From a virus, in the IMG/VR virus record IMGVR_UViG_3300046689_000570, positions 1 to 64,000 of that record: a stretch of DNA of 64,000 nt. One strand, 5' to 3'. Of this stretch, positions 1-64,000 are shown in pieces. Positions within the stretch are counted from its first letter, which is position 1. Each line of letters opens with the position of its first letter. The notes under the pieces are model-generated. The model worked only from the letters and a program-made list of their open reading frames with translations, had not been told where the DNA came from and ran no database searches. A program made the position numbers and the translations under genes.

Positions 1-927
1 CTCCCAAGTCGTGGAGCCTGCGGCGGTAGGAGGAATCGAGCCCGAGCCGTTGTCAGTATCATGCACATAGGTTACTGTAGGATCTAACACCGTGTTTAGC
101 AGGCCCAAAGTAGCAGCAGGACCATTGATAGTACCGGCCCCTGTAGTCAAGAACACCTGATAGTCAAAGGCTCCCGCCACTGCTCCCCAGGTGATGGTGT
201 TGTAGTCCACCCCAGTCTGGATGTTGTTAGCCCCGTGAACGGTAATGACTTCAGCACTGGCTGAAGAGATGATCGTACCTCCAACATCACGGGCAACGAC
301 CTTATAGCCCCAGGTTCTACCGCTGTCGATTCCAGTAGACACCACCGAAGAGATCACAGGGGTTGCCAGCCCTACAGGTACTACTGCAACTCCAGTAGGA
401 GCTGCGAGTGAAGAGCCGAAGTCCTTACTGACGCTCCAGTCCGCCCCATCGCTGGGATCCCCATTGCACACCAGGATCTGCTGCCCGCAGATGGCGAAGA
501 GTTGAGGCACAGGGTTCAGCGGGTCGGCGCCCGGCCATTCGTGAATCAACGTGATGGGGTCCGAGGCCGGGGAGCCCGCGCCGCTGGGCGTGACCGTGTC
601 CGACTTGGGGCCCAGGATCGCCACGCCCCCGCACGAGACGTCGACGCCATCCGCGATGTAGTAGAGGTGGGAGTCGTCCGCCTGGCGGCGCAGCTCGCCC
701 AGGCCCTCGACCCAGTGACGAAAGATTCTCACCCCTTCAATCGTGGGGTCCAGGCTGGAGCCGTTGTAGCTGGTAGGGACGACGCCCTGTAATCCGTTCA
801 GCTTGAGGGCCTCGACATCAAATGGGTTCGCCACCAGCATGGCGTTCCACTTGCGGGTGCCCAGCTTGAACGTTACATCGTAGGGATAGGGGAGCCCCGG
901 TTGACGGGCACGCACAGCGATGCCCAT
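1..927 (-). CDS. Virion structural protein, N-terminal part (runs off the left edge)
   Basis: Open reading frame from an ATG at 927 to the window edge, 309 codons without a stop. The ATG overlaps the stop of the upstream paralogue gene as TAATG. Residues about 180-300 have the alternating hydrophobic pattern and conserved Trp/Tyr of a fibronectin type III-like module; residues 1-175 are of unknown fold. The protein belongs to the tail or adaptor region by context. The frame at base 1 is the same as that of the open minus-strand frame entering at base 64000, so the two may be halves of one gene if the genome is circular. No enzymatic motif is visible. Confidence 0.75.
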   Translation of the reverse strand, partial: MGIAVRARQPGLPYPYDVTFKLGTRKWNAMLVANPFDVEALKLNGLQGVVPTSYNGSSLDPTIEGVRIFRHWVEGLGELRRQADDSHLYYIADGVDVSCGGVAILGPKSDTVTPSGAGSPASDPITLIHEWPGADPLNPVPQLFAICGQQILVCNGDPSDGADWSVSKDFGSSLAAPTGVAVVPVGLATPVISSVVSTGIDSGRTWGYKVVARDVGGTIISSASAEVITVHGANNIQTGVDYNTITWGAVAGAFDYQVFLTTGAGTINGPAATLGLLNTVLDPTVTYVHDTDNGSGSIPPTAAGSTTWE

Positions 928-2483
928 TAGATCAGCCCCACCACCTCACGGGATCGGAACCGCTTGTGAGGACGCGAGGCACGCGCACGGTTAAAGGCCA
1001 GAAACCGCTCCCGTGCAGCGGCAATCTTCGCTTTGCGTTCGGCGTCGGCCATCTTCTGAAACGCGGGATAGCGTTCCCAGGCGTAGGTGATGGCGCCCGC
1101 TACGATCGCATCGAGCGTCCCGTCCTGTGCATCCCCCTCGACCTCGTTGCCCTCCGCGGTCAGACCGTCCAGCTTGGTGCCGAACTGGCCCGAGGCGTCG
1201 ACGCGGCAGTAGGTGAAGAGCGGACGCTGGGCGTCGATGAGGTAGGCCGAGGGCGAAGCGATCGGCGTGAGCGGGTAGAAGTACACCTCGCCCTGCTCTT
1301 CGGTGAGGGGATCCACCTGTCCGCCTTCGACGAGATTAGGCTCCCGCTCCTGGAGATCCGTCAACGAGAGGTTGCGCTCGTAGAGGGTGAGGCTGTCAGC
1401 CTGCCCGGTGTTGCCGCTTTGCACTGCGGCCACTCGCGCGAACCGCTCAGTAGGACCGTACACGGGGCCTTCGTAGCCGACCCCAAAGGCGGCGAGCAGC
1501 AGCTCGTCCCCCTGCGCGGCTCGGCTGGTGGCGCTCACCGTAGCGGTGGTACCTGTGCCCGTGCCCGTGCCGGAGAGGTCGACGCCCGAGGGAAGTAGGC
1601 CCTGATACTCGGCCAGCACTGCGGTGGCGCTGGACCCCGTGTAGGTCACCGAGAGGCTGGTGAGCGAGGTGTCCGCACTCGTCGGGTAGGCGTAGTAGAT
1701 TTTGGTCAGGATGTTCCCAGATGTTGCGGTAGCCAGCAGGGTGTAGCCAGTGGGCGTCGTGATCGCCGAGCCGTAGGTACTCACCGCCAAGACCAGCAAG
1801 TTTCCCACAGTAGGCGCCTGAGGAGCGGCGAGTACCACAGGGCCTGCCCCGCTGTGCGACCCCGTATCGACCTGCACGCGGCGGATGCCACCCTGCGTAC
1901 GGTCGCGCTGGAAACTCGCTAGTACCCCCGTGTAGACCACGCTGCTACGGATCGACACGCTCAGCGTGGGCGTCAGTAGCGGCGGCTCCGTGATGCTGCG
2001 GATCTGGTTGATCCACTTCGAGTTAGTCAGCCAGCCCTGTGCATCAGGCGGAGGCGCGTACCGCAAGAACGAGGTACGCACGCTGTCCTCTGGCGGCACC
2101 ACCCAGAAGCGGTCGATCGAGAACATCCGCTGGAGCGCGTGGTTGATGCTGTCATTGATCTCGTCGAAGAGGAGGCCGACGTTCCACAGCTCGTACTCTT
2201 CGTTCACGGGTGAGTTCGTGTAGCCCAGGTCCGGGGTGAACGTGCCCGTGGGCCCGTGATACGTCATGACCTGCCGCTGGACGTCGCCGGCCGCGACCGC
2301 ATTCGGACGGAACAGCCACCAGTTGGTGTAGTCCATGTACGCACCGTCTTTGAGGTTGGTGCGGTAAGGGTAGGCGGTATCGACCAGCGTGTGCGCGGTG
2401 CTGCCCGACGTGGCAGTGCTCGTCTGGAAAGACCGCAGCTCCACGCCCATGCGCCGACGGATGGTCGTCAGGCTTAACGCCAC
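927..2483 (-). CDS. Head-tail adaptor-like protein, paralogue A of three
   Basis: 518 residues, GTG start. Residues 1-130 align by eye with the two following genes: a short helical start, a WxxFRP/WxxLRP-type segment, a 'TGTFT-D-Y' segment, then an 'EELW/YELH' segment. The C-terminal helical region (about 430-518) ends in a basic tail. The middle (about 205-370) is a separate beta-rich domain that resembles the N-terminal half of the tail protein at 59865-60734, with VGNLLVLAV-like and LLATA-like strands. It is probably a virion protein at the neck or tail. The exact function is not recognised; the paralogy is what the sequence shows, and the adaptor role is inferred from position and size. 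Confidence 0.7.
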   Translation of the reverse strand: MALSLTTIRRRMGVELRSFQTSTATSGSTAHTLVDTAYPYRTNLKDGAYMDYTNWWLFRPNAVAAGDVQRQVMTYHGPTGTFTPDLGYTNSPVNEEYELWNVGLLFDEINDSINHALQRMFSIDRFWVVPPEDSVRTSFLRYAPPPDAQGWLTNSKWINQIRSITEPPLLTPTLSVSIRSSVVYTGVLASFQRDRTQGGIRRVQVDTGSHSGAGPVVLAAPQAPTVGNLLVLAVSTYGSAITTPTGYTLLATATSGNILTKIYYAYPTSADTSLTSLSVTYTGSSATAVLAEYQGLLPSGVDLSGTGTGTGTTATVSATSRAAQGDELLLAAFGVGYEGPVYGPTERFARVAAVQSGNTGQADSLTLYERNLSLTDLQEREPNLVEGGQVDPLTEEQGEVYFYPLTPIASPSAYLIDAQRPLFTYCRVDASGQFGTKLDGLTAEGNEVEGDAQDGTLDAIVAGAITYAWERYPAFQKMADAERKAKIAAARERFLAFNRARASRPHKRFRSREVVGLI

Positions 2484-2486
2484 GGC

Positions 2487-3776
2487 TTACCTCCCTGGAG
2501 TAGCGGGGGCCACGTCGCGGGCAAGCGAGGCTACGGGGCTGGAGGAGCTGACATCACCGCCCTCGACGGGGAACGTAAGCAGCTCGCTAGTCTCGACGCC
2601 GGCCAGGAACTCCATCTTGTAGCGGTCGAACTCCGCCTGGGCAGTCGCCTGGCTAGCGACCTGCCGCTGATCGACGCCCTGGATCATGAGATCCGGCCGG
2701 CGCCGCCAGGCCCAAACCTGCATGCCCGCGCTTACCCACTCGACGTGAGGCTGCGCCTGGTGCGCCTCCAGCGAGAGGCCACTGATCCCGCCCCACGCAG
2801 CGGTGGTTGCGCTCCGGCACCAGTAGTACGCAGGCAGCTCACAGGTGATGTAGAGCGTGTCGCCAGCCTCGTAGTGACGCTTAGCGTCGAACACCACGTA
2901 GGGGCCGTTCATACCCACCCGACCGGCCTGCGGCACTGGGATGCCCATCTCGGTCACTACTGCCACGGCAATGGCGTGAGAGCCGCCACTGGTACCGTCG
3001 GTGACCTGGAGGAGCGGGCTCTCCTGGGGCGCTCCGGTCATAGTGATGGTGTAGACAAAGTTTGGAGTGCTGGTCGCTCCGGTACTCACCGTGACCGCTT
3101 CCAGGCCAGGGATAAGCCGCAGCGCGGTCTGTAGCGTTGCCGCTACTGCACCCACCGCAATGGCACCCCCGGTCACGCCTTGATACGTGAAGGTCCAGGT
3201 TCCTGTGGTAGGCGTGCCCGTGATCGTAATCGTCTGGACCTGGGTCTGCGCAGCGGGAATCAGGTCGATGGCGTGGACCCAGCGGGGGTGCAGGAGATTC
3301 GCGATCTTCACGTTGACTGCGGAGCTGCCATCCCCGTTGGTCAGATTCTGCGTGTACGTTCCTGAAGTAGACACCCGTGGCGCGTACGGGATGATGGCTA
3401 CCACATGGATGTCTTTCAGAGCCGCGTTCAAGAGCTGGTTCAGGGCGTTCGAGGGATCGAAGCCGTGCCCGTGCAGCTCATACGCCTCGGCGGAGGGAGC
3501 GGCGGTGTAGGGACGATCTACGGTGAACGTGCCCGTACGCGGCGCGTAGAGGCCGGGGTTGACCTGGCGCACCAGGTCGCCCGCGTTAACTGCCGCCGGA
3601 CGCAGGATGTACCAGTTGTCGAACTCGGCGGACCGCTCCAGGTTCTGTTGAATCGGCCAGGTCGGATCGACCAGCGTCGCGGTAGTACCCGTACCTGAGG
3701 TGCCCCCGCCGTCGGGCTTGAAGGCGCGCAGGTCCTGCGCGAACCGCTGACGATACTGGGTGAGTGTCGCGACCAT
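2487..3776 (-). CDS. Head-tail adaptor-like protein, paralogue B of three
   Basis: 429 residues, ATG start. The N-terminal 125 residues and the C-terminal 100 residues match paralogues A and C: DNWYILRP, a TGTFTVDRPYT stretch, YELHGHGFDP, and late on CRSATTAAWGG and QAEFDRY. A beta-sandwich repeat of about 90 residues is inserted at about 185-275 (ITITGTPTTGTWTFTY through ALRLIPGLEAVTV). This type recurs in virion and surface proteins. The same insert is in paralogue C but not in A. It is separated from A by only three bases, so the genes are co-transcribed. Confidence 0.7.
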   Translation of the reverse strand: MVATLTQYRQRFAQDLRAFKPDGGGTSGTGTTATLVDPTWPIQQNLERSAEFDNWYILRPAAVNAGDLVRQVNPGLYAPRTGTFTVDRPYTAAPSAEAYELHGHGFDPSNALNQLLNAALKDIHVVAIIPYAPRVSTSGTYTQNLTNGDGSSAVNVKIANLLHPRWVHAIDLIPAAQTQVQTITITGTPTTGTWTFTYQGVTGGAIAVGAVAATLQTALRLIPGLEAVTVSTGATSTPNFVYTITMTGAPQESPLLQVTDGTSGGSHAIAVAVVTEMGIPVPQAGRVGMNGPYVVFDAKRHYEAGDTLYITCELPAYYWCRSATTAAWGGISGLSLEAHQAQPHVEWVSAGMQVWAWRRRPDLMIQGVDQRQVASQATAQAEFDRYKMEFLAGVETSELLTFPVEGGDVSSSSPVASLARDVAPATPGR

Positions 3777-3787
3777 GAGCTAACCCC

Positions 3788-5122
3788 CTAGACCGTTGGT
3801 GGTGGCGTATTGAACCCTGGCGCGCTTACCAGCGCACGAGCGGCCGGACCAGGGATTGCCCCGCCCAGACTGAACGGTAGTTTCAGATCCAGCATTTCGC
3901 CGTCCACATCATACGTGAGGAGGGGACTGCGTGTCGCGGACTTGAGATAGGCCGCCTGGTAGGCGTCGAACTCCTGCTGCGCATCCGCCTGGCTAAGCGC
4001 CCGACGGTGCTCGGTCGCTTCCTCCATCACGCGGGGACTCCGCTTCCAGCCGATGAGCTGAGCCGCGACCGAGACGTGCTCCGCAATGGGGAGACCCAGG
4101 TCGGTATCCAGCGACAACCCCGCCTGTCCACCCCAGGCTACGGTAGTACCCGTGCGACACCAATCGTAGGCCCGCACCAAGAAGGTCACGTACACGTGAT
4201 TAGAAGAAGCGTCGATGCTCCGGTACAGCTCGGCCATGACATCAGAGCCGTTCATGAACAGGCGGGCACTCAAAGGATCGAGCTTCCCGAACCCCGGACT
4301 CAGAGCAGAAGCGATAGAACCGTTAAACGTTCCTTGATTTACGGTGAGCGCCGGACTCCCTAACGGAACGCCGTAGAGCGAGATGATGAAGCTAAAGTTG
4401 CCTGATACTCCCGATGAAGCTATCTCTACAGCCTCTAGGCCAGGAATAAGGCGTAGGGCGGTTTGTACTGCTGCCCCATTTGCGGAGTAGAGAATACTCC
4501 CCGAGGTATAGCTACCGTAGCTAAAGGTGTACGAGCCCGCACTTCCTCCCGTGGTCGCCATCGAGAGGATGCCGATCGCGGAGGGCTCTTGAAAATCTAA
4601 TCTCGTAACAAGGCCCGAGTGTAGGAGCTGAGAGATTTGCCGATGCGCCGCTCCGCTGCCATCCCCTTGCGTAAAGTTCAGAACCTGTTGAAGGTTATCA
4701 CCACTGGATAACCAGGAGGCGGGACGAAAGGGGACTTGCACAGGAATGTAGATGAGCTTGAGTGCTTCGTTAAGCACGTCTCGCAGCTCGTGCCAGGGCT
4801 CGAAGTCATGACCGTGCAGCTCGTAGACCTCATCCGCGGCAGGGGGCGTAGTGTAGTCCGCGTCCACATCCAGAGTGCCCAGGTCTGGGTGATAGCCGCC
4901 CGAGGGGATCTGACGCACGGTGTCCCCGACATCGCCCGCCTCCTGGCGCAGCAAGAACCAGCCCTCGTAGAGGTTGTCCTTCGCGATGCGGGAGAGTACC
5001 GGCCAGGTCTCCTGCACCAACGTTGACGCGGTGCCATCCGTCGCCACCCCGCCGGTAGGGGTGGGGCCAAAGGCGCCCATGTCCTTAGCGAACTGGCGGC
5101 GGTACTCTTGAAGCGTCGGCAC
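3788..5122 (-). CDS. Head-tail adaptor-like protein, paralogue C of three
   Basis: 444 residues, GTG start overlapping the stop of the upstream lectin-like gene as TAGTG. It shares with paralogue B the whole plan: EGWFLLR, YHPDLGTLDVD, YELHGHDFEP, the beta-sandwich insert with ALRLIPGLEAVEI, then WCRTGTTVAWGG and QQEFDAYQAAYL. B and C are therefore a recent tandem duplication and A is a more diverged copy. The function is inferred as neck, adaptor or tail-base component of a podovirus-like virion. There are no catalytic motifs. Confidence 0.7.
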   Translation of the reverse strand: MPTLQEYRRQFAKDMGAFGPTPTGGVATDGTASTLVQETWPVLSRIAKDNLYEGWFLLRQEAGDVGDTVRQIPSGGYHPDLGTLDVDADYTTPPAADEVYELHGHDFEPWHELRDVLNEALKLIYIPVQVPFRPASWLSSGDNLQQVLNFTQGDGSGAAHRQISQLLHSGLVTRLDFQEPSAIGILSMATTGGSAGSYTFSYGSYTSGSILYSANGAAVQTALRLIPGLEAVEIASSGVSGNFSFIISLYGVPLGSPALTVNQGTFNGSIASALSPGFGKLDPLSARLFMNGSDVMAELYRSIDASSNHVYVTFLVRAYDWCRTGTTVAWGGQAGLSLDTDLGLPIAEHVSVAAQLIGWKRSPRVMEEATEHRRALSQADAQQEFDAYQAAYLKSATRSPLLTYDVDGEMLDLKLPFSLGGAIPGPAARALVSAPGFNTPPPTV

Positions 5123-5832
5123 TACTTACACCGCCTCACATAGCTCGGGATACACGACATCTGCACCCCACCGGCCACCGCCAGCGGCCCGAAGTCGCAC
5201 GCGGCCTGGCTGCCATCGCTCGGCGTGTTCTCCCCCACGCTGGTGCAGAGCAGCCAAACATGGGGCGGCTGCTGGAACGTCCATGGCACCGAGCCGCGCT
5301 GCACGCCATCCACTGAGTAGGAAACGGCGCCCGTCGTGTAACCGATGCTGAACGTGTACCACTGGCCCGGCACGCCGTCTGCGAACCGACGGCCGCCCTG
5401 TACGAGCTGACAGCACGCCCCGAGGCTCGGCCCCCAGAGTGGGGAGAAGGGAGGCACGCCGTTAAAGGTGGCCACGTCCAGGTAGCGCCCACTCGGGTCA
5501 TCCTCCACCAGCGCGAGACTGCCGAAGTAGTTCGGGGTCGTGCTGCCGGGGGCTGGTTGCGCGCGCACGCTGCCGCTCACCGAGATCGGCTGCGACGGGT
5601 CCAGGGTGAAGCGGCTGACCAACGCGGCACTCTGACACGTCAGATGCGCGGCGCCCTGGCTCATCGTGGCGCACGACTGCCCAAGATCGGTCCACTGGCT
5701 GCGCGTCGCCCATTGCTCCTGATACAAACCGCTGGCATGCGCAGGGGTAATGATGACGAGCGCCGCAATAACGGCCCCCAATGCTGCCCCAGTAATGAAG
5801 ACGATGAACTCGCGGCGATCCAGCTCAGGCAA
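5122..5832 (-). CDS. Secreted or anchored lectin-like (concanavalin-type fold) protein
   Basis: I take the start as TTG at 5832, because a GGAG motif lies seven bases upstream and the frame overlaps the stop of the preceding gene by eight bases; upstream in-frame ATGs would lie deep inside that gene. The protein begins LPELDRREFIVF, a twin-arginine-like motif, followed by a hydrophobic segment (about 13-30) and an AHA-S cleavage-like site. About 190 residues then look like a beta-sandwich lectin or LamG/GH16-like domain with many Cys (Cys-Cys pairs possible). It probably binds host surface glycans. A signal peptide on a virion gene is unusual. Start and export route are inference. Confidence 0.6.
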   Translation of the reverse strand: MPELDRREFIVFITGAALGAVIAALVIITPAHASGLYQEQWATRSQWTDLGQSCATMSQGAAHLTCQSAALVSRFTLDPSQPISVSGSVRAQPAPGSTTPNYFGSLALVEDDPSGRYLDVATFNGVPPFSPLWGPSLGACCQLVQGGRRFADGVPGQWYTFSIGYTTGAVSYSVDGVQRGSVPWTFQQPPHVWLLCTSVGENTPSDGSQAACDFGPLAVAGGVQMSCIPSYVRRCK

Positions 5833-6589
5833 CGGTGACTCCGTAGCGCGTACCGAGATGGGACCGGAGCTGGGATCGCTGGGTCGCATCCAGAGCGCCG
5901 GCATAGACCAGGGCGCGGGCAAGCTGGTAGTTAGTGAAGTAGTTGGTAGTGTTCCCACCCGACCCCAACGTGACACCTGATCCACCCAACGGCCCCGCAT
6001 TGCCGGTCGCTCCTGCATTGCCATCTACTTTGGCCAGCGAAGATGCGCCGTTGAAGACCCCCTCCAGTACATGGAAGGCTGTGAGGTCGAGAGGACCTCC
6101 GACGATCTCCGCGACGCCCGCGTAGATCCGCCACTCCAATTGGTTGGATTGGCCGTAGCCCCCCATCACGTCTTGAGAATCGCCATCAATGAAGTAATGA
6201 AAGTTAGAGGAGGAGGCCAACTGCTTAACTACAAGAAATATCGTCTCTGGCTGGTTCAAGGTGAATGATGCCGTCTTCAGGTAATCATCTACACCGTCGA
6301 ACTCTACTACTGCATGACCATTGACGATGTTGGTGCGCCACAGGGGGCGCTTGCCACTGGTGGCCTGGCTAGCATGGTGTAGTAAGCCGCTCTGGTCGTT
6401 GGCCTGCTGGATCGAGCCGCCGTTAGTGGCCAGCGTGGTGCCAGCATCGCTGTACATCCCAGTGTCCGGGTCGAGGTCGAATTGAAGGCCAGCGATGTCG
6501 GTGGGGAGAAATGCCCGACTCTGACTCTTTCCCATCATGCGGTTTAGAAGCCAAGGGGGGTCGGTGACCAGAGCAGGTCGGATCGTCAT
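5825..6589 (-). CDS. LamG-like jellyroll virion protein
   Basis: 254 residues from the ATG at 6589, which overlaps the upstream stop as ATGA. A longer frame upstream is antisense to nothing useful and overlaps the previous gene, so it was not used. Residues about 45-250 carry the classic order of LamG/concanavalin-like phage proteins: an ND-SG 'bathing' segment, PLWRTN, VVEFDGVDDYL, FLVVK, then AYAGALDATQ-like and ending in LGTRYGV. It is likely a tail fibre or capsid-surface adhesin binding polysaccharide. It is co-transcribed with the following lectin-like gene, giving two adhesin-type genes side by side. Confidence 0.75.
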   Translation of the reverse strand: MTIRPALVTDPPWLLNRMMGKSQSRAFLPTDIAGLQFDLDPDTGMYSDAGTTLATNGGSIQQANDQSGLLHHASQATSGKRPLWRTNIVNGHAVVEFDGVDDYLKTASFTLNQPETIFLVVKQLASSSNFHYFIDGDSQDVMGGYGQSNQLEWRIYAGVAEIVGGPLDLTAFHVLEGVFNGASSLAKVDGNAGATGNAGPLGGSGVTLGSGGNTTNYFTNYQLARALVYAGALDATQRSQLRSHLGTRYGVTVA

Positions 6590-6924
6590 CGGGCGTAATG
6601 CACGTCGAGCACACCCGAGGAGCCGCCCGTCCGAATGGCCTTGAAGTTCTGGATGTCCTGTGTCCCCCACAGGAGGAGGGACTCCCCGATCTCCAGAAGC
6701 GTGCCCACTGTGGTAGTAGGCGCGGTCACCCCGTCCACGGTGTAGCGGATCTGCGCCGTCTCCAGTCGCATGACCGCGTACTTCGCGGAGCCGGCGCCTC
6801 CGGTGGGGGCGTACTTCGTAGCCGTGAGTGGGACGCCCCCCGCGGTCGAGTCAACCGTAAGCTGCTCGAAGCCAAAGGTAACGAGCGGGTTATAGCCTTC
6901 CTTGTTGTAAGGGGCGTCGCTCAT
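6586..6924 (-). CDS. Small virion-associated protein of unknown function
   Basis: 112 residues, ATG start, overlapping the downstream start by four bases. It is mostly beta-strand-rich, with a run of short hydrophobic strands (AVMRLETAQIRYTVDG, LLEIGESLLLWG). Small proteins of this size and composition often lie near the head or tail-fibre genes of phages. I do not recognise a named family. Its place between a zinc-ribbon protein and a lectin in a structural operon is the only functional clue. Confidence 0.65.
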   Translation of the reverse strand: MSDAPYNKEGYNPLVTFGFEQLTVDSTAGGVPLTATKYAPTGGAGSAKYAVMRLETAQIRYTVDGVTAPTTTVGTLLEIGESLLLWGTQDIQNFKAIRTGGSSGVLDVHYAR

Positions 6925-6927
6925 GGC

Positions 6928-7635
6928 TTACTCCTCTTCGAGGGATCCCAGCGGGATGCGATCGGCGGCCGGCACCACGAACTGCTCAGGTACCATCGGA
7001 GCGGCAGCTCGACCGCGCTTAGTCGGTGTCACAGGGGGGGTTGGCTGCCAGGTGCCCATACCAGGACCGCCATCCGCACGAGCGTAGCCCTTCGCCATCG
7101 CCGCTACCGGATGCTTGGTGCGGTAGTGGATCGCCATGCGCGCCTCGATCCGCATCTGCGGGGTGGTGCGCTCGGTGAGCATGATGCGGTAGGGATCCTC
7201 GGGCCCGTCCTCGGGCTCCAGGTAGGACCCCTCGATGTCGTCGGCGATGACCTTCCCGCAGGTGTCGCACACCGCGTAGAGCTTGGGCTCCTGGCCAGGG
7301 CACTCGTTGAGCTTCTGCTCGCAGTTCCGCTGACCGCAGAAGGGGCAGTTGCTCGTCCAGCCGCAGCGGCGCAGCATGGGCACGTTGCCGATCGGCACCG
7401 GACGACGGTCGCCGTGGCCGTCCTTCTCGATGGGGCGGTACATGTGGGTGTAGCGGGTACGCTGCTGGTAGCCCGCGACCTGGATTCCCGATTGGGCCTC
7501 GATCGCGGCGACGTCGTCGATCAGCTCGCGGGCGTCCACGCGCTCGCCATCGGCGATGCGGTTCATCACCTCGACGAGTTCGGCGTCGACCATCTCACCC
7601 GTCGTTTCTCGACGGCGTCGGGTAGCAGTAGCCAC
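6928..7635 (-). CDS. Zinc-ribbon protein in the head operon
   Basis: 235 residues, GTG start, three bases after the next gene in the unit. Two Cys pairs, CPFCGQRNC near residue 98 and CDTCGK near residue 123, look like a treble-clef or zinc-ribbon site. The N-terminal 60 residues are helical and charged, and the C-terminus is proline-rich and basic (TPTKRGRAA). The arrangement suggests a structural zinc domain that binds nucleic acid or a capsid partner. Its precise role is unknown. Confidence 0.65.
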   Translation of the reverse strand: MATATRRRRETTGEMVDAELVEVMNRIADGERVDARELIDDVAAIEAQSGIQVAGYQQRTRYTHMYRPIEKDGHGDRRPVPIGNVPMLRRCGWTSNCPFCGQRNCEQKLNECPGQEPKLYAVCDTCGKVIADDIEGSYLEPEDGPEDPYRIMLTERTTPQMRIEARMAIHYRTKHPVAAMAKGYARADGGPGMGTWQPTPPVTPTKRGRAAAPMVPEQFVVPAADRIPLGSLEEE

Positions 7636-7637
7636 AG

Positions 7638-8105
7638 TTACTCCTTCTGCCAGGACCGCTCAGGCAGCAGCGTGTTCGGTTTGCGGTCTATATGGTTTGG
7701 TTGGCGGAAGGGGTCGGTTACGGGGTTCGCCTTGTGGTGCTTCACCCGCTCCATGACTGCTTCCGCCATCAACGCCCCTGCTTTCTCGCGAGGGGGCAAG
7801 CCATTGTCTGCCCGCCACTGGTCATAATCGTAGGGCTTCGCTTCACGGTGCTCAGCGATCAGATCGTCCAGCTCCGAGACTTCAGTCTGTCCCATGGGCA
7901 TGAGGATGGTCTGCACCATCCCCTGTGCGTTGAACAAGAAGATGGGCTTCTCCGGGCGGTAGTCCCGCTGCCCGCCGAACATCTCGGTGAGCGTCCGCTT
8001 CCCCTCCTCGCGCAGGGGGGTGGTGCGGCGCAGGCGCTCCGCCGGCCGGTATTTGCTGCCGGCCGGCGGACGCACATGCGACGGGAGGATCAATCCTCCT
8101 GCCAT
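7638..8105 (-). CDS. Hypothetical head-operon protein
   Basis: 155 residues, ATG start. It is charged and largely helical with a basic N-terminus (KYRPAERLRRTTPLREEGKR). A short hydrophobic stretch around residue 55 reads PIFLFNAQGMVQTILMPMG. No known domain was recognised. It sits between the zinc-ribbon gene and the probable capsid decoration gene, three to five bases from each, so it is part of the head assembly transcript. A copy of the dispersed 9-mer (CCCCTGTGC, 7920-7928) lies inside. Confidence 0.65.
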   Translation of the reverse strand: MAGGLILPSHVRPPAGSKYRPAERLRRTTPLREEGKRTLTEMFGGQRDYRPEKPIFLFNAQGMVQTILMPMGQTEVSELDDLIAEHREAKPYDYDQWRADNGLPPREKAGALMAEAVMERVKHHKANPVTDPFRQPNHIDRKPNTLLPERSWQKE

Positions 8106-8109
8106 CGAC

Positions 8110-8856
8110 TTAGCCCAGCGCCAGGTCGATGATGCCCTGTTCTGTAGTCACGCCCACGGTGGCGACGATGCCCACGAAGTTCTGGCCGTAGCCCGTATTC
8201 GGGGTAGCCTCCGTCAGGACCGACGGAGCTACCGCCCCATCTGCCGTAGCGGAGTCGACCACGCCCTCGTTGATGACCACCGTACCTTCGGTGAGCACCG
8301 AGGCCAGGCCTCGGATCTGCGCCCAGAAGTAGTACGACGCGGGAATCACGCCGCAGGTCACTCCCACCAGCTTAGTCGTCGCGGGGCTGGGGTGGATCAC
8401 CACGCCGTTGTACGGCGAATAGAGGCCCACCGTGGTAGCGGAGTTGAAGGCCACTTCCAGGCCCACTGCCAGGGTCACCAGGATGTCGCCCGAGGCGGGG
8501 TTGTCCGTCGCGGTGTTCTCGACGATGGGGTAGAGGTAGCCCTCTCCGTTGTCGTCCTCGACGTTCAGGAAGCCACCCTGGTACTGGTTGGCGGTGACGG
8601 TCGCGACCGTGACCTGGACCTGTTTGGCGCCGATACCCGCAGTGTAGGTGGTGACCACCACCGCCTTGGCGATGTTCGCGGCTGGGGCCTGCACCACCCG
8701 CGCGGTGGCAAGCTGGGTCGCGGCGTTCTTGACCAGACGAAACGTACGCCCGTCCTCGGTAACGCCAATCTGACCCAGGGGGAAGTTGCCAGGTCGATAG
8801 GAAGTGGAACGGTGCACCGTCTGGTAAGGGAGGTGCACGTAGTTATTGAAGCTCAC
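8110..8856 (-). CDS. Probable capsid decoration or cement protein
   Basis: 248 residues. I start it at GTG 8856, eight bases after AAAGGAAA; a longer frame adds 12 unlikely residues. The protein is beta-rich, Ala/Val/Thr-rich and lacks catalytic motifs. It contains an ASYYFWAQIRG segment of the type often found in proteins encoded next to the major capsid gene. It lies immediately downstream of the capsid gene, beyond a strong hairpin (8918-8949). A decoration role is inferred from position and composition. Confidence 0.6.
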   Translation of the reverse strand: MSFNNYVHLPYQTVHRSTSYRPGNFPLGQIGVTEDGRTFRLVKNAATQLATARVVQAPAANIAKAVVVTTYTAGIGAKQVQVTVATVTANQYQGGFLNVEDDNGEGYLYPIVENTATDNPASGDILVTLAVGLEVAFNSATTVGLYSPYNGVVIHPSPATTKLVGVTCGVIPASYYFWAQIRGLASVLTEGTVVINEGVVDSATADGAVAPSVLTEATPNTGYGQNFVGIVATVGVTTEQGIIDLALG

Positions 8857-8917
8857 GAGGGTTTCCTTTCTTTGCGGCCCGATCCACCGCAAGGACCCGA
8901 AGGCTTCTCGGATTTAA

Positions 8918-8949
8918 GGGGCGGGAGGGAAGCCAGTACCTCCCGCCCC
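8918..8949 (-). terminator. GC-rich hairpin after the capsid gene
   Basis: Perfect 11-bp inverted repeat, GGGGCGGGAGG and its complement, with a ten-base loop, in the 125-base gap between the capsid gene and the decoration gene. There is no clear T-run on the minus strand. It may act as a partial terminator or mRNA-end stabiliser that raises capsid message over downstream genes. Confidence 0.6.
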
Positions 8950-8981
8950 AGAGCACCACAGCCCACCATGCCGAAGGTGGT

Positions 8982-9953
8982 TTACGAAGTCGGCATGCTC
9001 GCATCGCCGAGAATCTCGATCCCGTCGTTGTCGGGCAGGTAGAGGGTCCACTCGTAGGATCCCACCAGCACGAGCTGCTTCTTGCGGCCAGTGACGCTAT
9101 CCTCGCTCTTGAGGCGGGGCGCCACTTCCTCGCAGAAGATCACGCCTTCCTTGGAGAAGACCGCGCTAGAGGCGTCGTCCGAAGCGTCGACGTTGATGTA
9201 CGGATCCAGCTTCATCTCCGCGCCGAACAGCATGCCGATGCTACCCGGTGCGCCGCGCAGTGCGCTGTTCTGAAGCTGAACGTTCCCCGAAGGCACGATG
9301 TCGTCGCCGGCATTCGCGCCGCCGTTCGCCCCGAAGCCGGTGCCGCCGTCCGGGTCATCACCCAGCGGGACGAGCTTGCCCTGCACCACGCCACCGTGCA
9401 TGGGATGCAGCACGCCGTACCAGGGCTTGGGGGCCGGCTGGGGCCGGGTGCCCGCGGTGTCCACGCGGCGAACGTTACCGATGTCGAGGCGGGCAGTGGA
9501 CGCCTGGAGGAAGCCCAGACTCATCGCGGTGCCCGCGCCCCCGAGGCGGGTGGTGAAGTTCACGAGCTGGTCGCAGCCGTCACCGTCCTCCTTGGCGTCG
9601 TAGGCATCGTTCATCATCTGCGCGACCTTGGACTCCAGGCCCGGATCCGCGATGCGGCGCAGGGTGGTCTCCGGGAGTACCACATGGACGCCGCGTTCAG
9701 ATGGGGTGACCTGGGTGAGAAAGTCGGCGATGGCCTGGGCCTGCGCCATGTCCACGCCCTCGATGAGCTGGTAGGACTGGAACCGCCCGTAGTTGATGAT
9801 GTTCGCGGTGGTGCCGGTGTGCGGTTGCAGCGGGAACGCAGTCGCACAGGAGCGCATGATTCCCGTCGCTTCCCGCAGCATGCGGAACTCACCCAGGATC
9901 GTGGGAAGCGAGACGTCAAGATCGCGTCCCGTTCCGGCGAGGTTTTCGGCCAC
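8982..9953 (-). CDS. Major capsid protein (HK97-fold, N4 gp56-like)
   Basis: 323 residues. GTG start with GAGGAG eight bases upstream. The order of segments is that of short HK97-fold capsid proteins without a leader domain: an N-terminal arm, a SCATAFPLQPHTG segment, YGRFQSYQLIEGVD (E-loop and spine-like), VVLPETTLRRIADPGLESKVAQMM, then a loop-rich P-domain with Gly/Asp/Asn inserts and a final beta segment. It is preceded by a scaffold-like gene and followed by a strong hairpin, which is the usual setting for the most highly expressed virion gene. Assignment rests on pattern and context rather than on a database match. Confidence 0.75.
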   Translation of the reverse strand: MAENLAGTGRDLDVSLPTILGEFRMLREATGIMRSCATAFPLQPHTGTTANIINYGRFQSYQLIEGVDMAQAQAIADFLTQVTPSERGVHVVLPETTLRRIADPGLESKVAQMMNDAYDAKEDGDGCDQLVNFTTRLGGAGTAMSLGFLQASTARLDIGNVRRVDTAGTRPQPAPKPWYGVLHPMHGGVVQGKLVPLGDDPDGGTGFGANGGANAGDDIVPSGNVQLQNSALRGAPGSIGMLFGAEMKLDPYINVDASDDASSAVFSKEGVIFCEEVAPRLKSEDSVTGRKKQLVLVGSYEWTLYLPDNDGIEILGDASMPTS

Positions 9954-9975
9954 GATGTTTCTCCTCTAACGGGGG

Positions 9976-10941
9976 CTAACGGCGGCGACCCACTAGCCGT
10001 TGACGAAGGACTACTCCTTCTTGCGGCGTGATCTCCTCGTTGCCAACCGCGATCTGAATCTCCTGGACGGTACGGTACTGGGTGCTGCCGTTCTGAGCAG
10101 TTCCCCGTACCGCGGGTGGCTCGTTGGCGGGCGAGTGGAGCTTCGCCATCACCACCTTCTTCACGTCCGGGTCCTTGTCAATTTCTTCATAGATGTCATT
10201 CCGTCCGAGTTCACGGTGATGGTCGGCATGCAGCTTCATGAACTGCTTGACGATCATGCCCCGCGCCTCTTCCGGGGAATGCTGGATACGACCCTGTGCA
10301 TCTGGTTGCAGGGTCTTGTTCCACCACTCGACGTACTGCTCCTGCATTGCTTCCGGGAGCGACTCCCAGAAAGCGGCGGTATAGGCGGTGTCGAGTGCCG
10401 TAGCAGTCGACCGCTGCGCCTCCTGGGCCGCACGTTCCTGGGCCGAGCGAATGGATTCTTCCGAGTTGGTTTGGCTGGACAGCCCGTCCTGGTAGTCCTG
10501 CAGCTCGCCGGCCAGCTCACCCGCCAGCGCGAGGTCATTCATGGAACGAGCCTCTTTGATGCGCTGCTGATAGCGGTCGACGGTCTGCCTGCGGTTGTCT
10601 TCCTCGGTCTTCTTCCGATAGTTCTCGATCGCGCGGTCCGAGACGCTTTGCTCGTGTCGGCGGAGTTCTTCGTCAGTCTGGAAGACGTGGCGTGGGGCGG
10701 GACGCTCTTCGCGGGGGGGAGTCTCTACCGCGGCGTCCGGGGTTTCGACGGTGCTCGCTCGTTCAGCCGTTCCACTGGGAGCACTCGTGGCCGAATCTCC
10801 CAGGAAACGCTTCGCAATAAAGCCCTTCAAGCCACCCGAACGGGGGGACTCTGACGCGGGGGTGCTTTGCCCTTCAGGAGCAGGGGAGACGGGAGGAGAG
10901 GTCGGCTCAGTCGCCGCCACCTCCTGGACATCGACTGCCAT
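9976..10941 (-). CDS. Scaffold-like protein
   Basis: 321 residues, ATG start. Residues 1-95 are Pro/Ser/Thr/Glu-rich and disordered. Residues about 95-200 form a long charged coiled coil rich in Gln, Arg and Glu, and the C-terminus is basic (RQRLVGRRR). Highly charged helical proteins directly upstream of the capsid gene are typically internal scaffolds. There is no protease motif, so capsid maturation cleavage is not implied. It is 22 bases from the capsid gene and co-transcribed with it. Confidence 0.65.
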   Translation of the reverse strand: MAVDVQEVAATEPTSPPVSPAPEGQSTPASESPRSGGLKGFIAKRFLGDSATSAPSGTAERASTVETPDAAVETPPREERPAPRHVFQTDEELRRHEQSVSDRAIENYRKKTEEDNRRQTVDRYQQRIKEARSMNDLALAGELAGELQDYQDGLSSQTNSEESIRSAQERAAQEAQRSTATALDTAYTAAFWESLPEAMQEQYVEWWNKTLQPDAQGRIQHSPEEARGMIVKQFMKLHADHHRELGRNDIYEEIDKDPDVKKVVMAKLHSPANEPPAVRGTAQNGSTQYRTVQEIQIAVGNEEITPQEGVVLRQRLVGRRR

Positions 10942-10998
10942 ATACCCTCTCGGACTAGGGATTGGTTCGCTGCGGTGGATATTAGCACAAACCGCAAA

Positions 10999-12384
10999 CT
11001 AACCTGTAGCTACCGCTCCTGTGTAGTACCCTTGCTGATCCCACATGTTAGGGGAAGGAGGCGTAGGCGCCCCGGAGATCGCCGCATTTCCCGTGTAGGG
11101 ACCGGGATTCTGCAACAGATACGGGTGCATATCGGTGGGATAGGGCAGCGGTACCTGATTGCTGTAGAGCGAGACGCCGCCCCGAATGTCCGGGTTCCCG
11201 TAGAAGCTCCACAGGGCGTTGATGTCAGGGGCCGCCACCGGCTGCGCCTGCGAAGAAGCTAGCGCGGCCGAGAAGTTCGGGATGAACTGTCGCTGCTCCC
11301 CCTGTGCGTTGCGCCGTAGTGCGGTCAGATCCGGCATAGGCATCGACATACCCGGTGCCGCGAAGTTTGGCTGCAAGCCGGGGCTCGCCTGCATCTGCCC
11401 GAGCTGCTGGGTGAAGCCAGCCGGGGCGCTGTGCTGCAGCATCCACTGCGCGTCAGACACCGCGTCTGTTCCCGCGCCACGGGCCAGGGTCTCCCCGTTG
11501 ATGGCAGCCGCGACGCGCTGGTTCGCCTCGTTGGATCGAGCCAGGGCTGCCGCGCGTTCGTTCGCGGCCTGCTGAGCGGGCAGGTTCACGGCCAGGTTGA
11601 TGACGTTGGCCAGGTCGTTCGCCGTCTGCGTGCCGCGGTCCTGCACGAGCTGGCGCGTATTCTCGAAACCCGTCTGCCCCTGGTTGAAAGACTGCTGCTG
11701 ACCCGCACGATTTTCCTGAGAGGCGGCAACCTCGCGCGCCTGGATGGCGGTCAGGATCTGCTGGCTGTTGAGGCCCAACTCCGCGGCGTGCTTCGCGAGC
11801 AGCGAGGGATCGGTAACTTTGTTGCCGTTAGCATCGCGGATAAAGTCCGAGGTACCGTCGGCCGCAATCAGGAGGAACGAGCCGTCCCCGAGGGCTTGCA
11901 CATGGGGGGCGATGGGAGCGGCTTCCGTCACTGTCTGGATAGATCCGTCCGGCATGAGGATGGAGTGGCCACCTCGCCCGGTACTGATGTCGCGAACGCC
12001 AGTCGTCTCCTGCTTGATCGCCTTGTCGAAGTCGTCTTTCTGCTGCTGGTTCCAGCCCGTCGCCACCGGCTGCGGTCCGCCAAAGTCCCCCTTCGAGAAG
12101 TCGGGCGGCTGGCGACCATCGTACTCGTAGGTCTCAGTGAAGCCGTCCAGGTGTGTCACCGTGGTGCGCATGGGGATAGGACCACCCGTGTCGATGGGCT
12201 GCTTCGAGATCGGGTCTACCATCGCACCCGGACCGGGCACGCCCGCGGTGTAGCCGATGATGTAGCCATGCGGACTGTTCGAGGGGGCTACCGGGCTCCA
12301 GATACTACGAACATTAGGAGAGGGATTGACCGCGCTAGCCGGGGCTTGCACAGGGGTCGTAGCGGGTGCGGTCGAGTCTGCCAT
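10999..12384 (-). CDS. Probable internal virion protein
   Basis: 461 residues, ATG start directly after the TAG of the giant gene. The N-terminus is Pro/Ala-rich, the middle (about 190-330) is a Gln/Ala-rich helical region (NRAGQQQSFNQGQTGF, QAANERAAALAR), and the C-terminus is Tyr/Pro/Gly-rich. Such composition is common for proteins packed inside podovirus heads and ejected with DNA. It lies between the giant ejection protein and the scaffold. Two dispersed 9-mers lie inside (11299-11307, 12348-12356). No catalytic motif was seen. Confidence 0.6.
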   Translation of the reverse strand: MADSTAPATTPVQAPASAVNPSPNVRSIWSPVAPSNSPHGYIIGYTAGVPGPGAMVDPISKQPIDTGGPIPMRTTVTHLDGFTETYEYDGRQPPDFSKGDFGGPQPVATGWNQQQKDDFDKAIKQETTGVRDISTGRGGHSILMPDGSIQTVTEAAPIAPHVQALGDGSFLLIAADGTSDFIRDANGNKVTDPSLLAKHAAELGLNSQQILTAIQAREVAASQENRAGQQQSFNQGQTGFENTRQLVQDRGTQTANDLANVINLAVNLPAQQAANERAAALARSNEANQRVAAAINGETLARGAGTDAVSDAQWMLQHSAPAGFTQQLGQMQASPGLQPNFAAPGMSMPMPDLTALRRNAQGEQRQFIPNFSAALASSQAQPVAAPDINALWSFYGNPDIRGGVSLYSNQVPLPYPTDMHPYLLQNPGPYTGNAAISGAPTPPSPNMWDQQGYYTGAVATG

Positions 12385-15300
12385 CTAACGACCTCCTCGG
12401 AAGCCGGTCTCGTAGGAACGAGCGGCCTGCTCCATACGCTGCATTCGATCTTCGCGGTTGATACTACCAACTTGCGCGTAGGACTGTCGGATATGCGCGA
12501 GAATGTCAGCCTGCTTCTCGGGGGGCAAGAGCACGAAGCCCGGCTGCTGCTGAATCCGTGCCACCTCCGCGCGAGGGTCCGTGCCGCTCCCGTAGACCGC
12601 CACTGTCGCCAGCTCCCCCGCCAGGTCCGCGAGCTTCTGGTCCTGAGTCGTTCGCACATCGGGGGGAAGTCCCATCGCGGCGCCGATCCCCTGGTGATAG
12701 TCGTTGCGGAAGTCGCGGGCCCAGGTCTGAGCGAGGCCATCTCGAAGCTGGGACAGCTTCCGCTCCTGATAGCCTCCGCGAGACTGAAGCAGGTTCGCGG
12801 TGATCGCCTTGCGCAGGGGACCCGCTTCGGCCCAGGTAGGGTTGAGCGGCGCCAGGTTCGCGCCCATCGGCTGGCCGGTAGCGACGTTCTCCTTGACCTT
12901 CGCGACGATGTCCGACGCGGCCAGGAGCTGCCCCCCCAGGCTGTTGGAGGCATCGCGAATCGCGAACTCCACTTGAGCAGGAGTCCAGTTCAACTGATCC
13001 TCGGTGCTCTTCGCGAACCACTTCGAGAGAGCAGACGAATGCTCATCCGCAGAAGTCGTCGCGATGGTGGTGTTCTTGAAGAAGTCATGGTTTGCGAGGA
13101 GCTGCACAAAGGTCCCTGTGATAGCGGGCAAGAACGCGGACAGGCTCTGCGAAGGGCTGTCGATAGGCACGGGGGAGCCACTGCCCAGGGTCGCCGCCGC
13201 TAGCTCTTGCCAGGTCTCCGCGTTGTAGTTCTGCCCTGAGATGCCTGCGAAGGCGCGCGCCGCCATGTTGCGGATCGGGTTGACCAGCATCCCGAAGTTC
13301 CGCATGGGAGCGATCACGTAGTTGTACTTCTTGCGACCCTGCTCGTCGATGCCCTGGTTAGGGTCCAACATGAACACGATGCCCTGCTGCTTGATGTAGG
13401 GCGGGATGTCGTCATACGCCTTGGCCCGCTCGGGGTCGCTGCGGTTCCATATCTCCGCAGCTAAGGTGGGGGTTCCCACCAGCGCGGCCAGGGAGATCGC
13501 GGCACCCTTGGGATTGCGCTGCAAAGTACGAGCCAGCCAGGGCAGCGTCTGGGTGTTCACGTTGAAGAAGGGCACGATCGTATTGATCGCCTTGGTGAGC
13601 TGCCCTCCCCGCGAGAAGTCCATGGTCACATCCCGACCGGCGGTGGTCTGCGCCAGCTCGCTCAGTCCGTGCCGCTTGGCGAGCTGCATCGCCGCGATGC
13701 GAGGCGCCATCTCCACTCGTTCGCCGAGCACCGGAGTGGCGTGCAGGAGGAAGTTTGCCGCGTCTCGCTTGTTCTGGAGGACGTAGCCTCCGCCCTGCTC
13801 TACCGCGCGACGAAGCTGTTCGACCTCTTTCTGCGTGCCGCCGAAGTAACCGAACTGTCCGGCTCCTCCACGGAACAGCTCACGCGCATGCTCGCCAGTG
13901 AAGGCGTTCTGGCGTAAGCCTTTGAAGGCGTCGATGAACCCCTTCACCCCCTCGGCTGCGATCTCCGGGGTAGCGCGCAAACCGTAGCGGCTCCAGCTAT
14001 CGTGCCAGTACGCGGGCGCGTCCAGGAGGGGGTTACGGATCAGGGCGAAGGCCGGGTTGTAGGTCGTCGCGGTGGCTCGCGTCAGGTTCGCCGCAGAGAC
14101 GATCGGGTTCTTGAAGTTGAGCGGCCCCACATGCCAGATGTGATTTGCGGCAGTCGGGAACTCGAAGGCCGGCGCCAGCGCGGCATCTACCGCTAGAGTC
14201 TTCTTCTCTCCATCCACGAAGAGGTGCACGAGCTTCTCGTTATTGGTCGCGTGGTAGCTTGAAGGAACCTCTCGCATCATGCTTGCAAGCGAGGGGTCCA
14301 GCTCCCGCCACTTCCATACCGCGTTGGCGGTCTCGTTCTTCGACGCGCGGCGCTCGGTGTCCAGCACCAGGCGAACGACCGCGCTGGTCGGATCCTCCCG
14401 TCGGCGGGTCGTCCCTTCTTCGGTGAGCTTCCGCAGCCCGATGTCATTCAAACCGATACGGTGATTCGAGGGGATATGCTGAGGTTCCTTCATGTAGTCC
14501 AGGATGTCGATGGGGATGTAGTTCTTGAACTCACTCCCCAGCCGATCGGCCAGGTCCTGGGAGATCATCCCCGACTGCACCATGCGGTCACGGAGCGGTG
14601 CGATCACATTGTCCTGGATCATGCGCTGCGCCTGCTCGATCTTGGCCCAGTTCTCCGGGTCCTTCGCGTAGAGCGCCTGCAGCCTCTGGATCTCCTGCGC
14701 ACTGGTGTCTGCGGTGTGTCCTCCGGAGAACTTGCGCTCTACGCGGGCCTGTTCGCCAGCCGCTTTCGCTCGCGCCTCCTGACCGTCATAGAACTTCGTC
14801 GCGCCTGTGTCGTACTGCTTACGCAAGTCGTTGACGCGCTTCTCCGCGTCAGCCAACCTTGTCGCATGCGCAGCCTGCGCCTTCACGTCGCTAGCAGGGG
14901 GCGTGACTTTATTCAGAGCTGCCTTACTCGCCTCCGCTCGCTTGAGGTCCTCCCACAAGCCGGGCGGCGGCTTGTACTCCCGAGCGTACTCGGCGCGGTA
15001 AGCATCCCGCCCCACCGCTTCTGCCTTGTCGATGTTGTCCAGGGAGGTCATGTACTTCTTCAGGTCCTCCACCGCGTCGGGTCCTACATGGCGATAGGCG
15101 TCGGTAAGCCCGTTCTGGATCTGATCGAGCCCTCGATAGTAGGAGTCCATACGGTTGAGGAGCGAGGCACGCATACCGTCAGGGAGCTTCGCCCCGCTAT
15201 GACTGTCGGCCCAGAGCTTCTCCATGCGGCGCTCGATCTGCTCTAGCGGTGCCTGATCGTTCACTAGCGCCTCTTGCACCGCAGTGTTTAGGATCCGTGC

Positions 15301-18300
15301 CCGCTCTCGAAGTGATCTGGGGGTCTGAGTCGTAGCGTCAGGACCATAGCCCAGATCCACCCCCGCCGCTCGTCCGGGGCCGGGCGGCTTTCCCGTGTTT
15401 ATCGCCTCGTCGAAGGGGATGCCGGAGTACGCCTTACGCTCACCACTGTAAAAGTCACCTTCAGGAGCAACTTTAGCCCGCTCCTCAGCGGCGCGGCGAC
15501 GGTAGCGGGCACGCGCATCCGCAGGAAAGGCGGGGTCGTTCGCCATCTGCTCGAACTGGCGAGCCCGTACGTCGGCGCCCACCGCACCGGGCTGGGCTTC
15601 GAGCGGCTTCGCTACGGGAGGTGGAGGAGGAGCCTGCTGCGCGGCACGTCGTCGAGCCGCCGCATCTTCGGCAGACTTCTGGATCGCGGCCTGCTGCTGC
15701 GCGTCTCGGGCAGCCCGGTCCTCGGGAGTCAACTCCGCCATGCGAGCCGCCTCTTCTGGAGTCGACGGTCCCAGCGCCTCAGGATTCTCGGGTACGGGGT
15801 TAGGGCCCTGTCGAGATGATTTGAATGGAGAGTCGACAGAGCTGGGGTTGTCGCCTAAGTATGAACTGGCTTGCTCCTGCGCCATCTTTCGCAGGTCTTC
15901 CACCGGGAGGGCGGGCTTCTTCGCGGCCTCTTCAGCCACCGGATCGTAGAACGACGCCTCGGCGTTACGCAGCTTGTCGCCGACCTGCCGTAGGGCAGTG
16001 ACCTGACTCTCCGCACGTGGTTCTCCACTAGAGGCCCACTTCGTAGTCCCGCGCTCGGGGTCGAGCCGGCGATCCTGGATCTCCCATAGGTTGGCCTGCT
16101 TGTTGCGCACTACGCGGTACTGCATGAAGGTGCCGTCGTCGACGGTGGTCATCGCGGCGATCTTCTCTGCCACACCCTCGCTCGGAGTCAGGTGACCGGG
16201 GAACGCAGGCTGCTCGACCGCAGGCTGGAGCTGCGCGTTCTCCCGTCGTGCCGCCTCAAACTGTGCCTGTAATTCAGGACTAGGAGCCGCTTCAGGAGCT
16301 GCTACGCTGGAAGGGGCGCTCGGCTCCAATGGCGTAGCCGGCGCCTCTACCGCACGCCCTGGCGCAGTCTCAGGCAAAGGATTGCGCCGCCACGACTCAC
16401 GCAGATCCATCGCGGCCTGACGCTGAGCCTCGACTGCGGCAGCGTCCTCCTTGGCCTTCTCTCCCGCTCGTTGAAGCGCAGCCTCGATCTTAGGAGCATC
16501 GGCTTGTTGACGTGCAACGGCTGTGGCCTTCGCCTCGGCATCTGTAGGGACGGACCCTTCCGGGATCTGCATCCCCATAGGTTCAGTAGGAGCTAGCGTC
16601 GGGACGTTCGCCTCGCCGCTCAGACGGGCGTTCTCGGCGCGCAGCTTCTCGATCTCCGCCATCATCTGATCTGCAATAGAGGTAGGCGCGGCCGGCGCCT
16701 CAGCCGGACGGCCCGACAGATCCTGTGCCCGCTGACGCGCGGCCTGCGCTCGACGCAGGAGACGGACCTCCATGTTCGAGTCGCCCATGTCGCGGGCCAG
16801 TTGGGCGTCCGTCTCCAGCTCCTGCGCTCGACGCTCTAGCGCGGTCAGGGTGTAGTTCCCCTCGGGGAGGGCGGGATAGGTCTGACGGCCTGGCTGCTCG
16901 TACAGGTCAGGCGCAGTCGTGCGGGGACCAGCCGTGATCGGCTCGTTCAGGTCTGCGGGGCGGGCAGCGGGCAGCGCGAGCTGCTCCTCAGGCGCCGCGA
17001 TCGCTCCCCGTGGAGGAGGCAGGTACTGCGGGGCCCCTTCGGGTAGTCCCGTCGGACGCTCCTCTGTGAAGTCAGGTCGATACGGTGGCGTCGTGAAGCC
17101 CGTCTCAGATGAGGTGGGCGTCTCGTTGACGCTGTACTCGGGCGAGACGCTGTTCAGTGGATTCGCCGCGCGGACCGACTGGTTGTACCTCTCCAGTTCC
17201 GCGGCGTAAGCCACCCTCGCCGCATCGTCGGCACGACGCTGCGCGGTCATGAAGTCCTCGGGGTTCAGACGAATGCTCTCTTCGTAGGCAGCCTGAGACG
17301 CGGCTCGCGCCCCTCTCCTGGCGGCATCGTCTGCCGCAATCCTCGCCGCATCCAGACCTGCGGGATTAGCGCGAGCTTCTCCCGCTCCGAGGTAGTTGAT
17401 GGGATTGACGGCCTGCTCCAGGATGTCAACGGGACCCGCATTCACTACGCCCTGGACTGCGCCCTTTACCCCGCTCAGGTCCAGCGGGCCTACTTGATCG
17501 GGGATGAGGTTCGCCTCGGCTCGCGCGAGTCCCACCACCGGGGCCACATAAGGGATCGCGTTCCTGCCCTGCTCGTTGATGTCCGTGATAGCAGGAAACT
17601 GCTGCTCCAGTGCCTGTCGTCCCGCACCAATAACGCCCGACACTGCGCCACCGATCGTATCAGGACCACCCATCACGCCCAACTCTGGCTGGCGGAACGT
17701 GTAAGCATCAGGAGGAGTGGGAGCGAAGGCGTTACCGACTGCACTCCCTACCGCACCCAGCACGTTACCCGCCCCCTGCGCAATGCGCTGCAACGGGTTC
17801 GGCTCTTGCACAGGGGTAAGCCCCACGCCACGATCCGCATCGCCGGTCGGCTGCATCTGGTTGCCCTGCATCGTAGAGAGTGGCTGGTCGTAGCTGGACT
17901 GGCCAAGGGTAGGATCGTTCTGCAAACCGTAGGCGGTCGCTCCAGTCGGAGGCATCTCCGGGGTAGGTGGCGTCTCGGGCACGACGACAGGAGCGGGCGG
18001 CGGCTTGGGCCGACCCAGGATGCCGTTGCCCGTCATCGGAACGTCGGGGCTCGGGGCGATCGTGGGGATAGGCGCCTCGCTCAGGCCCGCCGTGCTACTT
18101 ACGAAGGGGGTGTACTCCTGCGCACGAGGAAGCGACGTACCAGTCGCCGCTTCGAACTGTCCCACCACCGGCGCAGCCCGACGAAGGAAGTCCTGTTCAT
18201 AGGGAGACGGAGTGTAAGGTGCGGGAGTAGGGAGACTCTGCTGTGCTGGAGTGCTTGGGCTACTCGACGCTGACTGAAATCCCCCTCCAACTCGATTACC

Positions 18301-19680
18301 CGCAGGAGCTGCTCCGGGGGAAACACTGCCCACCTGTCGTGCGATGGAAAGAACTTGACTCGACCAGTTGGGATCGGTTGCATACCCTGCTGCGTGTACC
18401 GCACGAATGAACGCCTCCGGGTCGTTAGTCTGCTTAAGCGCCTCAGCGTAACGTGGGTTACTCTGCAAAAAAACCGCGAAGTCTCGGAAGCTCTGGGCAG
18501 GATCATCGTAAGCGCGGAAGTTGGCCGTAGTATTGACCCGCTGGCCATTCACCGACTCCCAGGTTGGACTGTTGAATGTCGCGCCCGTCTGAGGGTTGGC
18601 CCCCTTGATCCCGAAGAAGTTATTGCCCGGCGCGCTCTTCCCATAGCCCGTCTCGTTGGCCGCGATGCCCAGCATGATGTTGGCGGGGATGCCCGTCTCG
18701 GCTTGGACCTGTTGGGCGTAGGGCGCCGCACTGGCCAAGAACGCCTGCGGATTGGAGCGGTCGATCGGCCCGGGTTTCACCGTAGTGCCTTGTACTGCAG
18801 GACTAGGGTTCGGCGTACTAGGGTGATCCAAGTACAGCGTCGCCTGAGGCGGGCTGATTTTCATTACCTGCTCAGGGGTCATCCACTCCGAACCGCCCTG
18901 GCGACTCATGACCGAGCCTGACTTCTCGAAGTTGAACTTGCCGGAGACAGGGTCGTAGTCGGTCGCCACGAAGTAATGGGCGGGCGTACTAATCGTAACC
19001 GGGTTCCCGCTCTGCACATCCTGTTGGATCTTGGCCCAGTCCGCCCCCTGCTCCAGGCGAGCGGGTACGCCCATGGAGGTGAGGAGTTTGAGCTGGGAGC
19101 CGGGTCCGGCCATACCCGCGTCCGGGGTCCACCCGACCTGCTTGGCGAGATCCGTCGCTTCCCGCAAGGTAGGCTCGCGTCCGTAAGCACGGGCGAACGC
19201 GACGGCCGCGGCGGGACCACACGCGGCCTGGGCCTCTGCGTAGGAGAGCTGCGGGTCACCAAGCTGGTCGGGCACAAGGGGACCAGCCGGACGTCCCGAG
19301 GGAGCGGGAGCAACGCTCCCTTCGGGAGTTTGGGGTGCAGACGGCGTCTGCACGCCGCTGATCTGGAAAGGATTAGTCGCGGGCGTAGCCGGAGCAGGAG
19401 ATTCCTGTACCCCGGAGATTTGAAAAGGCGAGGATTGCACAGGGGGTGAGGAGGGTTCCTCGGACGCGGGCTCCTGCACGCCGCTGATCTGGAAGTTGGG
19501 AGCGGGCTGGCTCAGCTCCTGGTTGGTCGCCTCGTCGGCGTCTTTCCGGGCCTGCTCCTGGGCGGCCTGGACCGCCTCTTGCTGCTTACGGCGGTCCTCT
19601 TCTTCCTGGCGGCGCTGGGCTTCCTCGTCCTGATAGTCGTTGTACAGGTCCGTAGGAATCGGAGGAAGGCTCAGGGCCAC
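12385..19680 (-). CDS. Giant 2431-residue DNA-ejection protein with two wall-hydrolase domains
   Basis: GTG start. In order: a charged coil (15-55); three copies of FQISGVQ (63-69, 86-92, 105-111); a papain-like C39-type peptidase domain (about 140-290) with Cys154 in AACGPAA, His235 in TPAHYF and a following Asp in ATDYDP; a FlgJ/Acm2-like glucosaminidase (about 311-450) with Glu343 in ANETGYG and FFGIKG; then about 1300 residues of Pro/Ala/Glu/Gln-rich disorder and coiled coil. The C-terminal section (about 1600-2431) resembles LPD38-type ends of phage polyvalent proteins. It is probably a T7 gp16-like ejected protein that opens peptidoglycan and helps DNA cross the envelope. The hydrolase calls are from motifs; ejection is inference. 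Confidence 0.75.
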   Translation of the reverse strand: MALSLPPIPTDLYNDYQDEEAQRRQEEEDRRKQQEAVQAAQEQARKDADEATNQELSQPAPNFQISGVQEPASEEPSSPPVQSSPFQISGVQESPAPATPATNPFQISGVQTPSAPQTPEGSVAPAPSGRPAGPLVPDQLGDPQLSYAEAQAACGPAAAVAFARAYGREPTLREATDLAKQVGWTPDAGMAGPGSQLKLLTSMGVPARLEQGADWAKIQQDVQSGNPVTISTPAHYFVATDYDPVSGKFNFEKSGSVMSRQGGSEWMTPEQVMKISPPQATLYLDHPSTPNPSPAVQGTTVKPGPIDRSNPQAFLASAAPYAQQVQAETGIPANIMLGIAANETGYGKSAPGNNFFGIKGANPQTGATFNSPTWESVNGQRVNTTANFRAYDDPAQSFRDFAVFLQSNPRYAEALKQTNDPEAFIRAVHAAGYATDPNWSSQVLSIARQVGSVSPGAAPAGNRVGGGFQSASSSPSTPAQQSLPTPAPYTPSPYEQDFLRRAAPVVGQFEAATGTSLPRAQEYTPFVSSTAGLSEAPIPTIAPSPDVPMTGNGILGRPKPPPAPVVVPETPPTPEMPPTGATAYGLQNDPTLGQSSYDQPLSTMQGNQMQPTGDADRGVGLTPVQEPNPLQRIAQGAGNVLGAVGSAVGNAFAPTPPDAYTFRQPELGVMGGPDTIGGAVSGVIGAGRQALEQQFPAITDINEQGRNAIPYVAPVVGLARAEANLIPDQVGPLDLSGVKGAVQGVVNAGPVDILEQAVNPINYLGAGEARANPAGLDAARIAADDAARRGARAASQAAYEESIRLNPEDFMTAQRRADDAARVAYAAELERYNQSVRAANPLNSVSPEYSVNETPTSSETGFTTPPYRPDFTEERPTGLPEGAPQYLPPPRGAIAAPEEQLALPAARPADLNEPITAGPRTTAPDLYEQPGRQTYPALPEGNYTLTALERRAQELETDAQLARDMGDSNMEVRLLRRAQAARQRAQDLSGRPAEAPAAPTSIADQMMAEIEKLRAENARLSGEANVPTLAPTEPMGMQIPEGSVPTDAEAKATAVARQQADAPKIEAALQRAGEKAKEDAAAVEAQRQAAMDLRESWRRNPLPETAPGRAVEAPATPLEPSAPSSVAAPEAAPSPELQAQFEAARRENAQLQPAVEQPAFPGHLTPSEGVAEKIAAMTTVDDGTFMQYRVVRNKQANLWEIQDRRLDPERGTTKWASSGEPRAESQVTALRQVGDKLRNAEASFYDPVAEEAAKKPALPVEDLRKMAQEQASSYLGDNPSSVDSPFKSSRQGPNPVPENPEALGPSTPEEAARMAELTPEDRAARDAQQQAAIQKSAEDAAARRRAAQQAPPPPPVAKPLEAQPGAVGADVRARQFEQMANDPAFPADARARYRRRAAEERAKVAPEGDFYSGERKAYSGIPFDEAINTGKPPGPGRAAGVDLGYGPDATTQTPRSLRERARILNTAVQEALVNDQAPLEQIERRMEKLWADSHSGAKLPDGMRASLLNRMDSYYRGLDQIQNGLTDAYRHVGPDAVEDLKKYMTSLDNIDKAEAVGRDAYRAEYAREYKPPPGLWEDLKRAEASKAALNKVTPPASDVKAQAAHATRLADAEKRVNDLRKQYDTGATKFYDGQEARAKAAGEQARVERKFSGGHTADTSAQEIQRLQALYAKDPENWAKIEQAQRMIQDNVIAPLRDRMVQSGMISQDLADRLGSEFKNYIPIDILDYMKEPQHIPSNHRIGLNDIGLRKLTEEGTTRRREDPTSAVVRLVLDTERRASKNETANAVWKWRELDPSLASMMREVPSSYHATNNEKLVHLFVDGEKKTLAVDAALAPAFEFPTAANHIWHVGPLNFKNPIVSAANLTRATATTYNPAFALIRNPLLDAPAYWHDSWSRYGLRATPEIAAEGVKGFIDAFKGLRQNAFTGEHARELFRGGAGQFGYFGGTQKEVEQLRRAVEQGGGYVLQNKRDAANFLLHATPVLGERVEMAPRIAAMQLAKRHGLSELAQTTAGRDVTMDFSRGGQLTKAINTIVPFFNVNTQTLPWLARTLQRNPKGAAISLAALVGTPTLAAEIWNRSDPERAKAYDDIPPYIKQQGIVFMLDPNQGIDEQGRKKYNYVIAPMRNFGMLVNPIRNMAARAFAGISGQNYNAETWQELAAATLGSGSPVPIDSPSQSLSAFLPAITGTFVQLLANHDFFKNTTIATTSADEHSSALSKWFAKSTEDQLNWTPAQVEFAIRDASNSLGGQLLAASDIVAKVKENVATGQPMGANLAPLNPTWAEAGPLRKAITANLLQSRGGYQERKLSQLRDGLAQTWARDFRNDYHQGIGAAMGLPPDVRTTQDQKLADLAGELATVAVYGSGTDPRAEVARIQQQPGFVLLPPEKQADILAHIRQSYAQVGSINREDRMQRMEQAARSYETGFRGGR

Positions 19681-19713
19681 GGCTCAAGCTCCCCGCTTAG
19701 AGATGCGTGAGTA

Positions 19714-20997
19714 TCATACTCCGCCTGTGGTATCCGTCATCACTGGAGCCGAGGCCCCCTTACGACGCATGACGCCTGCCATCAGCGCCTGCTCACCCTT
19801 GGTCGGGTTGCCGACCTGCTCGCCGCGCATGATGATGCCGAAGCGGGTAGGGTCGAGGTTTGCCTGCATGTACTGGACGAAGCTATTCCAGGCGATCTCA
19901 TCCGCGGGGTTCTTCATGGAGTTGTCGATGAACTGGGTGAACTGGCGGCTGGGACCCACGTTGTCGCGGCCGGGTCGATAGCCTGAACCCGTGCCTCCGA
20001 AGGTGTTCCCCAGGAAGTTCGCCACGTTCTGCTGACGCGTGTCCTCCGCGATGCGTCCCGCCAGGGTAGGCATCCCGTTGGTGATGCCGTAGCCAAAGAG
20101 GCCGCTCAAGCCCAGGTTCGCGGCGTAGGTTGGCTCCGCGTTTCCGATCGGCTTCCCGTCGGGGCCAGTTGCCTGATAGGTACCCGTGAGGTTCGCCAGC
20201 GAGATACCGTACTGCGCCAGCCAGTTGGCCAGCTCATAGTTGAAGTAGCTCCCGCCATAGGGCGAAGTCGCGTAGCCGGGCCCGACGCCCGGTACACCCG
20301 GAATCCCCGCTTGCACTGGCCCCGGTACCTGCGGCACGTTCGCGGGGTTGCTATTGTCGGGTCCGTTGAATCCCAGACTCGCGGCGTGCTGAGTTGCGAC
20401 GGGCATATCCGTCGAAGGCGTCAGGGCAGGCATCATCGGAGGACGGTACGCGCTGACTGCTCCGTAGCCCGGCCCATAAGAAGGAAGCGGCGGTGCGGGT
20501 GGGGGCGTATTGAACGAGTAGCCTCCTCCACGCTGCCAGTACGGTGTGTCGTCGGGGTTGGTCGGATAGACGTCCGAGCCAGGAGGCAAGTCCACTACCT
20601 CGGGACCGTTCTCGCCGACGACCGCAGGACCTCCCCAGGAGGTTCCCCCCTGCTGGAAGTGCGGGAGGCCGCCCGGCGAGAAGCCCATCTCGGGGTACGG
20701 CATCGGCTCTTGCGGCGCATCGGGTGGGGGGCCATAGGGAACGCCAGGATTGGTCGTCCACTTGTACTGCATGCCGCGCCCGGTGTTTGGCTGCAGCCCA
20801 TAGCTCATGTGGGACTGCATATTCTGTTGCTGCTGACGCCGATACCACTCCTGATTGGCGCGGAGCTTCTTCTGGTAGGCGTCGTTATAGGCCGCGTTCT
20901 GCTGCTGGATCTGCTTGAGGGCGTCGGGGCTCGGGCCGAAGTAGCCGCCCGGCAGTGTGGTGCTCATGTCATGGGAAACGCCGGGATCTTCGGCCAT
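19714..20997 (-). CDS. Proline-rich virion protein
   Basis: 427 residues. Residues 30-65 are a Gln-rich coil (QQQNAAYNDAYQKKLRANQE). Residues 75-230 are very rich in Pro, Gly and Tyr. Residues about 118-145 include GGPAVVGENGPEVVDLPPGS, similar to the GE-GPE-V-LP motif seen near the end of many phage tape-measure proteins. The remaining 200 residues are mixed helical. It is 34 bases upstream of the giant ejection gene and may be a second ejected or tail-interior protein. No enzymatic motif was recognised. Confidence 0.6.
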   Translation of the reverse strand: MAEDPGVSHDMSTTLPGGYFGPSPDALKQIQQQNAAYNDAYQKKLRANQEWYRRQQQQNMQSHMSYGLQPNTGRGMQYKWTTNPGVPYGPPPDAPQEPMPYPEMGFSPGGLPHFQQGGTSWGGPAVVGENGPEVVDLPPGSDVYPTNPDDTPYWQRGGGYSFNTPPPAPPLPSYGPGYGAVSAYRPPMMPALTPSTDMPVATQHAASLGFNGPDNSNPANVPQVPGPVQAGIPGVPGVGPGYATSPYGGSYFNYELANWLAQYGISLANLTGTYQATGPDGKPIGNAEPTYAANLGLSGLFGYGITNGMPTLAGRIAEDTRQQNVANFLGNTFGGTGSGYRPGRDNVGPSRQFTQFIDNSMKNPADEIAWNSFVQYMQANLDPTRFGIIMRGEQVGNPTKGEQALMAGVMRRKGASAPVMTDTTGGV

Positions 20998-21006
20998 GAT
21001 GCCCTC

Positions 21007-21243
21007 CTAGTAGACGGAATCCTTCGTCGTAAGGAACCCTAGCACATGAGCCTTGTGTACCGCTTGTGCCTGGGTGTACACCCCGAGCTGATTGCGGATG
21101 CGCTCGACGTGCATCGCCGCAGTGCCTGCCGCTATGCCCAGCTTGTCAGCGATCCCATGACGGTCGTTACCTTGAGCGATAAGCCGTAGGACCTCGATCT
21201 GTCGAGGACTGAGCTTCTCCCAGGGGCCGGCGTCGGCCGCCAC
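21007..21243 (-). CDS. LuxR/GerE-type helix-turn-helix protein, stand-alone
   Basis: 78 residues, GTG start overlapping the upstream stop as TAGTG. Residues 10-70 match the GerE fold: LSPRQIEVLRLIAQGNDRHGIADKLG then TAAMHVERIRNQLGV, with the usual recognition-helix Val/His/Arg pattern. There is no receiver or ligand-binding domain, so it would bind DNA unconditionally or be controlled by a partner. A free GerE domain inside a late structural operon is odd; it may time late transcription or alter host regulation. Confidence 0.8.
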   Translation of the reverse strand: MAADAGPWEKLSPRQIEVLRLIAQGNDRHGIADKLGIAAGTAAMHVERIRNQLGVYTQAQAVHKAHVLGFLTTKDSVY

Positions 21244-21359
21244 TACTTCTTCTTTCCTTTCTTCTCCATCGCCTCGTTCTTGCGCTGAGCGATGCCCATG
21301 CGCTTGTCGCGGGCGATCTCGGCCTTGCTGTCCTTCTTCATTCCCATCTTCTTAGGCAC
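21243..21359 (-). CDS. 38-residue lysine-rich protein
   Basis: GTG start at 21359, eight bases after AAAGGAGAG; TAG stop shares its last base with the LuxR-type gene's GTG. The composition is extreme: fourteen Lys, five Met, and it ends KKGKKK. Coding is supported by the good ribosome site and stop/start coupling on both sides. The charge suggests DNA or membrane binding. It is the first of three tiny basic genes downstream of the portal gene. Confidence 0.65.
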   Translation of the reverse strand: MPKKMGMKKDSKAEIARDKRMGIAQRKNEAMEKKGKKK

Positions 21360-21540
21360 GGTAACTCTCCTTTAGAACTGGCGGATAGAAACGCGAAGCC
21401 CGCGCTTCAAGGGGAACCGGGTCGATAATACGGTCCCGCTCAGGAGGGCGGCAAGGAGGACGGACCTCTGCGTAGGTCGTCGGTGGGACGAGGGGTGGAT
21501 CCTGGACGACCGAGAGGATGTCCCAGATGTAGGCATGCAC
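21352..21540 (-). CDS. Small hypothetical protein
   Basis: 62 residues, GTG start placed directly after the TAG of the preceding small gene; the end overlaps the next gene's start by eight bases. The sequence is Pro/Arg-rich in the middle (RPPCRPPERDR) with a hydrophobic N-terminus (HAYIWDILSVV). Support is only the tight tiling with neighbours. No family was recognised. Confidence 0.5.
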   Translation of the reverse strand: MHAYIWDILSVVQDPPLVPPTTYAEVRPPCRPPERDRIIDPVPLEARASRFYPPVLKESYRA

Positions 21541-21687
21541 CTACTTCTTGGCCTTCTTCTTGGGTACACCCGCCGAGCGCAGCGACATGGCGATGGCCTG
21601 CTTACGCGGGCGCCCCGCCTTGATCTCAGTGCGGATGTTCGCGCTAATAACCTTCTGACTGGTTCCCTTCTTGAGGGGCACTGTCAT
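21541..21687 (-). CDS. Small phage protein of the 'LKKGTSQKVIS...GRPRKQAIA' family (DUF6496-like)
   Basis: 48 residues from ATG 21687; a GTG two codons in (21681) has better spacing to GGAGG and may be the true start. The pattern PLKKGTSQKVISANI then KAGRPRKQAIAMSL is a widespread tiny phage protein usually found near portal or terminase genes. The C-terminus is basic (KKKAKK). The function is not established. The frame overlaps the end of the upstream gene by 44 bases. Confidence 0.7.
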   Translation of the reverse strand: MTVPLKKGTSQKVISANIRTEIKAGRPRKQAIAMSLRSAGVPKKKAKK

Positions 21688-21976
21688 CCTCCGCAGGAGT
21701 ATGGAAGAAGTCCTGCTCCATGGCGGGCACGACTTCTTTGAGCAGGCGCTCTACCCCGATGCGGGCGGCGAGTTCCAGCGCAGCCTGCGCGTTGAACCGT
21801 CCACCGGGGTAGAGCTTCGAGCGGTAGTAGGTCAGGGCCTCATCGCGGGGGGGCTTAGTCTGAAACCCCACTCCACCCGAAGCCTTGATCTGGGTAACCG
21901 CTCTCTTCACGCGCAGCTTGATCTGTTCTTCCGCGATCGTCGCCGCTCGTTCCGGCCGAGGCACCTCGCGCGGCAT
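21644..21976 (-). CDS. Hypothetical protein near the portal
   Basis: 110 residues; the ATG follows directly after the TAG of the 44-residue gene. It is helical and basic in the first half (IKLRVKRAVTQIKASGG) and acidic at the end (AEDDSAPQEGNQSEGY). Phages often carry a small protein of this kind between portal and head genes, but I cannot name the family. Confidence 0.6.
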   Translation of the reverse strand: MPREVPRPERAATIAEEQIKLRVKRAVTQIKASGGVGFQTKPPRDEALTYYRSKLYPGGRFNAQAALELAARIGVERLLKEVVPAMEQDFFHTPAEDDSAPQEGNQSEGY

Positions 21977-22364
21977 CTACTTCTTCTTCTTGGACTTGGG
22001 TCGGGATTTCACCGAAGTCTTCTTGACCGTGACGGTCTTCTTGCCCTTCTTGGGCTTTCCCATCGGTGGCATGCCAGGCATCATAAAGGGGGGCATGAGA
22101 TTGTCGGGCACGGTCGGTCTCCTTCTTGGCCTTCGCCTTGGCCTTGGGCTTCTGCTCCATGGCCGCCTCGTTCGCTTCGGCGGAGACGTGACGCCGCGTG
22201 CCGGAGGTGTGGCGGAGAGCCGCCCCCACCATCTGGCCCCACTGTTCGGAGCTGAGTTCCACCTCTTTCATGGTGCTGTCGGGCATCGCCTCCTGCACCG
22301 CTACGGATCCATCCGGCCGCATCTGCAGGGCCCGGCCGGTCTCATCGCTCCAGATCGTCGTCAT
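21855..22364 (-). CDS. Small DNA-metabolism or virion protein, true 3' end uncertain
   Basis: ATG at 22364 overlaps the upstream stop as ATGA. The first 70 residues look real: MTTIWSDETGRALQM, then ELSSEQWGQMVGAALR, similar to the 'LTxxEWKxVVS' proteins at 22361 and 45339. A lysine-rich stretch KAKAKAKKE follows, after which the frame runs for about 90 more residues across the 44- and 110-residue genes in another frame. The last part may not be translated as such, or an indel may have removed the stop. Confidence 0.45.
   Translation of the reverse strand: MTTIWSDETGRALQMRPDGSVAVQEAMPDSTMKEVELSSEQWGQMVGAALRHTSGTRRHVSAEANEAAMEQKPKAKAKAKKETDRARQSHAPLYDAWHATDGKAQEGQEDRHGQEDFGEIPTQVQEEEVDAARGASAGTSGDDRGRTDQAAREESGYPDQGFGWSGVSD
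21977..22111 (-). CDS. 44-residue Met/Pro- and Lys-rich protein
   Basis: GTG start at 22111, seven bases after AAGGAG, and TAG immediately before the next gene's ATG. The first half is Met/Pro-rich (LMPPFMMPGMPPMG). The second half is a basic tail with sixteen Lys or Arg, ending SKKKK. It resembles the 38-residue gene in composition and may share its role. It overlaps a longer frame on the same strand (21855-22364); I favour this gene because of its ribosome site and start/stop tiling. Confidence 0.6.
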   Translation of the reverse strand: MPDNLMPPFMMPGMPPMGKPKKGKKTVTVKKTSVKSRPKSKKKK

Positions 22365-22582
22365 CGTCTCCTCCTCGATTTCAGGTCTGACCATCCTAGT
22401 TTAACCGCGGGAGAGACCATCTCCGTGTGCGCCCAGATGCTCGTTGTAGCAGATACGACCCGCTTCCACTCGTCCGGGGTAAGTACCACGAAGCCTTTAT
22501 CTGGAATGGTGAGCATAAGATTGCCGCCGGGGATGGGTTCTACTTTAAGGAGACCGTCAATCTCAAAGCCAGTGATCGGCAT
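22361..22582 (-). CDS. Small protein of the 'VVLTxxEWKxVVS' group
   Basis: 73 residues, ATG overlapping the portal stop as TAATG. The core GGNLMLTIPDKGFVVLTPDEW then KRVVSATTS is closely similar to the core of the 66-residue protein at 45339-45539 on the other arm, and more weakly to the protein just downstream. It is predicted to be a small alpha/beta domain. The role is unknown. Confidence 0.65.
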   Translation of the reverse strand: MPITGFEIDGLLKVEPIPGGNLMLTIPDKGFVVLTPDEWKRVVSATTSIWAHTEMVSPAVKLGWSDLKSRRRR

Positions 22583-24651
22583 TAGCGGCCACCCCCCGGT
22601 ATCGCGTACTGCCCCTGCGGAGTCGCAGGTTGCATGGGCGTGCCGGGAGGTTGACCGGGGCCGGAGCCGACCGAGGCCACCGGCTGGTTCATGGAGGGCT
22701 GTTGCGGCATCCCTACCCCAGGGGCAAAGACCTGGCCGCGTCCAGTGTTGGGGACGCCCGGTTGACCGGCGCCCGAGGGGTTGTTCATAGCCAGGCCCAG
22801 CGATTGCGGGCCGTTGGCGGGGGCGCCCGGTTGGGGCGGCTGGCCTCCATAGCCCGCTTGCCCGAGCTGGCCCAGGCGGGAGAGGGCTTCCTGGAGCATT
22901 TCGTCCTGGCCCAGGTTGAGCTGTTGCAGGATCTCCTGGTCGATCTGCTTCTGTACCGGCTCGGACTTCATCACCCGCTCGACGTCGAGCTGAGTCATGA
23001 TCTCATCGTAAGACTTCCCGAGCCGCTCGATGGCGCCGTAGTCGGATTCCCAGCCCGCCATCTTTTCATCCATGAGCTGCTTCACCAGCAGCGCGTCATT
23101 CGAAGGCGTAGTCGGCTGGATAATCACATGGTATTTACTCGCGCCCTGAATATCCTCCGGGGCGAGAGGTAGCCAGCGGGTGCGGTCCGACTTATCGAAG
23201 CCGGGCTGGCTCCACCGTTCGACGTAGACCGGCTCGCCAATTTGCTCGACTAGCATGTCCTCGATCGCAAAGCGGTGCGCGAGGGCCTTCTGCATGTTCT
23301 TGATGAGGGGGTCCCACACCAGCATATTCATGTGTACGCGCTGGTTGTGCGCGTAACCGCTCTCGGCGGGTCCGCCTCCGTAGGCACTAGCCGGGAGCAG
23401 CGGGGAGAGGAATCCTTCGAGGGAGTTCTGGAGCGCGATCAAGTCCTCGCCCGTGCGGGGCGGGTTCGCGAAGCGCACGCCGACCGGCATGATGTGGCCC
23501 GGTTCGAAGATCGGCTCGTCGTCCTGCTCCTCGTTCGTGGGGACCGACCCGAAGATTTCCTCCGGGTTGAGCCCCCCGAGCTGCCCGCCGCGTGGGACCC
23601 GCTCCAGGGGAGGCCAGCCCGTATAGAAGGCGACCTGGCCACGGGCGGTGACCACCGCATCGAGCAGCGGGAGCACTTCCAGGAAGGCGTAGAGCACGCC
23701 CACGGATTCGAGTTCGGGATCGCGGCTGGAAGTGGGGACTCCCTGGGAGATGGAGTAGGGCCCGCGCAGACAGCCAGTCTGCGGGTCACCGAGTCCATGC
23801 TCCATACACTCCAGTAGATATGCCTCAGCTTTGTCCCCCGAGACGTTCTCGATCACGTAGTTGACGTGGGTGTCGTCCCACAGCTCGTAGCAGGGGATGA
23901 GGGTGTCGTCGCCAACGGTGAGGATCTGCCCGTCCTGGGCCAGCGGCAGGCCAAAAGCGCGGGGATTGATCCCCTGGATCTTCTCACCGAAGTCCGCCAC
24001 CAGGCGGTTGTAGGGAACGTACTTGCACTCGGCCGCCATGGTGAGGCCCTGCTCGCCTCGGATGTAATAGAAGCTCTCCGGCGGCACGTCCGTCGTCACG
24101 ATGGGGAAGGGCTGGTAGAGCTTGTAGTCCTCGGTCTGCTGGCGGTACTGGCGCCGGCGCTGCTCCGGGGTGAGCTTCGGGTTCTTTTGCAGGTCGCTGT
24201 AGAGTTGGCGGGAGAAGCGGTAGTAGGACGCCCACATGGTCTGCGACCGCTTCAGGGTCTTCTGGATACCCAGCCCCTTGGTGACGACGTTCCAGGTCCA
24301 GGGGTAGTAGATCGCCCGGCCGGCGTCCTCTTCCTGCCGCTCGAAGGCCGACTCGTGCCACTGCTCCCGCTTGGTCGCGTTGGCGTCACCGACTTCTCCC
24401 TGGCGCAGCGGCGAGAACTGAATGCTAATGTCGTTGCTGCACAGGGTACTTGTAATGGTAGAAGCCGCAAACATACCCAACGGGGTGTGGGTCTTGAGGG
24501 CGTAGTAGTCGTAGGCTTCCGGGATGCGGATCTCGGTCTTCCCGAAGACGAGCTGGTCGATCTTCCTGAAGAGCTGGTCCCGTTTGGCAAAGCGGTCCTT
24601 GAGACTCAGGACGACGTCGATCACATCCTGAGGGTCCTTATACTGAACCAC
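22582..24651 (-). CDS. Portal (head-to-tail connector) protein
   Basis: 689 residues. The pattern fits podovirus-type portals: N-terminal DxxxRF-KRDQLF-KIDQLVFG, a TPLGMFAASTITSTL helix, the crown and wing region with FYYIRGEQGLTMAAE, YGGGPAESGYAHNQRVHMNM before the stem, and VERWSQPGFDKSDRTRWLPL near residue 490. The last 120 residues are Gln/Pro/Gly-rich and disordered. The dodecameric ring would sit at the packaging vertex and bind terminase. Order TerS-TerL-portal supports the call. It is not fused to a protease or MuF domain. Confidence 0.8.
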   Translation of the reverse strand: MVQYKDPQDVIDVVLSLKDRFAKRDQLFRKIDQLVFGKTEIRIPEAYDYYALKTHTPLGMFAASTITSTLCSNDISIQFSPLRQGEVGDANATKREQWHESAFERQEEDAGRAIYYPWTWNVVTKGLGIQKTLKRSQTMWASYYRFSRQLYSDLQKNPKLTPEQRRRQYRQQTEDYKLYQPFPIVTTDVPPESFYYIRGEQGLTMAAECKYVPYNRLVADFGEKIQGINPRAFGLPLAQDGQILTVGDDTLIPCYELWDDTHVNYVIENVSGDKAEAYLLECMEHGLGDPQTGCLRGPYSISQGVPTSSRDPELESVGVLYAFLEVLPLLDAVVTARGQVAFYTGWPPLERVPRGGQLGGLNPEEIFGSVPTNEEQDDEPIFEPGHIMPVGVRFANPPRTGEDLIALQNSLEGFLSPLLPASAYGGGPAESGYAHNQRVHMNMLVWDPLIKNMQKALAHRFAIEDMLVEQIGEPVYVERWSQPGFDKSDRTRWLPLAPEDIQGASKYHVIIQPTTPSNDALLVKQLMDEKMAGWESDYGAIERLGKSYDEIMTQLDVERVMKSEPVQKQIDQEILQQLNLGQDEMLQEALSRLGQLGQAGYGGQPPQPGAPANGPQSLGLAMNNPSGAGQPGVPNTGRGQVFAPGVGMPQQPSMNQPVASVGSGPGQPPGTPMQPATPQGQYAIPGGGR

Positions 24652-24691
24652 ACCCCGCTCCTCTTATAAAGTGCGAAAAACTGTGGGAATG

Positions 24692-25207
24692 TTAACCCCC
24701 CGTGATCTTATCCCGAATGGCGTCCTCATCAGAATAGGATTCAAGCGGTGTTTCAGCCAGAATCCGCGCGCACTCCTTGAAGAATCGCTGGGTAAGCCCG
24801 TTCGCACGCAGGGCAAAGCGGTGATAGGACGTGATCGCCTGGTTCACCCGCTCCTGGTTGCCCATCTCCAGCACCTCAACGATGCCGTTCAAGTAAATCT
24901 CAGGAGGGTCCATCGCCGGTTGCTGACGAGTGTCGGCCGTCTCTTGCAGGAACCACTGCACCGCCTGCGCGACTTCCTGGTCCTTGAAGACGAGATCCTG
25001 TCCCGCGTAGCGGATGTGATACTCGGGGAGCTTGGAGGGATCCGCCTTGTCCAGGCCCAGCTTCTTGCGGGCCGCCTTCACGTAGACCATGTACTCCTCC
25101 CGGCTGAGGACTTCGAGGGACTGTAGCTCTTTGAGTTCCCGGAGCTTGGCGATCACCTCGCGGGTAGCGGAACCGGACTCTTCTACCTTGACCTGCACGG
25201 TCTGCAC
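24692..25207 (-). CDS. Hypothetical protein between terminase and portal
   Basis: 171 residues from GTG 25207, seven bases after TAGGAG; the longer frame upstream overlaps the Acb2-like gene and was rejected. It is helical throughout with a charged first half (ELKELQSLEVLSREEYMVYVKAARKKLG) and a MDPPEIYLNGIVEVLEMGNQERVNQAI segment. No family was recognised. A copy of the dispersed 9-mer (25204-25212) spans the start codon. Its place suggests a role in packaging or head assembly, or a passenger next to the sponge gene. Confidence 0.6.
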   Translation of the reverse strand: MQTVQVKVEESGSATREVIAKLRELKELQSLEVLSREEYMVYVKAARKKLGLDKADPSKLPEYHIRYAGQDLVFKDQEVAQAVQWFLQETADTRQQPAMDPPEIYLNGIVEVLEMGNQERVNQAITSYHRFALRANGLTQRFFKECARILAETPLESYSDEDAIRDKITGG

Positions 25208-25217
25208 AGGGGTGCTC

Positions 25218-25442
25218 CTAGCGCGGAATGTACGAGCGGCCGTTGAAGACGATGGCCTTGTTCGCCCACATCGAAGACTCTTCGAGGGCCCGGATGGCGA
25301 GGGTCCGCTCCGCACAGCCGGGGACGTTCTCCATCAGGGCCAGGTACGCGGCCTTGCAGGCTTCTCGCACTGCGGTGATCTTCTCGACGTGCTCCGGGGT
25401 AGGCGCCTGGTACTCGAATAGACTGGCGTCAGGCTCGGGCAA
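25218..25442 (-). CDS. acb2-like: Acb2-like cyclic-oligonucleotide sponge (anti-CBASS)
   Basis: 74 residues, TTG start with GGAGGAG eight bases upstream. Two-helix protein with the Acb2/Vs.4-type signature: FEYQAPTPE at the start, a first helix KITAVREACKAAYLAL, then CAERTLAIRALEESSMWANKAI. The 'LAI..LEE(S/A)xMWAN(K)AI' helix is the hallmark of this family, whose members form hexamers that sequester 3',3'-cGAMP and cyclic trinucleotides and so silence CBASS (and related) immunity. It is the size of known members. It sits between TerL and a hypothetical gene, on the packaging transcript. Family call from sequence; activity not shown. Confidence 0.75.
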   Translation of the reverse strand: MPEPDASLFEYQAPTPEHVEKITAVREACKAAYLALMENVPGCAERTLAIRALEESSMWANKAIVFNGRSYIPR

Positions 25443-25445
25443 CTG

Positions 25446-27782
25446 CTATCTCCTCCGTCGCGTGGGGCGCCGGCGGGCTTCCAGCTCTCGCTTGAACTGC
25501 GACATGCCGCCCGTTCCAATCGAAAGGGGATCGTTCCGCTTGGCGTACGCCCCCATTGTAAGGCTTTGGCCCTCCTCGCGGTGAGCAAGACCTTTCAGGA
25601 GCACCGCCAGGTGAGCGATTCCCGAGAGCGTGTCGACCCAGTCGTCATGGGCCCCTCGTGGAAATTCGAGTAGCTCGGCCAGAAACGCCGGCCACCAGGA
25701 CGCCTGGAGGTCCGCGTAGACTTCCCCGATCTCCGCCCGTCCGGCGGGGAGCTGCGCCCGGAGGGTCTTGTCGGTGACTTCGGGCACGGAGATGATCCGC
25801 ACGGTGAGCCCGCGGGCGTGGAGCATCTTCATGACCCGTGCGCACAGGGCCTGAGTGGCGAGCCGCTTCGCAAAGGCTCCCGACCAGATGCCTATGAGAG
25901 GAGGCGTCGGATCCAGCCGCTCGATGTAGTGGGCGAGGGCGCCGGCCAGCCCCCTCAGATCATCCTCCCGCCAGTCCTTGAGTTCTTCGACGCGCGTCCG
26001 CCAGGCGTGCAGCAGGTAAAGCTCTCCCTGCGGCCCCACCCCGGCCGTCAGGGCGGCCGTCCAGTCGGCACTCTCCTTAGAAGAATAGGCCAGGTCCCAC
26101 ATCTGGATGATCTGGAGGTCACCGGGATCGAGATTCACAGGGAGGGGCTGGAACCACTCGGACCGAAAGAGGGCCCCCTCACGCGGCACGGGCCGCTGCT
26201 GGAGCTGCCCCGCGATCGCGAAGCTAGTCGCCAGCGCCCGCTTGAGTTCCCGCAGCTCCCGTGGCCCGAAGCGTTCCGGGCACAGCAGCTCGCCCGGTTC
26301 TGAACGCGGGTCCGTGTAAATCTCACAGTCGTCGTGAGGCTCGGGCTCGGACGAGAACGCGGGCTGCACAGCTTGGTCGTCGGGGTGCTCGGACTCGTTG
26401 GACTCGTTTGGTGTAGTGGTGAAGAACTTCGAGATCCCCGGAATCTTGGGCAACAGCCCGATCCGCTCCGGGGCGTTAGGGGCGGGATTAGGATCCCGGC
26501 GCTTCGGCCCCTTACCCCCTGCCGGATTCGTTGGCCTTAAGATTAGGTTAGAGTTGTGCCTCGCGAAGAGGGCCCCCCGGAGCCGCTGCACGGCAAGACC
26601 CGCCCGTTCCTGAATCTCCCGGTCGGTAATCTCAGGACCCGCTTTTACCGGAGGCCCTGCGAGTCCCTTACCCCCCTCCTGGTCCGCTGAACTCTGGATT
26701 AGATCAGAGAGAGCGGTATCTAAGTCCAGGTCGAGGTCCCCCCAGTCATCAGGCGAGGGTCCGCTCAGGTCTTCTTCATGTTCGAGGGTCCAGAGAGGGT
26801 CATCTAACCTAATTGAAACATCAACTGATTCAGATTCGGGTAACTGAGTAGGAGAGGAGCTGAGTTGGGAAGAAGAAGTAGGATTAAGCAGATGTATGCG
26901 CGGTTCAAACTCCGCAGGCAAGCACAGGTGGTGATAGTCGCCGGTCTGAAGTAAATGGCCGGTGAGGTCTTCCGCGTGGACGCGCTGCATGATGATGACT
27001 TTGGCGACGGTCTTGGGGTCGTTACCTCTGGTGGACATGGTCTCGTCCCACCACGTAGTCACCGCTTCCCGCATGATGGGGGACTCCGCCTCACGAACTT
27101 TATGAGGGTCGTCGGCGACTAAGCGATCGCCACCTTCTCCCGTACCGAGACCACCTACGGAAGTCGCGATGCGATGACCGCCCTGATCGTTCTCGTAGCG
27201 GGTCTTCATGTTCTGGTCTGAAGTGAAGGACCACTGAGGGGAAAAGGCAGAGTCGTACCAGGGGTGGTTCATGAGGCGCCGGGAACGGACCGCGTCTCTA
27301 GTAGCCAGGGAGTCGGAGTAACTGGCGCACAGGTACTGGAGCTGCGGCTGAAAGGTCCACTCCCAGGTGGGCCAGAAGACGGAGACGAGAAAGCTCTTCA
27401 TGTGGCGGGGCGGCACGTTGATGATCAAGTTCCTGAGCTGCCCCATCGACACCGCCTCAAGATGCGCGCAGATGCAGTCGATATGCCAACTAGGAACAAA
27501 GTGCACACCAGGAGTCAACACCTGCCACGCTTGCTGTACATAGTCGCGTAGAGATAGCGGCGCCAGGTCTTGTAAAATTTTTTGGCGGTCACTATATGCA
27601 ATAGGGGTCCCATACGCGGGTATTTTATTGCTAAGACGTGAGGCAGATGATGATGTGACAGTAACGGGGGGCCCCAACCCCGCCCCGCTCCCGCCCCCTC
27701 CTGCGGGCTCATGCGCGGCTATCGTCCCGTCCCGCAAGTTCACCCGCACCGGGAGCGGGCTGTTCCCCGCTGCCTCCGCCAT
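25446..27782 (-). CDS. terL: Terminase large subunit with a long acidic insert
   Basis: ATPase: LRDYVQQAWQVL, SWHIDCICAHLEAV, Walker A-like PPRHMKS, then GGDRLVADDPHK as Walker B and VIIMQRVHAEDLTGHLL as coupling motif. Nuclease: DPRSEPGELLCPERF, IQMWDLAYSSKESADW, final HDDWVDTLSGIAHLA. About 190 residues (bases 26312-26885) of Ser/Asp/Glu/Pro-rich, low-complexity sequence separate the two halves; most terminases have only a short linker. The start is unclear: the frame is open to 27932. I use ATG 27782 (overlaps TerS by 74 bases); TTG 27677 is possible, and the ATGA-coupled ATG at 27712 is in another frame. Confidence 0.8.
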   Translation of the reverse strand: MAEAAGNSPLPVRVNLRDGTIAAHEPAGGGGSGAGLGPPVTVTSSSASRLSNKIPAYGTPIAYSDRQKILQDLAPLSLRDYVQQAWQVLTPGVHFVPSWHIDCICAHLEAVSMGQLRNLIINVPPRHMKSFLVSVFWPTWEWTFQPQLQYLCASYSDSLATRDAVRSRRLMNHPWYDSAFSPQWSFTSDQNMKTRYENDQGGHRIATSVGGLGTGEGGDRLVADDPHKVREAESPIMREAVTTWWDETMSTRGNDPKTVAKVIIMQRVHAEDLTGHLLQTGDYHHLCLPAEFEPRIHLLNPTSSSQLSSSPTQLPESESVDVSIRLDDPLWTLEHEEDLSGPSPDDWGDLDLDLDTALSDLIQSSADQEGGKGLAGPPVKAGPEITDREIQERAGLAVQRLRGALFARHNSNLILRPTNPAGGKGPKRRDPNPAPNAPERIGLLPKIPGISKFFTTTPNESNESEHPDDQAVQPAFSSEPEPHDDCEIYTDPRSEPGELLCPERFGPRELRELKRALATSFAIAGQLQQRPVPREGALFRSEWFQPLPVNLDPGDLQIIQMWDLAYSSKESADWTAALTAGVGPQGELYLLHAWRTRVEELKDWREDDLRGLAGALAHYIERLDPTPPLIGIWSGAFAKRLATQALCARVMKMLHARGLTVRIISVPEVTDKTLRAQLPAGRAEIGEVYADLQASWWPAFLAELLEFPRGAHDDWVDTLSGIAHLAVLLKGLAHREEGQSLTMGAYAKRNDPLSIGTGGMSQFKRELEARRRPTRRRR

Positions 27783-28155
27783 CCGTTGCGGGTTGAACAC
27801 TAGCGAGGATTTGGATGGTGCGGTCTCCAACCGCGTTGTAGACGGCAATGAGATCGGAAGCGGACTGACTGGCAACCCAGCGCGGGTCTGAGAACTGGCG
27901 GGCAAGGACGGTGACCGCTTCGATGTTGGCATTCAGCAACTCCGCTATTCGTTGTCCAAGATTCAGCTCTACCGCGTGCCTTGACGTAGCCACGACCGCG
28001 TTCCTGCCCTGCGGACTGGCTATCCATCGCCCGACTGTAGTCGCGGCTATTCCTGTTTCGCGCGAGATCGCGCCCAATGTTGCGCCCGCGGCGTACATGG
28101 CAATGGCTTGCGCGCGTTTCGCGTCGTCCACCCGCTTGAATGGCATACCCTGCAT
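27709..28155 (-). CDS. terS: Terminase small subunit
   Basis: 148 residues; ATG 28155 (or ATG 28146, MPFKRVDD). Residues 10-50 form a helix-turn-helix (KRAQAIAMYAAGATLGAISRETGIAATTVGRWI) that would bind the packaging site. Residues 60-125 are the helical oligomerisation part, and the tail is Gly/Pro/Ala-rich. The stop is at 27709-27711, directly upstream of the terminase ATPase. The 240 non-coding bases upstream hold repeated GTGCGCA words that could be its target. Confidence 0.75.
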   Translation of the reverse strand: MQGMPFKRVDDAKRAQAIAMYAAGATLGAISRETGIAATTVGRWIASPQGRNAVVATSRHAVELNLGQRIAELLNANIEAVTVLARQFSDPRWVASQSASDLIAVYNAVGDRTIQILASVQPATDGGGSGEQPAPGAGELAGRDDSRA

Positions 28156-28195
28156 ACTCCCTAAGCGATGGCTTGACTATATCCCACGCGCGTCA

Positions 28196-28300
28196 CGTGC
28201 GCGCCCGCGAGCGCGCGGAGGCCGGGCGCATTAGTGCGCATTCGTGCGCACCGCGCCCACAAACGCGCGCGATCACGTGTGTCGCGCTCACATAACTGTG
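28196..28300. promoter_or_regulatory. Candidate packaging-site or TerS-binding region
   Basis: Non-coding, very CpG-rich stretch upstream of TerS with repeated GTGCGCA words (three within about 40 bases near 28229-28250) and several short palindromes such as CACGTG. TerS genes frequently lie next to pac or cos. This is an inference from position and repeats only. Confidence 0.3.
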
Positions 28301-28345
28301 CATTCACGCGACATACCGCGCCGCGCTGGCCGTTTTGGGCACAAA

Positions 28346-28377
28346 AAAACGCGGGCAGCTCTCGCCACCCGCGTTTT
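28346..28377. terminator. Bidirectional-looking terminator hairpin
   Basis: Perfect 10-bp stem AAAACGCGGG/CCCGCGTTTT with a 12-base loop; A-run before and T-run after, so it can stop transcription on either strand. It separates the gene at 28396 from TerS. Confidence 0.75.
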
Positions 28378-28395
28378 GTCGCGTTCTGTCGCGTG

Positions 28396-28617
28396 TTAGC
28401 TCCTGGTGACGCTCACTACCGGGTCATGAGTGTAAAACCGAGTGTAACGGTCACGGATAGCCGCGATGCTGATTCCGCGAGTGTACATCTTGCGTCCACT
28501 GCGCAGCAGAACGGTGTAATCGTGCATCATGCTGCGCATGTCAGCGCGGTCAAGATCGCGGCCGACTAAATCGCGCAAGCGTAGGTCGCCATACTGTGCC
28601 AGTTCGTTCGCGGTCAC
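28396..28617 (-). CDS. Small hypothetical protein
   Basis: 73 residues, GTG start nine bases after AGGGAG. It is charged and helical (DLRLRDLVGRDLDRADMRSMMHDY), with a basic centre (LLRSGRKMYTRG). It is flanked by a hairpin on each side, so it may be a single-gene message. No family was recognised. Confidence 0.55.
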   Translation of the reverse strand: MTANELAQYGDLRLRDLVGRDLDRADMRSMMHDYTVLLRSGRKMYTRGISIAAIRDRYTRFYTHDPVVSVTRS

Positions 28618-28642
28618 GTTGATTTCTCCCTGTTTGCATGTC

Positions 28643-28668
28643 GGGGCGCGGCAATCACGCCGCGCCCC
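28643..28668. terminator. GC-rich hairpin between small genes
   Basis: Perfect stem GGGGCGCGGC/GCCGCGCCCC with a six-base loop in the gap between the genes at 28396 and 28683. No T-run; could be a terminator or an mRNA stabiliser. Confidence 0.55.
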
Positions 28669-28682
28669 GCGTTCACGTCTGT

Positions 28683-29573
28683 CTACAGATCGCCGTCGAA
28701 CTGGCCAAACGGGACCATGTAGCGGTCAATGGCGCTGGCGGCGAGGCCCACTTCCGAGAGTAGGGCGCGGTACAGGATTGGGTACTCCGCGGGGTTCTGA
28801 ACCGAGCGAAGCGCCATCCACGGGGAAGCCGCGACACCGGGCCTGCCCATGTACCGCTGTGCTACTTCCGAGGGACTGGCCATCCACCGCAGGAACGATT
28901 CGTCCGTGGTAATGGCCTCGCGGCCCAGGTAGGTCCGCTCCTGTGCCAACGCCCGGTCGCGGGCAATCCTACGCAACGGATAGAACGCGTTGCCCGCGCT
29001 ATCGGTACCGTCCAACGCGTTCCTGACCGTCCCGCGGGACTTCAGTCCGGCCTGACGTTGAAGCTCGTCCAAGATGTTCGTCGAGTCCGTCTTATTGGCT
29101 ACCTCGCGGGTAGCCTGTCGTGCACCGCTCACCGCTTGCCCCGCGGCGCTCGCATAGGTCGCATTCTCGCGGGATTGCGCCAAATGCGCGGCGTTGACCG
29201 CGTTTGTGAGCGTTTGCTCCATCGCTTCGATGCGCTTGCTCTGCTGCGAAATCAGCAGAGCCAACTGTGCAAACTCGGAACGCGTAACTGGCGCATTTTG
29301 CGCGGTTGCCGCGGCGTGCGACGCGTTATGCGTGCGAATGTCGTCCATGTGCGCGGCAATTTCCTCGGGCGCGATGGCCGGCGCATCCTCGGCGATGTCA
29401 CGCGCCGCGGCTTCCTTGGCCGCGAGATCCTTTAGCCATACCTTATCCGCGGCGATGACGCCGTGGTTCACCACGGTGGTCATGGGCGTCATCGCGGGAG
29501 CGGCTGCGCGCCGCTTCTCACCGGACTCTACTGCACTGGTACGCTCGGACTGGACCTTAGCGAAACTGACCAC
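28683..29573 (-). CDS. Hypothetical coiled-coil protein
   Basis: 296 residues. Residues 40-160 are Ala-rich and helical (LKDLAAKEAAARDIAEDAP, ALLISQQSKRIEAMEQTLTNAVNAAHLAQ). The second half contains charged helices and ends with a Tyr/Met-rich segment. It could be an early virion or DNA-associated protein. It lies upstream of TerS but is isolated from it by two hairpins, so it is probably expressed from the leftward promoter at 30182-30211. No family was recognised. Confidence 0.6.
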   Translation of the reverse strand: MVSFAKVQSERTSAVESGEKRRAAAPAMTPMTTVVNHGVIAADKVWLKDLAAKEAAARDIAEDAPAIAPEEIAAHMDDIRTHNASHAAATAQNAPVTRSEFAQLALLISQQSKRIEAMEQTLTNAVNAAHLAQSRENATYASAAGQAVSGARQATREVANKTDSTNILDELQRQAGLKSRGTVRNALDGTDSAGNAFYPLRRIARDRALAQERTYLGREAITTDESFLRWMASPSEVAQRYMGRPGVAASPWMALRSVQNPAEYPILYRALLSEVGLAASAIDRYMVPFGQFDGDL

Positions 29574-29596
29574 GTTGATCTCTCCCTTACGGTGAT

Positions 29597-29623
29597 CGGG
29601 TGGGGGTTCTATGCCCCCACCCG
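29597..29623. terminator. GC-rich hairpin between small genes
   Basis: Perfect 10-bp stem CGGGTGGGGG/CCCCCACCCG with a seven-base loop, in the 62-base gap between the genes at 28683 and 29636. Confidence 0.6.
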
Positions 29624-29635
29624 TCTATGTGATGA

Positions 29636-30133
29636 CTAGAACGCGGCGAGAATGTCGGCGACGCCGTTGACTGCGGGCGCGGTGGGGACAGTCGCGGTGA
29701 CCTTGGGCGCCGCGACCTTGGGCGCGGTGGGCGCCTTCGCAACGTGCACCGGGACGGCCGGCGCGGTGGGCGCGGGCACATCGGTCACCACCCGCTCGGT
29801 GTCAACGCCGTACCCTTCGAGAATGGCGTTCAACACGCGGTAGTACCGGATGGCTTTGTCGAGGATCTTATCCTCGTCCGTATCCTGGCTACCCGTGCGG
29901 GTGACCACCGGGAGAGCGTCGCGCTCACCGTAGGACAGTTCGCGCGGCGTGCCCATTGTGCCATCCGCGAAAAAATCCACCGCGGTGATCGTAGGGGCGA
30001 GGTATTCCTTGGACCCGTCCTTCGACTTGGACGGGGTAAGCCCCGTCATCTCGTACTGCGTGAAGATGACGGGCCTCGCGGTGGACGTGGGGACTACGTT
30101 GGACTGAACCTGGAATGAACGAGTACGGGGCAT
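29636..30133 (-). CDS. Hypothetical protein, first gene of the leftward arm
   Basis: 165 residues from ATG 30133, with AAGGAG eight bases upstream; the longer frame lacks a ribosome site. Residues 1-100 are beta-rich (SFQVQSNVV, RPVIFTQYEMTGL, YLAPTITAVDFF). The end is an Ala/Pro/Val/Thr-rich linker with repeated 'APKV/PTAP' units followed by GVADILAAF, a hydrophobic-acidic tip similar in style to those of SSB proteins. It is first after the promoter at 30182-30211, so it is probably expressed early and strongly. The function is unknown. Confidence 0.65.
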   Translation of the reverse strand: MPRTRSFQVQSNVVPTSTARPVIFTQYEMTGLTPSKSKDGSKEYLAPTITAVDFFADGTMGTPRELSYGERDALPVVTRTGSQDTDEDKILDKAIRYYRVLNAILEGYGVDTERVVTDVPAPTAPAVPVHVAKAPTAPKVAAPKVTATVPTAPAVNGVADILAAF

Positions 30134-30181
30134 CTCGGGACTCCTTCGCGTTTGCTCGGCGTTTCGTCGGCCGGCAAGCGC

Positions 30182-30211
30182 AGTATCGCATGAATCGCAA
30201 AAATCGTGCAA
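30182..30211 (-). promoter_or_regulatory. Leftward phage promoter
   Basis: Minus strand: TTGCAC, 18 bases, GATACT, with TGC directly before the -10 (extended -10). The spacer contains GATTTTTGCGA. Shares design with the rightward promoters near 31.8, 36.5 and 50.0 kb. It would drive the 30.1 kb gene and the leftward arm. Confidence 0.65.
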
Positions 30212-30343
30212 ATTTCGCGATGTAGCCTACGTCTCGCAGCGTAGCGTTGTTCACGTCTACGTCTACGCATAAATCCCTCTCGTCCCATCTCGCGTGCCTG
30301 CGCGAGCTGCGGTGCGGCGAGCGCGGCATCCTGAGCCCTATCA

Positions 30344-30453
30344 GCGGTCCAACATGGCCAAACGCGCGCATTAAATCCTGCGTGCGCGAGATAGTAACCA
30401 GCTCTGCGGTGCGGTGTACTTTGAGCGGCTTCTCTGCGGTCCAACATGGCCAA
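30344..30453 (+). repeat. Direct repeat GGTCCAACATGGCCAA, two copies
   Basis: GCGGTCCAACATGGCCAA-like copies lie about 90 bases apart in non-coding DNA; a related ACCAACATGGCCAAACCTGCG occurs at the end of the XRE gene (about 42219). The repeats look like protein-binding sites or remnants of a duplicated segment. Confidence 0.55.
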
Positions 30454-30491
30454 GCCGCACAGTCTTGACACAGGCAATCCGCATCTCTAAC

Positions 30492-30672
30492 GCCCTGTTA
30501 GGGACGAAATGCGCTAGGGGGAGAAAATGATGAAGTGGAGATTTTGCTATTGTTAGGGGTTATGTTTGAGATTAGAAGCATAGGCTGTCACGAGCCGTCA
30601 TAGCATATCAAAAAAACATAATCTCCACATCATGATTTTCCCTGGCGCATAAGGGGGAGGGTCTAACAGGGC
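30492..30672. repeat. Long imperfect inverted repeat, AT-rich
   Basis: Left arm starts GCCCTGTTAG and continues through ATGCGC, AGGG, GAAAAT and GTGGAGATT (30492-30546). The complement of 30613-30672 has the same blocks in the same order. The arms are about 55-60 bases and the roughly 65-base middle is AT-rich with a smaller hairpin. The composition is unlike the rest of the genome. Confidence 0.7.
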
Positions 30673-30673
30673 C

Positions 30674-30703
30674 TTGACGCCGGGGGCCGAGTTATGGTAC
30701 ACT
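30674..30703 (+). promoter_or_regulatory. Rightward promoter for the HTH-HNH gene
   Basis: TTGACG, 18 bases, TACACT; it begins just past the end of the inverted repeat and 55 bases before the first rightward gene. It lacks the TTTTGCG spacer block of the other promoters. Confidence 0.5.
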
Positions 30704-30758
30704 CCTGAGCGGCTGCTGATGAGCGCCTTTGCGGCCCAGGTTCACCTGAGGAGTGCTA

Positions 30759-31769
30759 GTGATAAGAGATAGCAGCTTCATCACGATTGAGATGTTCGCG
30801 AGCCGCTGGCGAGTCAGTCCCACAACGGTACTGAGCTGGATCGACGAGGGTAAGATTAGCGCGCAGATGATCAAACACACGGGACGTAAGCCACAGTGGT
30901 ACATATCAGCGGAGGTTGCGGATAGCGAACTAGCAGGACAGTTCACAGTCGTGTGGACAAAGACGGGTCAGCCTACTAAGCTACCAGTACATCCAACAGG
31001 AGCGGATACGATGCCTCACATCACCCTGGACCGCCACGACTTCGATGCCCTGGACAGCCTGTGCCACGCGCTGAATCACGGCTATTCTCCTGCTCCGCAC
31101 GAGATCGAGCTACTGGAAGCGGTTATCCAGCGGGCCCGCGTCGTAGAGCAAGACGACCTTCCGCTCAGCAAGCGGATAGAAGGGGGCGTTGACTACTGGA
31201 TGCACCGCTTCCACAAGTCCATGGACATATACGAGGACACCGAGACGGATCTTGGTTGTTGGGTGTGGACGGGAGCCTCTCAGGGGGGATCGCGGCCCGT
31301 CTACCGTGAGCAGAAAGAGACACGCCCGGTCCGCGCGAAGATGCTAGAGCTGCACATGAACTACTTCCCCCACCGCAACGCGCGGATCTACGCTCAGTGT
31401 CACGTCCAGAACTGCGTGCGCCCCGAGCACCTGCGGGTAGTCGTCCAGGGGAAGACGGTATGGCCCGAGGAAGGTGCCGCGCCCGAGCGGGTACTGCCGC
31501 TGCCAGTGCTCGATCCCACCGCACCGCTCGATGTGGACGCCCTCTTTGCGGGAGAGCCGGAGGACGATCAGGAGCTACAGATTCTCTGGGATCAGGCGCG
31601 TAAGCTCCAGAAACGTGCGAGTCAGAAGCCTTCGACTACCGCAGTAGCAGCCTATCCCAGTGTGGAGCGTTCTACGGAGGTCACTCCCCTCGATGCACTG
31701 GTCTTCATGCTCTCCGAACTCCGAGACTTGAAGCGTAGTCTAGAGCGCATCGCGGCCCTCCTGGGCTAG
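30759..31769 (+). CDS. MerR/excisionase-type HTH fused to an HNH-like domain
   Basis: 336 residues; GTG 30759 is chosen because GAGGAG lies just upstream (GTG 30753 is in frame). Residues 5-60 resemble an excisionase-type winged HTH: TIEMFASRWRVSPTTVLSWIDEGKIS, then QWYISAEVAD. Residues about 150-235 have an HNH-like signature: CWVWTGA, a central Tyr segment, then YAQCHVQNCVRPEHLRVV, matching the C-x-C-[VI]-x-P-x-HL end of HNH nucleases. An LDVDALFAGEPEDD acidic motif and a coiled coil follow. As the first rightward gene it may be a regulator or a site-specific nuclease. Confidence 0.65.
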   Translation: MIRDSSFITIEMFASRWRVSPTTVLSWIDEGKISAQMIKHTGRKPQWYISAEVADSELAGQFTVVWTKTGQPTKLPVHPTGADTMPHITLDRHDFDALDSLCHALNHGYSPAPHEIELLEAVIQRARVVEQDDLPLSKRIEGGVDYWMHRFHKSMDIYEDTETDLGCWVWTGASQGGSRPVYREQKETRPVRAKMLELHMNYFPHRNARIYAQCHVQNCVRPEHLRVVVQGKTVWPEEGAAPERVLPLPVLDPTAPLDVDALFAGEPEDDQELQILWDQARKLQKRASQKPSTTAVAAYPSVERSTEVTPLDALVFMLSELRDLKRSLERIAALLG

Positions 31770-31778
31770 GCGCCCGCC

Positions 31779-31807
31779 TTGAACCCAAACGCAAATTTTG
31801 CGAAAAT
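31779..31807 (+). promoter_or_regulatory. Rightward phage promoter with palindromic spacer
   Basis: TTGAAC, 17 bases, GAAAAT with TGC before the -10. The spacer contains CGCAAATTTTGCG, a near-perfect palindrome. The downstream leader CCGGCC...CCGAGCAA is shared with the leftward promoter at 30.2 kb. Confidence 0.6.
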
Positions 31808-31852
31808 TCGGGCTGCCGGCCAGCGAGCCGAGCAAGCACAGGAGAGGTCAAC

Positions 31853-32050
31853 GTGTTCAAAGCGTCCGATGTTCAGGTGTATTTCATCCCAGGAAGCGGC
31901 TGGTACTGGCACATTCACTACGTCTCTAACGGCCCCCACAACACGGCCCACGACGCAGTGGTGAGCGGAGCTGGGTACGTCCGTGACCGCAACCAGGCCG
32001 ACGCCCGCTCCAAGAACTTCCCCACCGTTGCCGAGCGGGGGGTGTGGTGA
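31853..32050 (+). CDS. Small hypothetical protein
   Basis: 65 residues, GTG start after AGGAGAGG. A single compact domain rich in aromatic residues (VYFIPGSGWYWHIHYVS). It is the first gene behind the promoter at 31779. Its TGA overlaps the next ATG as TGATG. No family was recognised. Confidence 0.6.
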   Translation: MFKASDVQVYFIPGSGWYWHIHYVSNGPHNTAHDAVVSGAGYVRDRNQADARSKNFPTVAERGVW

Positions 32051-32424
32051 TGGACGAGATCATCATGTACATCGCGGAGATCATCAACGAGGATGGTAAC
32101 GACGAGGAGGTGTTTAGCTCTCAGAAGCTCCAGGAGACGATCCAGTTCGCCGTCAAGCACGGCTGCCGCGTCGTTGCGGTGACCTACCACGAGTCCGACC
32201 GCGAAACGATCTTCGACTACACCCTCCCCGCGGAGCCGGCTGCCCCCCACAGTTACAAAGTCGGAGTCAAGACCAGTGGAGACCGCGATTGGGTCTACAA
32301 CGGGCTGCGCTTCGCAACCGAGAAGGCCGCGCTGGACTACGGCCGCGACCTGAGCTGGCGCTGGACTGCGGTGACGGAGTACGAGGTGCACCCTTCGGAA
32401 GATGCGCCTACAGAGGTGAAGTGA
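32050..32424 (+). CDS. Hypothetical early protein
   Basis: 124 residues from ATG 32050 (TGATG overlap). Acidic N-terminus MDEIIMYIAEIINEDGNDEEV, then a beta-rich domain ending in WRWTAVTEYEVHP. The end is coupled to the next gene by TGATG. The function is unknown. Confidence 0.6.
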   Translation: MDEIIMYIAEIINEDGNDEEVFSSQKLQETIQFAVKHGCRVVAVTYHESDRETIFDYTLPAEPAAPHSYKVGVKTSGDRDWVYNGLRFATEKAALDYGRDLSWRWTAVTEYEVHPSEDAPTEVK

Positions 32425-32810
32425 TGGAAGCCTTTCCCCCCGCCCTCCAGTTTGAGATCAACCAGGGTGCGGAGGCCCTGGACCGCTACTTCGACGGCGA
32501 CACCCGCAAGTGGCTGTCTCGCATCGTCAAAGAGGAACTGAAACTGTCCAATCCCTGCCAGTGTGTGCTCGGCCAGGTGTTTGAGCCGGAGCTAGACGAG
32601 GTGCGCCGCTACTACAACGACGAGAGCGGCTACGATCTGGGCCTCGAACTGCTCAACATCCGCTCCCACGAAGCAGTGAAGTACGGCTTCGACGCGAAGT
32701 ACAACGCGGATCTCTCTTCTGACCAGGAGTATGCGCAGCTCACCGCAGCCTGGCTGGCCAAGATCGCGGAGCTGGAAGCGGCGTTGGCTCCAGAAGAAGA
32801 GGAGAGCTGA
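32424..32810 (+). CDS. Hypothetical early protein, acidic
   Basis: 128 residues from ATG 32424. A helical N-terminal half (FEINQGAEALDRYFDG) is followed by SNPCQCVLGQVF and a YDLGLELLNI segment, ending in a coiled-coil tail EAALAPEEEES. The CQC-LGQ pattern recalls small phage and plasmid proteins of unknown role. It is coupled to both neighbours. Confidence 0.6.
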   Translation: MEAFPPALQFEINQGAEALDRYFDGDTRKWLSRIVKEELKLSNPCQCVLGQVFEPELDEVRRYYNDESGYDLGLELLNIRSHEAVKYGFDAKYNADLSSDQEYAQLTAAWLAKIAELEAALAPEEEES

Positions 32811-32811
32811 C

Positions 32812-33024
32812 ATGACCCGCACTTACATCATGAAGCAGTCCGACCTGCTCAAGTGTCCATTCGTCATCCTGTGGCCCACTCACTACCGGGACGACGGCAC
32901 CTGCAAGTGCGACGATCCCACTGAGCAGCGCAGGATGGTCCGCGAGTGGGGCTACACCAAGCGGCAGATCAACGCCGCGCTCAAGGCACAAGGCCGCGCT
33001 ACTCGTCAGGAGTCGGACGCATGA
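32812..33024 (+). CDS. Small basic hypothetical protein
   Basis: 70 residues, ATG two bases after the upstream stop. Cys pair CKC with an upstream LKCPF suggests a small metal site; the second half (REWGYTKRQINAALKAQGRA) is a basic helix that could bind nucleic acid. Its stop overlaps the next ATG as ATGA. Confidence 0.55.
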   Translation: MTRTYIMKQSDLLKCPFVILWPTHYRDDGTCKCDDPTEQRRMVREWGYTKRQINAALKAQGRATRQESDA

Positions 33025-33971
33025 AGCCACTCACCTTCGACGAGCCCCGCTACGCCGACGCCCTGGACCTGCGGGAAGCCGCGATCCGCTGTATGCACGA
33101 TGGCACCCGCATGGAAGAGCTATACGACATCGACGTGCGGCTCCGCCACATGCCCGCCGATCTCGCCATCACCGAGATCAAGGTGCTTCAAACCCTCCTC
33201 CCCCGGAGTGAGGTGTTCTACCTCTCGACCACGATCCAGCGGCTGCTCGATACGCCAGCCCGCAACTTCACTGGCGCCTGGACTTTCACCAAAGAGCAGT
33301 TCCCCTGCCCTAGCGGCTTCGTCTACATCCAGAATCCTCCAGAGATCGCGGGTCTCACCGTACCCAAAGAAGAGCGGGTAATCCTCACTCTGGCGGGCTT
33401 TAGCTGGAACCTTATCGAGCAGGGAAATAGGTCCGCGATCCTCTTTTCCCTGTGGTCCCAGAGTCCGGGGGACTATCGGCGCCGCACGATCCGAGGTCTC
33501 TTCCCGTCTAACGTGCGGGCTGTGCTCGACGTTCCTACTGGCTGGGAACAGTACAACATGGACCGCGATCTCGACGGGAACGAGATTTGCTGGGAAGATC
33601 AGAGCTACAACAACTACACCGTAGGTTTGATCGTCAGCTTCATGGCCTTCACCATGCAGAAGATCATCGAGCCCGAAATCTTCACCCCTGACCGCGCCAC
33701 TCGGCGCCGCGTGCAGCAGCGCGACCCCGACGCCAAACCCCGCGTGCAGGTCATTCGCCTGCGCCGCAAGGCAACCCAGCACCAGACCCTCGAAGAGGAG
33801 CGGCACCACGTTGAGTGGCAGTGTCAGTGGATGGTGCGGGGACACTGGCGCACTTATAGCGGGAAAGGAGGACGCAAGGCACAGACTATCTGGATCAGTC
33901 CCTATCTCAAGGGTGACCCTGAGAAGCCGCTGCGTGAAGGCGGCGAGAAAATCTTCGCGGTGGTGAGGTGA
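33021..33971 (+). CDS. Hypothetical protein with a C-terminal VRGHWR-type domain
   Basis: 316 residues from ATG 33021 (ATGA overlap). Residues 1-230 are of unknown fold with PSGFVYIQNPPE and LFSLWSQSPG segments. The last 60 residues, VEWQCQWMVRGHWRTY then IWISPYLKGDPEKPL, match a motif common in proteins of actinobacterial phages and mobile elements. The function has not been assigned to that family. Its recurrence is a weak host hint. Confidence 0.65.
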   Translation: MKPLTFDEPRYADALDLREAAIRCMHDGTRMEELYDIDVRLRHMPADLAITEIKVLQTLLPRSEVFYLSTTIQRLLDTPARNFTGAWTFTKEQFPCPSGFVYIQNPPEIAGLTVPKEERVILTLAGFSWNLIEQGNRSAILFSLWSQSPGDYRRRTIRGLFPSNVRAVLDVPTGWEQYNMDRDLDGNEICWEDQSYNNYTVGLIVSFMAFTMQKIIEPEIFTPDRATRRRVQQRDPDAKPRVQVIRLRRKATQHQTLEEERHHVEWQCQWMVRGHWRTYSGKGGRKAQTIWISPYLKGDPEKPLREGGEKIFAVVR

Positions 33972-34279
33972 ACATGAATACGATCGACCGCGCTCCCATG
34001 GTGACCACCACCATCCATCGGCCCAACGCTCCATATCTCCGCTACCTCAAGTGGATGCGGCCCATCGACTCGATCATCTCCGAGATGGAGCAGTTCATTA
34101 CCTACGATTCCCTACTCCAGGAGTACCGCATCACCACTTCCTGGCAGGGGATCAAGCAGTACGAAGGGTGGACGAACCGCACCTTTCAAGATGCCCTGGA
34201 GATGGCGGACATCGCCTGGGAAGCGATGAGCGAGCACCGCCAGCGGATGCTCCAGCAAGTAGAGGAGGTATTGGCGTGA
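33968..34279 (+). CDS. Small hypothetical protein
   Basis: 103 residues; GTG 33968 overlaps the upstream stop as GTGA, with ATG 33974 as alternative. Mainly helical with Trp and Met (EMEQFITYDSLLQEYRITTSW, then MADIAWEAMSEHRQRML). Ends coupled to the next gene by TGATG. Confidence 0.55.
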   Translation: MNMNTIDRAPMVTTTIHRPNAPYLRYLKWMRPIDSIISEMEQFITYDSLLQEYRITTSWQGIKQYEGWTNRTFQDALEMADIAWEAMSEHRQRMLQQVEEVLA

Positions 34280-34716
34280 TGAATGCAGAAGGTAGGCCGT
34301 TGGATGGGCAGGAGCTAGTGCAAGCGGCCTATGATGCGTTGGCCGCGTTGCAGGAGATTACCGACCCCGACGCGGGTACGACTGCGGAGAACACTCAGCT
34401 TCTCGTAGAGGATGCGGAATCTCGCCTGCGCAGTGCGCTTCAGGTGGATAGCCAGGACATCGTGACTGAGGAGGGAGCAAAGTTCAGTCCTTGGACTAAC
34501 GGCTACGCAGTGGGCTACCGCTGCACGAGCCCCACTGGAGAGGTTCAATACCTCTACTTCAATCCTAGTGGCAGCACGGATGGCGGCAGTCCTGATGCTT
34601 TTGTGTATGTGGGTCCCGCTGGAGACCCTGCCACCGATGAAGCGGAGTGCTACGTCTGCCCCTTCCGCTCCTGGCCCGCACGAAAGACTCACGCAGCTAC
34701 GAAGGTGACAACGTGA
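34279..34716 (+). CDS. Hypothetical early protein
   Basis: 145 residues from ATG 34279. Acidic helical N-terminus and a beta-rich second half with two Cys (CTSPTGEVQYLYF, CYVCPF). Coupled to the next gene by GTGA. No family recognised. Confidence 0.55.
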   Translation: MNAEGRPLDGQELVQAAYDALAALQEITDPDAGTTAENTQLLVEDAESRLRSALQVDSQDIVTEEGAKFSPWTNGYAVGYRCTSPTGEVQYLYFNPSGSTDGGSPDAFVYVGPAGDPATDEAECYVCPFRSWPARKTHAATKVTT

Positions 34717-34931
34717 AGAAGAAGCTCTTTGCCATGACCCCCGGAGGGGAAGGCCACAAGCCGCGTGGCAAGAACTACACCATCACCTGGGGAGTCTTCG
34801 AGGTACTGGCCGACAAGACGCTGATCCCTGTGCGGCAGGAGAGCGGCTTTCCCAACGCAAACCAGGCGAAGCAGCGGGCTGAGCTGCTCACCAAGCTCTC
34901 CACCCACCAGTACGTTTCTCAGCAGGAATAG
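34713..34931 (+). CDS. Small hypothetical protein
   Basis: 72 residues from GTG 34713 (GTGA overlap). A compact alpha/beta protein with NYTITWGVFEVLAD, then QAKQRAELLTKLS. The frame continues upstream but inside the previous gene. The function is unknown. Confidence 0.5.
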   Translation: MKKKLFAMTPGGEGHKPRGKNYTITWGVFEVLADKTLIPVRQESGFPNANQAKQRAELLTKLSTHQYVSQQE

Positions 34932-34973
34932 CGGCCTTCTCCGCTTTATCCTCATGCAAGACAGGAGACTACG

Positions 34974-35321
34974 ATGGCTAGCCTTGAGAAAACCGCAACC
35001 TTCGATCCCCTCGAAGCGGTCCTGGAAGTCCTGACCCTGGTGTCCACTGGTGCGGACAGCGAGCAGATTCGCCGCGCTCTAGTCCGCACTTTCGCGACCA
35101 TGACCGACGCCGACGTCGAGCGGTGCTACGGCGAGTCGTGGGATAGCGACCAGCTCCGCGAAGAGTTCGACGTCGAGTATTTCCTGGCGCCCTTCGCGGT
35201 GGCCAGACGCCGCTTGACTGGACAGACGGGCTGCCTGTGCTTCCGCCACCAGCCTCGCCGCTACTTCAACTGGGACGAGGACGAGACGCTGGCCCGCTTG
35301 ATCGGCGCGGTGCTGGCATGA
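34974..35321 (+). CDS. Hypothetical early protein
   Basis: 115 residues, ATG start after GGAGA. Helical N-terminus (DPLEAVLEVLTLVSTGADSEQI) and a CLCFRHQPRRYFNW segment with two Cys. Ends with an ATGA overlap into a tiny membrane protein gene. The function is unknown. Confidence 0.55.
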   Translation: MASLEKTATFDPLEAVLEVLTLVSTGADSEQIRRALVRTFATMTDADVERCYGESWDSDQLREEFDVEYFLAPFAVARRRLTGQTGCLCFRHQPRRYFNWDEDETLARLIGAVLA

Positions 35322-35470
35322 ATCCCCGCTTCACGGGGCTCTTGATCCTCTTCGTCATTACCCTGCTGGTGGGGCTGCTCCTCATCAGTACATCGGGGGC
35401 CCCGCTCATTGGAGCCCTCTTACTCGTCGAGCTAGGCGGTATGTTCGCCGCCGCGGGAGATAACTCATGA
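35318..35470 (+). CDS. 50-residue membrane protein
   Basis: ATG 35318 overlaps the upstream stop as ATGA. Two adjacent hydrophobic segments (LLILFVITLLVGLLLIST and LIGALLLVELGGMFAAA) predict a small inner-membrane hairpin protein. Lying within the early region rather than the lysis cassette, it may affect host membrane functions or superinfection. Confidence 0.6.
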   Translation: MNPRFTGLLILFVITLLVGLLLISTSGAPLIGALLLVELGGMFAAAGDNS

Positions 35471-35916
35471 TCGAAGATGGCATCCTGGTTCACTGGAACC
35501 ACGACTTGAATCGGGGCCTGGCCGCGTTGCTGGCGGAGTGGGGATTAGACCCCGACGTCACGGACGAAGAGCGGGCCCGACGCCGAGCCCTCAACGAGCA
35601 GGCGCACGACGATGCGATGAAGCTGCAAGCGGGTGAGCGGCTCTTCCGATCTCCCCGCTACGTCTTCACCAGTGCGCTCTTCAACTACCTGATCGAGGAC
35701 CCCGAGCAGCTTTTGCACACACTCCTGTGCTTCGGCCGCCACCAGCGCGGCGACTGGGGTGACGTGGACGAGGAGGATCAGGACACCAACAAGCGGGCCC
35801 TGCTCGACGGCGATCGCCTGCTCTCCGCGTACACCCTGCCGGGGGGCCGCAAAATCTGGATCATCACCGAGTGGGACCGTTCGGTCACCACGTTACTATT
35901 CCCTGAAGACTACTGA
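35467..35916 (+). CDS. Conserved mobile-element protein of unknown function
   Basis: 149 residues, ATGA overlap with the membrane gene. The C-terminal part, LLCFGRHQRGDWGDVDEEDQ then NKRALLDGDRLLSAY and IWIITEWDRSVTTLLFPEDY, closely matches a small protein very widely spread on plasmids and integrative elements ('F-RHQ-GDWG...SAY...WIITE-DRS-TT-LFP-EY'). No activity is known to me. Its presence suggests gene exchange with plasmids. Confidence 0.7.
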   Translation: MIEDGILVHWNHDLNRGLAALLAEWGLDPDVTDEERARRRALNEQAHDDAMKLQAGERLFRSPRYVFTSALFNYLIEDPEQLLHTLLCFGRHQRGDWGDVDEEDQDTNKRALLDGDRLLSAYTLPGGRKIWIITEWDRSVTTLLFPEDY

Positions 35917-35940
35917 CCCGAAGCCAGGAGAGAAAACGAC

Positions 35941-36459
35941 GTGACCGCACTACCTACCCTTGAACAGTACCGCGCTCTCGTCGAGAGTAGAGTAGAGACT
36001 CTGCTCCAGCACGTTCCTCGACCGCTGCTTCCCACCTTCGTGAGCATGGATCAGGAGGGAGAGATCGTTACCGCTCCTGTGGTGTTTGTGATGGCGGAGC
36101 CGGAGCTACGCATGGTCCGCGAGATGGGCCGACGCTTCGCAGTCGCCGCAGGCGCCGCGCTCATGGCCCTGGTGCTGGAGGGGGAGCGGGCCCTCGCCCC
36201 GGACGGGTCCGCCAACGCACAGTTGATCGAACAGGGAGACTGGGACGAGCTACCTCCCGATGACCGCGAGCGGCAGATCATCTTCTACCTGGAGGACTGC
36301 ACGGGTGCGACGCTCGTCCGTACCTATACTCCCACGGAGCAGGGTTCTCTCCAACCCTCAACGGATCACGGTGAGAACGAGGCCATGATCGAAGAGTGGT
36401 GGCCACTGCTTCCCACCAACCGACTACGTGAACATGCTGGCGTAGCGCGTCAGAACTAG
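35941..36459 (+). CDS. Hypothetical protein
   Basis: 172 residues, GTG start after GGAGAG. Helical N-terminus with ALVESRVETLLQHV, a hydrophobic AVAAGAALMALVLEGE helix, and an acidic C-terminus. It is last gene before the hairpin and promoter at 36.5 kb. Confidence 0.55.
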   Translation: MTALPTLEQYRALVESRVETLLQHVPRPLLPTFVSMDQEGEIVTAPVVFVMAEPELRMVREMGRRFAVAAGAALMALVLEGERALAPDGSANAQLIEQGDWDELPPDDRERQIIFYLEDCTGATLVRTYTPTEQGSLQPSTDHGENEAMIEEWWPLLPTNRLREHAGVARQN

Positions 36460-36474
36460 CACGTAACCTCTACT

Positions 36475-36519
36475 CCCCTGTCAGGGCGGCATACCTACAG
36501 CGCACCGCCTTGACAGGGG
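36475..36519. terminator. Inverted repeat overlapping the 36.5 kb promoter
   Basis: 15-base arms CCCCTGTCAGGGCGG and its near complement (one mismatch), 15-base loop. It could end the upstream operon, and its right arm contains the -35 box of the next promoter, so it may also act as an operator. Confidence 0.6.
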
Positions 36520-36539
36520 AGCGCAATTTTTGCGACAAT
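36510..36539 (+). promoter_or_regulatory. Rightward phage promoter for the MoxR-VWA operon
   Basis: TTGACA, 18 bases, GACAAT with TGC directly before the -10; the spacer holds CGCAATTTTTGCG, an inverted repeat with arms CGCAA/TTGCG. This is the best consensus match in the window. Confidence 0.7.
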
Positions 36540-36590
36540 TGGGACGGCAGCCGACCGAGCATGGTCGCTGCACGAAAGGGGATCTTCTTC

Positions 36591-37637
36591 ATGACCGTAG
36601 TCCAGATCGAACGGGATCGCATTGTGGATTACATCCGAGACCACAATCGCGGATTGCAGGATCGGATGAACGTCATCACCTATGGCCCGCCCGGCACGGG
36701 CAAGACCACCCTGGCCTGGGCTTCCGCTCTGCCAGGGCAACCCATCTACGAGGTGACGTGCACCTCGGAGCAGAGCGCGGCCGTCTTGACGGGGTTCTTC
36801 GTCCCCAAGGGGGACAGGTTCGAGCACCTCGATGGCCCACTTACCCGCGCCTGGCTGGGTCAGCCCATCCGTATGGGAATCGAGGGCTTCGAGGAAGACG
36901 ACGAGCGCGGCGACGCCATCATTGGTGGCCTGTTGGTCATCAACGAGATCGACAAGGCGTCTCCTGATGTGGCCGACATCATTCATGTCGGCGCCGACGA
37001 CCAGCGGGTGGCCATCATGTACCTGCCCGACGGCAGGATCATCCGCCCCGCCAACGGGTTCTGGTGCTGGGCCACCATGAACGGCAACCTGGAAGACCTG
37101 AGCGACCCGGTGCTCGACCGCTTCCCTCTCCGCATCCCGGTGTGGGAACCCGGTCAGGGTCAGCTCGACCTCCTCTCCCCTGCTACCCAGCAAATCTGCC
37201 GAAACTTCTACACCTCAGTAGCGGGCACGGGCCGCTCACCGCAGTTCACCTACCGGGAGCTGCGAGCCTTCGATCGGCTGGTGCTGGCCGGCTCGCCCGC
37301 CAACCTGGCCGCGGCGTCCATTGGCCGCAACTCCGATGCGTCCGAGGCGCTGGCCAAGGACTACACCATCACCCAGGCCGCGCTGACTACCTTCCCGGTC
37401 ACCTCCAATGGGCACAGTGAGGTCGAAGCAGAAGAGGCTATGGAAGGTGCGCTCTTCAACACCCTCGATCCGACTGCCGAAGCGGCCGCTCAGCTCGCCT
37501 CTGAACTGGCCGTCACCTCCGAGATTCTCAGCCCCCTGTTCGGTGAGTCGGTGCCACTCACCATTCCCGTGAGCCCAGTCGCTACCGCGGCACCTCGCCG
37601 CACCCGTGCCCCACGCAGCACCCGGAGCGCCTTCTAA
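36591..37637 (+). CDS. MoxR/CobS-type AAA+ ATPase
   Basis: 348 residues from ATG 36591. Walker A GPPGTGKT at 32-39, a MoxR-like ETTCTSEQSAA segment after it, Walker B LLVINEIDKA near 116-125, sensor-1 WATMNGN near 160, and a DPVLDRFPLRIPV segment with the arginine finger. The C-terminal lid is helical and is followed by a disordered Thr/Pro/Arg-rich tail. MoxR-family ATPases work with VWA-domain partners to remodel proteins or insert metals. The next gene, coupled by TAATG, encodes such a partner. No cobaltochelatase large subunit is present. Confidence 0.85.
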   Translation: MTVVQIERDRIVDYIRDHNRGLQDRMNVITYGPPGTGKTTLAWASALPGQPIYEVTCTSEQSAAVLTGFFVPKGDRFEHLDGPLTRAWLGQPIRMGIEGFEEDDERGDAIIGGLLVINEIDKASPDVADIIHVGADDQRVAIMYLPDGRIIRPANGFWCWATMNGNLEDLSDPVLDRFPLRIPVWEPGQGQLDLLSPATQQICRNFYTSVAGTGRSPQFTYRELRAFDRLVLAGSPANLAAASIGRNSDASEALAKDYTITQAALTTFPVTSNGHSEVEAEEAMEGALFNTLDPTAEAAAQLASELAVTSEILSPLFGESVPLTIPVSPVATAAPRRTRAPRSTRSAF

Positions 37638-39715
37638 TGGGCAACAGCATTCTCCCTCAGGGACTGGACGGGAAGGACTGGCAGATCCTCCAGTCCGCTA
37701 ACCAGGAAGTCAGCGTCAACCTGCGGCAGCACATCGCCACTGCCGTACCCGCAGTGACGCAGGGCCTGGAGCAGGCTCACTACCACGAGCTGGCGAGGAT
37801 CATGTTCAGCGCCGGCCACGAGCCAGACATCACGACTCACGCGGGAATCCTGGCGGAGGCTATCGAAGAGCTGCGGCTGGACCTGCTGCTCGAAGAGCGC
37901 GGCATTCCACAGGACAAGCGGCTAGAGGATCACGACTGGGCTCAGGCGCCCCGCTTCGACGCGTCAACCGCCGCCCGCGACCGTCTCCGCTTCTTACTGG
38001 AGACGGTGTGGCAGGCTCAGGAAGAGGGACCACTCACTCAGCACTGGCTGAACACCTTCAACGAGCTGCAGCGGGACAAGCCCTCGCTGATCGACGCACT
38101 CAAGGGTACCCTGCCGCAGCTCCAGCAAGCGGTCAAGCAGGGGGGCGACGGACTGGCGGAGCGTGACGAGCTGGCTCGCCAACTGTGGAAGCTGCTCGAC
38201 CCGCCACCACCACCGCCCAAGCCGGTCACTCCGCAGCAGCTCTCGCACGAGACGCAGCAGAAGATCCAGGAGGCGGCGAAGCCCAAGCCGGAGCCCGCCG
38301 AGGCACCCAAGAAGAAGCAGACCCGCCTGCGCAAGATCGAGAAGCCGAAGCCCGAGCCCCAAGAAGAGGATGAAGAGGCGGCGACGTCGGAGTCAACCGA
38401 CGAGGAGTCCGCGAACAACGATAGCTCAACCGCGTCCTCGAAGAACGAGGAGCGTGATACGCAGGAGGAGGGAGAAGATGGGAATGGGGATGCTGACCAG
38501 TCGGAGAAGGACTCTGGAGCACGAGACGATGCTGAAGAAGAAGACGGAGCGGAGGAGAAGGAGGAATCAGGCGGCAAGTCGGATGCGGGTGAAGACCCGG
38601 AAGCGGATGAAGAAGAGCTAGATGGCGAGGATGACGGGGACGGGGAAAGCGGCGCTGAGGCCAGCGAAGAGGAACTCGAAGACGACGGGGACCGCGAAGA
38701 CGAGGAGGGCGGCGAAGAAGAGAAGGACTACGCCGCAGAGTACGAAGAGGTAGAGGAGACCGACGAGGAGCGGCGCGAGCGGGAAGAGCAAGAAGCAGAG
38801 GACCGCGCAATCGCCGACGCACTCAACCAGGGCGGCGAGTCGGTGCTTCAGGTCTACGATCCGAAGAAGCCGCACGGGGTAGGTGGCGACGCCAAGGTCG
38901 GGCACATGCTGATCCACGATCATGTGAAGACCTCGAAGAGGACGCACATGGTCCGCAAGACGGCCGGTGCCCGCGACCGAGGGGTCATCCCCACCCAGTT
39001 CCATCGGTACGCCATGGACAAGGCGGTCTTCTCCGCTAAGCGGCCCGGCGGTACCATCCTGATCGACGGCTCCGGCTCTATGAACTGGGACCCCGACAAG
39101 CTGGAAGTCCTGATCTCGCAGCTTCCCACCGCCACGATCGCGATCTATCACGGCTCCGAGGTGGACTGGGAAGTAACTACCGGACTGGGCGCCACGCTTC
39201 AAGCGGCGGCCAAGCAGCAGCAGGATGCGTGGACTGCCTGGCGAGAGTATCAAAACGATCAAAACGACTACGACTACGATAAAGAGCGGCAGCTCGGACG
39301 AGAGCGGCAAGCCGCGTTCGAGAGCTGGAAGCGGGTAGCTACTGCCGCAGGCTACCAGCCCGTCGACTCTCCCTGGGTAGCCGGCATTCAGCGAGCCGGT
39401 GCAGCGGTCAATGGCACCCTGTGCATCCTGGGCAAGCAAGGCCGCTGGGGTCCCCTCGCTCACGGTCTCGGTGGCGGCAACAACGTCGACGTCGAGGCGT
39501 TGCAGTGGCTGGCCGCCCAGCCGGGGCCCCGTGTCTGGATCTCCGATGGCCGCGTGACCGGCGGCTTCTACTACGGGATGCTGGGTAGTCAGGGACTGGA
39601 ACACCTGTGCGAAGAGCTGTGCCGTCGGCACCGCATCACCCGCACCCCTACGGTGCAGGCTGCGCTCAAGCAGCTCCGCGTGACTATCCCCAGTCTCGCC
39701 AAGCTGGGCATCTGA
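37637..39715 (+). CDS. CobT-like VWA protein with a long acidic region
   Basis: 692 residues. Residues 1-190 helical; 190-240 Pro/Lys linker; 240-400 almost entirely Glu/Asp (with Ser/Lys), as in CobT of aerobic cobaltochelatase. A C-terminal VWA domain starts near 470: MIDAS motif DGSGSM, then after a charged helical insert (about 525-580, WREYQNDQNDYDYDKERQLG) GGGNNVDVEALQWL and a WISDGRVTG third motif. Divalent metal binding is therefore likely intact. It would be the substrate-recognition partner of the preceding ATPase. The substrate is unknown; chelatase activity is unlikely without CobN. Confidence 0.8.
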   Translation: MGNSILPQGLDGKDWQILQSANQEVSVNLRQHIATAVPAVTQGLEQAHYHELARIMFSAGHEPDITTHAGILAEAIEELRLDLLLEERGIPQDKRLEDHDWAQAPRFDASTAARDRLRFLLETVWQAQEEGPLTQHWLNTFNELQRDKPSLIDALKGTLPQLQQAVKQGGDGLAERDELARQLWKLLDPPPPPPKPVTPQQLSHETQQKIQEAAKPKPEPAEAPKKKQTRLRKIEKPKPEPQEEDEEAATSESTDEESANNDSSTASSKNEERDTQEEGEDGNGDADQSEKDSGARDDAEEEDGAEEKEESGGKSDAGEDPEADEEELDGEDDGDGESGAEASEEELEDDGDREDEEGGEEEKDYAAEYEEVEETDEERREREEQEAEDRAIADALNQGGESVLQVYDPKKPHGVGGDAKVGHMLIHDHVKTSKRTHMVRKTAGARDRGVIPTQFHRYAMDKAVFSAKRPGGTILIDGSGSMNWDPDKLEVLISQLPTATIAIYHGSEVDWEVTTGLGATLQAAAKQQQDAWTAWREYQNDQNDYDYDKERQLGRERQAAFESWKRVATAAGYQPVDSPWVAGIQRAGAAVNGTLCILGKQGRWGPLAHGLGGGNNVDVEALQWLAAQPGPRVWISDGRVTGGFYYGMLGSQGLEHLCEELCRRHRITRTPTVQAALKQLRVTIPSLAKLGI

Positions 39716-39721
39716 TCTCAC

Positions 39722-39744
39722 GGGGGGCCGCAGTGCGGCCCCCC
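39722..39744 (+). terminator. GC hairpin after the VWA gene
   Basis: Perfect stem GGGGGGCCGC/GCGGCCCCCC with a three-base loop, seven bases after the stop. No strong T-run; likely a partial terminator. Confidence 0.65.
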
Positions 39745-39770
39745 TCTCTACTCCAGAAAGGACCAGGATA

Positions 39771-40124
39771 ATGAGTCTCTATCTCGACGAGTTCAGGAGC
39801 GTCCGCATGAAGTGCGACGGCTGCGGCCTGGACGACTGGGTGCGCAGCGGCATCGTCTCTGCTTACTGGCACATCGAGGATGACACTCACCAGTATTGCG
39901 GTGAATGCTGGGATCGGATCAAGCAGGACGCGAAAGTCTTCGGCGACCAGTGCAGCTTCCCGCTCTTCGAGCCCGCGATTCGAGAGCGCCTCTTCTTCCG
40001 CTGCGTGGAGGCAAACAACCTCAGCGTTCAGTGCTCACCCCCCGCATGGGGATATGGGGCACCGCGTGCTAGTGTCTACGTCGTCAACCTCGATAACCGC
40101 ATCGAGTTGAGAGGGCCACGATGA
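39771..40124 (+). CDS. Zinc-finger protein
   Basis: 117 residues, ATG start after AGGA. Two Cys pairs, CDGCG (residues 15-19) and CGECW (about 43-47), probably form one zinc site. A late CVEANN and CSPPAWGYG follow. Its stop overlaps the helicase ATG as ATGA. Possibly a DNA-binding accessory to the helicase or the VWA protein. Confidence 0.6.
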   Translation: MSLYLDEFRSVRMKCDGCGLDDWVRSGIVSAYWHIEDDTHQYCGECWDRIKQDAKVFGDQCSFPLFEPAIRERLFFRCVEANNLSVQCSPPAWGYGAPRASVYVVNLDNRIELRGPR

Positions 40125-41641
40125 GTCGCATTATTGTCATCAACGGCCCGCCTGGCACGGGCAAGACGACCAAGCTGACCGAGATGTTCGAGTCTGCGGT
40201 GCGGCACTACGGCGCCCACCGCGTGGCCGCCGTGACCTATACCCGTGCGGCGGCGCGAGAGCTACAGGTGCGCGCGGCGACGGCCCTGGGCCTCTCCTCG
40301 CGCCTGCCTCGCGATCTCCAGCGGGAGCTGCCCTACGTGGGGACCATTCACAGCCTGGCCTACCGGGCCATCGGCCACCCGCAGATGGTGGACCGCAGGT
40401 CCATCGGCGAGTTCTTTCTGGAGCGGGTGCCTGGCATGTTCACCAAGCTACCCGACCTGGGCGAAGAGGGGATGCCAGAGTTCCCGGAGAACAGCGCGGA
40501 GCAGTTCCTCTCCGCCATCTCCGTGGCCCGCCATAAGCGCCGCGATGTGCTGGAGTATCTAGCCAAGGTTCCTGTGCTCGACTTTGATCCTGACAATGCC
40601 GAGTACCGAGACTACCGAGAGCCCTACCAGAAGTACGTCGAGTGGAAGCGGGACACTTCGCTGATGGACTTCGAGGATCTCCTGGAGCAGACGCCGCGCA
40701 CCCTGCCCGAAGTGCGGGTGCTCTTCGTGGATGAGGCACAGGACTGTAGCGCCCTCATGCTGCATCTCCTGGTCGACTGGGCCCGACCGCTGGAGTTCTC
40801 CGCCTTTGCTGGCGACCCCTTCCAGGCGCTCTACACCTGGGCCGGGGCAGATCCGCATCTTCTCATGCACCTGGGCACTGCGGTGGGGGGACCGAAGACC
40901 CTGAGCATCTCGCACCGCCTGCCTCCCAACGCAGCCAGCTACGCGGTCGATGTGCTGGAGAGTGCGGGCTGGGATGAGCCTGCCTGGATGGGCACGTGGC
41001 ACGGGAGCAGCGCACCTAAGCGGTTGGATGGCACCGCGTTCTACCTGGCCCGTACCCGTAACCTCTTGAACTTCATCCGAGGGGATCTCTATCGCGCGGG
41101 TACCCCCTTCCGAGAGCTGCGCGGTCGGGGTCCGCTGGAGACCTGGGCCGCGGATGCGTACCGTGTCCTGAACGAGGTGCAACGCGGCGAACTGGTACCG
41201 CGTGAGGCGATCCAGGTCATCGCCAAGGGGGTGCCATCCCGCTCCCTCTACCGAGGGGTGAAGGCGGAGCTGGAGCGCCAGCACGGAGGCGAGCTGATCG
41301 GGCGCCGCCAGATCGAGCAGCTTACCCGCGAATCGCTGGAGCTAACCATGGACCGCGTGACGCACAGCGACTACTACCGCCTGATGGTCGCCACCCATGG
41401 ACCGCAGTCGCTGTACCACACCCCGCAGCTTGCGATCGGCACGGTGCACGCGGCCAAGGGGGCAGAGGCCGACCACGTGCGGCTGCTCGCCAACTGGGGC
41501 ACGATCCCTTACACCGCTACGGGAACCCCAGAGGGGGCCAAGAGCGAGGCGTGTGTGGCCTACGTGGGCGCCACCCGCCATCGTGAGAAGTTCGATCTCG
41601 TCGATCTCAACGCACCTGGAGGACTGTACCCGTGGCCGTGA
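40121..41641 (+). CDS. UvrD/Rep-like superfamily 1 helicase
   Basis: 506 residues. Motif I GPPGTGKTT (residues 9-17), Ia TYTRAAARELQVRA, TIHSLAYRAIG, motif II LFVDEAQD (about 200), motif III GDPFQALYTWAGA, SHRLPP, motif V GTVHAAKGAEADHV (about 440) and motif VI YVGATRHREKFD. It is shorter than bacterial UvrD because domain 2B is reduced. A 3'-5' helicase or translocase used in replication or recombination. Overlaps the next gene by ten bases. Confidence 0.85.
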   Translation: MSRIIVINGPPGTGKTTKLTEMFESAVRHYGAHRVAAVTYTRAAARELQVRAATALGLSSRLPRDLQRELPYVGTIHSLAYRAIGHPQMVDRRSIGEFFLERVPGMFTKLPDLGEEGMPEFPENSAEQFLSAISVARHKRRDVLEYLAKVPVLDFDPDNAEYRDYREPYQKYVEWKRDTSLMDFEDLLEQTPRTLPEVRVLFVDEAQDCSALMLHLLVDWARPLEFSAFAGDPFQALYTWAGADPHLLMHLGTAVGGPKTLSISHRLPPNAASYAVDVLESAGWDEPAWMGTWHGSSAPKRLDGTAFYLARTRNLLNFIRGDLYRAGTPFRELRGRGPLETWAADAYRVLNEVQRGELVPREAIQVIAKGVPSRSLYRGVKAELERQHGGELIGRRQIEQLTRESLELTMDRVTHSDYYRLMVATHGPQSLYHTPQLAIGTVHAAKGAEADHVRLLANWGTIPYTATGTPEGAKSEACVAYVGATRHREKFDLVDLNAPGGLYPWP

Positions 41642-42243
41642 GCTGCAACAAGTTCGGGGTCCTGCTCAAGCAGATCCGCCTAGCGGCCGGCTGGTCCCAG
41701 CCGCACCTGGCCAAGGCTGCCGCGCTGGAAATCCACTACCCCATGCAGCTAGAGAGTGGCGCCAAGCCACATCCCCGCGTCGAGACGGTGGACTCCCTGG
41801 CCCGTGCGCTGGGGGTGAGCGGCTTGGAGGCTGACCAGCTTCGCGCCGCAGCGGGCTACGTGCCCGTCACCGTGGAGAAGGGGGAGTGGTCGAACGCACA
41901 GTACCAGCTCTCCCGCTTTCTTGCAGACCCCCGCATAGAAGGGGGTCTGAAATTGCAGATTCTGCAAAGAATCGAGGTGATGCTCGGCGACTGCCAACCC
42001 TGTGAGAGTTGGGGAGGGTATGCCCGCGACATACCCCCTCGACCGCAAGCCAAGAAGCTGATTCTCCAGGAGCTAGCCCTCGGGGACTTCACCCGCCAGC
42101 AGCTCGAAGTGCGGACTACTCTCTTCCAGTCCACCGTGAACCGCACCCTGACTGAACTCATGCGGGCAGGCAAGGTGGTGAAGAACAACACCACGCATCG
42201 CTGGTCCCTGGCGGACCAACATGGCCAAACCTGCGAGAAGTAA
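41632..42243 (+). CDS. XRE-family regulator with C-terminal winged helix
   Basis: 203 residues, GTG start nine bases after GGAGG. Residues 8-68 are a classic XRE helix-turn-helix (FGVLLKQIRLAAGWSQPHLAKAA, then ESGAKPHPRVETVDSLARALGV). Residues 140-195 form a second, winged-helix-like domain (KKLILQELALGDFTRQQLEVRT, NRTLTELMRAGKVV). Two DNA-binding domains in one protein suggest a regulator that bridges sites, perhaps the TTTTGCG promoters. It ends before a bidirectional terminator. Confidence 0.75.
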   Translation: MAVSCNKFGVLLKQIRLAAGWSQPHLAKAAALEIHYPMQLESGAKPHPRVETVDSLARALGVSGLEADQLRAAAGYVPVTVEKGEWSNAQYQLSRFLADPRIEGGLKLQILQRIEVMLGDCQPCESWGGYARDIPPRPQAKKLILQELALGDFTRQQLEVRTTLFQSTVNRTLTELMRAGKVVKNNTTHRWSLADQHGQTCEK

Positions 42244-42265
42244 CTCAATCAGGCGGTAACCAAAA

Positions 42266-42305
42266 AGCCCCGGCCTCTGTGACTGCACCACAGGACCGGG
42301 GCTTT
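42266..42305. terminator. Bidirectional terminator between convergent genes
   Basis: AAAAAGCCCCGG ... CCGGGGCTTT stem with an inner CTGTG/CACAG extension; A-run on one side and T-run on the other. It lies between the XRE gene (plus) and Prim-Pol gene (minus). Confidence 0.85.
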
Positions 42306-42367
42306 CTGTTTGCCAGGAGACTACCGGGTGGACGAGACCTACGACGAGTACGCGAATCCCCGCCGTA

Positions 42368-43885
42368 TTATAGCAGGATGTCGAAGGGGAGATACCACAG
42401 GTCCCAGTACGAACCGTCGGGGAACTGGTAGAGCACGTTGCCGCCGCCCATGGAGCGCAGCGTCTGCCAAATCTGGTGCGCCGCGGGAGCGGGTCGGAGC
42501 TTGGTCCCGATGTTGTTGACCAGCAGGTCGCCGTTGACGATCAGCAGGTTTCTCGCGTCATCGTACCAGGAGGTGGGCGCCTTGGCGGGGGACTCAGGGA
42601 TCTCGTGGAGGGGATTGCCGCGCAGGACCTTGAGGATCCCGAACTTGATAACGCCCGTCTGCGTGGCGCTCTCGGGTACCTCCTCTTTCTCGGCCAGGTT
42701 GAAGATGGCTTCCGCGAAGAACTTGCCGCCACCCTTCTCCATGAAGACGTCCCCGAACTGTGGCACGAAGTTCAACTGCACGCCCATGCGGCGGGTGACG
42801 ATGTTCATCTCGAACAGGTCGTCGCCGTTCAGGGTAACCGTGCGCTCCTCGCCGCGCACCTCCAGGTCCAGCTCATACTGTGGGTCGTCCATCTCGATGC
42901 GGCGTACACGGAGTAGCTTGAAGTTGCGCCCCACTTCCTGGTGCTTGGCATCCTCTTTGGCCGCCACTCGCTCGTGCACATTGTGGATGGTGCGGAGCAC
43001 GTAGCCTCGTCCGTGGTTGGGACGGCCGCGCTCCTGGTAGGTATGGCTGCCAATCGGAAACGTGGCGAACACGACCTCGATCTGCTCTGCGGTGAGCCCG
43101 GCCCCGTCCAACTGTGCACATACCGCGAAGTCGATCTCAGAGTTGGACTTGGTGCGGGCCCACTCACCCACCCCAGCCTCAACCAGGGGATCGAAGATGG
43201 CCCGCTTCACACGGGAGGTGAGGGCGAGGTGCTCCAACAGAAAGACGGCCTTCTCGTAGTCGGCACCCACCAGGGGAGGGATGATCGTGCGGTCGGAGAA
43301 GTCTTCGGCAGGAGGGGCGACGGCAGGAACCGCAGTGGGCACGGTCCCCGAGTAGGCAGCATAGAGGCGGTCGTAAACCTGACGGGCATTGGCACAGCTA
43401 CGGATGTGCTCGAAGTCTCCCATCAGCACGCGGTAGGAGCCGCCACTCGGGTGCGTGGACGGAGGCACCACCACGTAGGAGCCCTCGCCTTTGATGTCCG
43501 CTACCCGCATCCCGGCGCGATCGTTGTAGGCGGTGGTGCTCGGATGGTCGGTCGAGAAGAGGAAGACGTGCAGCTTATCACTACCCGTCTCGATGACGAG
43601 GGTGTTCAGTGAGGGAAGGTGGGGGCGGATCCAGGTGCAGAAGGGGATCGAGTCGATGTCGCAAACGTGTAAGCCATGGCTGACTTTACCGCAGATGATG
43701 GCGAGGTTCGCGTCGGGGTACTTGACGGCCCACTCGGCTAGCTCATCTTCGGTGGGGATGCGGGTCTGGTATTCCTTCCACTTGAATCCGGTGATGGGTT
43801 GCTTATCGTGAGGCGTTACGGGGATTACCGAGAGTCCGAGGCTCCGATAGTAGCGGGCGTCGTCGACCCAGGTACGTATAGCCAC
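42368..43885 (-). CDS. Bifunctional primase/polymerase (Prim-Pol) protein
   Basis: 505 residues, GTG start with GGAG at good spacing. The N-terminal Prim-Pol domain shows ARYYRSLGLSVIPVTPHDKQP, LAIICG, the metal motif CDIDS (Asp76, Asp78), His106 in KLHVFLF, and VADIKGEGSYVVVPPSTHPSGGSY. Residues 200-300 are helical and about 310-505 are of unknown fold. It would make primers for phage replication. It is the only minus-strand gene in the 30.7-56.8 kb block and is insulated by a terminator and a divergent promoter region, so it has its own expression control. Confidence 0.8.
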   Translation of the reverse strand: MAIRTWVDDARYYRSLGLSVIPVTPHDKQPITGFKWKEYQTRIPTEDELAEWAVKYPDANLAIICGKVSHGLHVCDIDSIPFCTWIRPHLPSLNTLVIETGSDKLHVFLFSTDHPSTTAYNDRAGMRVADIKGEGSYVVVPPSTHPSGGSYRVLMGDFEHIRSCANARQVYDRLYAAYSGTVPTAVPAVAPPAEDFSDRTIIPPLVGADYEKAVFLLEHLALTSRVKRAIFDPLVEAGVGEWARTKSNSEIDFAVCAQLDGAGLTAEQIEVVFATFPIGSHTYQERGRPNHGRGYVLRTIHNVHERVAAKEDAKHQEVGRNFKLLRVRRIEMDDPQYELDLEVRGEERTVTLNGDDLFEMNIVTRRMGVQLNFVPQFGDVFMEKGGGKFFAEAIFNLAEKEEVPESATQTGVIKFGILKVLRGNPLHEIPESPAKAPTSWYDDARNLLIVNGDLLVNNIGTKLRPAPAAHQIWQTLRSMGGGNVLYQFPDGSYWDLWYLPFDILL

Positions 43886-44047
43886 AGGTAGTCTCCAGCG
43901 TAAAGTGGGGATCGCTAGGGGAGGGACTCCTCTGGGTGGGATAGCAGTTAGGGTATGCGGTATCCTCCTGGCGGAAAGTTGCGCAGCGCCGAGAATCGGG
44001 AACCAAGTCTACGCCCGACCGGCCGAGGCGCGCAAGGCGGAGTGCTG
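43886..44047. promoter_or_regulatory. Divergent intergenic region
   Basis: 160 bases between Prim-Pol (leftward) and methyltransferase (rightward). It must contain start signals for both. I see GGTATGCGGTATCC, a short direct repeat, but no clear match to the TTTTGCG promoter class. Confidence 0.4.
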
Positions 44048-45103
44048 ATGGATTGGAGCGTCGGGGTAGGCCATGCCCTCACCCTACTCAAGGCCCTACC
44101 TGAGGGGCAGGTTCACTCGGTAGTGACCTCGCCGCCCTACTTCCGTCTGCGGGATTACGGTACTGCTCCTCAAGTATGGGGGGGTGACCCCTACTGTACT
44201 CACGATTGGGGTGAACCGGAAAGCCCCCGCTGCTGGATGTGCAGCGCCTGGCGGGGAGAGCTGGGGCGGGAGCTGCGGGTTGAGGACTACATCTCCCACC
44301 TGACGCTGCTCTTTCGCGAGGTGAAGCGGGTACTCCATGCTCAGGGAACCCTGTGGGTCAACCTCGGGGACTGCTACGCGGGCGCCACCGATGGGCCCGT
44401 GCCACCTGGCTACAAGGCAAAGGATCTCATCCCCGTTTCATGGCTCCTGGGGCAGGCGCTAAGGGAGGATGGCTGGTGGCTCCGCTCCCAAATCATCTGG
44501 CACAAGCCCAACGTGAAGCCGAACTCCTACCGCGATCGTCCGGTGTCGGACTACGAGCCGGTGCTGATGCTAAGCAAGCAAGAGCACTACTACTACGACT
44601 ATCTGGAGGGATTAGAAGATGGGATGGGTGGCGGTCAACGCAATCTGCGCACGGTATGGAGCATCAACACAGAGGGATCCGGCTACAAACACTACGCGTG
44701 TTACCCTCGGGAACTCCCACTTCGATGTATTAGATTGGGAACTCCAGGAGTGGTCTGTCCACGATGCGGTACTCCACATCGAAGAGAGGTTGCAACGACT
44801 CGCGGCGCCACCAACGAACGCGAAGCCGTACTCCAGCGGGTCAGGACCGCAGGCGCTATCTCTGGTGGACGCACCGGCGTTACGCTCGGCAAGACGCGCG
44901 AGATTAGCCGCACCGATGGAGGCTTCGTAAAGACCTGCACCTGTGACACGGACGAGACGCTCCCCGGTATCGTGCTCGATCCGTTTGGCGGGCTGATGCG
45001 CACCGGCGAAGCTGCGCTAGAGCTAGGCCGACGCTTCATCGGGCTAGAGCTAAGCCCAGAGTACGCCGAAGAGGGTAAGCGTAGGCTCGCCGCCTTGTCA
45101 TGA
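44048..45103 (+). CDS. N4-cytosine/N6-adenine DNA methyltransferase
   Basis: 351 residues from ATG 44048 (AAGGCGGAG upstream); the longer frame starts in the regulatory gap. Class beta order: catalytic TSPPYFRLRDYG near residue 28, a helical target-recognition part, WVNLGDCYAG, LRSQIIWHKPNVKPNSYRDRP, YEPVLMLSK. Cys motifs CPRCGTPH and CTCD follow as a zinc insert, then the S-adenosylmethionine motif IVLDPFGGLMRTGEAALELGR. The usual 'DPF-GSGTT' reads DPFGGLMRTG, a deviation. SPPY favours N4-cytosine. Likely protects phage DNA from restriction. Confidence 0.8.
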   Translation: MDWSVGVGHALTLLKALPEGQVHSVVTSPPYFRLRDYGTAPQVWGGDPYCTHDWGEPESPRCWMCSAWRGELGRELRVEDYISHLTLLFREVKRVLHAQGTLWVNLGDCYAGATDGPVPPGYKAKDLIPVSWLLGQALREDGWWLRSQIIWHKPNVKPNSYRDRPVSDYEPVLMLSKQEHYYYDYLEGLEDGMGGGQRNLRTVWSINTEGSGYKHYACYPRELPLRCIRLGTPGVVCPRCGTPHRREVATTRGATNEREAVLQRVRTAGAISGGRTGVTLGKTREISRTDGGFVKTCTCDTDETLPGIVLDPFGGLMRTGEAALELGRRFIGLELSPEYAEEGKRRLAALS

Positions 45104-45153
45104 TCGAAGCTGGCCTGCTAAAATTCGGCCAGATTTTGCGCAGGAGCCGGCCG

Positions 45154-45327
45154 ATGCCAACGACTCCAGAAGATCCCGAGTACGACCTCAAGCTCACTGG
45201 ATGGCGGTACTGTACCGTCTGCAATCGCCCCGTCGCGGTGATCGTGAATGGTGAGCGTCGCGCCCTCACCACCTTCGGGGGCGTTCACGCTGACGGAGGT
45301 TACCGCTGCAAGAAGCACAAGAAGTAG
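45154..45327 (+). CDS. Small zinc-ribbon protein
   Basis: 57 residues from ATG 45154, eight bases after CAGGAG; a longer form from ATG 45100 would overlap the methyltransferase stop as ATGA. YCTVCNRPVAV and a C-terminal YRCKKHKK give a Cys3/His zinc site. Typical of small phage nucleic-acid-binding proteins. Confidence 0.6.
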   Translation: MPTTPEDPEYDLKLTGWRYCTVCNRPVAVIVNGERRALTTFGGVHADGGYRCKKHKK

Positions 45328-45338
45328 GAGCAGCAGGC

Positions 45339-45539
45339 ATGAGTTGGACAGAAGCCGAAGTGAATGTCGAGGTTCGTGGCATGATCTTCTCCCAGCAGGC
45401 GAGCGGGAACGTGGTAGTGCGGGTAACTCCTGAGCGGCGCACTGTGGTCCTCACCGAGTTAGAGTGGAAGCTCGTGGTCAGTACCCTGAGTGAAGCGAAG
45501 TTTTTCTTCGAGACGAAGGCTCCTAAGGGGGGGCATTGA
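45339..45539 (+). CDS. Small protein of the 'VVLTxxEWKxVVS' group
   Basis: 66 residues, ATG start. Its core SGNVVVRVTPERRTVVLTELEW then KLVVSTLSEAK parallels the 73-residue protein beside the portal (22361-22582), 23 kb away on the other strand. The shared domain suggests a duplicated small gene with copies in the early and late regions. The function is unknown. Confidence 0.65.
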   Translation: MSWTEAEVNVEVRGMIFSQQASGNVVVRVTPERRTVVLTELEWKLVVSTLSEAKFFFETKAPKGGH

Positions 45540-46087
45540 TGCCCCGCTACTTTATCGACTTCGAGTTCATTGAGGATGGCAAGACTATTGACCCGATTTC
45601 GATTGGGATAGTCTGCGAAGATGGCCGCGAGTTCTACGCTGAGAATCAGGAGTGCGATCTGAGTAAGGCGGGAGACTTCGTGCAGGAGCACGTCATCCCG
45701 CAGCTCTGGCACCTTCATGGGGATAAACGGGAGCATAACGCCTGGATTAGGGACGGGGGCACGGGCGGACTCTTTCACAGGTCGGGACTGGCCCGCGAGG
45801 TCCGCGTCTTCTGTAGCCCAGAGCAGTATGGAAAGCCGGAGTTCTGGGGCTACTATGCAGACTATGACTGGGTAGTGCTCTGTCAACTATTTGGCACCAT
45901 GATGGACCTACCCAATGGCTGGCCCAAGTATTGCCACGACCTGAAGCAGTGGTGCGATCAGCTCGGCAACCCCCAGCTACCCAAACAAGAAAGCGGCGAG
46001 CACCATGCCCTGGCTGATGCCCGCTGGAATCGTGAAGTCCACGCTTTTCTAGATGCGATCGCTGCGTTAGAGAAGCTAGCAAAGTGA
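45539..46087 (+). CDS. DnaQ-like 3'-5' exonuclease (Rv2179c-type)
   Basis: 182 residues from ATG 45539 (TGATG overlap). Exo I YFIDFEFIEDGK, DPISIGIV; Exo II WGYYADYDWVVLCQLFG; Exo III HHALADARWNREV. The four acidic residues and the final His-x4-Asp are present, so it should be active. Similar proteins include the mycobacterial Rv2179c exoribonuclease. It could degrade RNA primers or host RNA, or edit DNA. Coupled to the helicase by GTGA. Confidence 0.8.
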   Translation: MPRYFIDFEFIEDGKTIDPISIGIVCEDGREFYAENQECDLSKAGDFVQEHVIPQLWHLHGDKREHNAWIRDGGTGGLFHRSGLAREVRVFCSPEQYGKPEFWGYYADYDWVVLCQLFGTMMDLPNGWPKYCHDLKQWCDQLGNPQLPKQESGEHHALADARWNREVHAFLDAIAALEKLAK

Positions 46088-47496
46088 ACAGCCCCCTGAT
46101 GCCGCACCAGCTCGAAGCCGCGTGGCGTGCGTATCACCGCCTGACGCGCGGCGAGGGCAAGCGCGGTTACTACTGGGCCCACGCACCTGGAGTGGGGAAG
46201 ACGCTCAGCGCCATCACGCTGATCCGCCTCCTCCAACCTGTGCGGACCCTGGTCGTGACCAACGCACCTGGCTGGGGCGTGTGGCAGCGGGAGCTAGATC
46301 ACTGGTGGGAGCCAGGCAAGTGGCAGGCGCCGCCAACGTACCGCCACCTAGACCCTGACATCCCGATCGCGATCTACACCTATGACCAGTTCAAGGGGCC
46401 CTACGGAGTAGAGCGGCAGACCATCGTGAAGAACTGGAAGCCGGGTCTCGTGGTGCTCGACGAGTCGCACAAGATCAAAGGTGCGGGCTCGGTCCGCAGC
46501 AAGACGCTGGCCAAGATCATCGAGCGGATCGAGTTGCGGCTCCTCATGAGCGGTACCCCGGCGCACAGCCCGTTGGACTGGTGGGCCCAGTATCGCTACG
46601 TCGACCCCGAGAACCCGCGCTGGAAGCAGCGGTTCACCCAGTACAAGAAAGAGATCGCGGTCTTTGGAGGGCCGGAGGGGGTATGGATCGAAGGCTTTCG
46701 TGCGGACGTCTGTGCTCAGGTGAGCGAGGAGATGGCGCCACTTACCCACGTCGCCACTGAAGAAGTTCTGGATCTGGAAGAGCCGCTAGAGACCGTCATC
46801 CCCGTCACCCTGAACACGAAAGAGCAGAAGGCGTACAAAGACCTGGCCAAAGAGATGCTCTACGCCAGCGAGTATGGCGTGACCTCAGTCGCCAATCCTA
46901 TGCTCAAGCCCATGCGGCTACATCAGGTGACCAGCGGTTGGTTGATGACGGATCCCGAAGAGGATGAGGTGGGCGCCCGCCATCTGGTGGAGCTGGGAGA
47001 CTCGAAGCTCCAGGTGTTGCGAGAGGTGCTGGATGAACGGGCTCAAGAGAAAGTCGTGATCTCGGCCTACTTCCTGAATGACCTTCAGCGCATCGCAGGG
47101 CTCTGTGCCAGGCTCAAGCGGCCACTACGGGTAATCGACGGCAGCACGTCCAAGACGGCCCGCACAGGGGCAGAGGATTGGTTTCAGGGCACCGACGAGC
47201 AGAACGCGGTGATCGTGCTTCAGCAGCAGGCGGGGGGCGAGGCCATCACCCTGACCGCCTCACGTTTCCTGGTGCTGTTCTCGCTGGCGCCCAGCGTGAT
47301 CGCGTTCCGCCAGGTCCTCGGGCGCATCTTCCGCAAGGGACAGACGAGGCGAGCACAGGTGTTGTATCTTTCGGGTTCCAAGAACGACGAGGCGATCTTC
47401 AAGGGCTTGAAGCAGGGGCTCGACGAGGCGGGACTCCAGCGGATGCTACTTGAACAGCTCAGGCAGGAGGCGCTCTCTCATGCCACGCAACCCTGA
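46084..47496 (+). CDS. SNF2/superfamily 2 helicase
   Basis: 470 residues, GTG start overlapping the exonuclease stop (ATG 46099 is the alternative). Motif Q/I: PHQLEAAWRAY, then APGVGKTLSAI; motif Ia VVTNAPGWGVWQREL; II LVVLDESHKIK; III LLMSGTPAHSPLDWW; IV-VI KVVISAYFLNDLQRI, VIVLQQQAGGEAITLTAS, then FRQVLGRIFRKGQTRRAQV with the SNF2-type 'R-xGQ' arginine finger. A translocase for replication or recombination. Overlaps the polymerase gene by 17 bases. Confidence 0.85.
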   Translation: MNSPLMPHQLEAAWRAYHRLTRGEGKRGYYWAHAPGVGKTLSAITLIRLLQPVRTLVVTNAPGWGVWQRELDHWWEPGKWQAPPTYRHLDPDIPIAIYTYDQFKGPYGVERQTIVKNWKPGLVVLDESHKIKGAGSVRSKTLAKIIERIELRLLMSGTPAHSPLDWWAQYRYVDPENPRWKQRFTQYKKEIAVFGGPEGVWIEGFRADVCAQVSEEMAPLTHVATEEVLDLEEPLETVIPVTLNTKEQKAYKDLAKEMLYASEYGVTSVANPMLKPMRLHQVTSGWLMTDPEEDEVGARHLVELGDSKLQVLREVLDERAQEKVVISAYFLNDLQRIAGLCARLKRPLRVIDGSTSKTARTGAEDWFQGTDEQNAVIVLQQQAGGEAITLTASRFLVLFSLAPSVIAFRQVLGRIFRKGQTRRAQVLYLSGSKNDEAIFKGLKQGLDEAGLQRMLLEQLRQEALSHATQP

Positions 47497-49933
47497 GTGT
47501 GCGAACTGTTCCCTCGGAGAAGTCTCCGTCTACACCCGCTGCCTGTGGGGAGACTTCCGCCAGTTCGACGTGGCGGATCCTGAGATCCTCATCCTCGGTG
47601 AGGCGCCTGGCTACAACGAGGACCTGAATGGCCGCGTCTTCATCGGCGCATCGGGAGAGCTGCTCACGCAGGGACTTGCACAGGTGGGACTCGACGATCC
47701 CTACTACATCACCAACGTAGCGAAGTGCGCGCCGCCCGGCAACAAGCTCCCCCGCGATGCGGTCAAAGGCTGCGCGGACTATCTCGAAGAAGAGATCGCG
47801 CAGGTCAAGCCCCAGTTCATCCTGGCGCTGGGCAACACCGCGATTCAGCGGCTCACTGGCAAGGGGAAGATCACCGAGCTGGCGGGCAAAGAGATATGGT
47901 CCGAGCGGTACAACTGCTGGATCGTCCCTGCGCTACACCCCGCTGCCATCCTGCGCAACATGGGTAAGCACGCGGGGTGGATCGCCGATCTCCAGCACTT
48001 CGCTGACCTCGTGCACGGCACGCTGCCGCAACACGTCCCGGTGCAGGCGGTGGAGATCGACACCCCGGAGAAGCTAGAGAAGCTCGCCGACCTCCTCCAA
48101 CGAGCGGGCAAGTTCTCGTTTGACTTCGAGGCTACACCCATCGAGTGGTGGGACAAGGATTGGAAGCCCTACTGCGTGAGCTTCTCCGTTGACGGTGGGC
48201 ACAGCTTTGTAATCCCGCTTGAACATCCACTGTGGCAAAACGAACACGGCGGCGCTCTCGTTCATCTCGCGAACGTGTACGCCTGGGCGCAGAAGCATCG
48301 TGACTTCTTCCAGGATCCGCAAGTTCTCAAGGTGGCGCACCAGCGGCTCTACGACACGCTCGCTTGGTGGCGGACGTTCCGCTATCAGATCGCGACGACG
48401 AACTGCTCAATGATCGCCTGTCATCTACTCGACGAGAACGAGCCGAAGAGTCTCAAGTGGCAAGGCCGCACCAAGCTGGGCTGGCCGGACTGGGACATCG
48501 ACGCGAAGAAGCTGCACCCCTGGCCTGACACGGTGCAGTACAACGGCACAGACTCCGCGGCTACGTTCAAGCTGATGTGGGAAGTCTACGAGCCGCTCTT
48601 GAGGCAGCGCGAACAGTGGGACTACTACACCCACCTGTGCATGCAGAACGCGGCCTGGATCGAGCGCATGATGTGGCGCGGCATGCCGATCGACGAGAAC
48701 GTCCGCCTCGACCGGCTGGCCACCGCAGTGCAGAGCAGCCAGGAGGCGCGGGAGGTGATCCCGGTAGCGAACCCCGGCTCGACCAAGCAGGTAGCGGCCT
48801 GGCTCTACGACGAGTTGCAGCTTCCCATCCTCAAGCTCACTCCAGCGGGTAAGCCCAGTACGGACGAGGATACGATCAATCGCCTCGCGCTCCTGGGCCA
48901 CGAGGCACCCAAGCAGGTGCTCACCTATCGAGGACACGAGAAGAACCGCACAACCTACATCGAGCCGATGGGGGACATGACGGCCCGCTCGTTCGACGGA
49001 CGGCTGCACCCCGACATCCGCATGGCAGTGGTGGAGACGGGGCGGCACAGCAGCTTCATGCACACCGTGCCCCGCGACAGCCTGATCCGTAGCATCCTAC
49101 GTTCCACGGATCCCAACTGGGAGCTGGTCGAGGTAGACCAGGCGCAGCTTGAGGCACGGCTGGCCGCGTGGGCGGCGGCCGGACGACCGCGCAGTTTCGA
49201 GAACGTCGACTGGTCGAAGGCGCGGATGCTGCACGCCTTCCTCGAAGGGCGGGATCTTTACCGTGAGATGGCGGGCGCAGGGCTGGGAAAGGACTGGCGA
49301 GATGTCACGACCAAAGAGCGGCAGGATATGGGCAAGGTCCCCGTCCTGGCGATGCTCTACAAGATTTCCTGGCGCGGTCTCCGCGAATATGCCTGGCGGT
49401 CGAATCAACTGGACTGGAGCGAAGCCTTTGCCAAGCACCTCTGGAGCACGTTCAATAATCTCTTCCCTGAGTTCCGCAAGTGGCACCAGTCTGAGTCCGA
49501 GAAGATCCTGGCGCGGGGCTGGGCCCGCACGGAACTCGGCCGTATTCGACATCTCCCAGATGCCTTCAGTCCCATCGAGCAGGTTCGCGAAGCTGCGGTT
49601 CGTAGTGGCATCAATATGCCGATCCAGGGCCTGGGCTCAGATATTACTCAGGCCGCAGGAATTCTGCTCGATCTTCGCCTGGATCCTGAGGAAGCCTTCA
49701 TCATCCACGAGATTCATGATGCCCTTCTACTGGCCGTCCGCAAGGATCAAGTAGCCAGCCTCACTCCGATACTCAAGCACTACATGGAGAAAGCTCACCT
49801 CTCCCTACGTCCACTGGGACTACACCTCCCCGATGGACTCCTGATCGCCGAAGAGAAGATCGGACCATGGGGTATGGGTGTGAGCCTGGAGAAGTATCAG
49901 ACCAGCGGAGCGGCAGTCCTGGGCCTTGTTTAG
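47480..49933 (+). CDS. Uracil-DNA glycosylase (family 4) fused to DNA polymerase I
   Basis: 817 residues from ATG 47480, with GGCAGGAGG upstream. Residues 1-180: UDG family 4 with iron-sulphur Cys 7, 10, 83, 98, LGEAPGYNED, GRVFIGASGELL, KCAPPGNKLPRDAVKGC and ALHPA (His153). Residues about 205-400: 3'-5' exonuclease with DFEA, VAHQRLYDTLAWW and YNGTD. Residues 400-817: A-family polymerase with motif A LVEVDQAQLEARLAAWAA, motif B lysine in GKVPVLAMLYKISWRG (the usual NFG/YG is changed), and motif C IHEIHDALLLAV (catalytic Asp kept, usual Glu is Ala). The fusion resembles the SPO1 polymerase. The main replicase of this phage. Confidence 0.9.
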   Translation: MPRNPECANCSLGEVSVYTRCLWGDFRQFDVADPEILILGEAPGYNEDLNGRVFIGASGELLTQGLAQVGLDDPYYITNVAKCAPPGNKLPRDAVKGCADYLEEEIAQVKPQFILALGNTAIQRLTGKGKITELAGKEIWSERYNCWIVPALHPAAILRNMGKHAGWIADLQHFADLVHGTLPQHVPVQAVEIDTPEKLEKLADLLQRAGKFSFDFEATPIEWWDKDWKPYCVSFSVDGGHSFVIPLEHPLWQNEHGGALVHLANVYAWAQKHRDFFQDPQVLKVAHQRLYDTLAWWRTFRYQIATTNCSMIACHLLDENEPKSLKWQGRTKLGWPDWDIDAKKLHPWPDTVQYNGTDSAATFKLMWEVYEPLLRQREQWDYYTHLCMQNAAWIERMMWRGMPIDENVRLDRLATAVQSSQEAREVIPVANPGSTKQVAAWLYDELQLPILKLTPAGKPSTDEDTINRLALLGHEAPKQVLTYRGHEKNRTTYIEPMGDMTARSFDGRLHPDIRMAVVETGRHSSFMHTVPRDSLIRSILRSTDPNWELVEVDQAQLEARLAAWAAAGRPRSFENVDWSKARMLHAFLEGRDLYREMAGAGLGKDWRDVTTKERQDMGKVPVLAMLYKISWRGLREYAWRSNQLDWSEAFAKHLWSTFNNLFPEFRKWHQSESEKILARGWARTELGRIRHLPDAFSPIEQVREAAVRSGINMPIQGLGSDITQAAGILLDLRLDPEEAFIIHEIHDALLLAVRKDQVASLTPILKHYMEKAHLSLRPLGLHLPDGLLIAEEKIGPWGMGVSLEKYQTSGAAVLGLV

Positions 49934-49957
49934 GGCGTACCCCTTGGCTGCGCCGCC

Positions 49958-49987
49958 TTGACACGGCTGGACCGATTTTGCGATACT
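49958..49987 (+). promoter_or_regulatory. Rightward phage promoter of the recombination/nucleotide operon
   Basis: TTGACA, 18 bases, GATACT with TGC before the -10; CGATTTTGCGA in the spacer region. A 150-base leader follows, with AAGCTcccgccAGCTT hairpin near 50091-50096, before the next start. Confidence 0.7.
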
Positions 49988-50114
49988 TTGCGAGCCGAGC
50001 AGCGAGCGCCATCGAGACTCGGCAGCCAGCAAGCTGGTCATCTCTCAGGTAAGAGGGGCAAGTCTAACGAGAGAAGGTACTAAGCTCCCGCCAGCTTAAT
50101 TTGAGGGAGTCTAC

Positions 50115-50279
50115 ATGTTCTCCATGGAGGAGTACCTGAAGATGCTAGGAGATCCTGGACGGCTGACGAACTGGAAGTGGGATCTGTTCGAGCTGCTCGC
50201 GGGCCGCTCTTCACAGGCGCTGAAGAGCGCCGCACACGTAGCCACTTCCACTGCCCGAGCCAAGGGAATGTTCAAGTAA
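50115..50279 (+). CDS. 54-residue hypothetical protein
   Basis: ATG 50115, five bases after GAGGGAG; stop TAA. Amphipathic helical sequence MFSMEEYLKMLGDPG, WKWDLFELLAG, then QALKSAAHVATSTARAKG. First gene of the operon behind the 49958 promoter. It could be a leader or regulator. No family was recognised. Confidence 0.6.
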   Translation: MFSMEEYLKMLGDPGRLTNWKWDLFELLAGRSSQALKSAAHVATSTARAKGMFK

Positions 50280-50307
50280 TCTAGTCACGTGTGAGAGGTC
50301 AGTCTAG

Positions 50308-51357
50308 ATGACGACACTCGAACTGGGAACCACCCTCTTCAACGACGGGGCGATCTGCCCCAAGCGGTACGACTACCACGCGAACCTGAAGCTAGTGCCC
50401 AAGGCCCGCAATATTCGGCGCCCGCTGCGTCGAGGGATCTGGGTGCATTCCTGTCTGGAGCACGCCTCGAAGGGCGGCCTCTGGGAAGATCGACTCGCAC
50501 AGTTGGTGGACTGGGCCAACGAGCACGACATCCCCGAAGAAGACTACGAGCCTATCCACCAGGAAACCATGGACATCATGATGGGCTACAGCGCCTACTG
50601 GTCCAGATTTCCGCACCTGAAGCCAGAGCCAATCATCGCCGAGCAGGCGCTCACTGCGTACATCAAGTCGCTCGACGTCACCCTCTCTGCCACGGTGGAC
50701 CTGCTCGCCAAGTACAAGGGACACACCGTCCTGTGGGAGTACAAGAGCACGATGCACATCCCGCCTGCGAACTGGCGGGCCATCGACCCGCAGACTGCGA
50801 TTCAGTACATCGTAGCTAAGGCCAATGGGATCCAGATTGATGGGATCGTGTTTGACTACCTGCTCACTCAGCCGCCTCCCATCCCGCAGGTCCTGAAAGA
50901 CGGGACCATCTCGAAGCGGGCAATCACCACCACGTCGGTGATCTTCGACCGAACTGCACAGGGGTTGGACATCCTGCCGAAGGCTTCCGCTCCTGAGCGT
51001 GATGAGTACCTCGCTGCGCAGCGGGTGCGGCTGGTCTCCGACGAGAAGTTCTACCAGCGGTATGAAGTGTTCCGCCCTGAGTCCTACATCAAAGAGACCG
51101 CCAAAGACATCGCTGGGGTGGTCGCTCATCTCCGGCTCTGCCAGGAGCGCGGGCACTGGCCGAGAGCCTTTCATCCCGTCATGTGTACCCGGATGTGCCA
51201 GTATTCCGAGCTGTGCAGTCTGGAGTATATGAGCGGGAAGCCCAGCTTAATGCGGGAGGAAGAGTTTGACTTAGATGACGGGACCCGCGAGGGCCGCTTT
51301 GATCCCCTGACATCCAGCTTGCTTTCAAGCAGCGGAGAAGAGGAAGCCCCGTGGTAA
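50308..51357 (+). CDS. Cas4/RecB-like PD-(D/E)XK nuclease
   Basis: 349 residues. Cys17 in GAICPKRYDYH, a GIWVHSCLEH helix, catalytic Asp in LSATVDLLAKY, and WEYKS as the E-x-K part of the active site; then DPQTAIQYIVA as the QxxY-like motif and a C-terminal CTRMCQYSELC. The four Cys suggest an iron-sulphur cluster as in Cas4/AddB. Phage exonucleases of this family process DNA ends for recombination. Its stop overlaps the next ATG (TAATG), the Sak4-like gene, which fits a two-gene recombination unit. Confidence 0.8.
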   Translation: MTTLELGTTLFNDGAICPKRYDYHANLKLVPKARNIRRPLRRGIWVHSCLEHASKGGLWEDRLAQLVDWANEHDIPEEDYEPIHQETMDIMMGYSAYWSRFPHLKPEPIIAEQALTAYIKSLDVTLSATVDLLAKYKGHTVLWEYKSTMHIPPANWRAIDPQTAIQYIVAKANGIQIDGIVFDYLLTQPPPIPQVLKDGTISKRAITTTSVIFDRTAQGLDILPKASAPERDEYLAAQRVRLVSDEKFYQRYEVFRPESYIKETAKDIAGVVAHLRLCQERGHWPRAFHPVMCTRMCQYSELCSLEYMSGKPSLMREEEFDLDDGTREGRFDPLTSSLLSSSGEEEAPW

Positions 51358-52247
51358 TGAATGCAGTCCAGATCATGGATCCCGACAACATCGTCTCCGG
51401 TAAGTTCGGACGATGGGGGATCTACGGGGAGAACGGAGTAGGGAAGACCTTCGTTGCCCGCTCCATTCCACCCAACCTGCCAACCTGGGTCATCAGCGCC
51501 GACCAGGAGAACATCAAGCCACTCAAGGGAATCCCGCACATCAAGGCGACCAAGATCAACCACTGGAACGATCTCGGCTCGATCTTGCAGGTCCTGCATG
51601 CGGGGCTGCTGCTCCCGAACGGACAGCCCAACCCCGACGTGTTGAGCGGGAAGAAGCCCTTCTTCCGGGTGATCATGTTCGACACCTGGACGCGGATCCA
51701 ATCGCTCGCAGTAAACAAGGTCATCGGCTACGAGCGCCTGACGCCGCAGCAAGCCATGAAGTTTCTCGAAGTGGGACCCAAGACCCCGCGTGGTTGGGAG
51801 CCGTGGCAACAGGTCGGCGCCCTGGCGGGGGAGTGGATGCGCTACTTCGAGGAGCTACCCATCCACGTACTCTTCTTGTTCCAGGAGGGGACCCGCGAAG
51901 GGGTCGACGAGAACTTCCAGAAAGTCTCGAAGATCGGACCGGACCTCACGCCCTCCGCGTTGCGCCACGCGAAGGACACCCTGGAAGTGATTGGCCGACT
52001 GTACGTCACCCTCGGCCAGGACGAATCCCAAGACGAATCTGCACAGGAGGAGAAGCCGATCGACCTGGAGGCGGTCCTGAGCGGCGCACCGCAGGCCAGC
52101 CCCTGGATGGATCCCGCTGCGAGAGAGGTGCGGAACTTGCTGATCGGCAAGCATCCAAACTACTTCGCCAAGGGCCCCACCCACAAGCTAGGGAGAATCA
52201 TCCCTGACTTTACGTTCCAGCATCTGCTCGATTCCCTCGAACCCTAA
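51357..52247 (+). CDS. Sak4-like RecA-fold ATPase
   Basis: 296 residues from ATG 51357 (TAATG overlap). Walker A IYGENGVGKT near residue 20-29, Walker B-like FRVIMFDTW, and a GLLLPNG loop. The 'SADQEN' stretch after Walker A is the usual second acidic site of the AAA_24/Sak4 family. The protein would be a single-strand annealing or recombinase ATPase, partnered by the preceding nuclease and following SSB-like protein. Confidence 0.75.
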   Translation: MNAVQIMDPDNIVSGKFGRWGIYGENGVGKTFVARSIPPNLPTWVISADQENIKPLKGIPHIKATKINHWNDLGSILQVLHAGLLLPNGQPNPDVLSGKKPFFRVIMFDTWTRIQSLAVNKVIGYERLTPQQAMKFLEVGPKTPRGWEPWQQVGALAGEWMRYFEELPIHVLFLFQEGTREGVDENFQKVSKIGPDLTPSALRHAKDTLEVIGRLYVTLGQDESQDESAQEEKPIDLEAVLSGAPQASPWMDPAAREVRNLLIGKHPNYFAKGPTHKLGRIIPDFTFQHLLDSLEP

Positions 52248-52279
52248 TCAATTCCACATCCCATGAGGAGTGAGATTCA

Positions 52280-52867
52280 ATGGCCTGGCATCCTATCACG
52301 ATCGACGACTCGTTCTTCAACACTGGTGGCGGCTCGGTCAAGGTGGCCGAAGGCAACTACCTGTTCAAGCTGGTCGGCATCACCCCCTCCAAGGCGGACT
52401 ACGAAGGCGAGCCGCACTACCGGGTGGGACTGATCTTCACCGACGGACCCGACCCCGCCGCCAAGGGCAGCAAGATCGAGTACATCTGGACCTTCAAGGG
52501 CGAGGCACAGTTCTCCGGCGGCACCATCATGGAGGCCCTCGGCGCCAAGCTGGACAGCTTCAAGGGTAAGTCCTGGAGCACCTACGAGCAGTGGGCGGCG
52601 TTCGCCGCAACCCTGGCCACCGCGCTGGCCGACAAGCCGGTCGGTGGCACGGTGATCGACCGTACCTACAACGGCAAAATCTCGTCCCGTGTGGACAAGG
52701 TGTGGCCGGCACGGGAGTGGGAGAATCGCCGGGGCGCGGTCATCGCGTCGAACCAGGCTCCTGCGGCAGTCGGGGCCGCTAACGGCACCTACGCTCCGCC
52801 TGCTCCTCCGACCGGGCCCAGCGAAGACTTCATGGCGGATGTGAACGCCATGTTCCCCTCCAGCTAA
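52280..52867 (+). CDS. SSB-like protein
   Basis: 195 residues. The first 120 residues are beta-rich with an acidic/aromatic pattern (YLFKLVGITPSKADYEGEPHYRVGLIFTD, IEYIWTFKGEAQFSGG). The C-terminus is a flexible Ala/Pro linker with a DFMADVNAMFPSS acidic-hydrophobic tip, the classic interaction tail of SSB proteins. It lies between a RecA-like ATPase and a nuclease. The OB-fold is inferred, not proven. Confidence 0.65.
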   Translation: MAWHPITIDDSFFNTGGGSVKVAEGNYLFKLVGITPSKADYEGEPHYRVGLIFTDGPDPAAKGSKIEYIWTFKGEAQFSGGTIMEALGAKLDSFKGKSWSTYEQWAAFAATLATALADKPVGGTVIDRTYNGKISSRVDKVWPAREWENRRGAVIASNQAPAAVGAANGTYAPPAPPTGPSEDFMADVNAMFPSS

Positions 52868-52880
52868 GGGAGCGACGCAC

Positions 52881-53615
52881 ATGGGTTCGACCGCGGCACA
52901 CACTAACCTGAAGCGGAATCTCGCTCAGAGCTTCCGTGCACAGGGGTGGTTGACGTGGTCGAACCCTGCGAATGCGAGAACGGGGCGGGGACGCTCAGAC
53001 TTAGAAGTCTGTGCGGCAGGGCTGTTCATCGCAGTCGAAGTAAAGACAGGAGGTGGAAAGCTCACCCCGCCCCAACACCTCCGCCTTACCAGAGTCAACC
53101 ATCACGGCGGGTTAGGTTTCACCGCTCGTAGCACCTACGCGGCCCTCCGTGCCATTCAGCAGTGGATTACCACGCGAGATACTAGAGGAGTCCTGATGCC
53201 TGACGATTTTGAACTCGATGTCGATGCCCTCTTTGCTGAAGCCGAAGAGCACGTCCCCACCACCAACGTAGAAGACGAGAAGGCCGCGGCTCTGGCCGAA
53301 GCGGCACGCACTCTAGCTCCCGCCCAGGTGGCACAGGCTGCCGAGGTCACCACGTCCTCCGATACCCCCACCCGAGCAGAGTTCAACGAGGTGCTGCGGA
53401 TCACCAAGCAGAACGAGCAGCGGCTGGATCGCATCCTCGCCAACTCGGAGCAGCTTCTGCGCCAGCTTCAGGTCAGCAAACCGCAAACCGCCGAGGAGCC
53501 CCCCGAAGTGGCAGAGGTCCCCGTCGACGCCAGCGGCGAAGTGGACATTGCCGGCATGTTCGGTGAGACTGAGACCCCCAAGCCTGCGACGCGGCGGCGA
53601 TCCCCTAAGAAGTAG
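52881..53615 (+). CDS. VRR-NUC-like nuclease with acidic tail
   Basis: 244 residues. Residues 1-100: KRNLAQSFRAQGW, GRGRSDLEV (catalytic Asp), FIAVEVKTGGGKLTPPQ (E-x-K), a small resolvase- or VRR-NUC-like restriction fold. Residues 115-244: acidic and helical, with LDVDALFAEAEEHV and VDIAGMFGETETP, then a basic end. It may combine a Holliday-junction or end nuclease with a regulatory tail. The tail motif recurs in other phage proteins here. Confidence 0.7.
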   Translation: MGSTAAHTNLKRNLAQSFRAQGWLTWSNPANARTGRGRSDLEVCAAGLFIAVEVKTGGGKLTPPQHLRLTRVNHHGGLGFTARSTYAALRAIQQWITTRDTRGVLMPDDFELDVDALFAEAEEHVPTTNVEDEKAAALAEAARTLAPAQVAQAAEVTTSSDTPTRAEFNEVLRITKQNEQRLDRILANSEQLLRQLQVSKPQTAEEPPEVAEVPVDASGEVDIAGMFGETETPKPATRRRSPKK

Positions 53616-53625
53616 GGGAGAGATC

Positions 53626-53838
53626 ATGTCGCGACCAACCACCAGTCCACGGGAGCTGCACGTACAGGCTCCCGACCTCATCCCGCAGCTCGACCTCCTG
53701 GCCCGCTACATGGGCGAGACGCGCTCCGTAGCGACCCGGATCCTCCTGAGAACGGGGATCCTGACGACTCTAGAGACTGCGGGTTTCCAGAGTCTCGAAG
53801 AGTTGAGCGAGCACTTAGAGAAGAAAGGAGCACAATGA
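53626..53838 (+). CDS. Small putative ribbon-helix-helix protein
   Basis: 70 residues from ATG 53626 (GGGGAGAG upstream). LHVQAPDLIPQLDLLARYMGETRSVATRILLRTG recalls the strand-helix-helix order of ribbon-helix-helix regulators, and a charged helix follows. Ends with an ATGA overlap into the 3D-domain gene. DNA binding is a guess from fold. Confidence 0.5.
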   Translation: MSRPTTSPRELHVQAPDLIPQLDLLARYMGETRSVATRILLRTGILTTLETAGFQSLEELSEHLEKKGAQ

Positions 53839-54209
53839 CGGCAGCTCTACGGGTGTTCCTGGATGCGAGCCTACTTGCCGCCATCCTGGCGGTGACGGTC
53901 TCCAGTTCAGGAACACCCGCGCAGACCCGTCCCCTGAACCAGCGCACGATTGACGCCAAGATCACCGCCTATTGTTTGTCGGGCACCACTTATACCGGAA
54001 CCCCGGTGCGGCCTGGCGTAGTAGCGGTAGATCCCGACTGGATCCCACTGGGCGCCACGATCAGCATCGAGGGACTGCCCACCCTCTACACCGCAGAGGA
54101 TAAAGGAGTGGGCGTAAGGGGGCCGCAGGTAGACCTCTGGATGGAGTCCTGTGAAGATGCGACCCAATGGGGAGTCCATTACCGAGAGGTCTCCTGGTGG
54201 ATGCAATAA
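53835..54209 (+). CDS. Secreted 3D-domain (RlpA/MltA-like) protein
   Basis: 124 residues. Residues 3-30 are a signal peptide-like segment (LRVFLDASLLAAILAVTVSSSGTPA). Residues 40-124 match the 3D domain: ITAYCLSGTTYTGTPVRPGVVAVDPDWIPLGATISIEG, then EDKGVGVRGPQVDLWMESC. The three Asp (VDPD, EDKG, VDLW) define the fold, a double-psi barrel found in lytic transglycosylases. Expression in the DNA-metabolism operon, rather than with the lysin, is unexpected; an envelope or superinfection role is possible. Confidence 0.8.
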   Translation: MTAALRVFLDASLLAAILAVTVSSSGTPAQTRPLNQRTIDAKITAYCLSGTTYTGTPVRPGVVAVDPDWIPLGATISIEGLPTLYTAEDKGVGVRGPQVDLWMESCEDATQWGVHYREVSWWMQ

Positions 54210-54225
54210 CGAAGAGGAGTATCGA

Positions 54226-54441
54226 ATGGAAGCCAACCAGGGCTACTGCGTGAAGTGCCGCAAGCCGCAAGAGATGCGAGACACCTCGCTGACCTGGGCC
54301 AACCCTCGGCAGATTAGCGCCGCTCGACGGGGACGGTGCGCTACCTGCGGTACAGGTATGTTCAAGATCCTGCCCAAAGTGGAGCAGGAAGAGGCCAAGG
54401 CAGAGCTTCGGCGCCAAGAGCAGTCCCCCATCGCCAGCTAA
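54226..54441 (+). CDS. DUF5679-like zinc-ribbon protein
   Basis: 71 residues from ATG 54226 (GAAGAGGAG upstream). GYCVKCRKPQEMRDTS then GRCATCGTGMFKI gives a Cys4 zinc ribbon, a small family common in phages. The role is unknown; probably binds nucleic acid. Confidence 0.65.
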   Translation: MEANQGYCVKCRKPQEMRDTSLTWANPRQISAARRGRCATCGTGMFKILPKVEQEEAKAELRRQEQSPIAS

Positions 54442-54470
54442 GAGGCTCGTCTGCGCCTTGATAGCGGACC

Positions 54471-54509
54471 CCCCTGTGCGTGTGAGTTCCCGGCTTGCAC
54501 GCACAGGGG
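54471..54509. repeat. Perfect hairpin made of two inverted 9-mers
   Basis: CCCCTGTGCGTG and CACGCACAGGGG, 15-base loop, in the gap before the dCTP deaminase gene. Each arm contains the dispersed word GCACAGGGG, so the hairpin is also a divergent pair of that site. There is no T-run, so an operator is as likely as a terminator. Confidence 0.65.
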
Positions 54510-54527
54510 TTCTCCTGAGGAGGTAGC

Positions 54528-55049
54528 TTGATTCTCTCCGACGAGAGCATTCGTCAGCGCACCTGGAGGTGGCCCTCCGAAGGCAAACCCGCCCCTCTGG
54601 TAGAGCGGGCACAGTGGAGCAATGTGCAGCCCGCGAGCCTAGACCTGCAACTGGGCTTCGAGTTCCAGCGGACGTGGTGGCCATTCGGCCGCAAGTGGCG
54701 CACGTCAGCTAATTACAGCGGTCATGGATTCTGGATGTGGCCCAAAGAATTTATGCTGGGCCATAGCTGGGAGATCCTGAACCTGCCTGCGGACATCGGC
54801 GCCCTGTGCAGCGGCACCAGCACCAACGGGCGTAAGGGGCTGATGATCGAGAATGCGGGCTGGGTGGATCCTGGCTTCTGTGGTCAGCTTACGTTCGAGC
54901 TGTACAACCAGCGGTGGTTCCCCCTCTGGATAGACCCTGGCCAGATCATTGCACAGCTCATTTTCTTCCAGACCGACCGCCCCTCTGAGCACCCTTACGG
55001 AGAGCGGGGCCGCTACCAGAATCAGATGGGAGCAGTGGTTGCCCGATAG
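54528..55049 (+). CDS. dcd: dCTP deaminase, possibly bifunctional with dUTPase
   Basis: 173 residues; the TTG start (GAGGAGG just upstream) is fixed by the family's 'MILSDxxI' beginning. Key segment GTSTNGRKGLMIENAGWVDPGFCGQLTFELYN aligns with RSSLxRxGL...IDPGF.G..TLEL. The catalytic Glu is in FEL and the serine and arginine sites are kept. Where monofunctional enzymes have His (TAHRIDPG) this protein has AGWVDPG, as in the bifunctional dCTP deaminase-dUTPase of Mycobacterium and Methanocaldococcus. No separate dUTPase gene was seen. Makes dUMP/dUTP from dCTP for thymidylate synthesis by ThyX just downstream. Confidence 0.85.
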   Translation: MILSDESIRQRTWRWPSEGKPAPLVERAQWSNVQPASLDLQLGFEFQRTWWPFGRKWRTSANYSGHGFWMWPKEFMLGHSWEILNLPADIGALCSGTSTNGRKGLMIENAGWVDPGFCGQLTFELYNQRWFPLWIDPGQIIAQLIFFQTDRPSEHPYGERGRYQNQMGAVVAR

Positions 55050-55065
55050 AGAAGAGAGAACGTGA

Positions 55066-55116
55066 CGTGAGCATCGTGATGGTTTTCTTCTTCGCAGCAA
55101 AGTGGTGGGACAGGTA
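55066..55116 (+). other. Possible 16-codon leader peptide
   Basis: GTG start after a GAGAAGAGAG stretch, then a very hydrophobic short frame (VMVFFFAAKWW) ending at TAA just before the next ATG. It could be a leader peptide or chance. Confidence 0.2.
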
Positions 55117-55117
55117 A

Positions 55118-55558
55118 ATGACCGAGACCAACGAGCCCCGCGAGGGGCGTGACGAGCGGCTGCTGAGCGCGGAGGATCTCCAGGGCTTCCATGAGGATCT
55201 CTCCGTAAGCATCTTTACCAATGAGGACATTGCACTCCTGCTCGATCACATCGACGCCCTGACCGAGCAGCTTGCCGCCGCCGAGGGCCGGGCCGTGCTC
55301 GGTACGATCTGGCGGGCTCGGGTGCGGGCCGCACTGCACGAGTTGAATACCTGTCGGCATGACGGCTGGTGTCATCATCGCTATGAGGCTCGGCATATTT
55401 TGGCGGGTGAGCGCGATGCAGACATCCTGCCCAGTCTGACACCGCCGGCCGCGCCCGCGCCCGAGGAAGCCCACTCGCTGCGGGCGCGGCCCACCGGCTG
55501 GAGCAGCGTGTGGCACGACCGCCATGTGCAGCGCGCAGAGGGGGAGGAGAAAGCGTGA
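55118..55558 (+). CDS. Hypothetical acidic protein
   Basis: 146 residues, ATG one base after a TAA. Helical with LLDHIDALTEQLAAAEG coiled coil, then CRHDGWCHHRYEARHILAG with Cys/His residues that may hold a metal. Coupled to thyX by GTGA. No family recognised. Confidence 0.55.
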   Translation: MTETNEPREGRDERLLSAEDLQGFHEDLSVSIFTNEDIALLLDHIDALTEQLAAAEGRAVLGTIWRARVRAALHELNTCRHDGWCHHRYEARHILAGERDADILPSLTPPAAPAPEEAHSLRARPTGWSSVWHDRHVQRAEGEEKA

Positions 55559-56373
55559 GCTACTCAGTCAAGGTCCTCGCTGATAGCGTGGCGCCCAATG
55601 GCAAGAGGCTCACCACGTTCGAGTGCACCTACCCGCGCTTCGTGCACAGCGAGCTGCTGACGCACCGCATGCTCAGCCGCAACAGCGCGTCGAGCCGCGC
55701 GATTCCGGTTGCCCGAATGATTGAGCAGGTCGAGGTAGACCCCGTGCTCCCTGTGTGGTGGGGGAAGAACCAGGCGGGCATGCAAGCGAAAGAGGAGCTG
55801 AGCTGGGACGAGCAGGCCCAGGCGGGGCAGGCTTGGCTAGAGGCTCGTAACGTCGCCCTTCATGCTGCGAGACGGCTCATGGAGATAGGCGTTCACAAGC
55901 AGGTCGTGAACCGCATGCTAGAGCCCTGGATGTGGATCACGACGATCATCTCGGCTACTGAGTGGGAGAACTTCTTCCGTCTCCGCTGTGCGCCCGACGC
56001 CCAGCCAGAGCTGCAGAAGCTGGCCCTCATGATGCGTGCGGCTATGGAAGCGGGCGTGCCCGAAGAAATCGGACCATTCGGGTGGCACCTCCCGCTTATC
56101 CGAGAGGAGGACCTGCGGGAGTGGAGGTCGTTCAACCTACCCACTCAGGATCTCGTCAAAGTGTCCATTGGCCGCTGTGCGCGGGTCAGCTACCTCACCC
56201 ACGACGGAAAGCGGGACCTGTCGGCGGACGTAGCCCTGTGCGATCGGCTGAAGCAGGACGGCCACTGGTCACCATTCGAGCACGCCGCCCGCCCCTTGAA
56301 GGATCCTCTAGAAAGTAGCGGCAACTTCTACGGTTGGCAGCAGTACCGCAGTCTGGTGGAGCTAGGTGACTAG
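55555..56373 (+). CDS. thyX: Flavin-dependent thymidylate synthase
   Basis: 272 residues from GTG 55555 (GTGA overlap, GGGGAGGAG upstream; the longer frame was rejected). ThyX signature THRMLSRNSASSRA is a good match to RHRxxSxNxxSxR. VHKQVVNRMLEPWMW and TATEWENFFRLR are the substrate and FAD regions; there is SYLTHDGKRD later. Converts dUMP to dTMP using FAD and methylene-tetrahydrofolate, independent of host ThyA. Works with the dCTP deaminase upstream. Confidence 0.9.
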   Translation: MSYSVKVLADSVAPNGKRLTTFECTYPRFVHSELLTHRMLSRNSASSRAIPVARMIEQVEVDPVLPVWWGKNQAGMQAKEELSWDEQAQAGQAWLEARNVALHAARRLMEIGVHKQVVNRMLEPWMWITTIISATEWENFFRLRCAPDAQPELQKLALMMRAAMEAGVPEEIGPFGWHLPLIREEDLREWRSFNLPTQDLVKVSIGRCARVSYLTHDGKRDLSADVALCDRLKQDGHWSPFEHAARPLKDPLESSGNFYGWQQYRSLVELGD

Positions 56374-56374
56374 G

Positions 56375-56773
56375 ATGTCGTACTGGTTCTACTTCAACGA
56401 CGGACCCTACGCTGGCCGCTACCCATTTGATGCGTGGGATCTACCTCTGGAGCTAGGCGGGAACCCCCCTCCCGCGTTCGTCTCCGATCTCCACTTCGGA
56501 CTGTACGCGAATACGGGAGAGGAGACGTGGAACGACCGAGCGAGGGTGTCGCACATCTACCACTGGATCGGCTACTCGGATCTGGAGGCGATGCGCGGCA
56601 CGCCGGCTGCGAACTATTACGCGAGCCTGGCCCTGCAGGCGGTGCCCTTCCCGCAGGAGCTGGCCTCAGGAACCGACCGGGTTGCGGAACGTCGAGACGT
56701 CGACCCCAATCCCCGCGATGTTCGTAGTCCCGCGGTACTGCTTGGCCTGCAGCCGCGTAATCCCACCAAATGA
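56375..56773 (+). CDS. Hypothetical protein, end overlaps the lysin gene
   Basis: 132 residues from ATG 56375. The first 100 residues are Trp/Tyr-rich (YWFYFNDGPYAGRYPF, WDLPLELGG). The last 108 bases run antisense through the C-terminal codons of the lysin gene, so this end may be non-native. No family recognised. Confidence 0.5.
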   Translation: MSYWFYFNDGPYAGRYPFDAWDLPLELGGNPPPAFVSDLHFGLYANTGEETWNDRARVSHIYHWIGYSDLEAMRGTPAANYYASLALQAVPFPQELASGTDRVAERRDVDPNPRDVRSPAVLLGLQPRNPTK

Positions 56774-57478
56774 GATGAACGTCTCGATGTCGGGATTCCC
56801 ATCGTAGTCTGCACTCCACCAGATATCGTCGGCCCAGACCTGACTCTTCCCCGTCGCGGGATCCCACCACCACAGCCCAGAATACTTGCCACTGGGATAG
56901 CCCTGACAGGCGTCATCGCAGGCGAAGATAAGCTGCTCTACCCGACTGGGCGGGTAGATGGCGCGGTTAGGGATCCCCGACTCCCCGTTGCCGTCATCCT
57001 CCCAATCCTGGTAGCAGCGAGCGATTCCGTAGGGCAGGCCCACGTCGATGGACTGCCGCATGCGGCCCGGCACGTCGCCCCCTAAGTGCAGGTAGGCGTA
57101 GGTCTCGACGTCGAACCCCTCCCCCTGTGCGATCTCGATGTTCGAGCGGGTGAGCGCGAGGTTCGCGTACCACATGCCGATGATCGCCTTGGTGAACCCC
57201 TGTGCCCGTAGCCCCTGCGCCGACGCCACCGTCAGCCGCTGGGGCCCGATGTCGAAGGCGGTGACTAAGGCAGGCTCCGCAGGTGGAGGCTCCTCTCCAT
57301 TGTCCTCCACGGGCACGTAGATGGGAATAGCGCCCGCTTCGCCACGAATCTCCACCATGAGGTGGGTCGCGGTCCAGGCCAGGCGCGCGAGTGACCCCGC
57401 CTTCACCGGATCCGGCGGTTCTCCCCACAGGGGTCCGACTTCAGGGTGCTTCTCGATGTACTGCTCGATATTCGTCAT
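56666..57478 (-). CDS. GH25-like lysin (putative muramidase)
   Basis: 270 residues from ATG 57478, ATGA overlap with the upstream small gene. Residues 80-270 look like a TIM barrel of the GH25/GH25-like type: TAFDIGPQRLTV, GFTKAIIGMWYAN, GFDVETYAYLHLGG, IARCYQDWEDDGNG, SGLWWWDPATG, QAKQYRGTTNIAGIGVDVSTF. The final 'QY.GT..I.GI.VD' is the family's usual end. The N-terminal 75 residues are a separate, unknown region. It is the last gene of a run of membrane proteins. Release of progeny is the likely role. Confidence 0.7.
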   Translation of the reverse strand: MTNIEQYIEKHPEVGPLWGEPPDPVKAGSLARLAWTATHLMVEIRGEAGAIPIYVPVEDNGEEPPPAEPALVTAFDIGPQRLTVASAQGLRAQGFTKAIIGMWYANLALTRSNIEIAQGEGFDVETYAYLHLGGDVPGRMRQSIDVGLPYGIARCYQDWEDDGNGESGIPNRAIYPPSRVEQLIFACDDACQGYPSGKYSGLWWWDPATGKSQVWADDIWWSADYDGNPDIETFISFGGITRLQAKQYRGTTNIAGIGVDVSTFRNPVGS

Positions 57479-57666
57479 GTTCCTGGCACCAACCTTCCTG
57501 TGTCCACGCGCCACTTCTCGAAGTTGAGCTGCCGCTGCTCAGTAGTGATTTCGGGATTGCACAGGAGGTAGCGTCGCCGCACCTCAAAGAGCTGTGCGAC
57601 CTCCTCCTCGGTGACCTCGGCCTGTACGAACAGTGCGGCCATCACGTCCGGCATTGGCCGAATCAC
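57475..57666 (-). CDS. Small soluble lysis-cassette protein
   Basis: 63 residues from GTG 57666 (GTGA overlap with the holin-like stop). An in-frame extension upstream to 57825 codes for Arg/His-rich sequence in a different frame to the holin-like gene and is rejected. Helical, acidic core (VTEEEVAQLFEVRRRYLLCNPEI). Unknown role. Confidence 0.5.
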   Translation of the reverse strand: MIRPMPDVMAALFVQAEVTEEEVAQLFEVRRRYLLCNPEITTEQRQLNFEKWRVDTGRLVPGT

Positions 57667-57818
57667 TGAGCGATCTTGATCTCGGAGAAGAGGAACGACA
57701 GACTCAGGAGCAGCAGTCCCAATGAAATAAGGTTGCCCCTCGGTGGGCTCCACCACGTCGCGATGGCGAAGACGATCACTGCCGCGATGAGAAAGAAGAT
57801 CGAAAGGGTAAGTGTCAC
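57663..57818 (-). CDS. Holin-like two-segment membrane protein
   Basis: 51 residues, GTG start with GGAG ten bases upstream. Two hydrophobic segments, about residues 3-22 and 31-46, with a WWSPPRGN turn and a charged end (SEIKIAQ). This frame is not the longest in the region, but its hydrophobic pattern and GTGA couplings argue that it is real. Probably a holin or pinholin. Confidence 0.6.
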   Translation of the reverse strand: MTLTLSIFFLIAAVIVFAIATWWSPPRGNLISLGLLLLSLSFLFSEIKIAQ

Positions 57819-57821
57819 AGG

Positions 57822-58028
57822 TCACTTTCTCCTATTCACTGCGGTCTGATCGGCTGGCGGAGTCTGTACTGCACCACGGAAGAACCAGCTCCCTGCGGTG
57901 CTGAGTAGCCCGATCAGCGCCCCGATAGCAGTGGGGTCTCGCTGTACGATAGCAATATAACCGACCGCGCACACCGCGATGACGGCGATCCCGGCTGCCA
58001 CATAAGTACGGAGCCGCTCAGGGCTCAC
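57822..58028 (-). CDS. Holin-like membrane protein
   Basis: 68 residues from GTG 58028, which overlaps the upstream stop as GTGA; a longer frame to 58049 is less likely. Two hydrophobic segments, TYVAAGIAVIAVCAVGYIAIV and ALIGLLSTAGSWFF, with a basic, Pro-rich tail. A second holin-like gene next to the first suggests a holin pair. Confidence 0.6.
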   Translation of the reverse strand: MSPERLRTYVAAGIAVIAVCAVGYIAIVQRDPTAIGALIGLLSTAGSWFFRGAVQTPPADQTAVNRRK

Positions 58029-58273
58029 TCCCCCCTGCCGTAAGGGCAAGTCACGCCGTCGAGAGTTACGACTGCGGCCGGGTAGCGATCAGTCGAGGCG
58101 AGATACCCCAGTCGGTAGCAGTGTAAGCTGGCGGGGTCTACCGCTACGTCGTCGCCTCCCACCACTACGCGCACTTCTGGAGGAGGAGGCACAGGGCGTA
58201 GGCTCCAGCCCGCCAGGCCCAGTACCCCCAGGGTAAGTAAGGTCAGCCAGATCAGGGTTACTGCTCGCAGCAT
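58025..58273 (-). CDS. Membrane-anchored small protein of the lysis cassette
   Basis: 82 residues. One N-terminal hydrophobic segment (VTLIWLTLLTLGVLGLAGW), then a Pro linker and a periplasm-type domain with two Cys (HCYRLGYL, VTCPYG). It could be a spanin-like or regulatory partner; there is no lipobox, so a true o-spanin is not supported. Confidence 0.5.
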   Translation of the reverse strand: MLRAVTLIWLTLLTLGVLGLAGWSLRPVPPPPEVRVVVGGDDVAVDPASLHCYRLGYLASTDRYPAAVVTLDGVTCPYGRGE

Positions 58274-58283
58274 CCGGTCATCC

Positions 58284-58568
58284 TTAGTGGGGGGATAGAG
58301 GCGAGGAGTCGGACGTTCGGGCCCGCTCTCGGGCGGCTCCCTCCGCTACCGCTTCAGTATGGAGCGCCGCCGCGGTTAAGGATCGTTCGTGCTCTTCCGA
58401 AACCCCCTGTGCATGCGCCAGATTGCGGGTGCTGATGATCAGCTCATCCTTCATGGAGTTGGTCTGGCGGTGGAGACTGTCGAGCTTGGTGTAGAGCGCG
58501 ACAAAGCCGGCCAGCATGACAATCATGAGGGGGGTAAGCGCCACGATAATCCTCAACACGTCGTCCAT
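58284..58568 (-). CDS. Membrane protein with coiled coil, spanin- or antiholin-like
   Basis: 94 residues. One N-terminal membrane segment (IIVALTPLMIVMLAGFVALY), then a Lys/Asp/Glu/His-rich coiled coil (LDSLHRQTNSMKDELIISTRN). This is the layout of i-spanins, but the family cannot be assigned. Confidence 0.5.
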   Translation of the reverse strand: MDDVLRIIVALTPLMIVMLAGFVALYTKLDSLHRQTNSMKDELIISTRNLAHAQGVSEEHERSLTAAALHTEAVAEGAARERARTSDSSPLSPH

Positions 58569-58586
58569 CTCAGCACCTCCACTCTC

Positions 58587-59015
58587 TTACCCACTGTAGA
58601 TCCGTTGCTGAGCATTCAGCCAGTCCAGGTGGCGGCGGATAAGGATGCCCGCGAACTCCTCGTAAACCACCGCGAAGATCACCGCCAGTTCTAAGAGCCA
58701 GAAGACGAACCCCAGAACCGCCACGGTCGGGGGAAGATTCGGGGCGGGGGGCTCTAACATCCCCCACGCACCGGCGAAGAAGATGACTTCCAGGACGACG
58801 CCCAGCATCCCATTGCGAATCAGGATCGAGCGGTTGGCCAGCAGGCGGGTGTAGTCGTCGATCCCCTGGTGGATGAAGCGGCTCTTCTGCTGGCTGCGTC
58901 GAATGGAGAAGAAGCAGGCGACACCTCCCGCCAGGGCGCCCAGCGTCCACAGTAGCTCCATGAGCGAGACCGTCCCCCAGGAGATTCTAAACAGCGCGAT
59001 CAGCAGATCGTTCAT
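58587..59015 (-). CDS. Four-segment membrane protein of the lysis cassette
   Basis: 142 residues from ATG 59015, seven bases after GAGCAGG. Hydrophobic segments near 5-35, 70-90 and 95-120, with a charged loop SIRRSQQKSRFIHQGID between. Unknown family; perhaps an anti-holin or envelope-altering protein. Confidence 0.5.
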   Translation of the reverse strand: MNDLLIALFRISWGTVSLMELLWTLGALAGGVACFFSIRRSQQKSRFIHQGIDDYTRLLANRSILIRNGMLGVVLEVIFFAGAWGMLEPPAPNLPPTVAVLGFVFWLLELAVIFAVVYEEFAGILIRRHLDWLNAQQRIYSG

Positions 59016-59193
59016 CGTCATCCTGCTCGTAGGGTGAGATTGCATCTACGTAAACGTCCAGCTCGGCGAGTTGTCGCTCGACCCTCTGCCGACGACGCTC
59101 GGCCCGGAGCGCACGAGCGTCCGGCGTCCAGCGGGGCTCTGGAGTAGGGATCCTATCCAGCCAACTGAACATCAGCTCCTGTAGCTTGCGCAT
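58987..59193 (-). CDS. Small basic coiled-coil protein
   Basis: 68 residues from ATG 59193, seven bases after GAGG. Rich in Arg and Glu (RALRAERRRQRVERQLAELD), ending in an acidic tail. The longer frame has no start signal. Possibly a soluble regulator. Confidence 0.5.
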   Translation of the reverse strand: MRKLQELMFSWLDRIPTPEPRWTPDARALRAERRRQRVERQLAELDVYVDAISPYEQDDDERSADRAV

Positions 59194-59197
59194 AGGA

Positions 59198-59491
59198 TTA
59201 TCCTCGATGACTCCGCTCCAGTCGGAGGGCGCCCGCCGCCGCCTCAGTAGACTGAAGGTTCCGCTCACTTGACGATCTCCAGTATTCGATTTCCCTGTCC
59301 TTGCTTGCACATTGGCCTAGCATATCAGCCAGGCGAGCTTCTACCGCACTTTGATAGGCTTTGAACATAATGCCGAGGCTACCCGTTACGGCCATGAGTA
59401 GCGCGGTCACCACCGCGAGCGCCTGATTCGAGAAGCAGACGTCGCCTGCGGTCGGCTGTACCGCTTGAAATAGGGGCATGAGCAGCGTCAC
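59198..59491 (-). CDS. Small membrane-anchored coiled-coil protein
   Basis: 97 residues from GTG 59491 (GTGA overlap with the upstream gene). Hydrophobic segment QALAVVTALLMAVTGSLGIMF, then a helix AYQSAVEARLADMLG. It is at the border of the tail and lysis genes. Similar to the gene at 58284 in layout. Confidence 0.5.
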   Translation of the reverse strand: MTLLMPLFQAVQPTAGDVCFSNQALAVVTALLMAVTGSLGIMFKAYQSAVEARLADMLGQCASKDREIEYWRSSSERNLQSTEAAAGALRLERSHRG

Positions 59492-59868
59492 GCCGCTCCT
59501 GCACCAGACACGCTCTTGTTCAGTCGGAAGCGCCCCTTCATCGCAGTCGCCACTTCTCCACTCAAGACGACCTCTAGCTCGTGGTAGAAGTCCTGGCGGT
59601 AGCCGCCAGAGACCTTTGAGTCGATGGTGTCCGCACTATCAATCGAGATGTACACGATCCCGGTCGCGAAGTTCGTATTCGAAATACCCGCTCCCACCGT
59701 CTTAGGGGTGAACAGCAGCGTCCCTCCTGGTTTGTCCCGCACGGAGTAGGTGGCGGTGGCGCCGGTGAGATCCTTAGGCGTGGTCCCGGTGTGCGTGGTG
59801 TAGACCGTCACGCTCAGGTCGCGGTCGTCCCCGGTGTGCATCTCGACATTCTGGGCGGTCCTGGTCAC
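59488..59868 (-). CDS. Tail-fibre or baseplate-associated protein (BppU-like fold)
   Basis: 126 residues from GTG 59868 (GTGA overlap; the longer frame encodes antisense sequence). Pattern VEMHTGDDRDLSVTVYTTH, PKDLTGATATYSVRD and GRFRLNKSV is that of the Ig-like N-terminal domain of receptor-binding or baseplate upper proteins. No chaperone signature. Confidence 0.6.
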   Translation of the reverse strand: MTRTAQNVEMHTGDDRDLSVTVYTTHTGTTPKDLTGATATYSVRDKPGGTLLFTPKTVGAGISNTNFATGIVYISIDSADTIDSKVSGGYRQDFYHELEVVLSGEVATAMKGRFRLNKSVSGAGAA

Positions 59869-60734
59869 CTCACATCCCCCTTGAGAGTATCGACGAGCAC
59901 GTAGTCGCCCTTCAGGTAGGATATTACCGGGATGACCTCTCCGAAGAAAGAGGCGTCGATCATTCGAGCGGAGGCAGCCATCACCGCCGCAGTGATCGCA
60001 CTCCCTGTATTGAAGGCCGCGTTCGGCATGAGCGCCGAAGCCGTCATCACCGCCGCAGTGATTGCCGCTCCCGTTGCCGCAGCCTTGATCTCGATGGCGA
60101 TGCCAAAAGCCGTGGAAGCGCCGCCGCCAGTGGACCAATCGACGGTCGTATCATTCGCCCCGTAATACTCGGTGCACATCTGGAGGGCTTCGGCGCCGGC
60201 CGAGTTATCATCAATCTTGGTGAAGTTCGTGCCAGCAGTGATGGTCTGCCCTTGACTGTTCAGGCACATGACGCCGTAACAGCCGTTACCAGCATTGCCG
60301 AAGGCCGCCAGCGTCACCGTGAAGGTTACAGGTGTGCTAGTCGTAAGGTTATCAGTGGACTGCACGATGGCCCCGGAGCCGTTGGTGCCGCTAGTATCGA
60401 CATCGCTGCCCCACTGTGCCACCGAATAACAGGCTCGGAGTTGGAGCGCCCCGCCAAAGTCAATCGTCAATGCGCCGGAGCTGGGGCTGCTCCCCATCGC
60501 TCTCAATACCGTTACCCGCCGCAGATTGTCGGTAGAGGGAAAGGTATGAACTTGCACCCAGGTCAACCCCGCACCAGTTACCGTAGGGATCGCCCCCAGT
60601 ACGCCATTCCCCTGAGAGGAAACCGCGATCAGGCAGAGCCGATTCGCGGCGGGCGAGATCGAGTTGGTAACGTAGGACGAAGCGTTGGCGCTGAGTCCGC
60701 CGGAGTCGAGAGAGGTGGGCGCCGTGAGGGTCAT
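59865..60734 (-). CDS. Tail protein with repeated C-terminal tip
   Basis: 289 residues from ATG 60734 (TAATG overlap). Residues 1-200 form a beta-rich domain of the type found in the middle of paralogue A (2483-927). At the end, ITAAVMTASALM, ITAAVMAASARM and a final ISYLKGDYVLVDTLKGD repeat. The last unit also ends the next gene. Probably a fibre or adhesin tip. Confidence 0.6.
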   Translation of the reverse strand: MTLTAPTSLDSGGLSANASSYVTNSISPAANRLCLIAVSSQGNGVLGAIPTVTGAGLTWVQVHTFPSTDNLRRVTVLRAMGSSPSSGALTIDFGGALQLRACYSVAQWGSDVDTSGTNGSGAIVQSTDNLTTSTPVTFTVTLAAFGNAGNGCYGVMCLNSQGQTITAGTNFTKIDDNSAGAEALQMCTEYYGANDTTVDWSTGGGASTAFGIAIEIKAAATGAAITAAVMTASALMPNAAFNTGSAITAAVMAASARMIDASFFGEVIPVISYLKGDYVLVDTLKGDVR

Positions 60735-62089
60735 TAGGCCCAGTCTCCCTCTAGCTCGTCGACGAGCACGTAGTCGCCCTCTAAGTCAGTCAGGAAGGGG
60801 ACGATCCCGCCCATAAAAACCGCGTCGATCATTCGAGCGGTTGCGGTCATTACTTCTGCGGTGATCGTAGCATCCGGGTCAGCCGCTTCGAGCAGCACCG
60901 CCCAGGTGTGAGCAGACCACGTGGTCGCCCCGCCAGGCAGGGTGGCTACGAGGTTGATCAGGTCTCCTGCACTTAGAGCGTCAGAGTGCGCGTAGTCGGA
61001 AGCAGCAGTGCCGGAGATCGCTCCCACATCCAGGTTCCCATTCGCCCCGTTTACTCGGGTCCGCATCCCCAGCGTGCCCGCCACCGGAGCAGTCGCCAAC
61101 GCTACCGCCAGCCCTGTGATCGTGAGGGTATCGGGCATCGGCATCTGCGTATTGGCCTCGACGGTGTCCCGTGCACTGGCTCCCCCAGAGTTGCTAGTAA
61201 TCGTGCGGTACTCCGTAAACGTCCCCTGGTTCACGCAGTCACCGCACCACATGTACTGCCGGGTGGTGGACGACTCTAAGACGACAGTGAACGAGTAGAG
61301 CCCTTGCGCAGGAGAACTGGTGTCTTGAAACTGGAGACTCAGTACATCGCCCTTAGCTACTGCGATAGAGAGTCCTGTTGAAGAGGCGTCGGTAGTGCCG
61401 CCGCTGAATGTGACCGCGCTGCCCACGTTCGACCCGTTGATGCGCATCTGGAACGAGGTGCTGCCCCCACCCCCCGGCGCCACCGTGGTGTGGACATAGA
61501 TCGCTCGAATGTACCCGTCTACCGCCGAGACGGAGCGGTTGTTGGTGACATCCCCCATAGAAAAAGTGTTGCCTGAGTTTGAGTGTAGGAGCGGGTTCGT
61601 GTAGGGGCGACCTGCCGCGCCGGGGATCGCCACGCCGCAGAAGATCCCTCCATAGACCATCTGATCTGCAGTGGTGGGTACGAACTGAATGGCGTGCTGC
61701 ACGTAGCCGGGGCTGCTGGGCAAGGGACTACCCGCTGGCACGATCCCTACCGAGAGCAAATCCCCGGCCGTCACCGATACGGCGCCTGTGCCCGTGGCCA
61801 GCGTCTGACCCGCCGATACGGTGCAGGTCAGCGCGGTGTTCGTCCCGTTCTTGCGGAGGGTAAAGGTCCAGCTCTTACCAGAGGCGACCGCGGTGTCGAG
61901 CTGAATGCGTAGCTTGCGCAGCTCCCCACTCGCGGCGACCGGGTGCTGAAAGCTACTCTCCGTCTCCCCGCTGGTGAAGGCATTCCGCTCACCGCCGCCG
62001 ATCGGAGAAGAGAACTGCGGGTTGCCTGGCGGGCCGAAGAAGAAGTTGAGGTTGTACTTGGCGAGCCACCACTGGGGAGTCTCCGACAC
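60734..62089 (-). CDS. Tail fibre-like protein with repeated C-terminal tip
   Basis: 451 residues, GTG start. Ser/Gly/Thr-rich beta repeats with a common 'V.Ay.GxT..ATGTGAV' plan in residues 20-400. C-terminus ITAEVMTATARM then LTDLEGDYVLVDELEGDWA is nearly the same as that of the next gene, at the DNA level too. It is a fibre or surface protein by composition. Confidence 0.65.
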   Translation of the reverse strand: MSETPQWWLAKYNLNFFFGPPGNPQFSSPIGGGERNAFTSGETESSFQHPVAASGELRKLRIQLDTAVASGKSWTFTLRKNGTNTALTCTVSAGQTLATGTGAVSVTAGDLLSVGIVPAGSPLPSSPGYVQHAIQFVPTTADQMVYGGIFCGVAIPGAAGRPYTNPLLHSNSGNTFSMGDVTNNRSVSAVDGYIRAIYVHTTVAPGGGGSTSFQMRINGSNVGSAVTFSGGTTDASSTGLSIAVAKGDVLSLQFQDTSSPAQGLYSFTVVLESSTTRQYMWCGDCVNQGTFTEYRTITSNSGGASARDTVEANTQMPMPDTLTITGLAVALATAPVAGTLGMRTRVNGANGNLDVGAISGTAASDYAHSDALSAGDLINLVATLPGGATTWSAHTWAVLLEAADPDATITAEVMTATARMIDAVFMGGIVPFLTDLEGDYVLVDELEGDWA

Positions 62090-62092
62090 GCC

Positions 62093-62536
62093 CTACTCCC
62101 GGCTCAGGGGCTTGGGCACCAGGATCCCGGGCTTGGGAGCGGGCAGCTCCTCGCGATCCTCAACGAAGGGCTCGGCGCGACCCGCCTGAGTGAGACGGCC
62201 CAGCAGGGCCAGCGCGTTCCCCTTGCAGTAGTCCCGCTTGTTGTCGCCATAGGGGAATGAGGTCGCAGTGATGTTCCCCAAGTGATCGGGGCCTTCGAGC
62301 GTCTCTACGTCATGGCAGATCCAGAACGCGGGATGGCGAGGACCGAGCACCTCGCCGTCAGGGTCAGGCATGTTGGTGATGATCTTCAAGGCGCCCGGAA
62401 TCGGGAGCAGCGCCTTGAGCTGATCCATGGCGCGGAGCTGGGCAGGGTGCTCCAGCGCGGAGGCGATTCGCGCCATCCGCTCTTCATGCTGGCGATCCAT
62501 ATCCGCTCGATCGAACTTCCCAATCTGCGTAGCCAT
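62093..62536 (-). CDS. Hypothetical tail-region protein
   Basis: 147 residues, ATG start. Acidic, with DRQHEERMARIASALEHP coil, then HPAFWICHDVETLEGP and LALLGRLTQAGRAEP. Ends KPGILVPKPLSRE. No family recognised; perhaps a structural chaperone or minor tail protein. Confidence 0.55.
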   Translation of the reverse strand: MATQIGKFDRADMDRQHEERMARIASALEHPAQLRAMDQLKALLPIPGALKIITNMPDPDGEVLGPRHPAFWICHDVETLEGPDHLGNITATSFPYGDNKRDYCKGNALALLGRLTQAGRAEPFVEDREELPAPKPGILVPKPLSRE

Positions 62537-62545
62537 GATGTCCTC

Positions 62546-62986
62546 CTAGCCGACCGTGATCTCAACCAGACCCGCGGCCGCGATGATGATGTCGAAGTTG
62601 CCGCCAGTGGTGCTCACATCACCTGTCTCGGCCTGGTAGCCGATCAGTGGCCTCGTGGAATCTGCACCTGGCGAGGCGTTGTAGAAGATCGCATTCCGGG
62701 CCGTGATCGTGCTGGTCGTCCACTGCGGGTCCGCACAGTCGAGGACATGCTTGTTGGTGGCGCCCGTGTAGGTCACCGTCTTGCTGCCTAGTGCGTTGCC
62801 GCCCGCAGTGTAGCCCCCCGTCGCGGCGACCTCATTCGTCACGTCGTCCTTGTAATCATGGGCGTCCTGGTCCGGGGTATACGACGACGTCGTCAACATC
62901 ACCTTGATGGTGTCGGTGTCGTAGTCGATCTCTTTGTTCCACAGCGCGGTGAAGAGCTTGCCGAACAGCTTGCCAGTCGCAGCCAC
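62546..62986 (-). CDS. Conserved minor tail protein
   Basis: 146 residues, GTG start. KLFTALWNKEIDYDTDTIKVMLTTSSYTPD, then GGYTAGGNALGSKTVTY, SPGADSTRPLIGYQ and a final AAGLVEITVG. This pattern occurs in short structural proteins of many tailed phages. The function is unknown but it is likely a virion component. Confidence 0.65.
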   Translation of the reverse strand: MAATGKLFGKLFTALWNKEIDYDTDTIKVMLTTSSYTPDQDAHDYKDDVTNEVAATGGYTAGGNALGSKTVTYTGATNKHVLDCADPQWTTSTITARNAIFYNASPGADSTRPLIGYQAETGDVSTTGGNFDIIIAAAGLVEITVG

Positions 62987-62995
62987 GTATGCCTC

Positions 62996-64000
62996 CTACG
63001 GTCCCCAGCCGGGGTCGGGTGGACCTCCCGCGTCTGCCCCGGAGGCCAGTGCGGACTCAAGATATTCCAGAGTGATGCCGTACCGCTCCTGTCCACCGGG
63101 GCCGATCACCAGCCCCTCGGTCCAGGCTAGTACGCTGATCTCGCGCGACTTGCCGTCCGACAGGATGATGGTCGCAGAGGGCGCAGCCGCGATCTGCTGG
63201 ATCCCATCCCGTAGTCGTTGAGCATTCAACAACTGGTCCGAGAGGCCCTGACGGTTGACGGTCCAGTCTTCGGTGCTGAGCACCAGCTTGCGCCTGCGTC
63301 GAAACGCGGGGTTCCCATCCGCATCCGTGAACTCCCTCACCTGTGCGAACAGCAGTAAGGAGTTAACCTGTGGCGTCTCGGTGTCGCCATCGCTGAAGAG
63401 GGTGATCTTCGGCTGGATGAGCTTCCCCTGTGCACTCTCGGGGAACGTGACGCTGCCGCCGTTGACGGTGAAGTCCTGCTCGAAGTCGACAAACGTCTCA
63501 TCGCCGTCGAGGGCGTATGACACCCGCGCTCCATGCGCATCGGAGAGGTTGGCCCCCAGGAGCGCAGCGCGGTGGTAGCTCTTGTCATTGGCGCCAAAGC
63601 CGCCATCGTCGATCCCCAGGGTGAACGATCCTTCGGTCACAAAGAGGCAACTACTATCGCCTAAGGGGGAGGGAACGTAGAGCGGCAAGGTGATGATCTC
63701 GAACGTCCCGTTGTCCATGCCTACCAGAAGGCGCGGGTTCCCCACTGTACCGACGTCGAGGATCCTTGACACCAACATACTGTGCGCTCGACGTCCCTCC
63801 CACTTGGTGATCGCTCCGTGCATGTGACTGGCGAACTCCCACCGCTTGGTGTTGGTCTCGCCTGGATTCAGCCAGGAGCCGTACTTCATCAAGTACGTGT
63901 CCGTACCGTTGTAGACCGCGAAGTAGTTGAACCAGGAGTTATGCCCTGCACTGGCCACCACTGTGCCCTGGATTTCAGAGCGATTCTCTACGAAGCGGCC
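62996..64000 (-). CDS. Virion structural protein, C-terminal part (runs off the right edge)
   Basis: 334 residues to the edge with no stop upstream. Beta-propeller-like repeats with WFNYFAVYNGTDTYLMKYGSW, RAHSMLVSRILDVG and LFVTEGSFTLGI. The final part is a tail domain with IPQ- and EFTDAD-type loops. The reading frame enters at base 64000 in the same phase as the frame leaving at base 1. If the genome closes here, the two are one gene encoding a long tail or fibre protein. A long missing segment is also possible. Confidence 0.7.
   Translation of the reverse strand, partial: GRFVENRSEIQGTVVASAGHNSWFNYFAVYNGTDTYLMKYGSWLNPGETNTKRWEFASHMHGAITKWEGRRAHSMLVSRILDVGTVGNPRLLVGMDNGTFEIITLPLYVPSPLGDSSCLFVTEGSFTLGIDDGGFGANDKSYHRAALLGANLSDAHGARVSYALDGDETFVDFEQDFTVNGGSVTFPESAQGKLIQPKITLFSDGDTETPQVNSLLLFAQVREFTDADGNPAFRRRRKLVLSTEDWTVNRQGLSDQLLNAQRLRDGIQQIAAAPSATIILSDGKSREISVLAWTEGLVIGPGGQERYGITLEYLESALASGADAGGPPDPGWGP

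Follow-up and report, generated by a model that had tools for sequence, protein, structure and literature searches.

Two published descriptions of viral genes stand closest to the gene pair considered here. In jumbo phages, a MoxR ATPase is found with a vWA protein fused to an N-terminal metallopeptidase, for which a role in virion assembly was proposed, and the same work ties a MoxR-vWA system to tail assembly in Acidianus two-tailed virus (ATV) (PMC7824862). A second study calls such pairs 'cobST' in many tailed viruses, proposes that they hijack host CobN, and holds that cyanophage CobT was wrongly annotated as a peptidase (PMC8651126). Two further systems bear on the comparison: NorQ-NorD, which serves iron insertion into nitric oxide reductase and whose VWA domain reaches with a finger into the pore of the ATPase (PMC13036017), and CobS-CobT of the aerobic cobaltochelatase, which likewise join an AAA protein to a VWA protein with an acidic linker. 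A sequence-only reading of our locus had named it the best candidate there for an undescribed system; this no longer holds, as both viral studies already describe pairs of this kind, one as MoxR with a peptidase-vWA protein and the other as 'cobST'.

The window, i.e. the whole stretch of DNA analysed, comprises bases 1-64000 of a 64,851-bp IMG/VR virus record, which by gene content (terminase, tail protein, lysis domain) is that of a tailed phage. On its minus strand lie the terminase, the tail protein and an endolysin domain that forms part of a 2,431-aa protein; on its plus strand are helicases, a PD-(D/E)XK exonuclease, a Sak4-like annealing protein and a family A DNA polymerase (PolA) that also bears a UDG domain. 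The AAA/VWA pair sits inside this plus-strand replication-gene region, on the strand opposite to the terminase and tail genes. The genes that frame the argument are as follows:

25446-27932, minus strand: terminase
36591..37637, plus strand: MoxR-type AAA+ ATPase of 348 aa (CobS/NorQ/CbbQ-like), Pfam AAA_5 at 2.3e-11
37637..39715, plus strand: VWA co-chaperone of 692 aa, its start codon overlapping the AAA stop by 1 nt
39771..40124, plus strand: CxxC/CxxC zinc-ribbon-like ORF of 117 aa, identified by sequence and adjoining the pair

The MoxR-type gene directly adjoins the VWA gene on the same strand, as in the viral MoxR-peptidase-vWA pairs, and the two share one base (TAATG); this overlap and the AAA_5 match bear out the earlier view that ATPase and VWA protein are coupled. 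The ATPase matches phrog_249 at 2.5e-10, finds NorQ as its best PDB sequence match (6e-9), and carries a Walker A motif (GPPGTGKT; 36684..36707, plus strand), sensor N164 and Arg finger R177.

Relatives of the pair were reached through alignments, since neither window protein, used singly, retrieved any from IMG/VR, and the phage collection yielded no tblastn match to the VWA protein or to its domain. Weak tblastn matches to Gordonia and Microbacterium phage ATPases served as the seed for an alignment that led to 16 viral loci, whose VWA proteins then retrieved the best 80 of 310 IMG/VR relatives. The same search across 84,980 prokaryote genomes returned 8 relatives, all on MAG contigs, and with 310 in IMG/VR against these 8 the family is therefore virus-borne. 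In nearly all relatives the VWA gene is the next gene after a homologous AAA gene, usually overlapping it or nearly so. We describe the whole as 'MoxR + (zincin-like domain - linker - VWA)', a large tailed-virus family of which the window holds a variant lacking the zinc motif, and we are confident that the pair belongs among phage-encoded MoxR AAA+/VWA remodelling machines.

How, then, does the window pair compare with its described counterparts? With the group 2.2 jumbo-phage pair (ASV44729/ASV44728, likened to the window by its published description; PMC7824862) it shares two adjacent genes, a MoxR ATPase, and a VWA protein that begins with a peptidase-like domain; it differs in its HELAR motif, a much longer acidic linker, a helical hairpin in the VWA domain, and a position in the replication region of a 65-kb contig. 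'Viral CobST' (PMC8651126), the cyanophage cobS with its 'peptidase', and the CobT/CobS of phage-plasmids show the same gene pair and the same domain order in the VWA protein, whereas the window proteins are without a Pfam CobT match, and the gene order, AAA then VWA in the window, is reversed in phage-plasmids.

The most telling part of the VWA protein is its N-terminus, where alignment and an AlphaFold model place two features:

37637..38245, plus strand: N-terminal zincin-like domain, residues 1-203
37784..37798, plus strand: HELAR, residues 50-54, an HExxH motif with the second His changed to Arg

The predicted domain consists of strands, a helix bearing the HE residues (45-58) and a helix bearing a Glu (68-87). 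The sequence-only reading had called this region a helical start and missed the peptidase-like domain; the region is more than helical, for it aligns with an HExxH zincin-like domain. HExxH is present in 46 of 59 non-redundant VWA proteins of the family (e.g. HELGHAK, HELMHAR, HELAHAK), most of which have a Glu in the next helix; it also occurs in Gordonia phages Mareelih, Phendrix and GMA2 and in cyanophage P-SSM2 (as 'peptidase'), as well as in Gordonia phage Woes, Vibrio phage ICP2, Rhizobium RHEph10, Roseobacter CRP-810, Ochrobactrum OC and an E. coli phage-plasmid. As read from these sequences, the domain argues against the view in PMC8651126 that the peptidase annotation is mistaken. The window HELAR aligns without gaps to the HELAH of relatives L017, L109 and L115: H50, E51 and E77 are kept, and the intact HExxH expected of an active peptidase is absent. 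AlphaFold models were made for L017 (pLDDT 73) and for the window protein (pLDDT 65); in each, strands are followed by the HE and Glu helices, more helices, a linker of low confidence and the VWA domain. The listed fold-search matches were all taken up by the VWA domain and have no bearing on the N-terminal fold, and the zincin-like assignment of the N-terminus draws on alignment and model topology.

The window is one of several places where the motif has gone. It is lost in L020, L021 and L048 (all three LQLGH, with Glu changed to Ser), in L055 and L072 (both KQLGY) and in L025, often together with the downstream Glu, and no convincing N-terminal alignment was obtained for L028-L030, L036, L089 and L104. 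When the HExxH label is mapped on the VWA-domain tree, it needs about 6 changes, at least three of them forced by well-supported branches. This repeated loss means that the pair can persist without the motif, and since the VWA metal residues are kept in 59/59 whilst HExxH varies, the VWA/AAA core is the conserved part and the zinc motif dispensable. We hold it likely that the N-terminal domain in the window is a decayed peptidase-like domain. The H54R change itself is known from a single metagenome sequence, because the collections searched hold no close relative (best identity about 26% overall). Could the protein still be an active metallopeptidase-chaperone, with R54 tolerated or another ligand standing in for the second His? 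It does retain H50, E51 and E77, unlike relatives that miss several ligands, but the His to Arg change falls in an otherwise well-aligned motif and the sequence offers no alternative His one turn away, and we consider such activity improbable.

Between this decayed domain and the C-terminus, the following features were located:

38345..38851, plus strand: acidic linker, residues 237-405, with 78/169 D/E
39029..39703, plus strand: C-terminal VWA domain, residues 465-689, from its fold match to the NorD VWA
39065..39082, plus strand: MIDAS motif DGSGSM, residues 477-482, invariant in 59/59
39152..39406, plus strand: insertion peculiar to the window, within the VWA domain at residues about 506-590, a helical hairpin by spacing and AlphaFold model
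39479..39490, plus strand: N615xxD618, second metal-site loop of the family, invariant in 59/59

The linker, previously counted as about 160 acidic residues, is rather a stretch of about 169 residues of which 78 are Asp or Glu (46%); it is of low confidence in the AlphaFold model, probably disordered on that basis, and more acidic than that of any relative (best 40-residue fraction 0.62 vs at most 0.47). Its composition accounts for an Erwinia phage blastn match that falls within it, and matches of the VWA protein to acidic proteins (PHROG_1576, NCBIfam, PDB sequences) are compositional as well; the match to phrog_33218 is real, and that to Pfam 'Bac_thur_toxin' (E 0.3) is due to chance.

The claim of an intact metal site in the VWA domain is upheld, with the MIDAS residues D477, S479 and S481, and also D637, invariant across the 59 members aligned; where a canonical MIDAS has its Thr, the family has its own N615..D618, a loop that resembles the NIDGEA of CobT. 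The best fold match is the NorD VWA of the NorQ-NorD complex, both for L017 (Z 10.0, rmsd 3.5, 146 aligned) and for the window protein (Z 9.2, rmsd 4.0, 152 aligned). Other VWA domains score close behind (about Z 7-8.7), so the NorD match supports a VWA fold and an AAA-VWA mode of action, and not descent from NorD; Foldseek gave no PDB match at E<=0.001. The likeness to NorQ-NorD, for which NorQ is the best PDB match and NorD the best fold match, covers the ATPase and the VWA domain; no norCB-like or other NOR gene was seen among the 20 window ORFs scanned (Pfam/PHROG). What also sets the window apart is its insertion, which stretches the SGSM-to-NxxD spacing to 132 residues as against 26-64 in 58 relatives, with helices predicted by AlphaFold at residues 519-540 and 547-570. 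By analogy, we can only guess that this hairpin may enter the ATPase pore as the NorQD finger does.

The resemblance to CobT deserves closer consideration. The CobT plan that had been proposed for the VWA protein stands as far as the acidic linker and the C-terminal VWA domain are concerned, and falls short at the level of Pfam: neither CobT model (PF06213, PF11775) matches the window protein, whilst positive controls match. (A class-wide PF06213 search of 91 genomes also gave no match, in what is probably the wrong class.) Profiles reach further. The VWA profile matches CobT by hhalign (E 2.5e-7 global; 87.6%, E 3.5e-6), and the N-termini can be joined stepwise, from the window family to the P-SSM2/OC peptidases (93.8%, E 2.8e-8), from these to phage-plasmid and phage CobT (96.6%, E 5.7e-10), and from the latter to bona fide CobT (97.3%, E 5.9e-11), with negative controls near 0%. 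Once the HExxH columns are taken out, the second and third links hold (E 3e-7, 2e-9) and the first drops to E 1e-3 to 3e-3; the N-terminal link of the window family therefore depends partly on the motif, and a direct N-terminal comparison between the window family and bona fide CobT was not significant. The bridge is the 'CobT' of the E. coli phage-plasmid, which matches PF06213 (3e-27) and PF11775 (6e-83) and has HEVAH within its PF06213 part. Bona fide CobT from Methylobacterium and four other bacteria is without HExxH, as is the window protein, and because its N-terminal domain is homologous to the HExxH domain of the phage-plasmid protein it looks like a zinc-less zincin relative, as these profile comparisons suggest.

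Does this kinship extend to function? In the proposal of PMC8651126, phage pairs would act as auxiliary subunits of a cobaltochelatase, borrowing CobN from the host and so raising the supply of cobalamin, and the resemblance to CobS/CobT in plan and in VWA profile speaks for it. The pattern of CobN does not: a search for CobN (PF02514) found none in the entire 64,851-bp record, which extends its reported absence beyond the 64,000-nt window, none in 14 records that carry the pair (4 complete phage genomes and 2 plasmids among them), and none in 8 MAGs with a relative in their bins. Moreover, Escherichia phage PhiR41_1, whose host is E. coli K-12, carries the pair's CobT-like gene (98% identical to one whose HEVAH is intact), and the E. 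coli control genome has no CobN match. As no pair record contains CobN and E. coli phages bear the pair whilst the E. coli control is without it, a cobaltochelatase role for the window pair is unlikely, in line with the earlier suggestion of a target other than cobalt insertion. The lack of a Pfam CobT match in the window adds to this, as does that of a ribonucleotide reductase in its record; the latter enzyme co-occurs with the pair in 4/14 pair-bearing records, class I and II pooled, a mixed outcome as a gauge of B12 demand. We give the borrowed-CobN account little credence.

The pair appears to be transcribed in its own right, as the flanking elements suggest:

36473..36521, no strand assigned: 17-bp inverted repeat (94%) with a 15-nt loop, from a repeat search, overlapping the -35 box
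36510..36539, plus strand: sigma70-like promoter TTGACA-N18-GACAAT, 51 nt 5' of the AAA start codon
39722..39744, plus strand: 11-bp perfect GC hairpin 3' of the VWA gene, from a repeat search and RNA fold

The promoter, noted before and now confirmed, matches 10 of 12 consensus positions, and its pattern occurs once in the window against 0.02 expected by chance. The inverted repeat folds at -39.9 kcal/mol (z -7.0) and may be an operator, a terminator of the upstream gene, or both. Downstream, the hairpin region (39712-39765) folds at -26.7 kcal/mol, and the hairpin is terminator-like but without a clean T run. With its own promoter upstream and a hairpin downstream, the pair therefore looks like a separate transcription unit. 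The zinc-finger gene reported behind it does exist as a CxxC/CxxC ORF, which matches neither a Pfam nor a PHROG family at E <= 0.01; the hairpin stands between them, and the ORF may therefore not share the pair's transcript. These elements also bear on whether the pair is a non-functional remnant of a captured operon, to which the long tree branch of the window VWA protein (3.62) might point. The full-length overlapping ORFs, the intact AAA and MIDAS motifs, the promoter and hairpin and the virus-borne nature of the family all speak against a remnant, which we regard as very improbable, and the promoter, the hairpin and the viral spread of the family likewise disfavour a captured, unexpressed cobaltochelatase operon, the alternative that would have undone the original interpretation. 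The pair is real and, judged by its sequence, probably functional.

On what might this machine act? In a large clade of the family, the terminase lies on the strand opposite to the pair in 29/29 loci, and genes for a PD-(D/E)XK exonuclease and annealing follow the pair; in other phages, dnaE, clamp and clamp loader, primase, ligase or recombinase lie nearby. This gene order suggests early/replication timing, and implies no physical partner. It agrees with a replication-linked target as previously put forward, which fits the neighbourhoods of many other phages. Virion assembly, whether or not structural proteins are also processed by proteolysis, is the role proposed for group 2.2 jumbo phages, whose gene architecture is the same, and finds a parallel in the tail assembly of ATV (PMC7824862). 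It sits poorly with the strand on which the window pair lies, opposite to terminase and tail genes, with the 29/29 loci and the exonuclease and annealing genes of the large clade, and with the broken zinc motif of the window; an assembly chaperone is thus unlikely here, though a somewhat more serious candidate than residual peptidase activity. Because the pair forms its own transcription unit in an early/replication region, a replication or recombination protein, of phage or host, is the most likely target. This is the least certain part of our reading, taken from gene order only, and we offer it tentatively, at slightly less than even confidence.

NorQD (PMC13036017) offers a model of how such a machine might work. 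By analogy, the ATPase would form a hexamer with the VWA domain docked in its pore, and the MIDAS metal would grip an acidic residue of the target. ATP hydrolysis would then twist and stretch the linker, whilst the N-terminal domain would serve as a second grip and pull the target open. In most relatives this domain could also cleave the target; in the window, where HExxH has become HExxR, it most likely binds only. Taken as a whole, a remodelling machine whose peptidase domain has decayed, and which is probably directed at a replication or recombination target early in infection, is the account that we modestly favour.

The implications reach beyond one phage. Many phage genes are annotated as auxiliary metabolic genes of cobalamin synthesis through their similarity to CobS/CobT, and the HExxH domain, the lack of CobN, the occurrence in E. 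coli phages and the replication gene order argue against this label. Two separate published descriptions, viral CobST and the jumbo-phage MoxR-peptidase-vWA, are here tied to one family, and the question becomes testable in laboratory phages. Perhaps phage 'cobST' is a zincin-VWA-MoxR machine of the replication phase whose zinc site has repeatedly been discarded, with CobT as one zinc-less descendant or sharing an ancestor with it; we put this forward as a speculation, somewhat less secure than the target itself. If true, the phage and plasmid machine and the vitamin B12 enzyme would be branches of one family.

In the Walker B motif of the window's MoxR-type ATPase, the aspartate is replaced by asparagine at residue 118 (36942-36944), giving the sequence NEID. 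This substitution, which is unusual at that position among AAA+ proteins, is a common theme across the aligned viral ATPases: 52 of the 58, the window's among them, carry the asparagine and retain the glutamate. In the partner protein, a predicted helical hairpin of ~80 residues (39152-39406) interrupts the VWA domain, an insertion not found in the 58 relatives compared.

Turning to the surroundings of the pair in relatives, a conserved protein of ~81 aa separates the VWA gene from the exonuclease gene at 42 loci of the large viral clade (L011-L105). In the window itself lie:

12385-19680, minus strand: 2,431-aa protein with an endolysin-type domain (residues 309-468)
42255-42314: inverted repeat of 19 bp (84%), lying where the HTH and primase genes converge
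42368-43885, minus strand: Prim-Pol-type primase gene, surrounded by the plus-strand replication region
47450-49933: DNA polymerase of family A whose N-terminal domain belongs to the uracil-DNA-glycosylase superfamily (Pfam UDG, 2.6e-28)

The first of these is perhaps a tail protein bearing a lysin domain, and the repeat could be a two-way terminator. The polymerase also has a weak 3'-5' exonuclease match.

Finally, the N-terminal domain of bona fide bacterial CobT (L106, L124-L127) has no HExxH zinc motif; its homologue in the CobT from an E. coli phage-plasmid (L107) is a domain that carries one.
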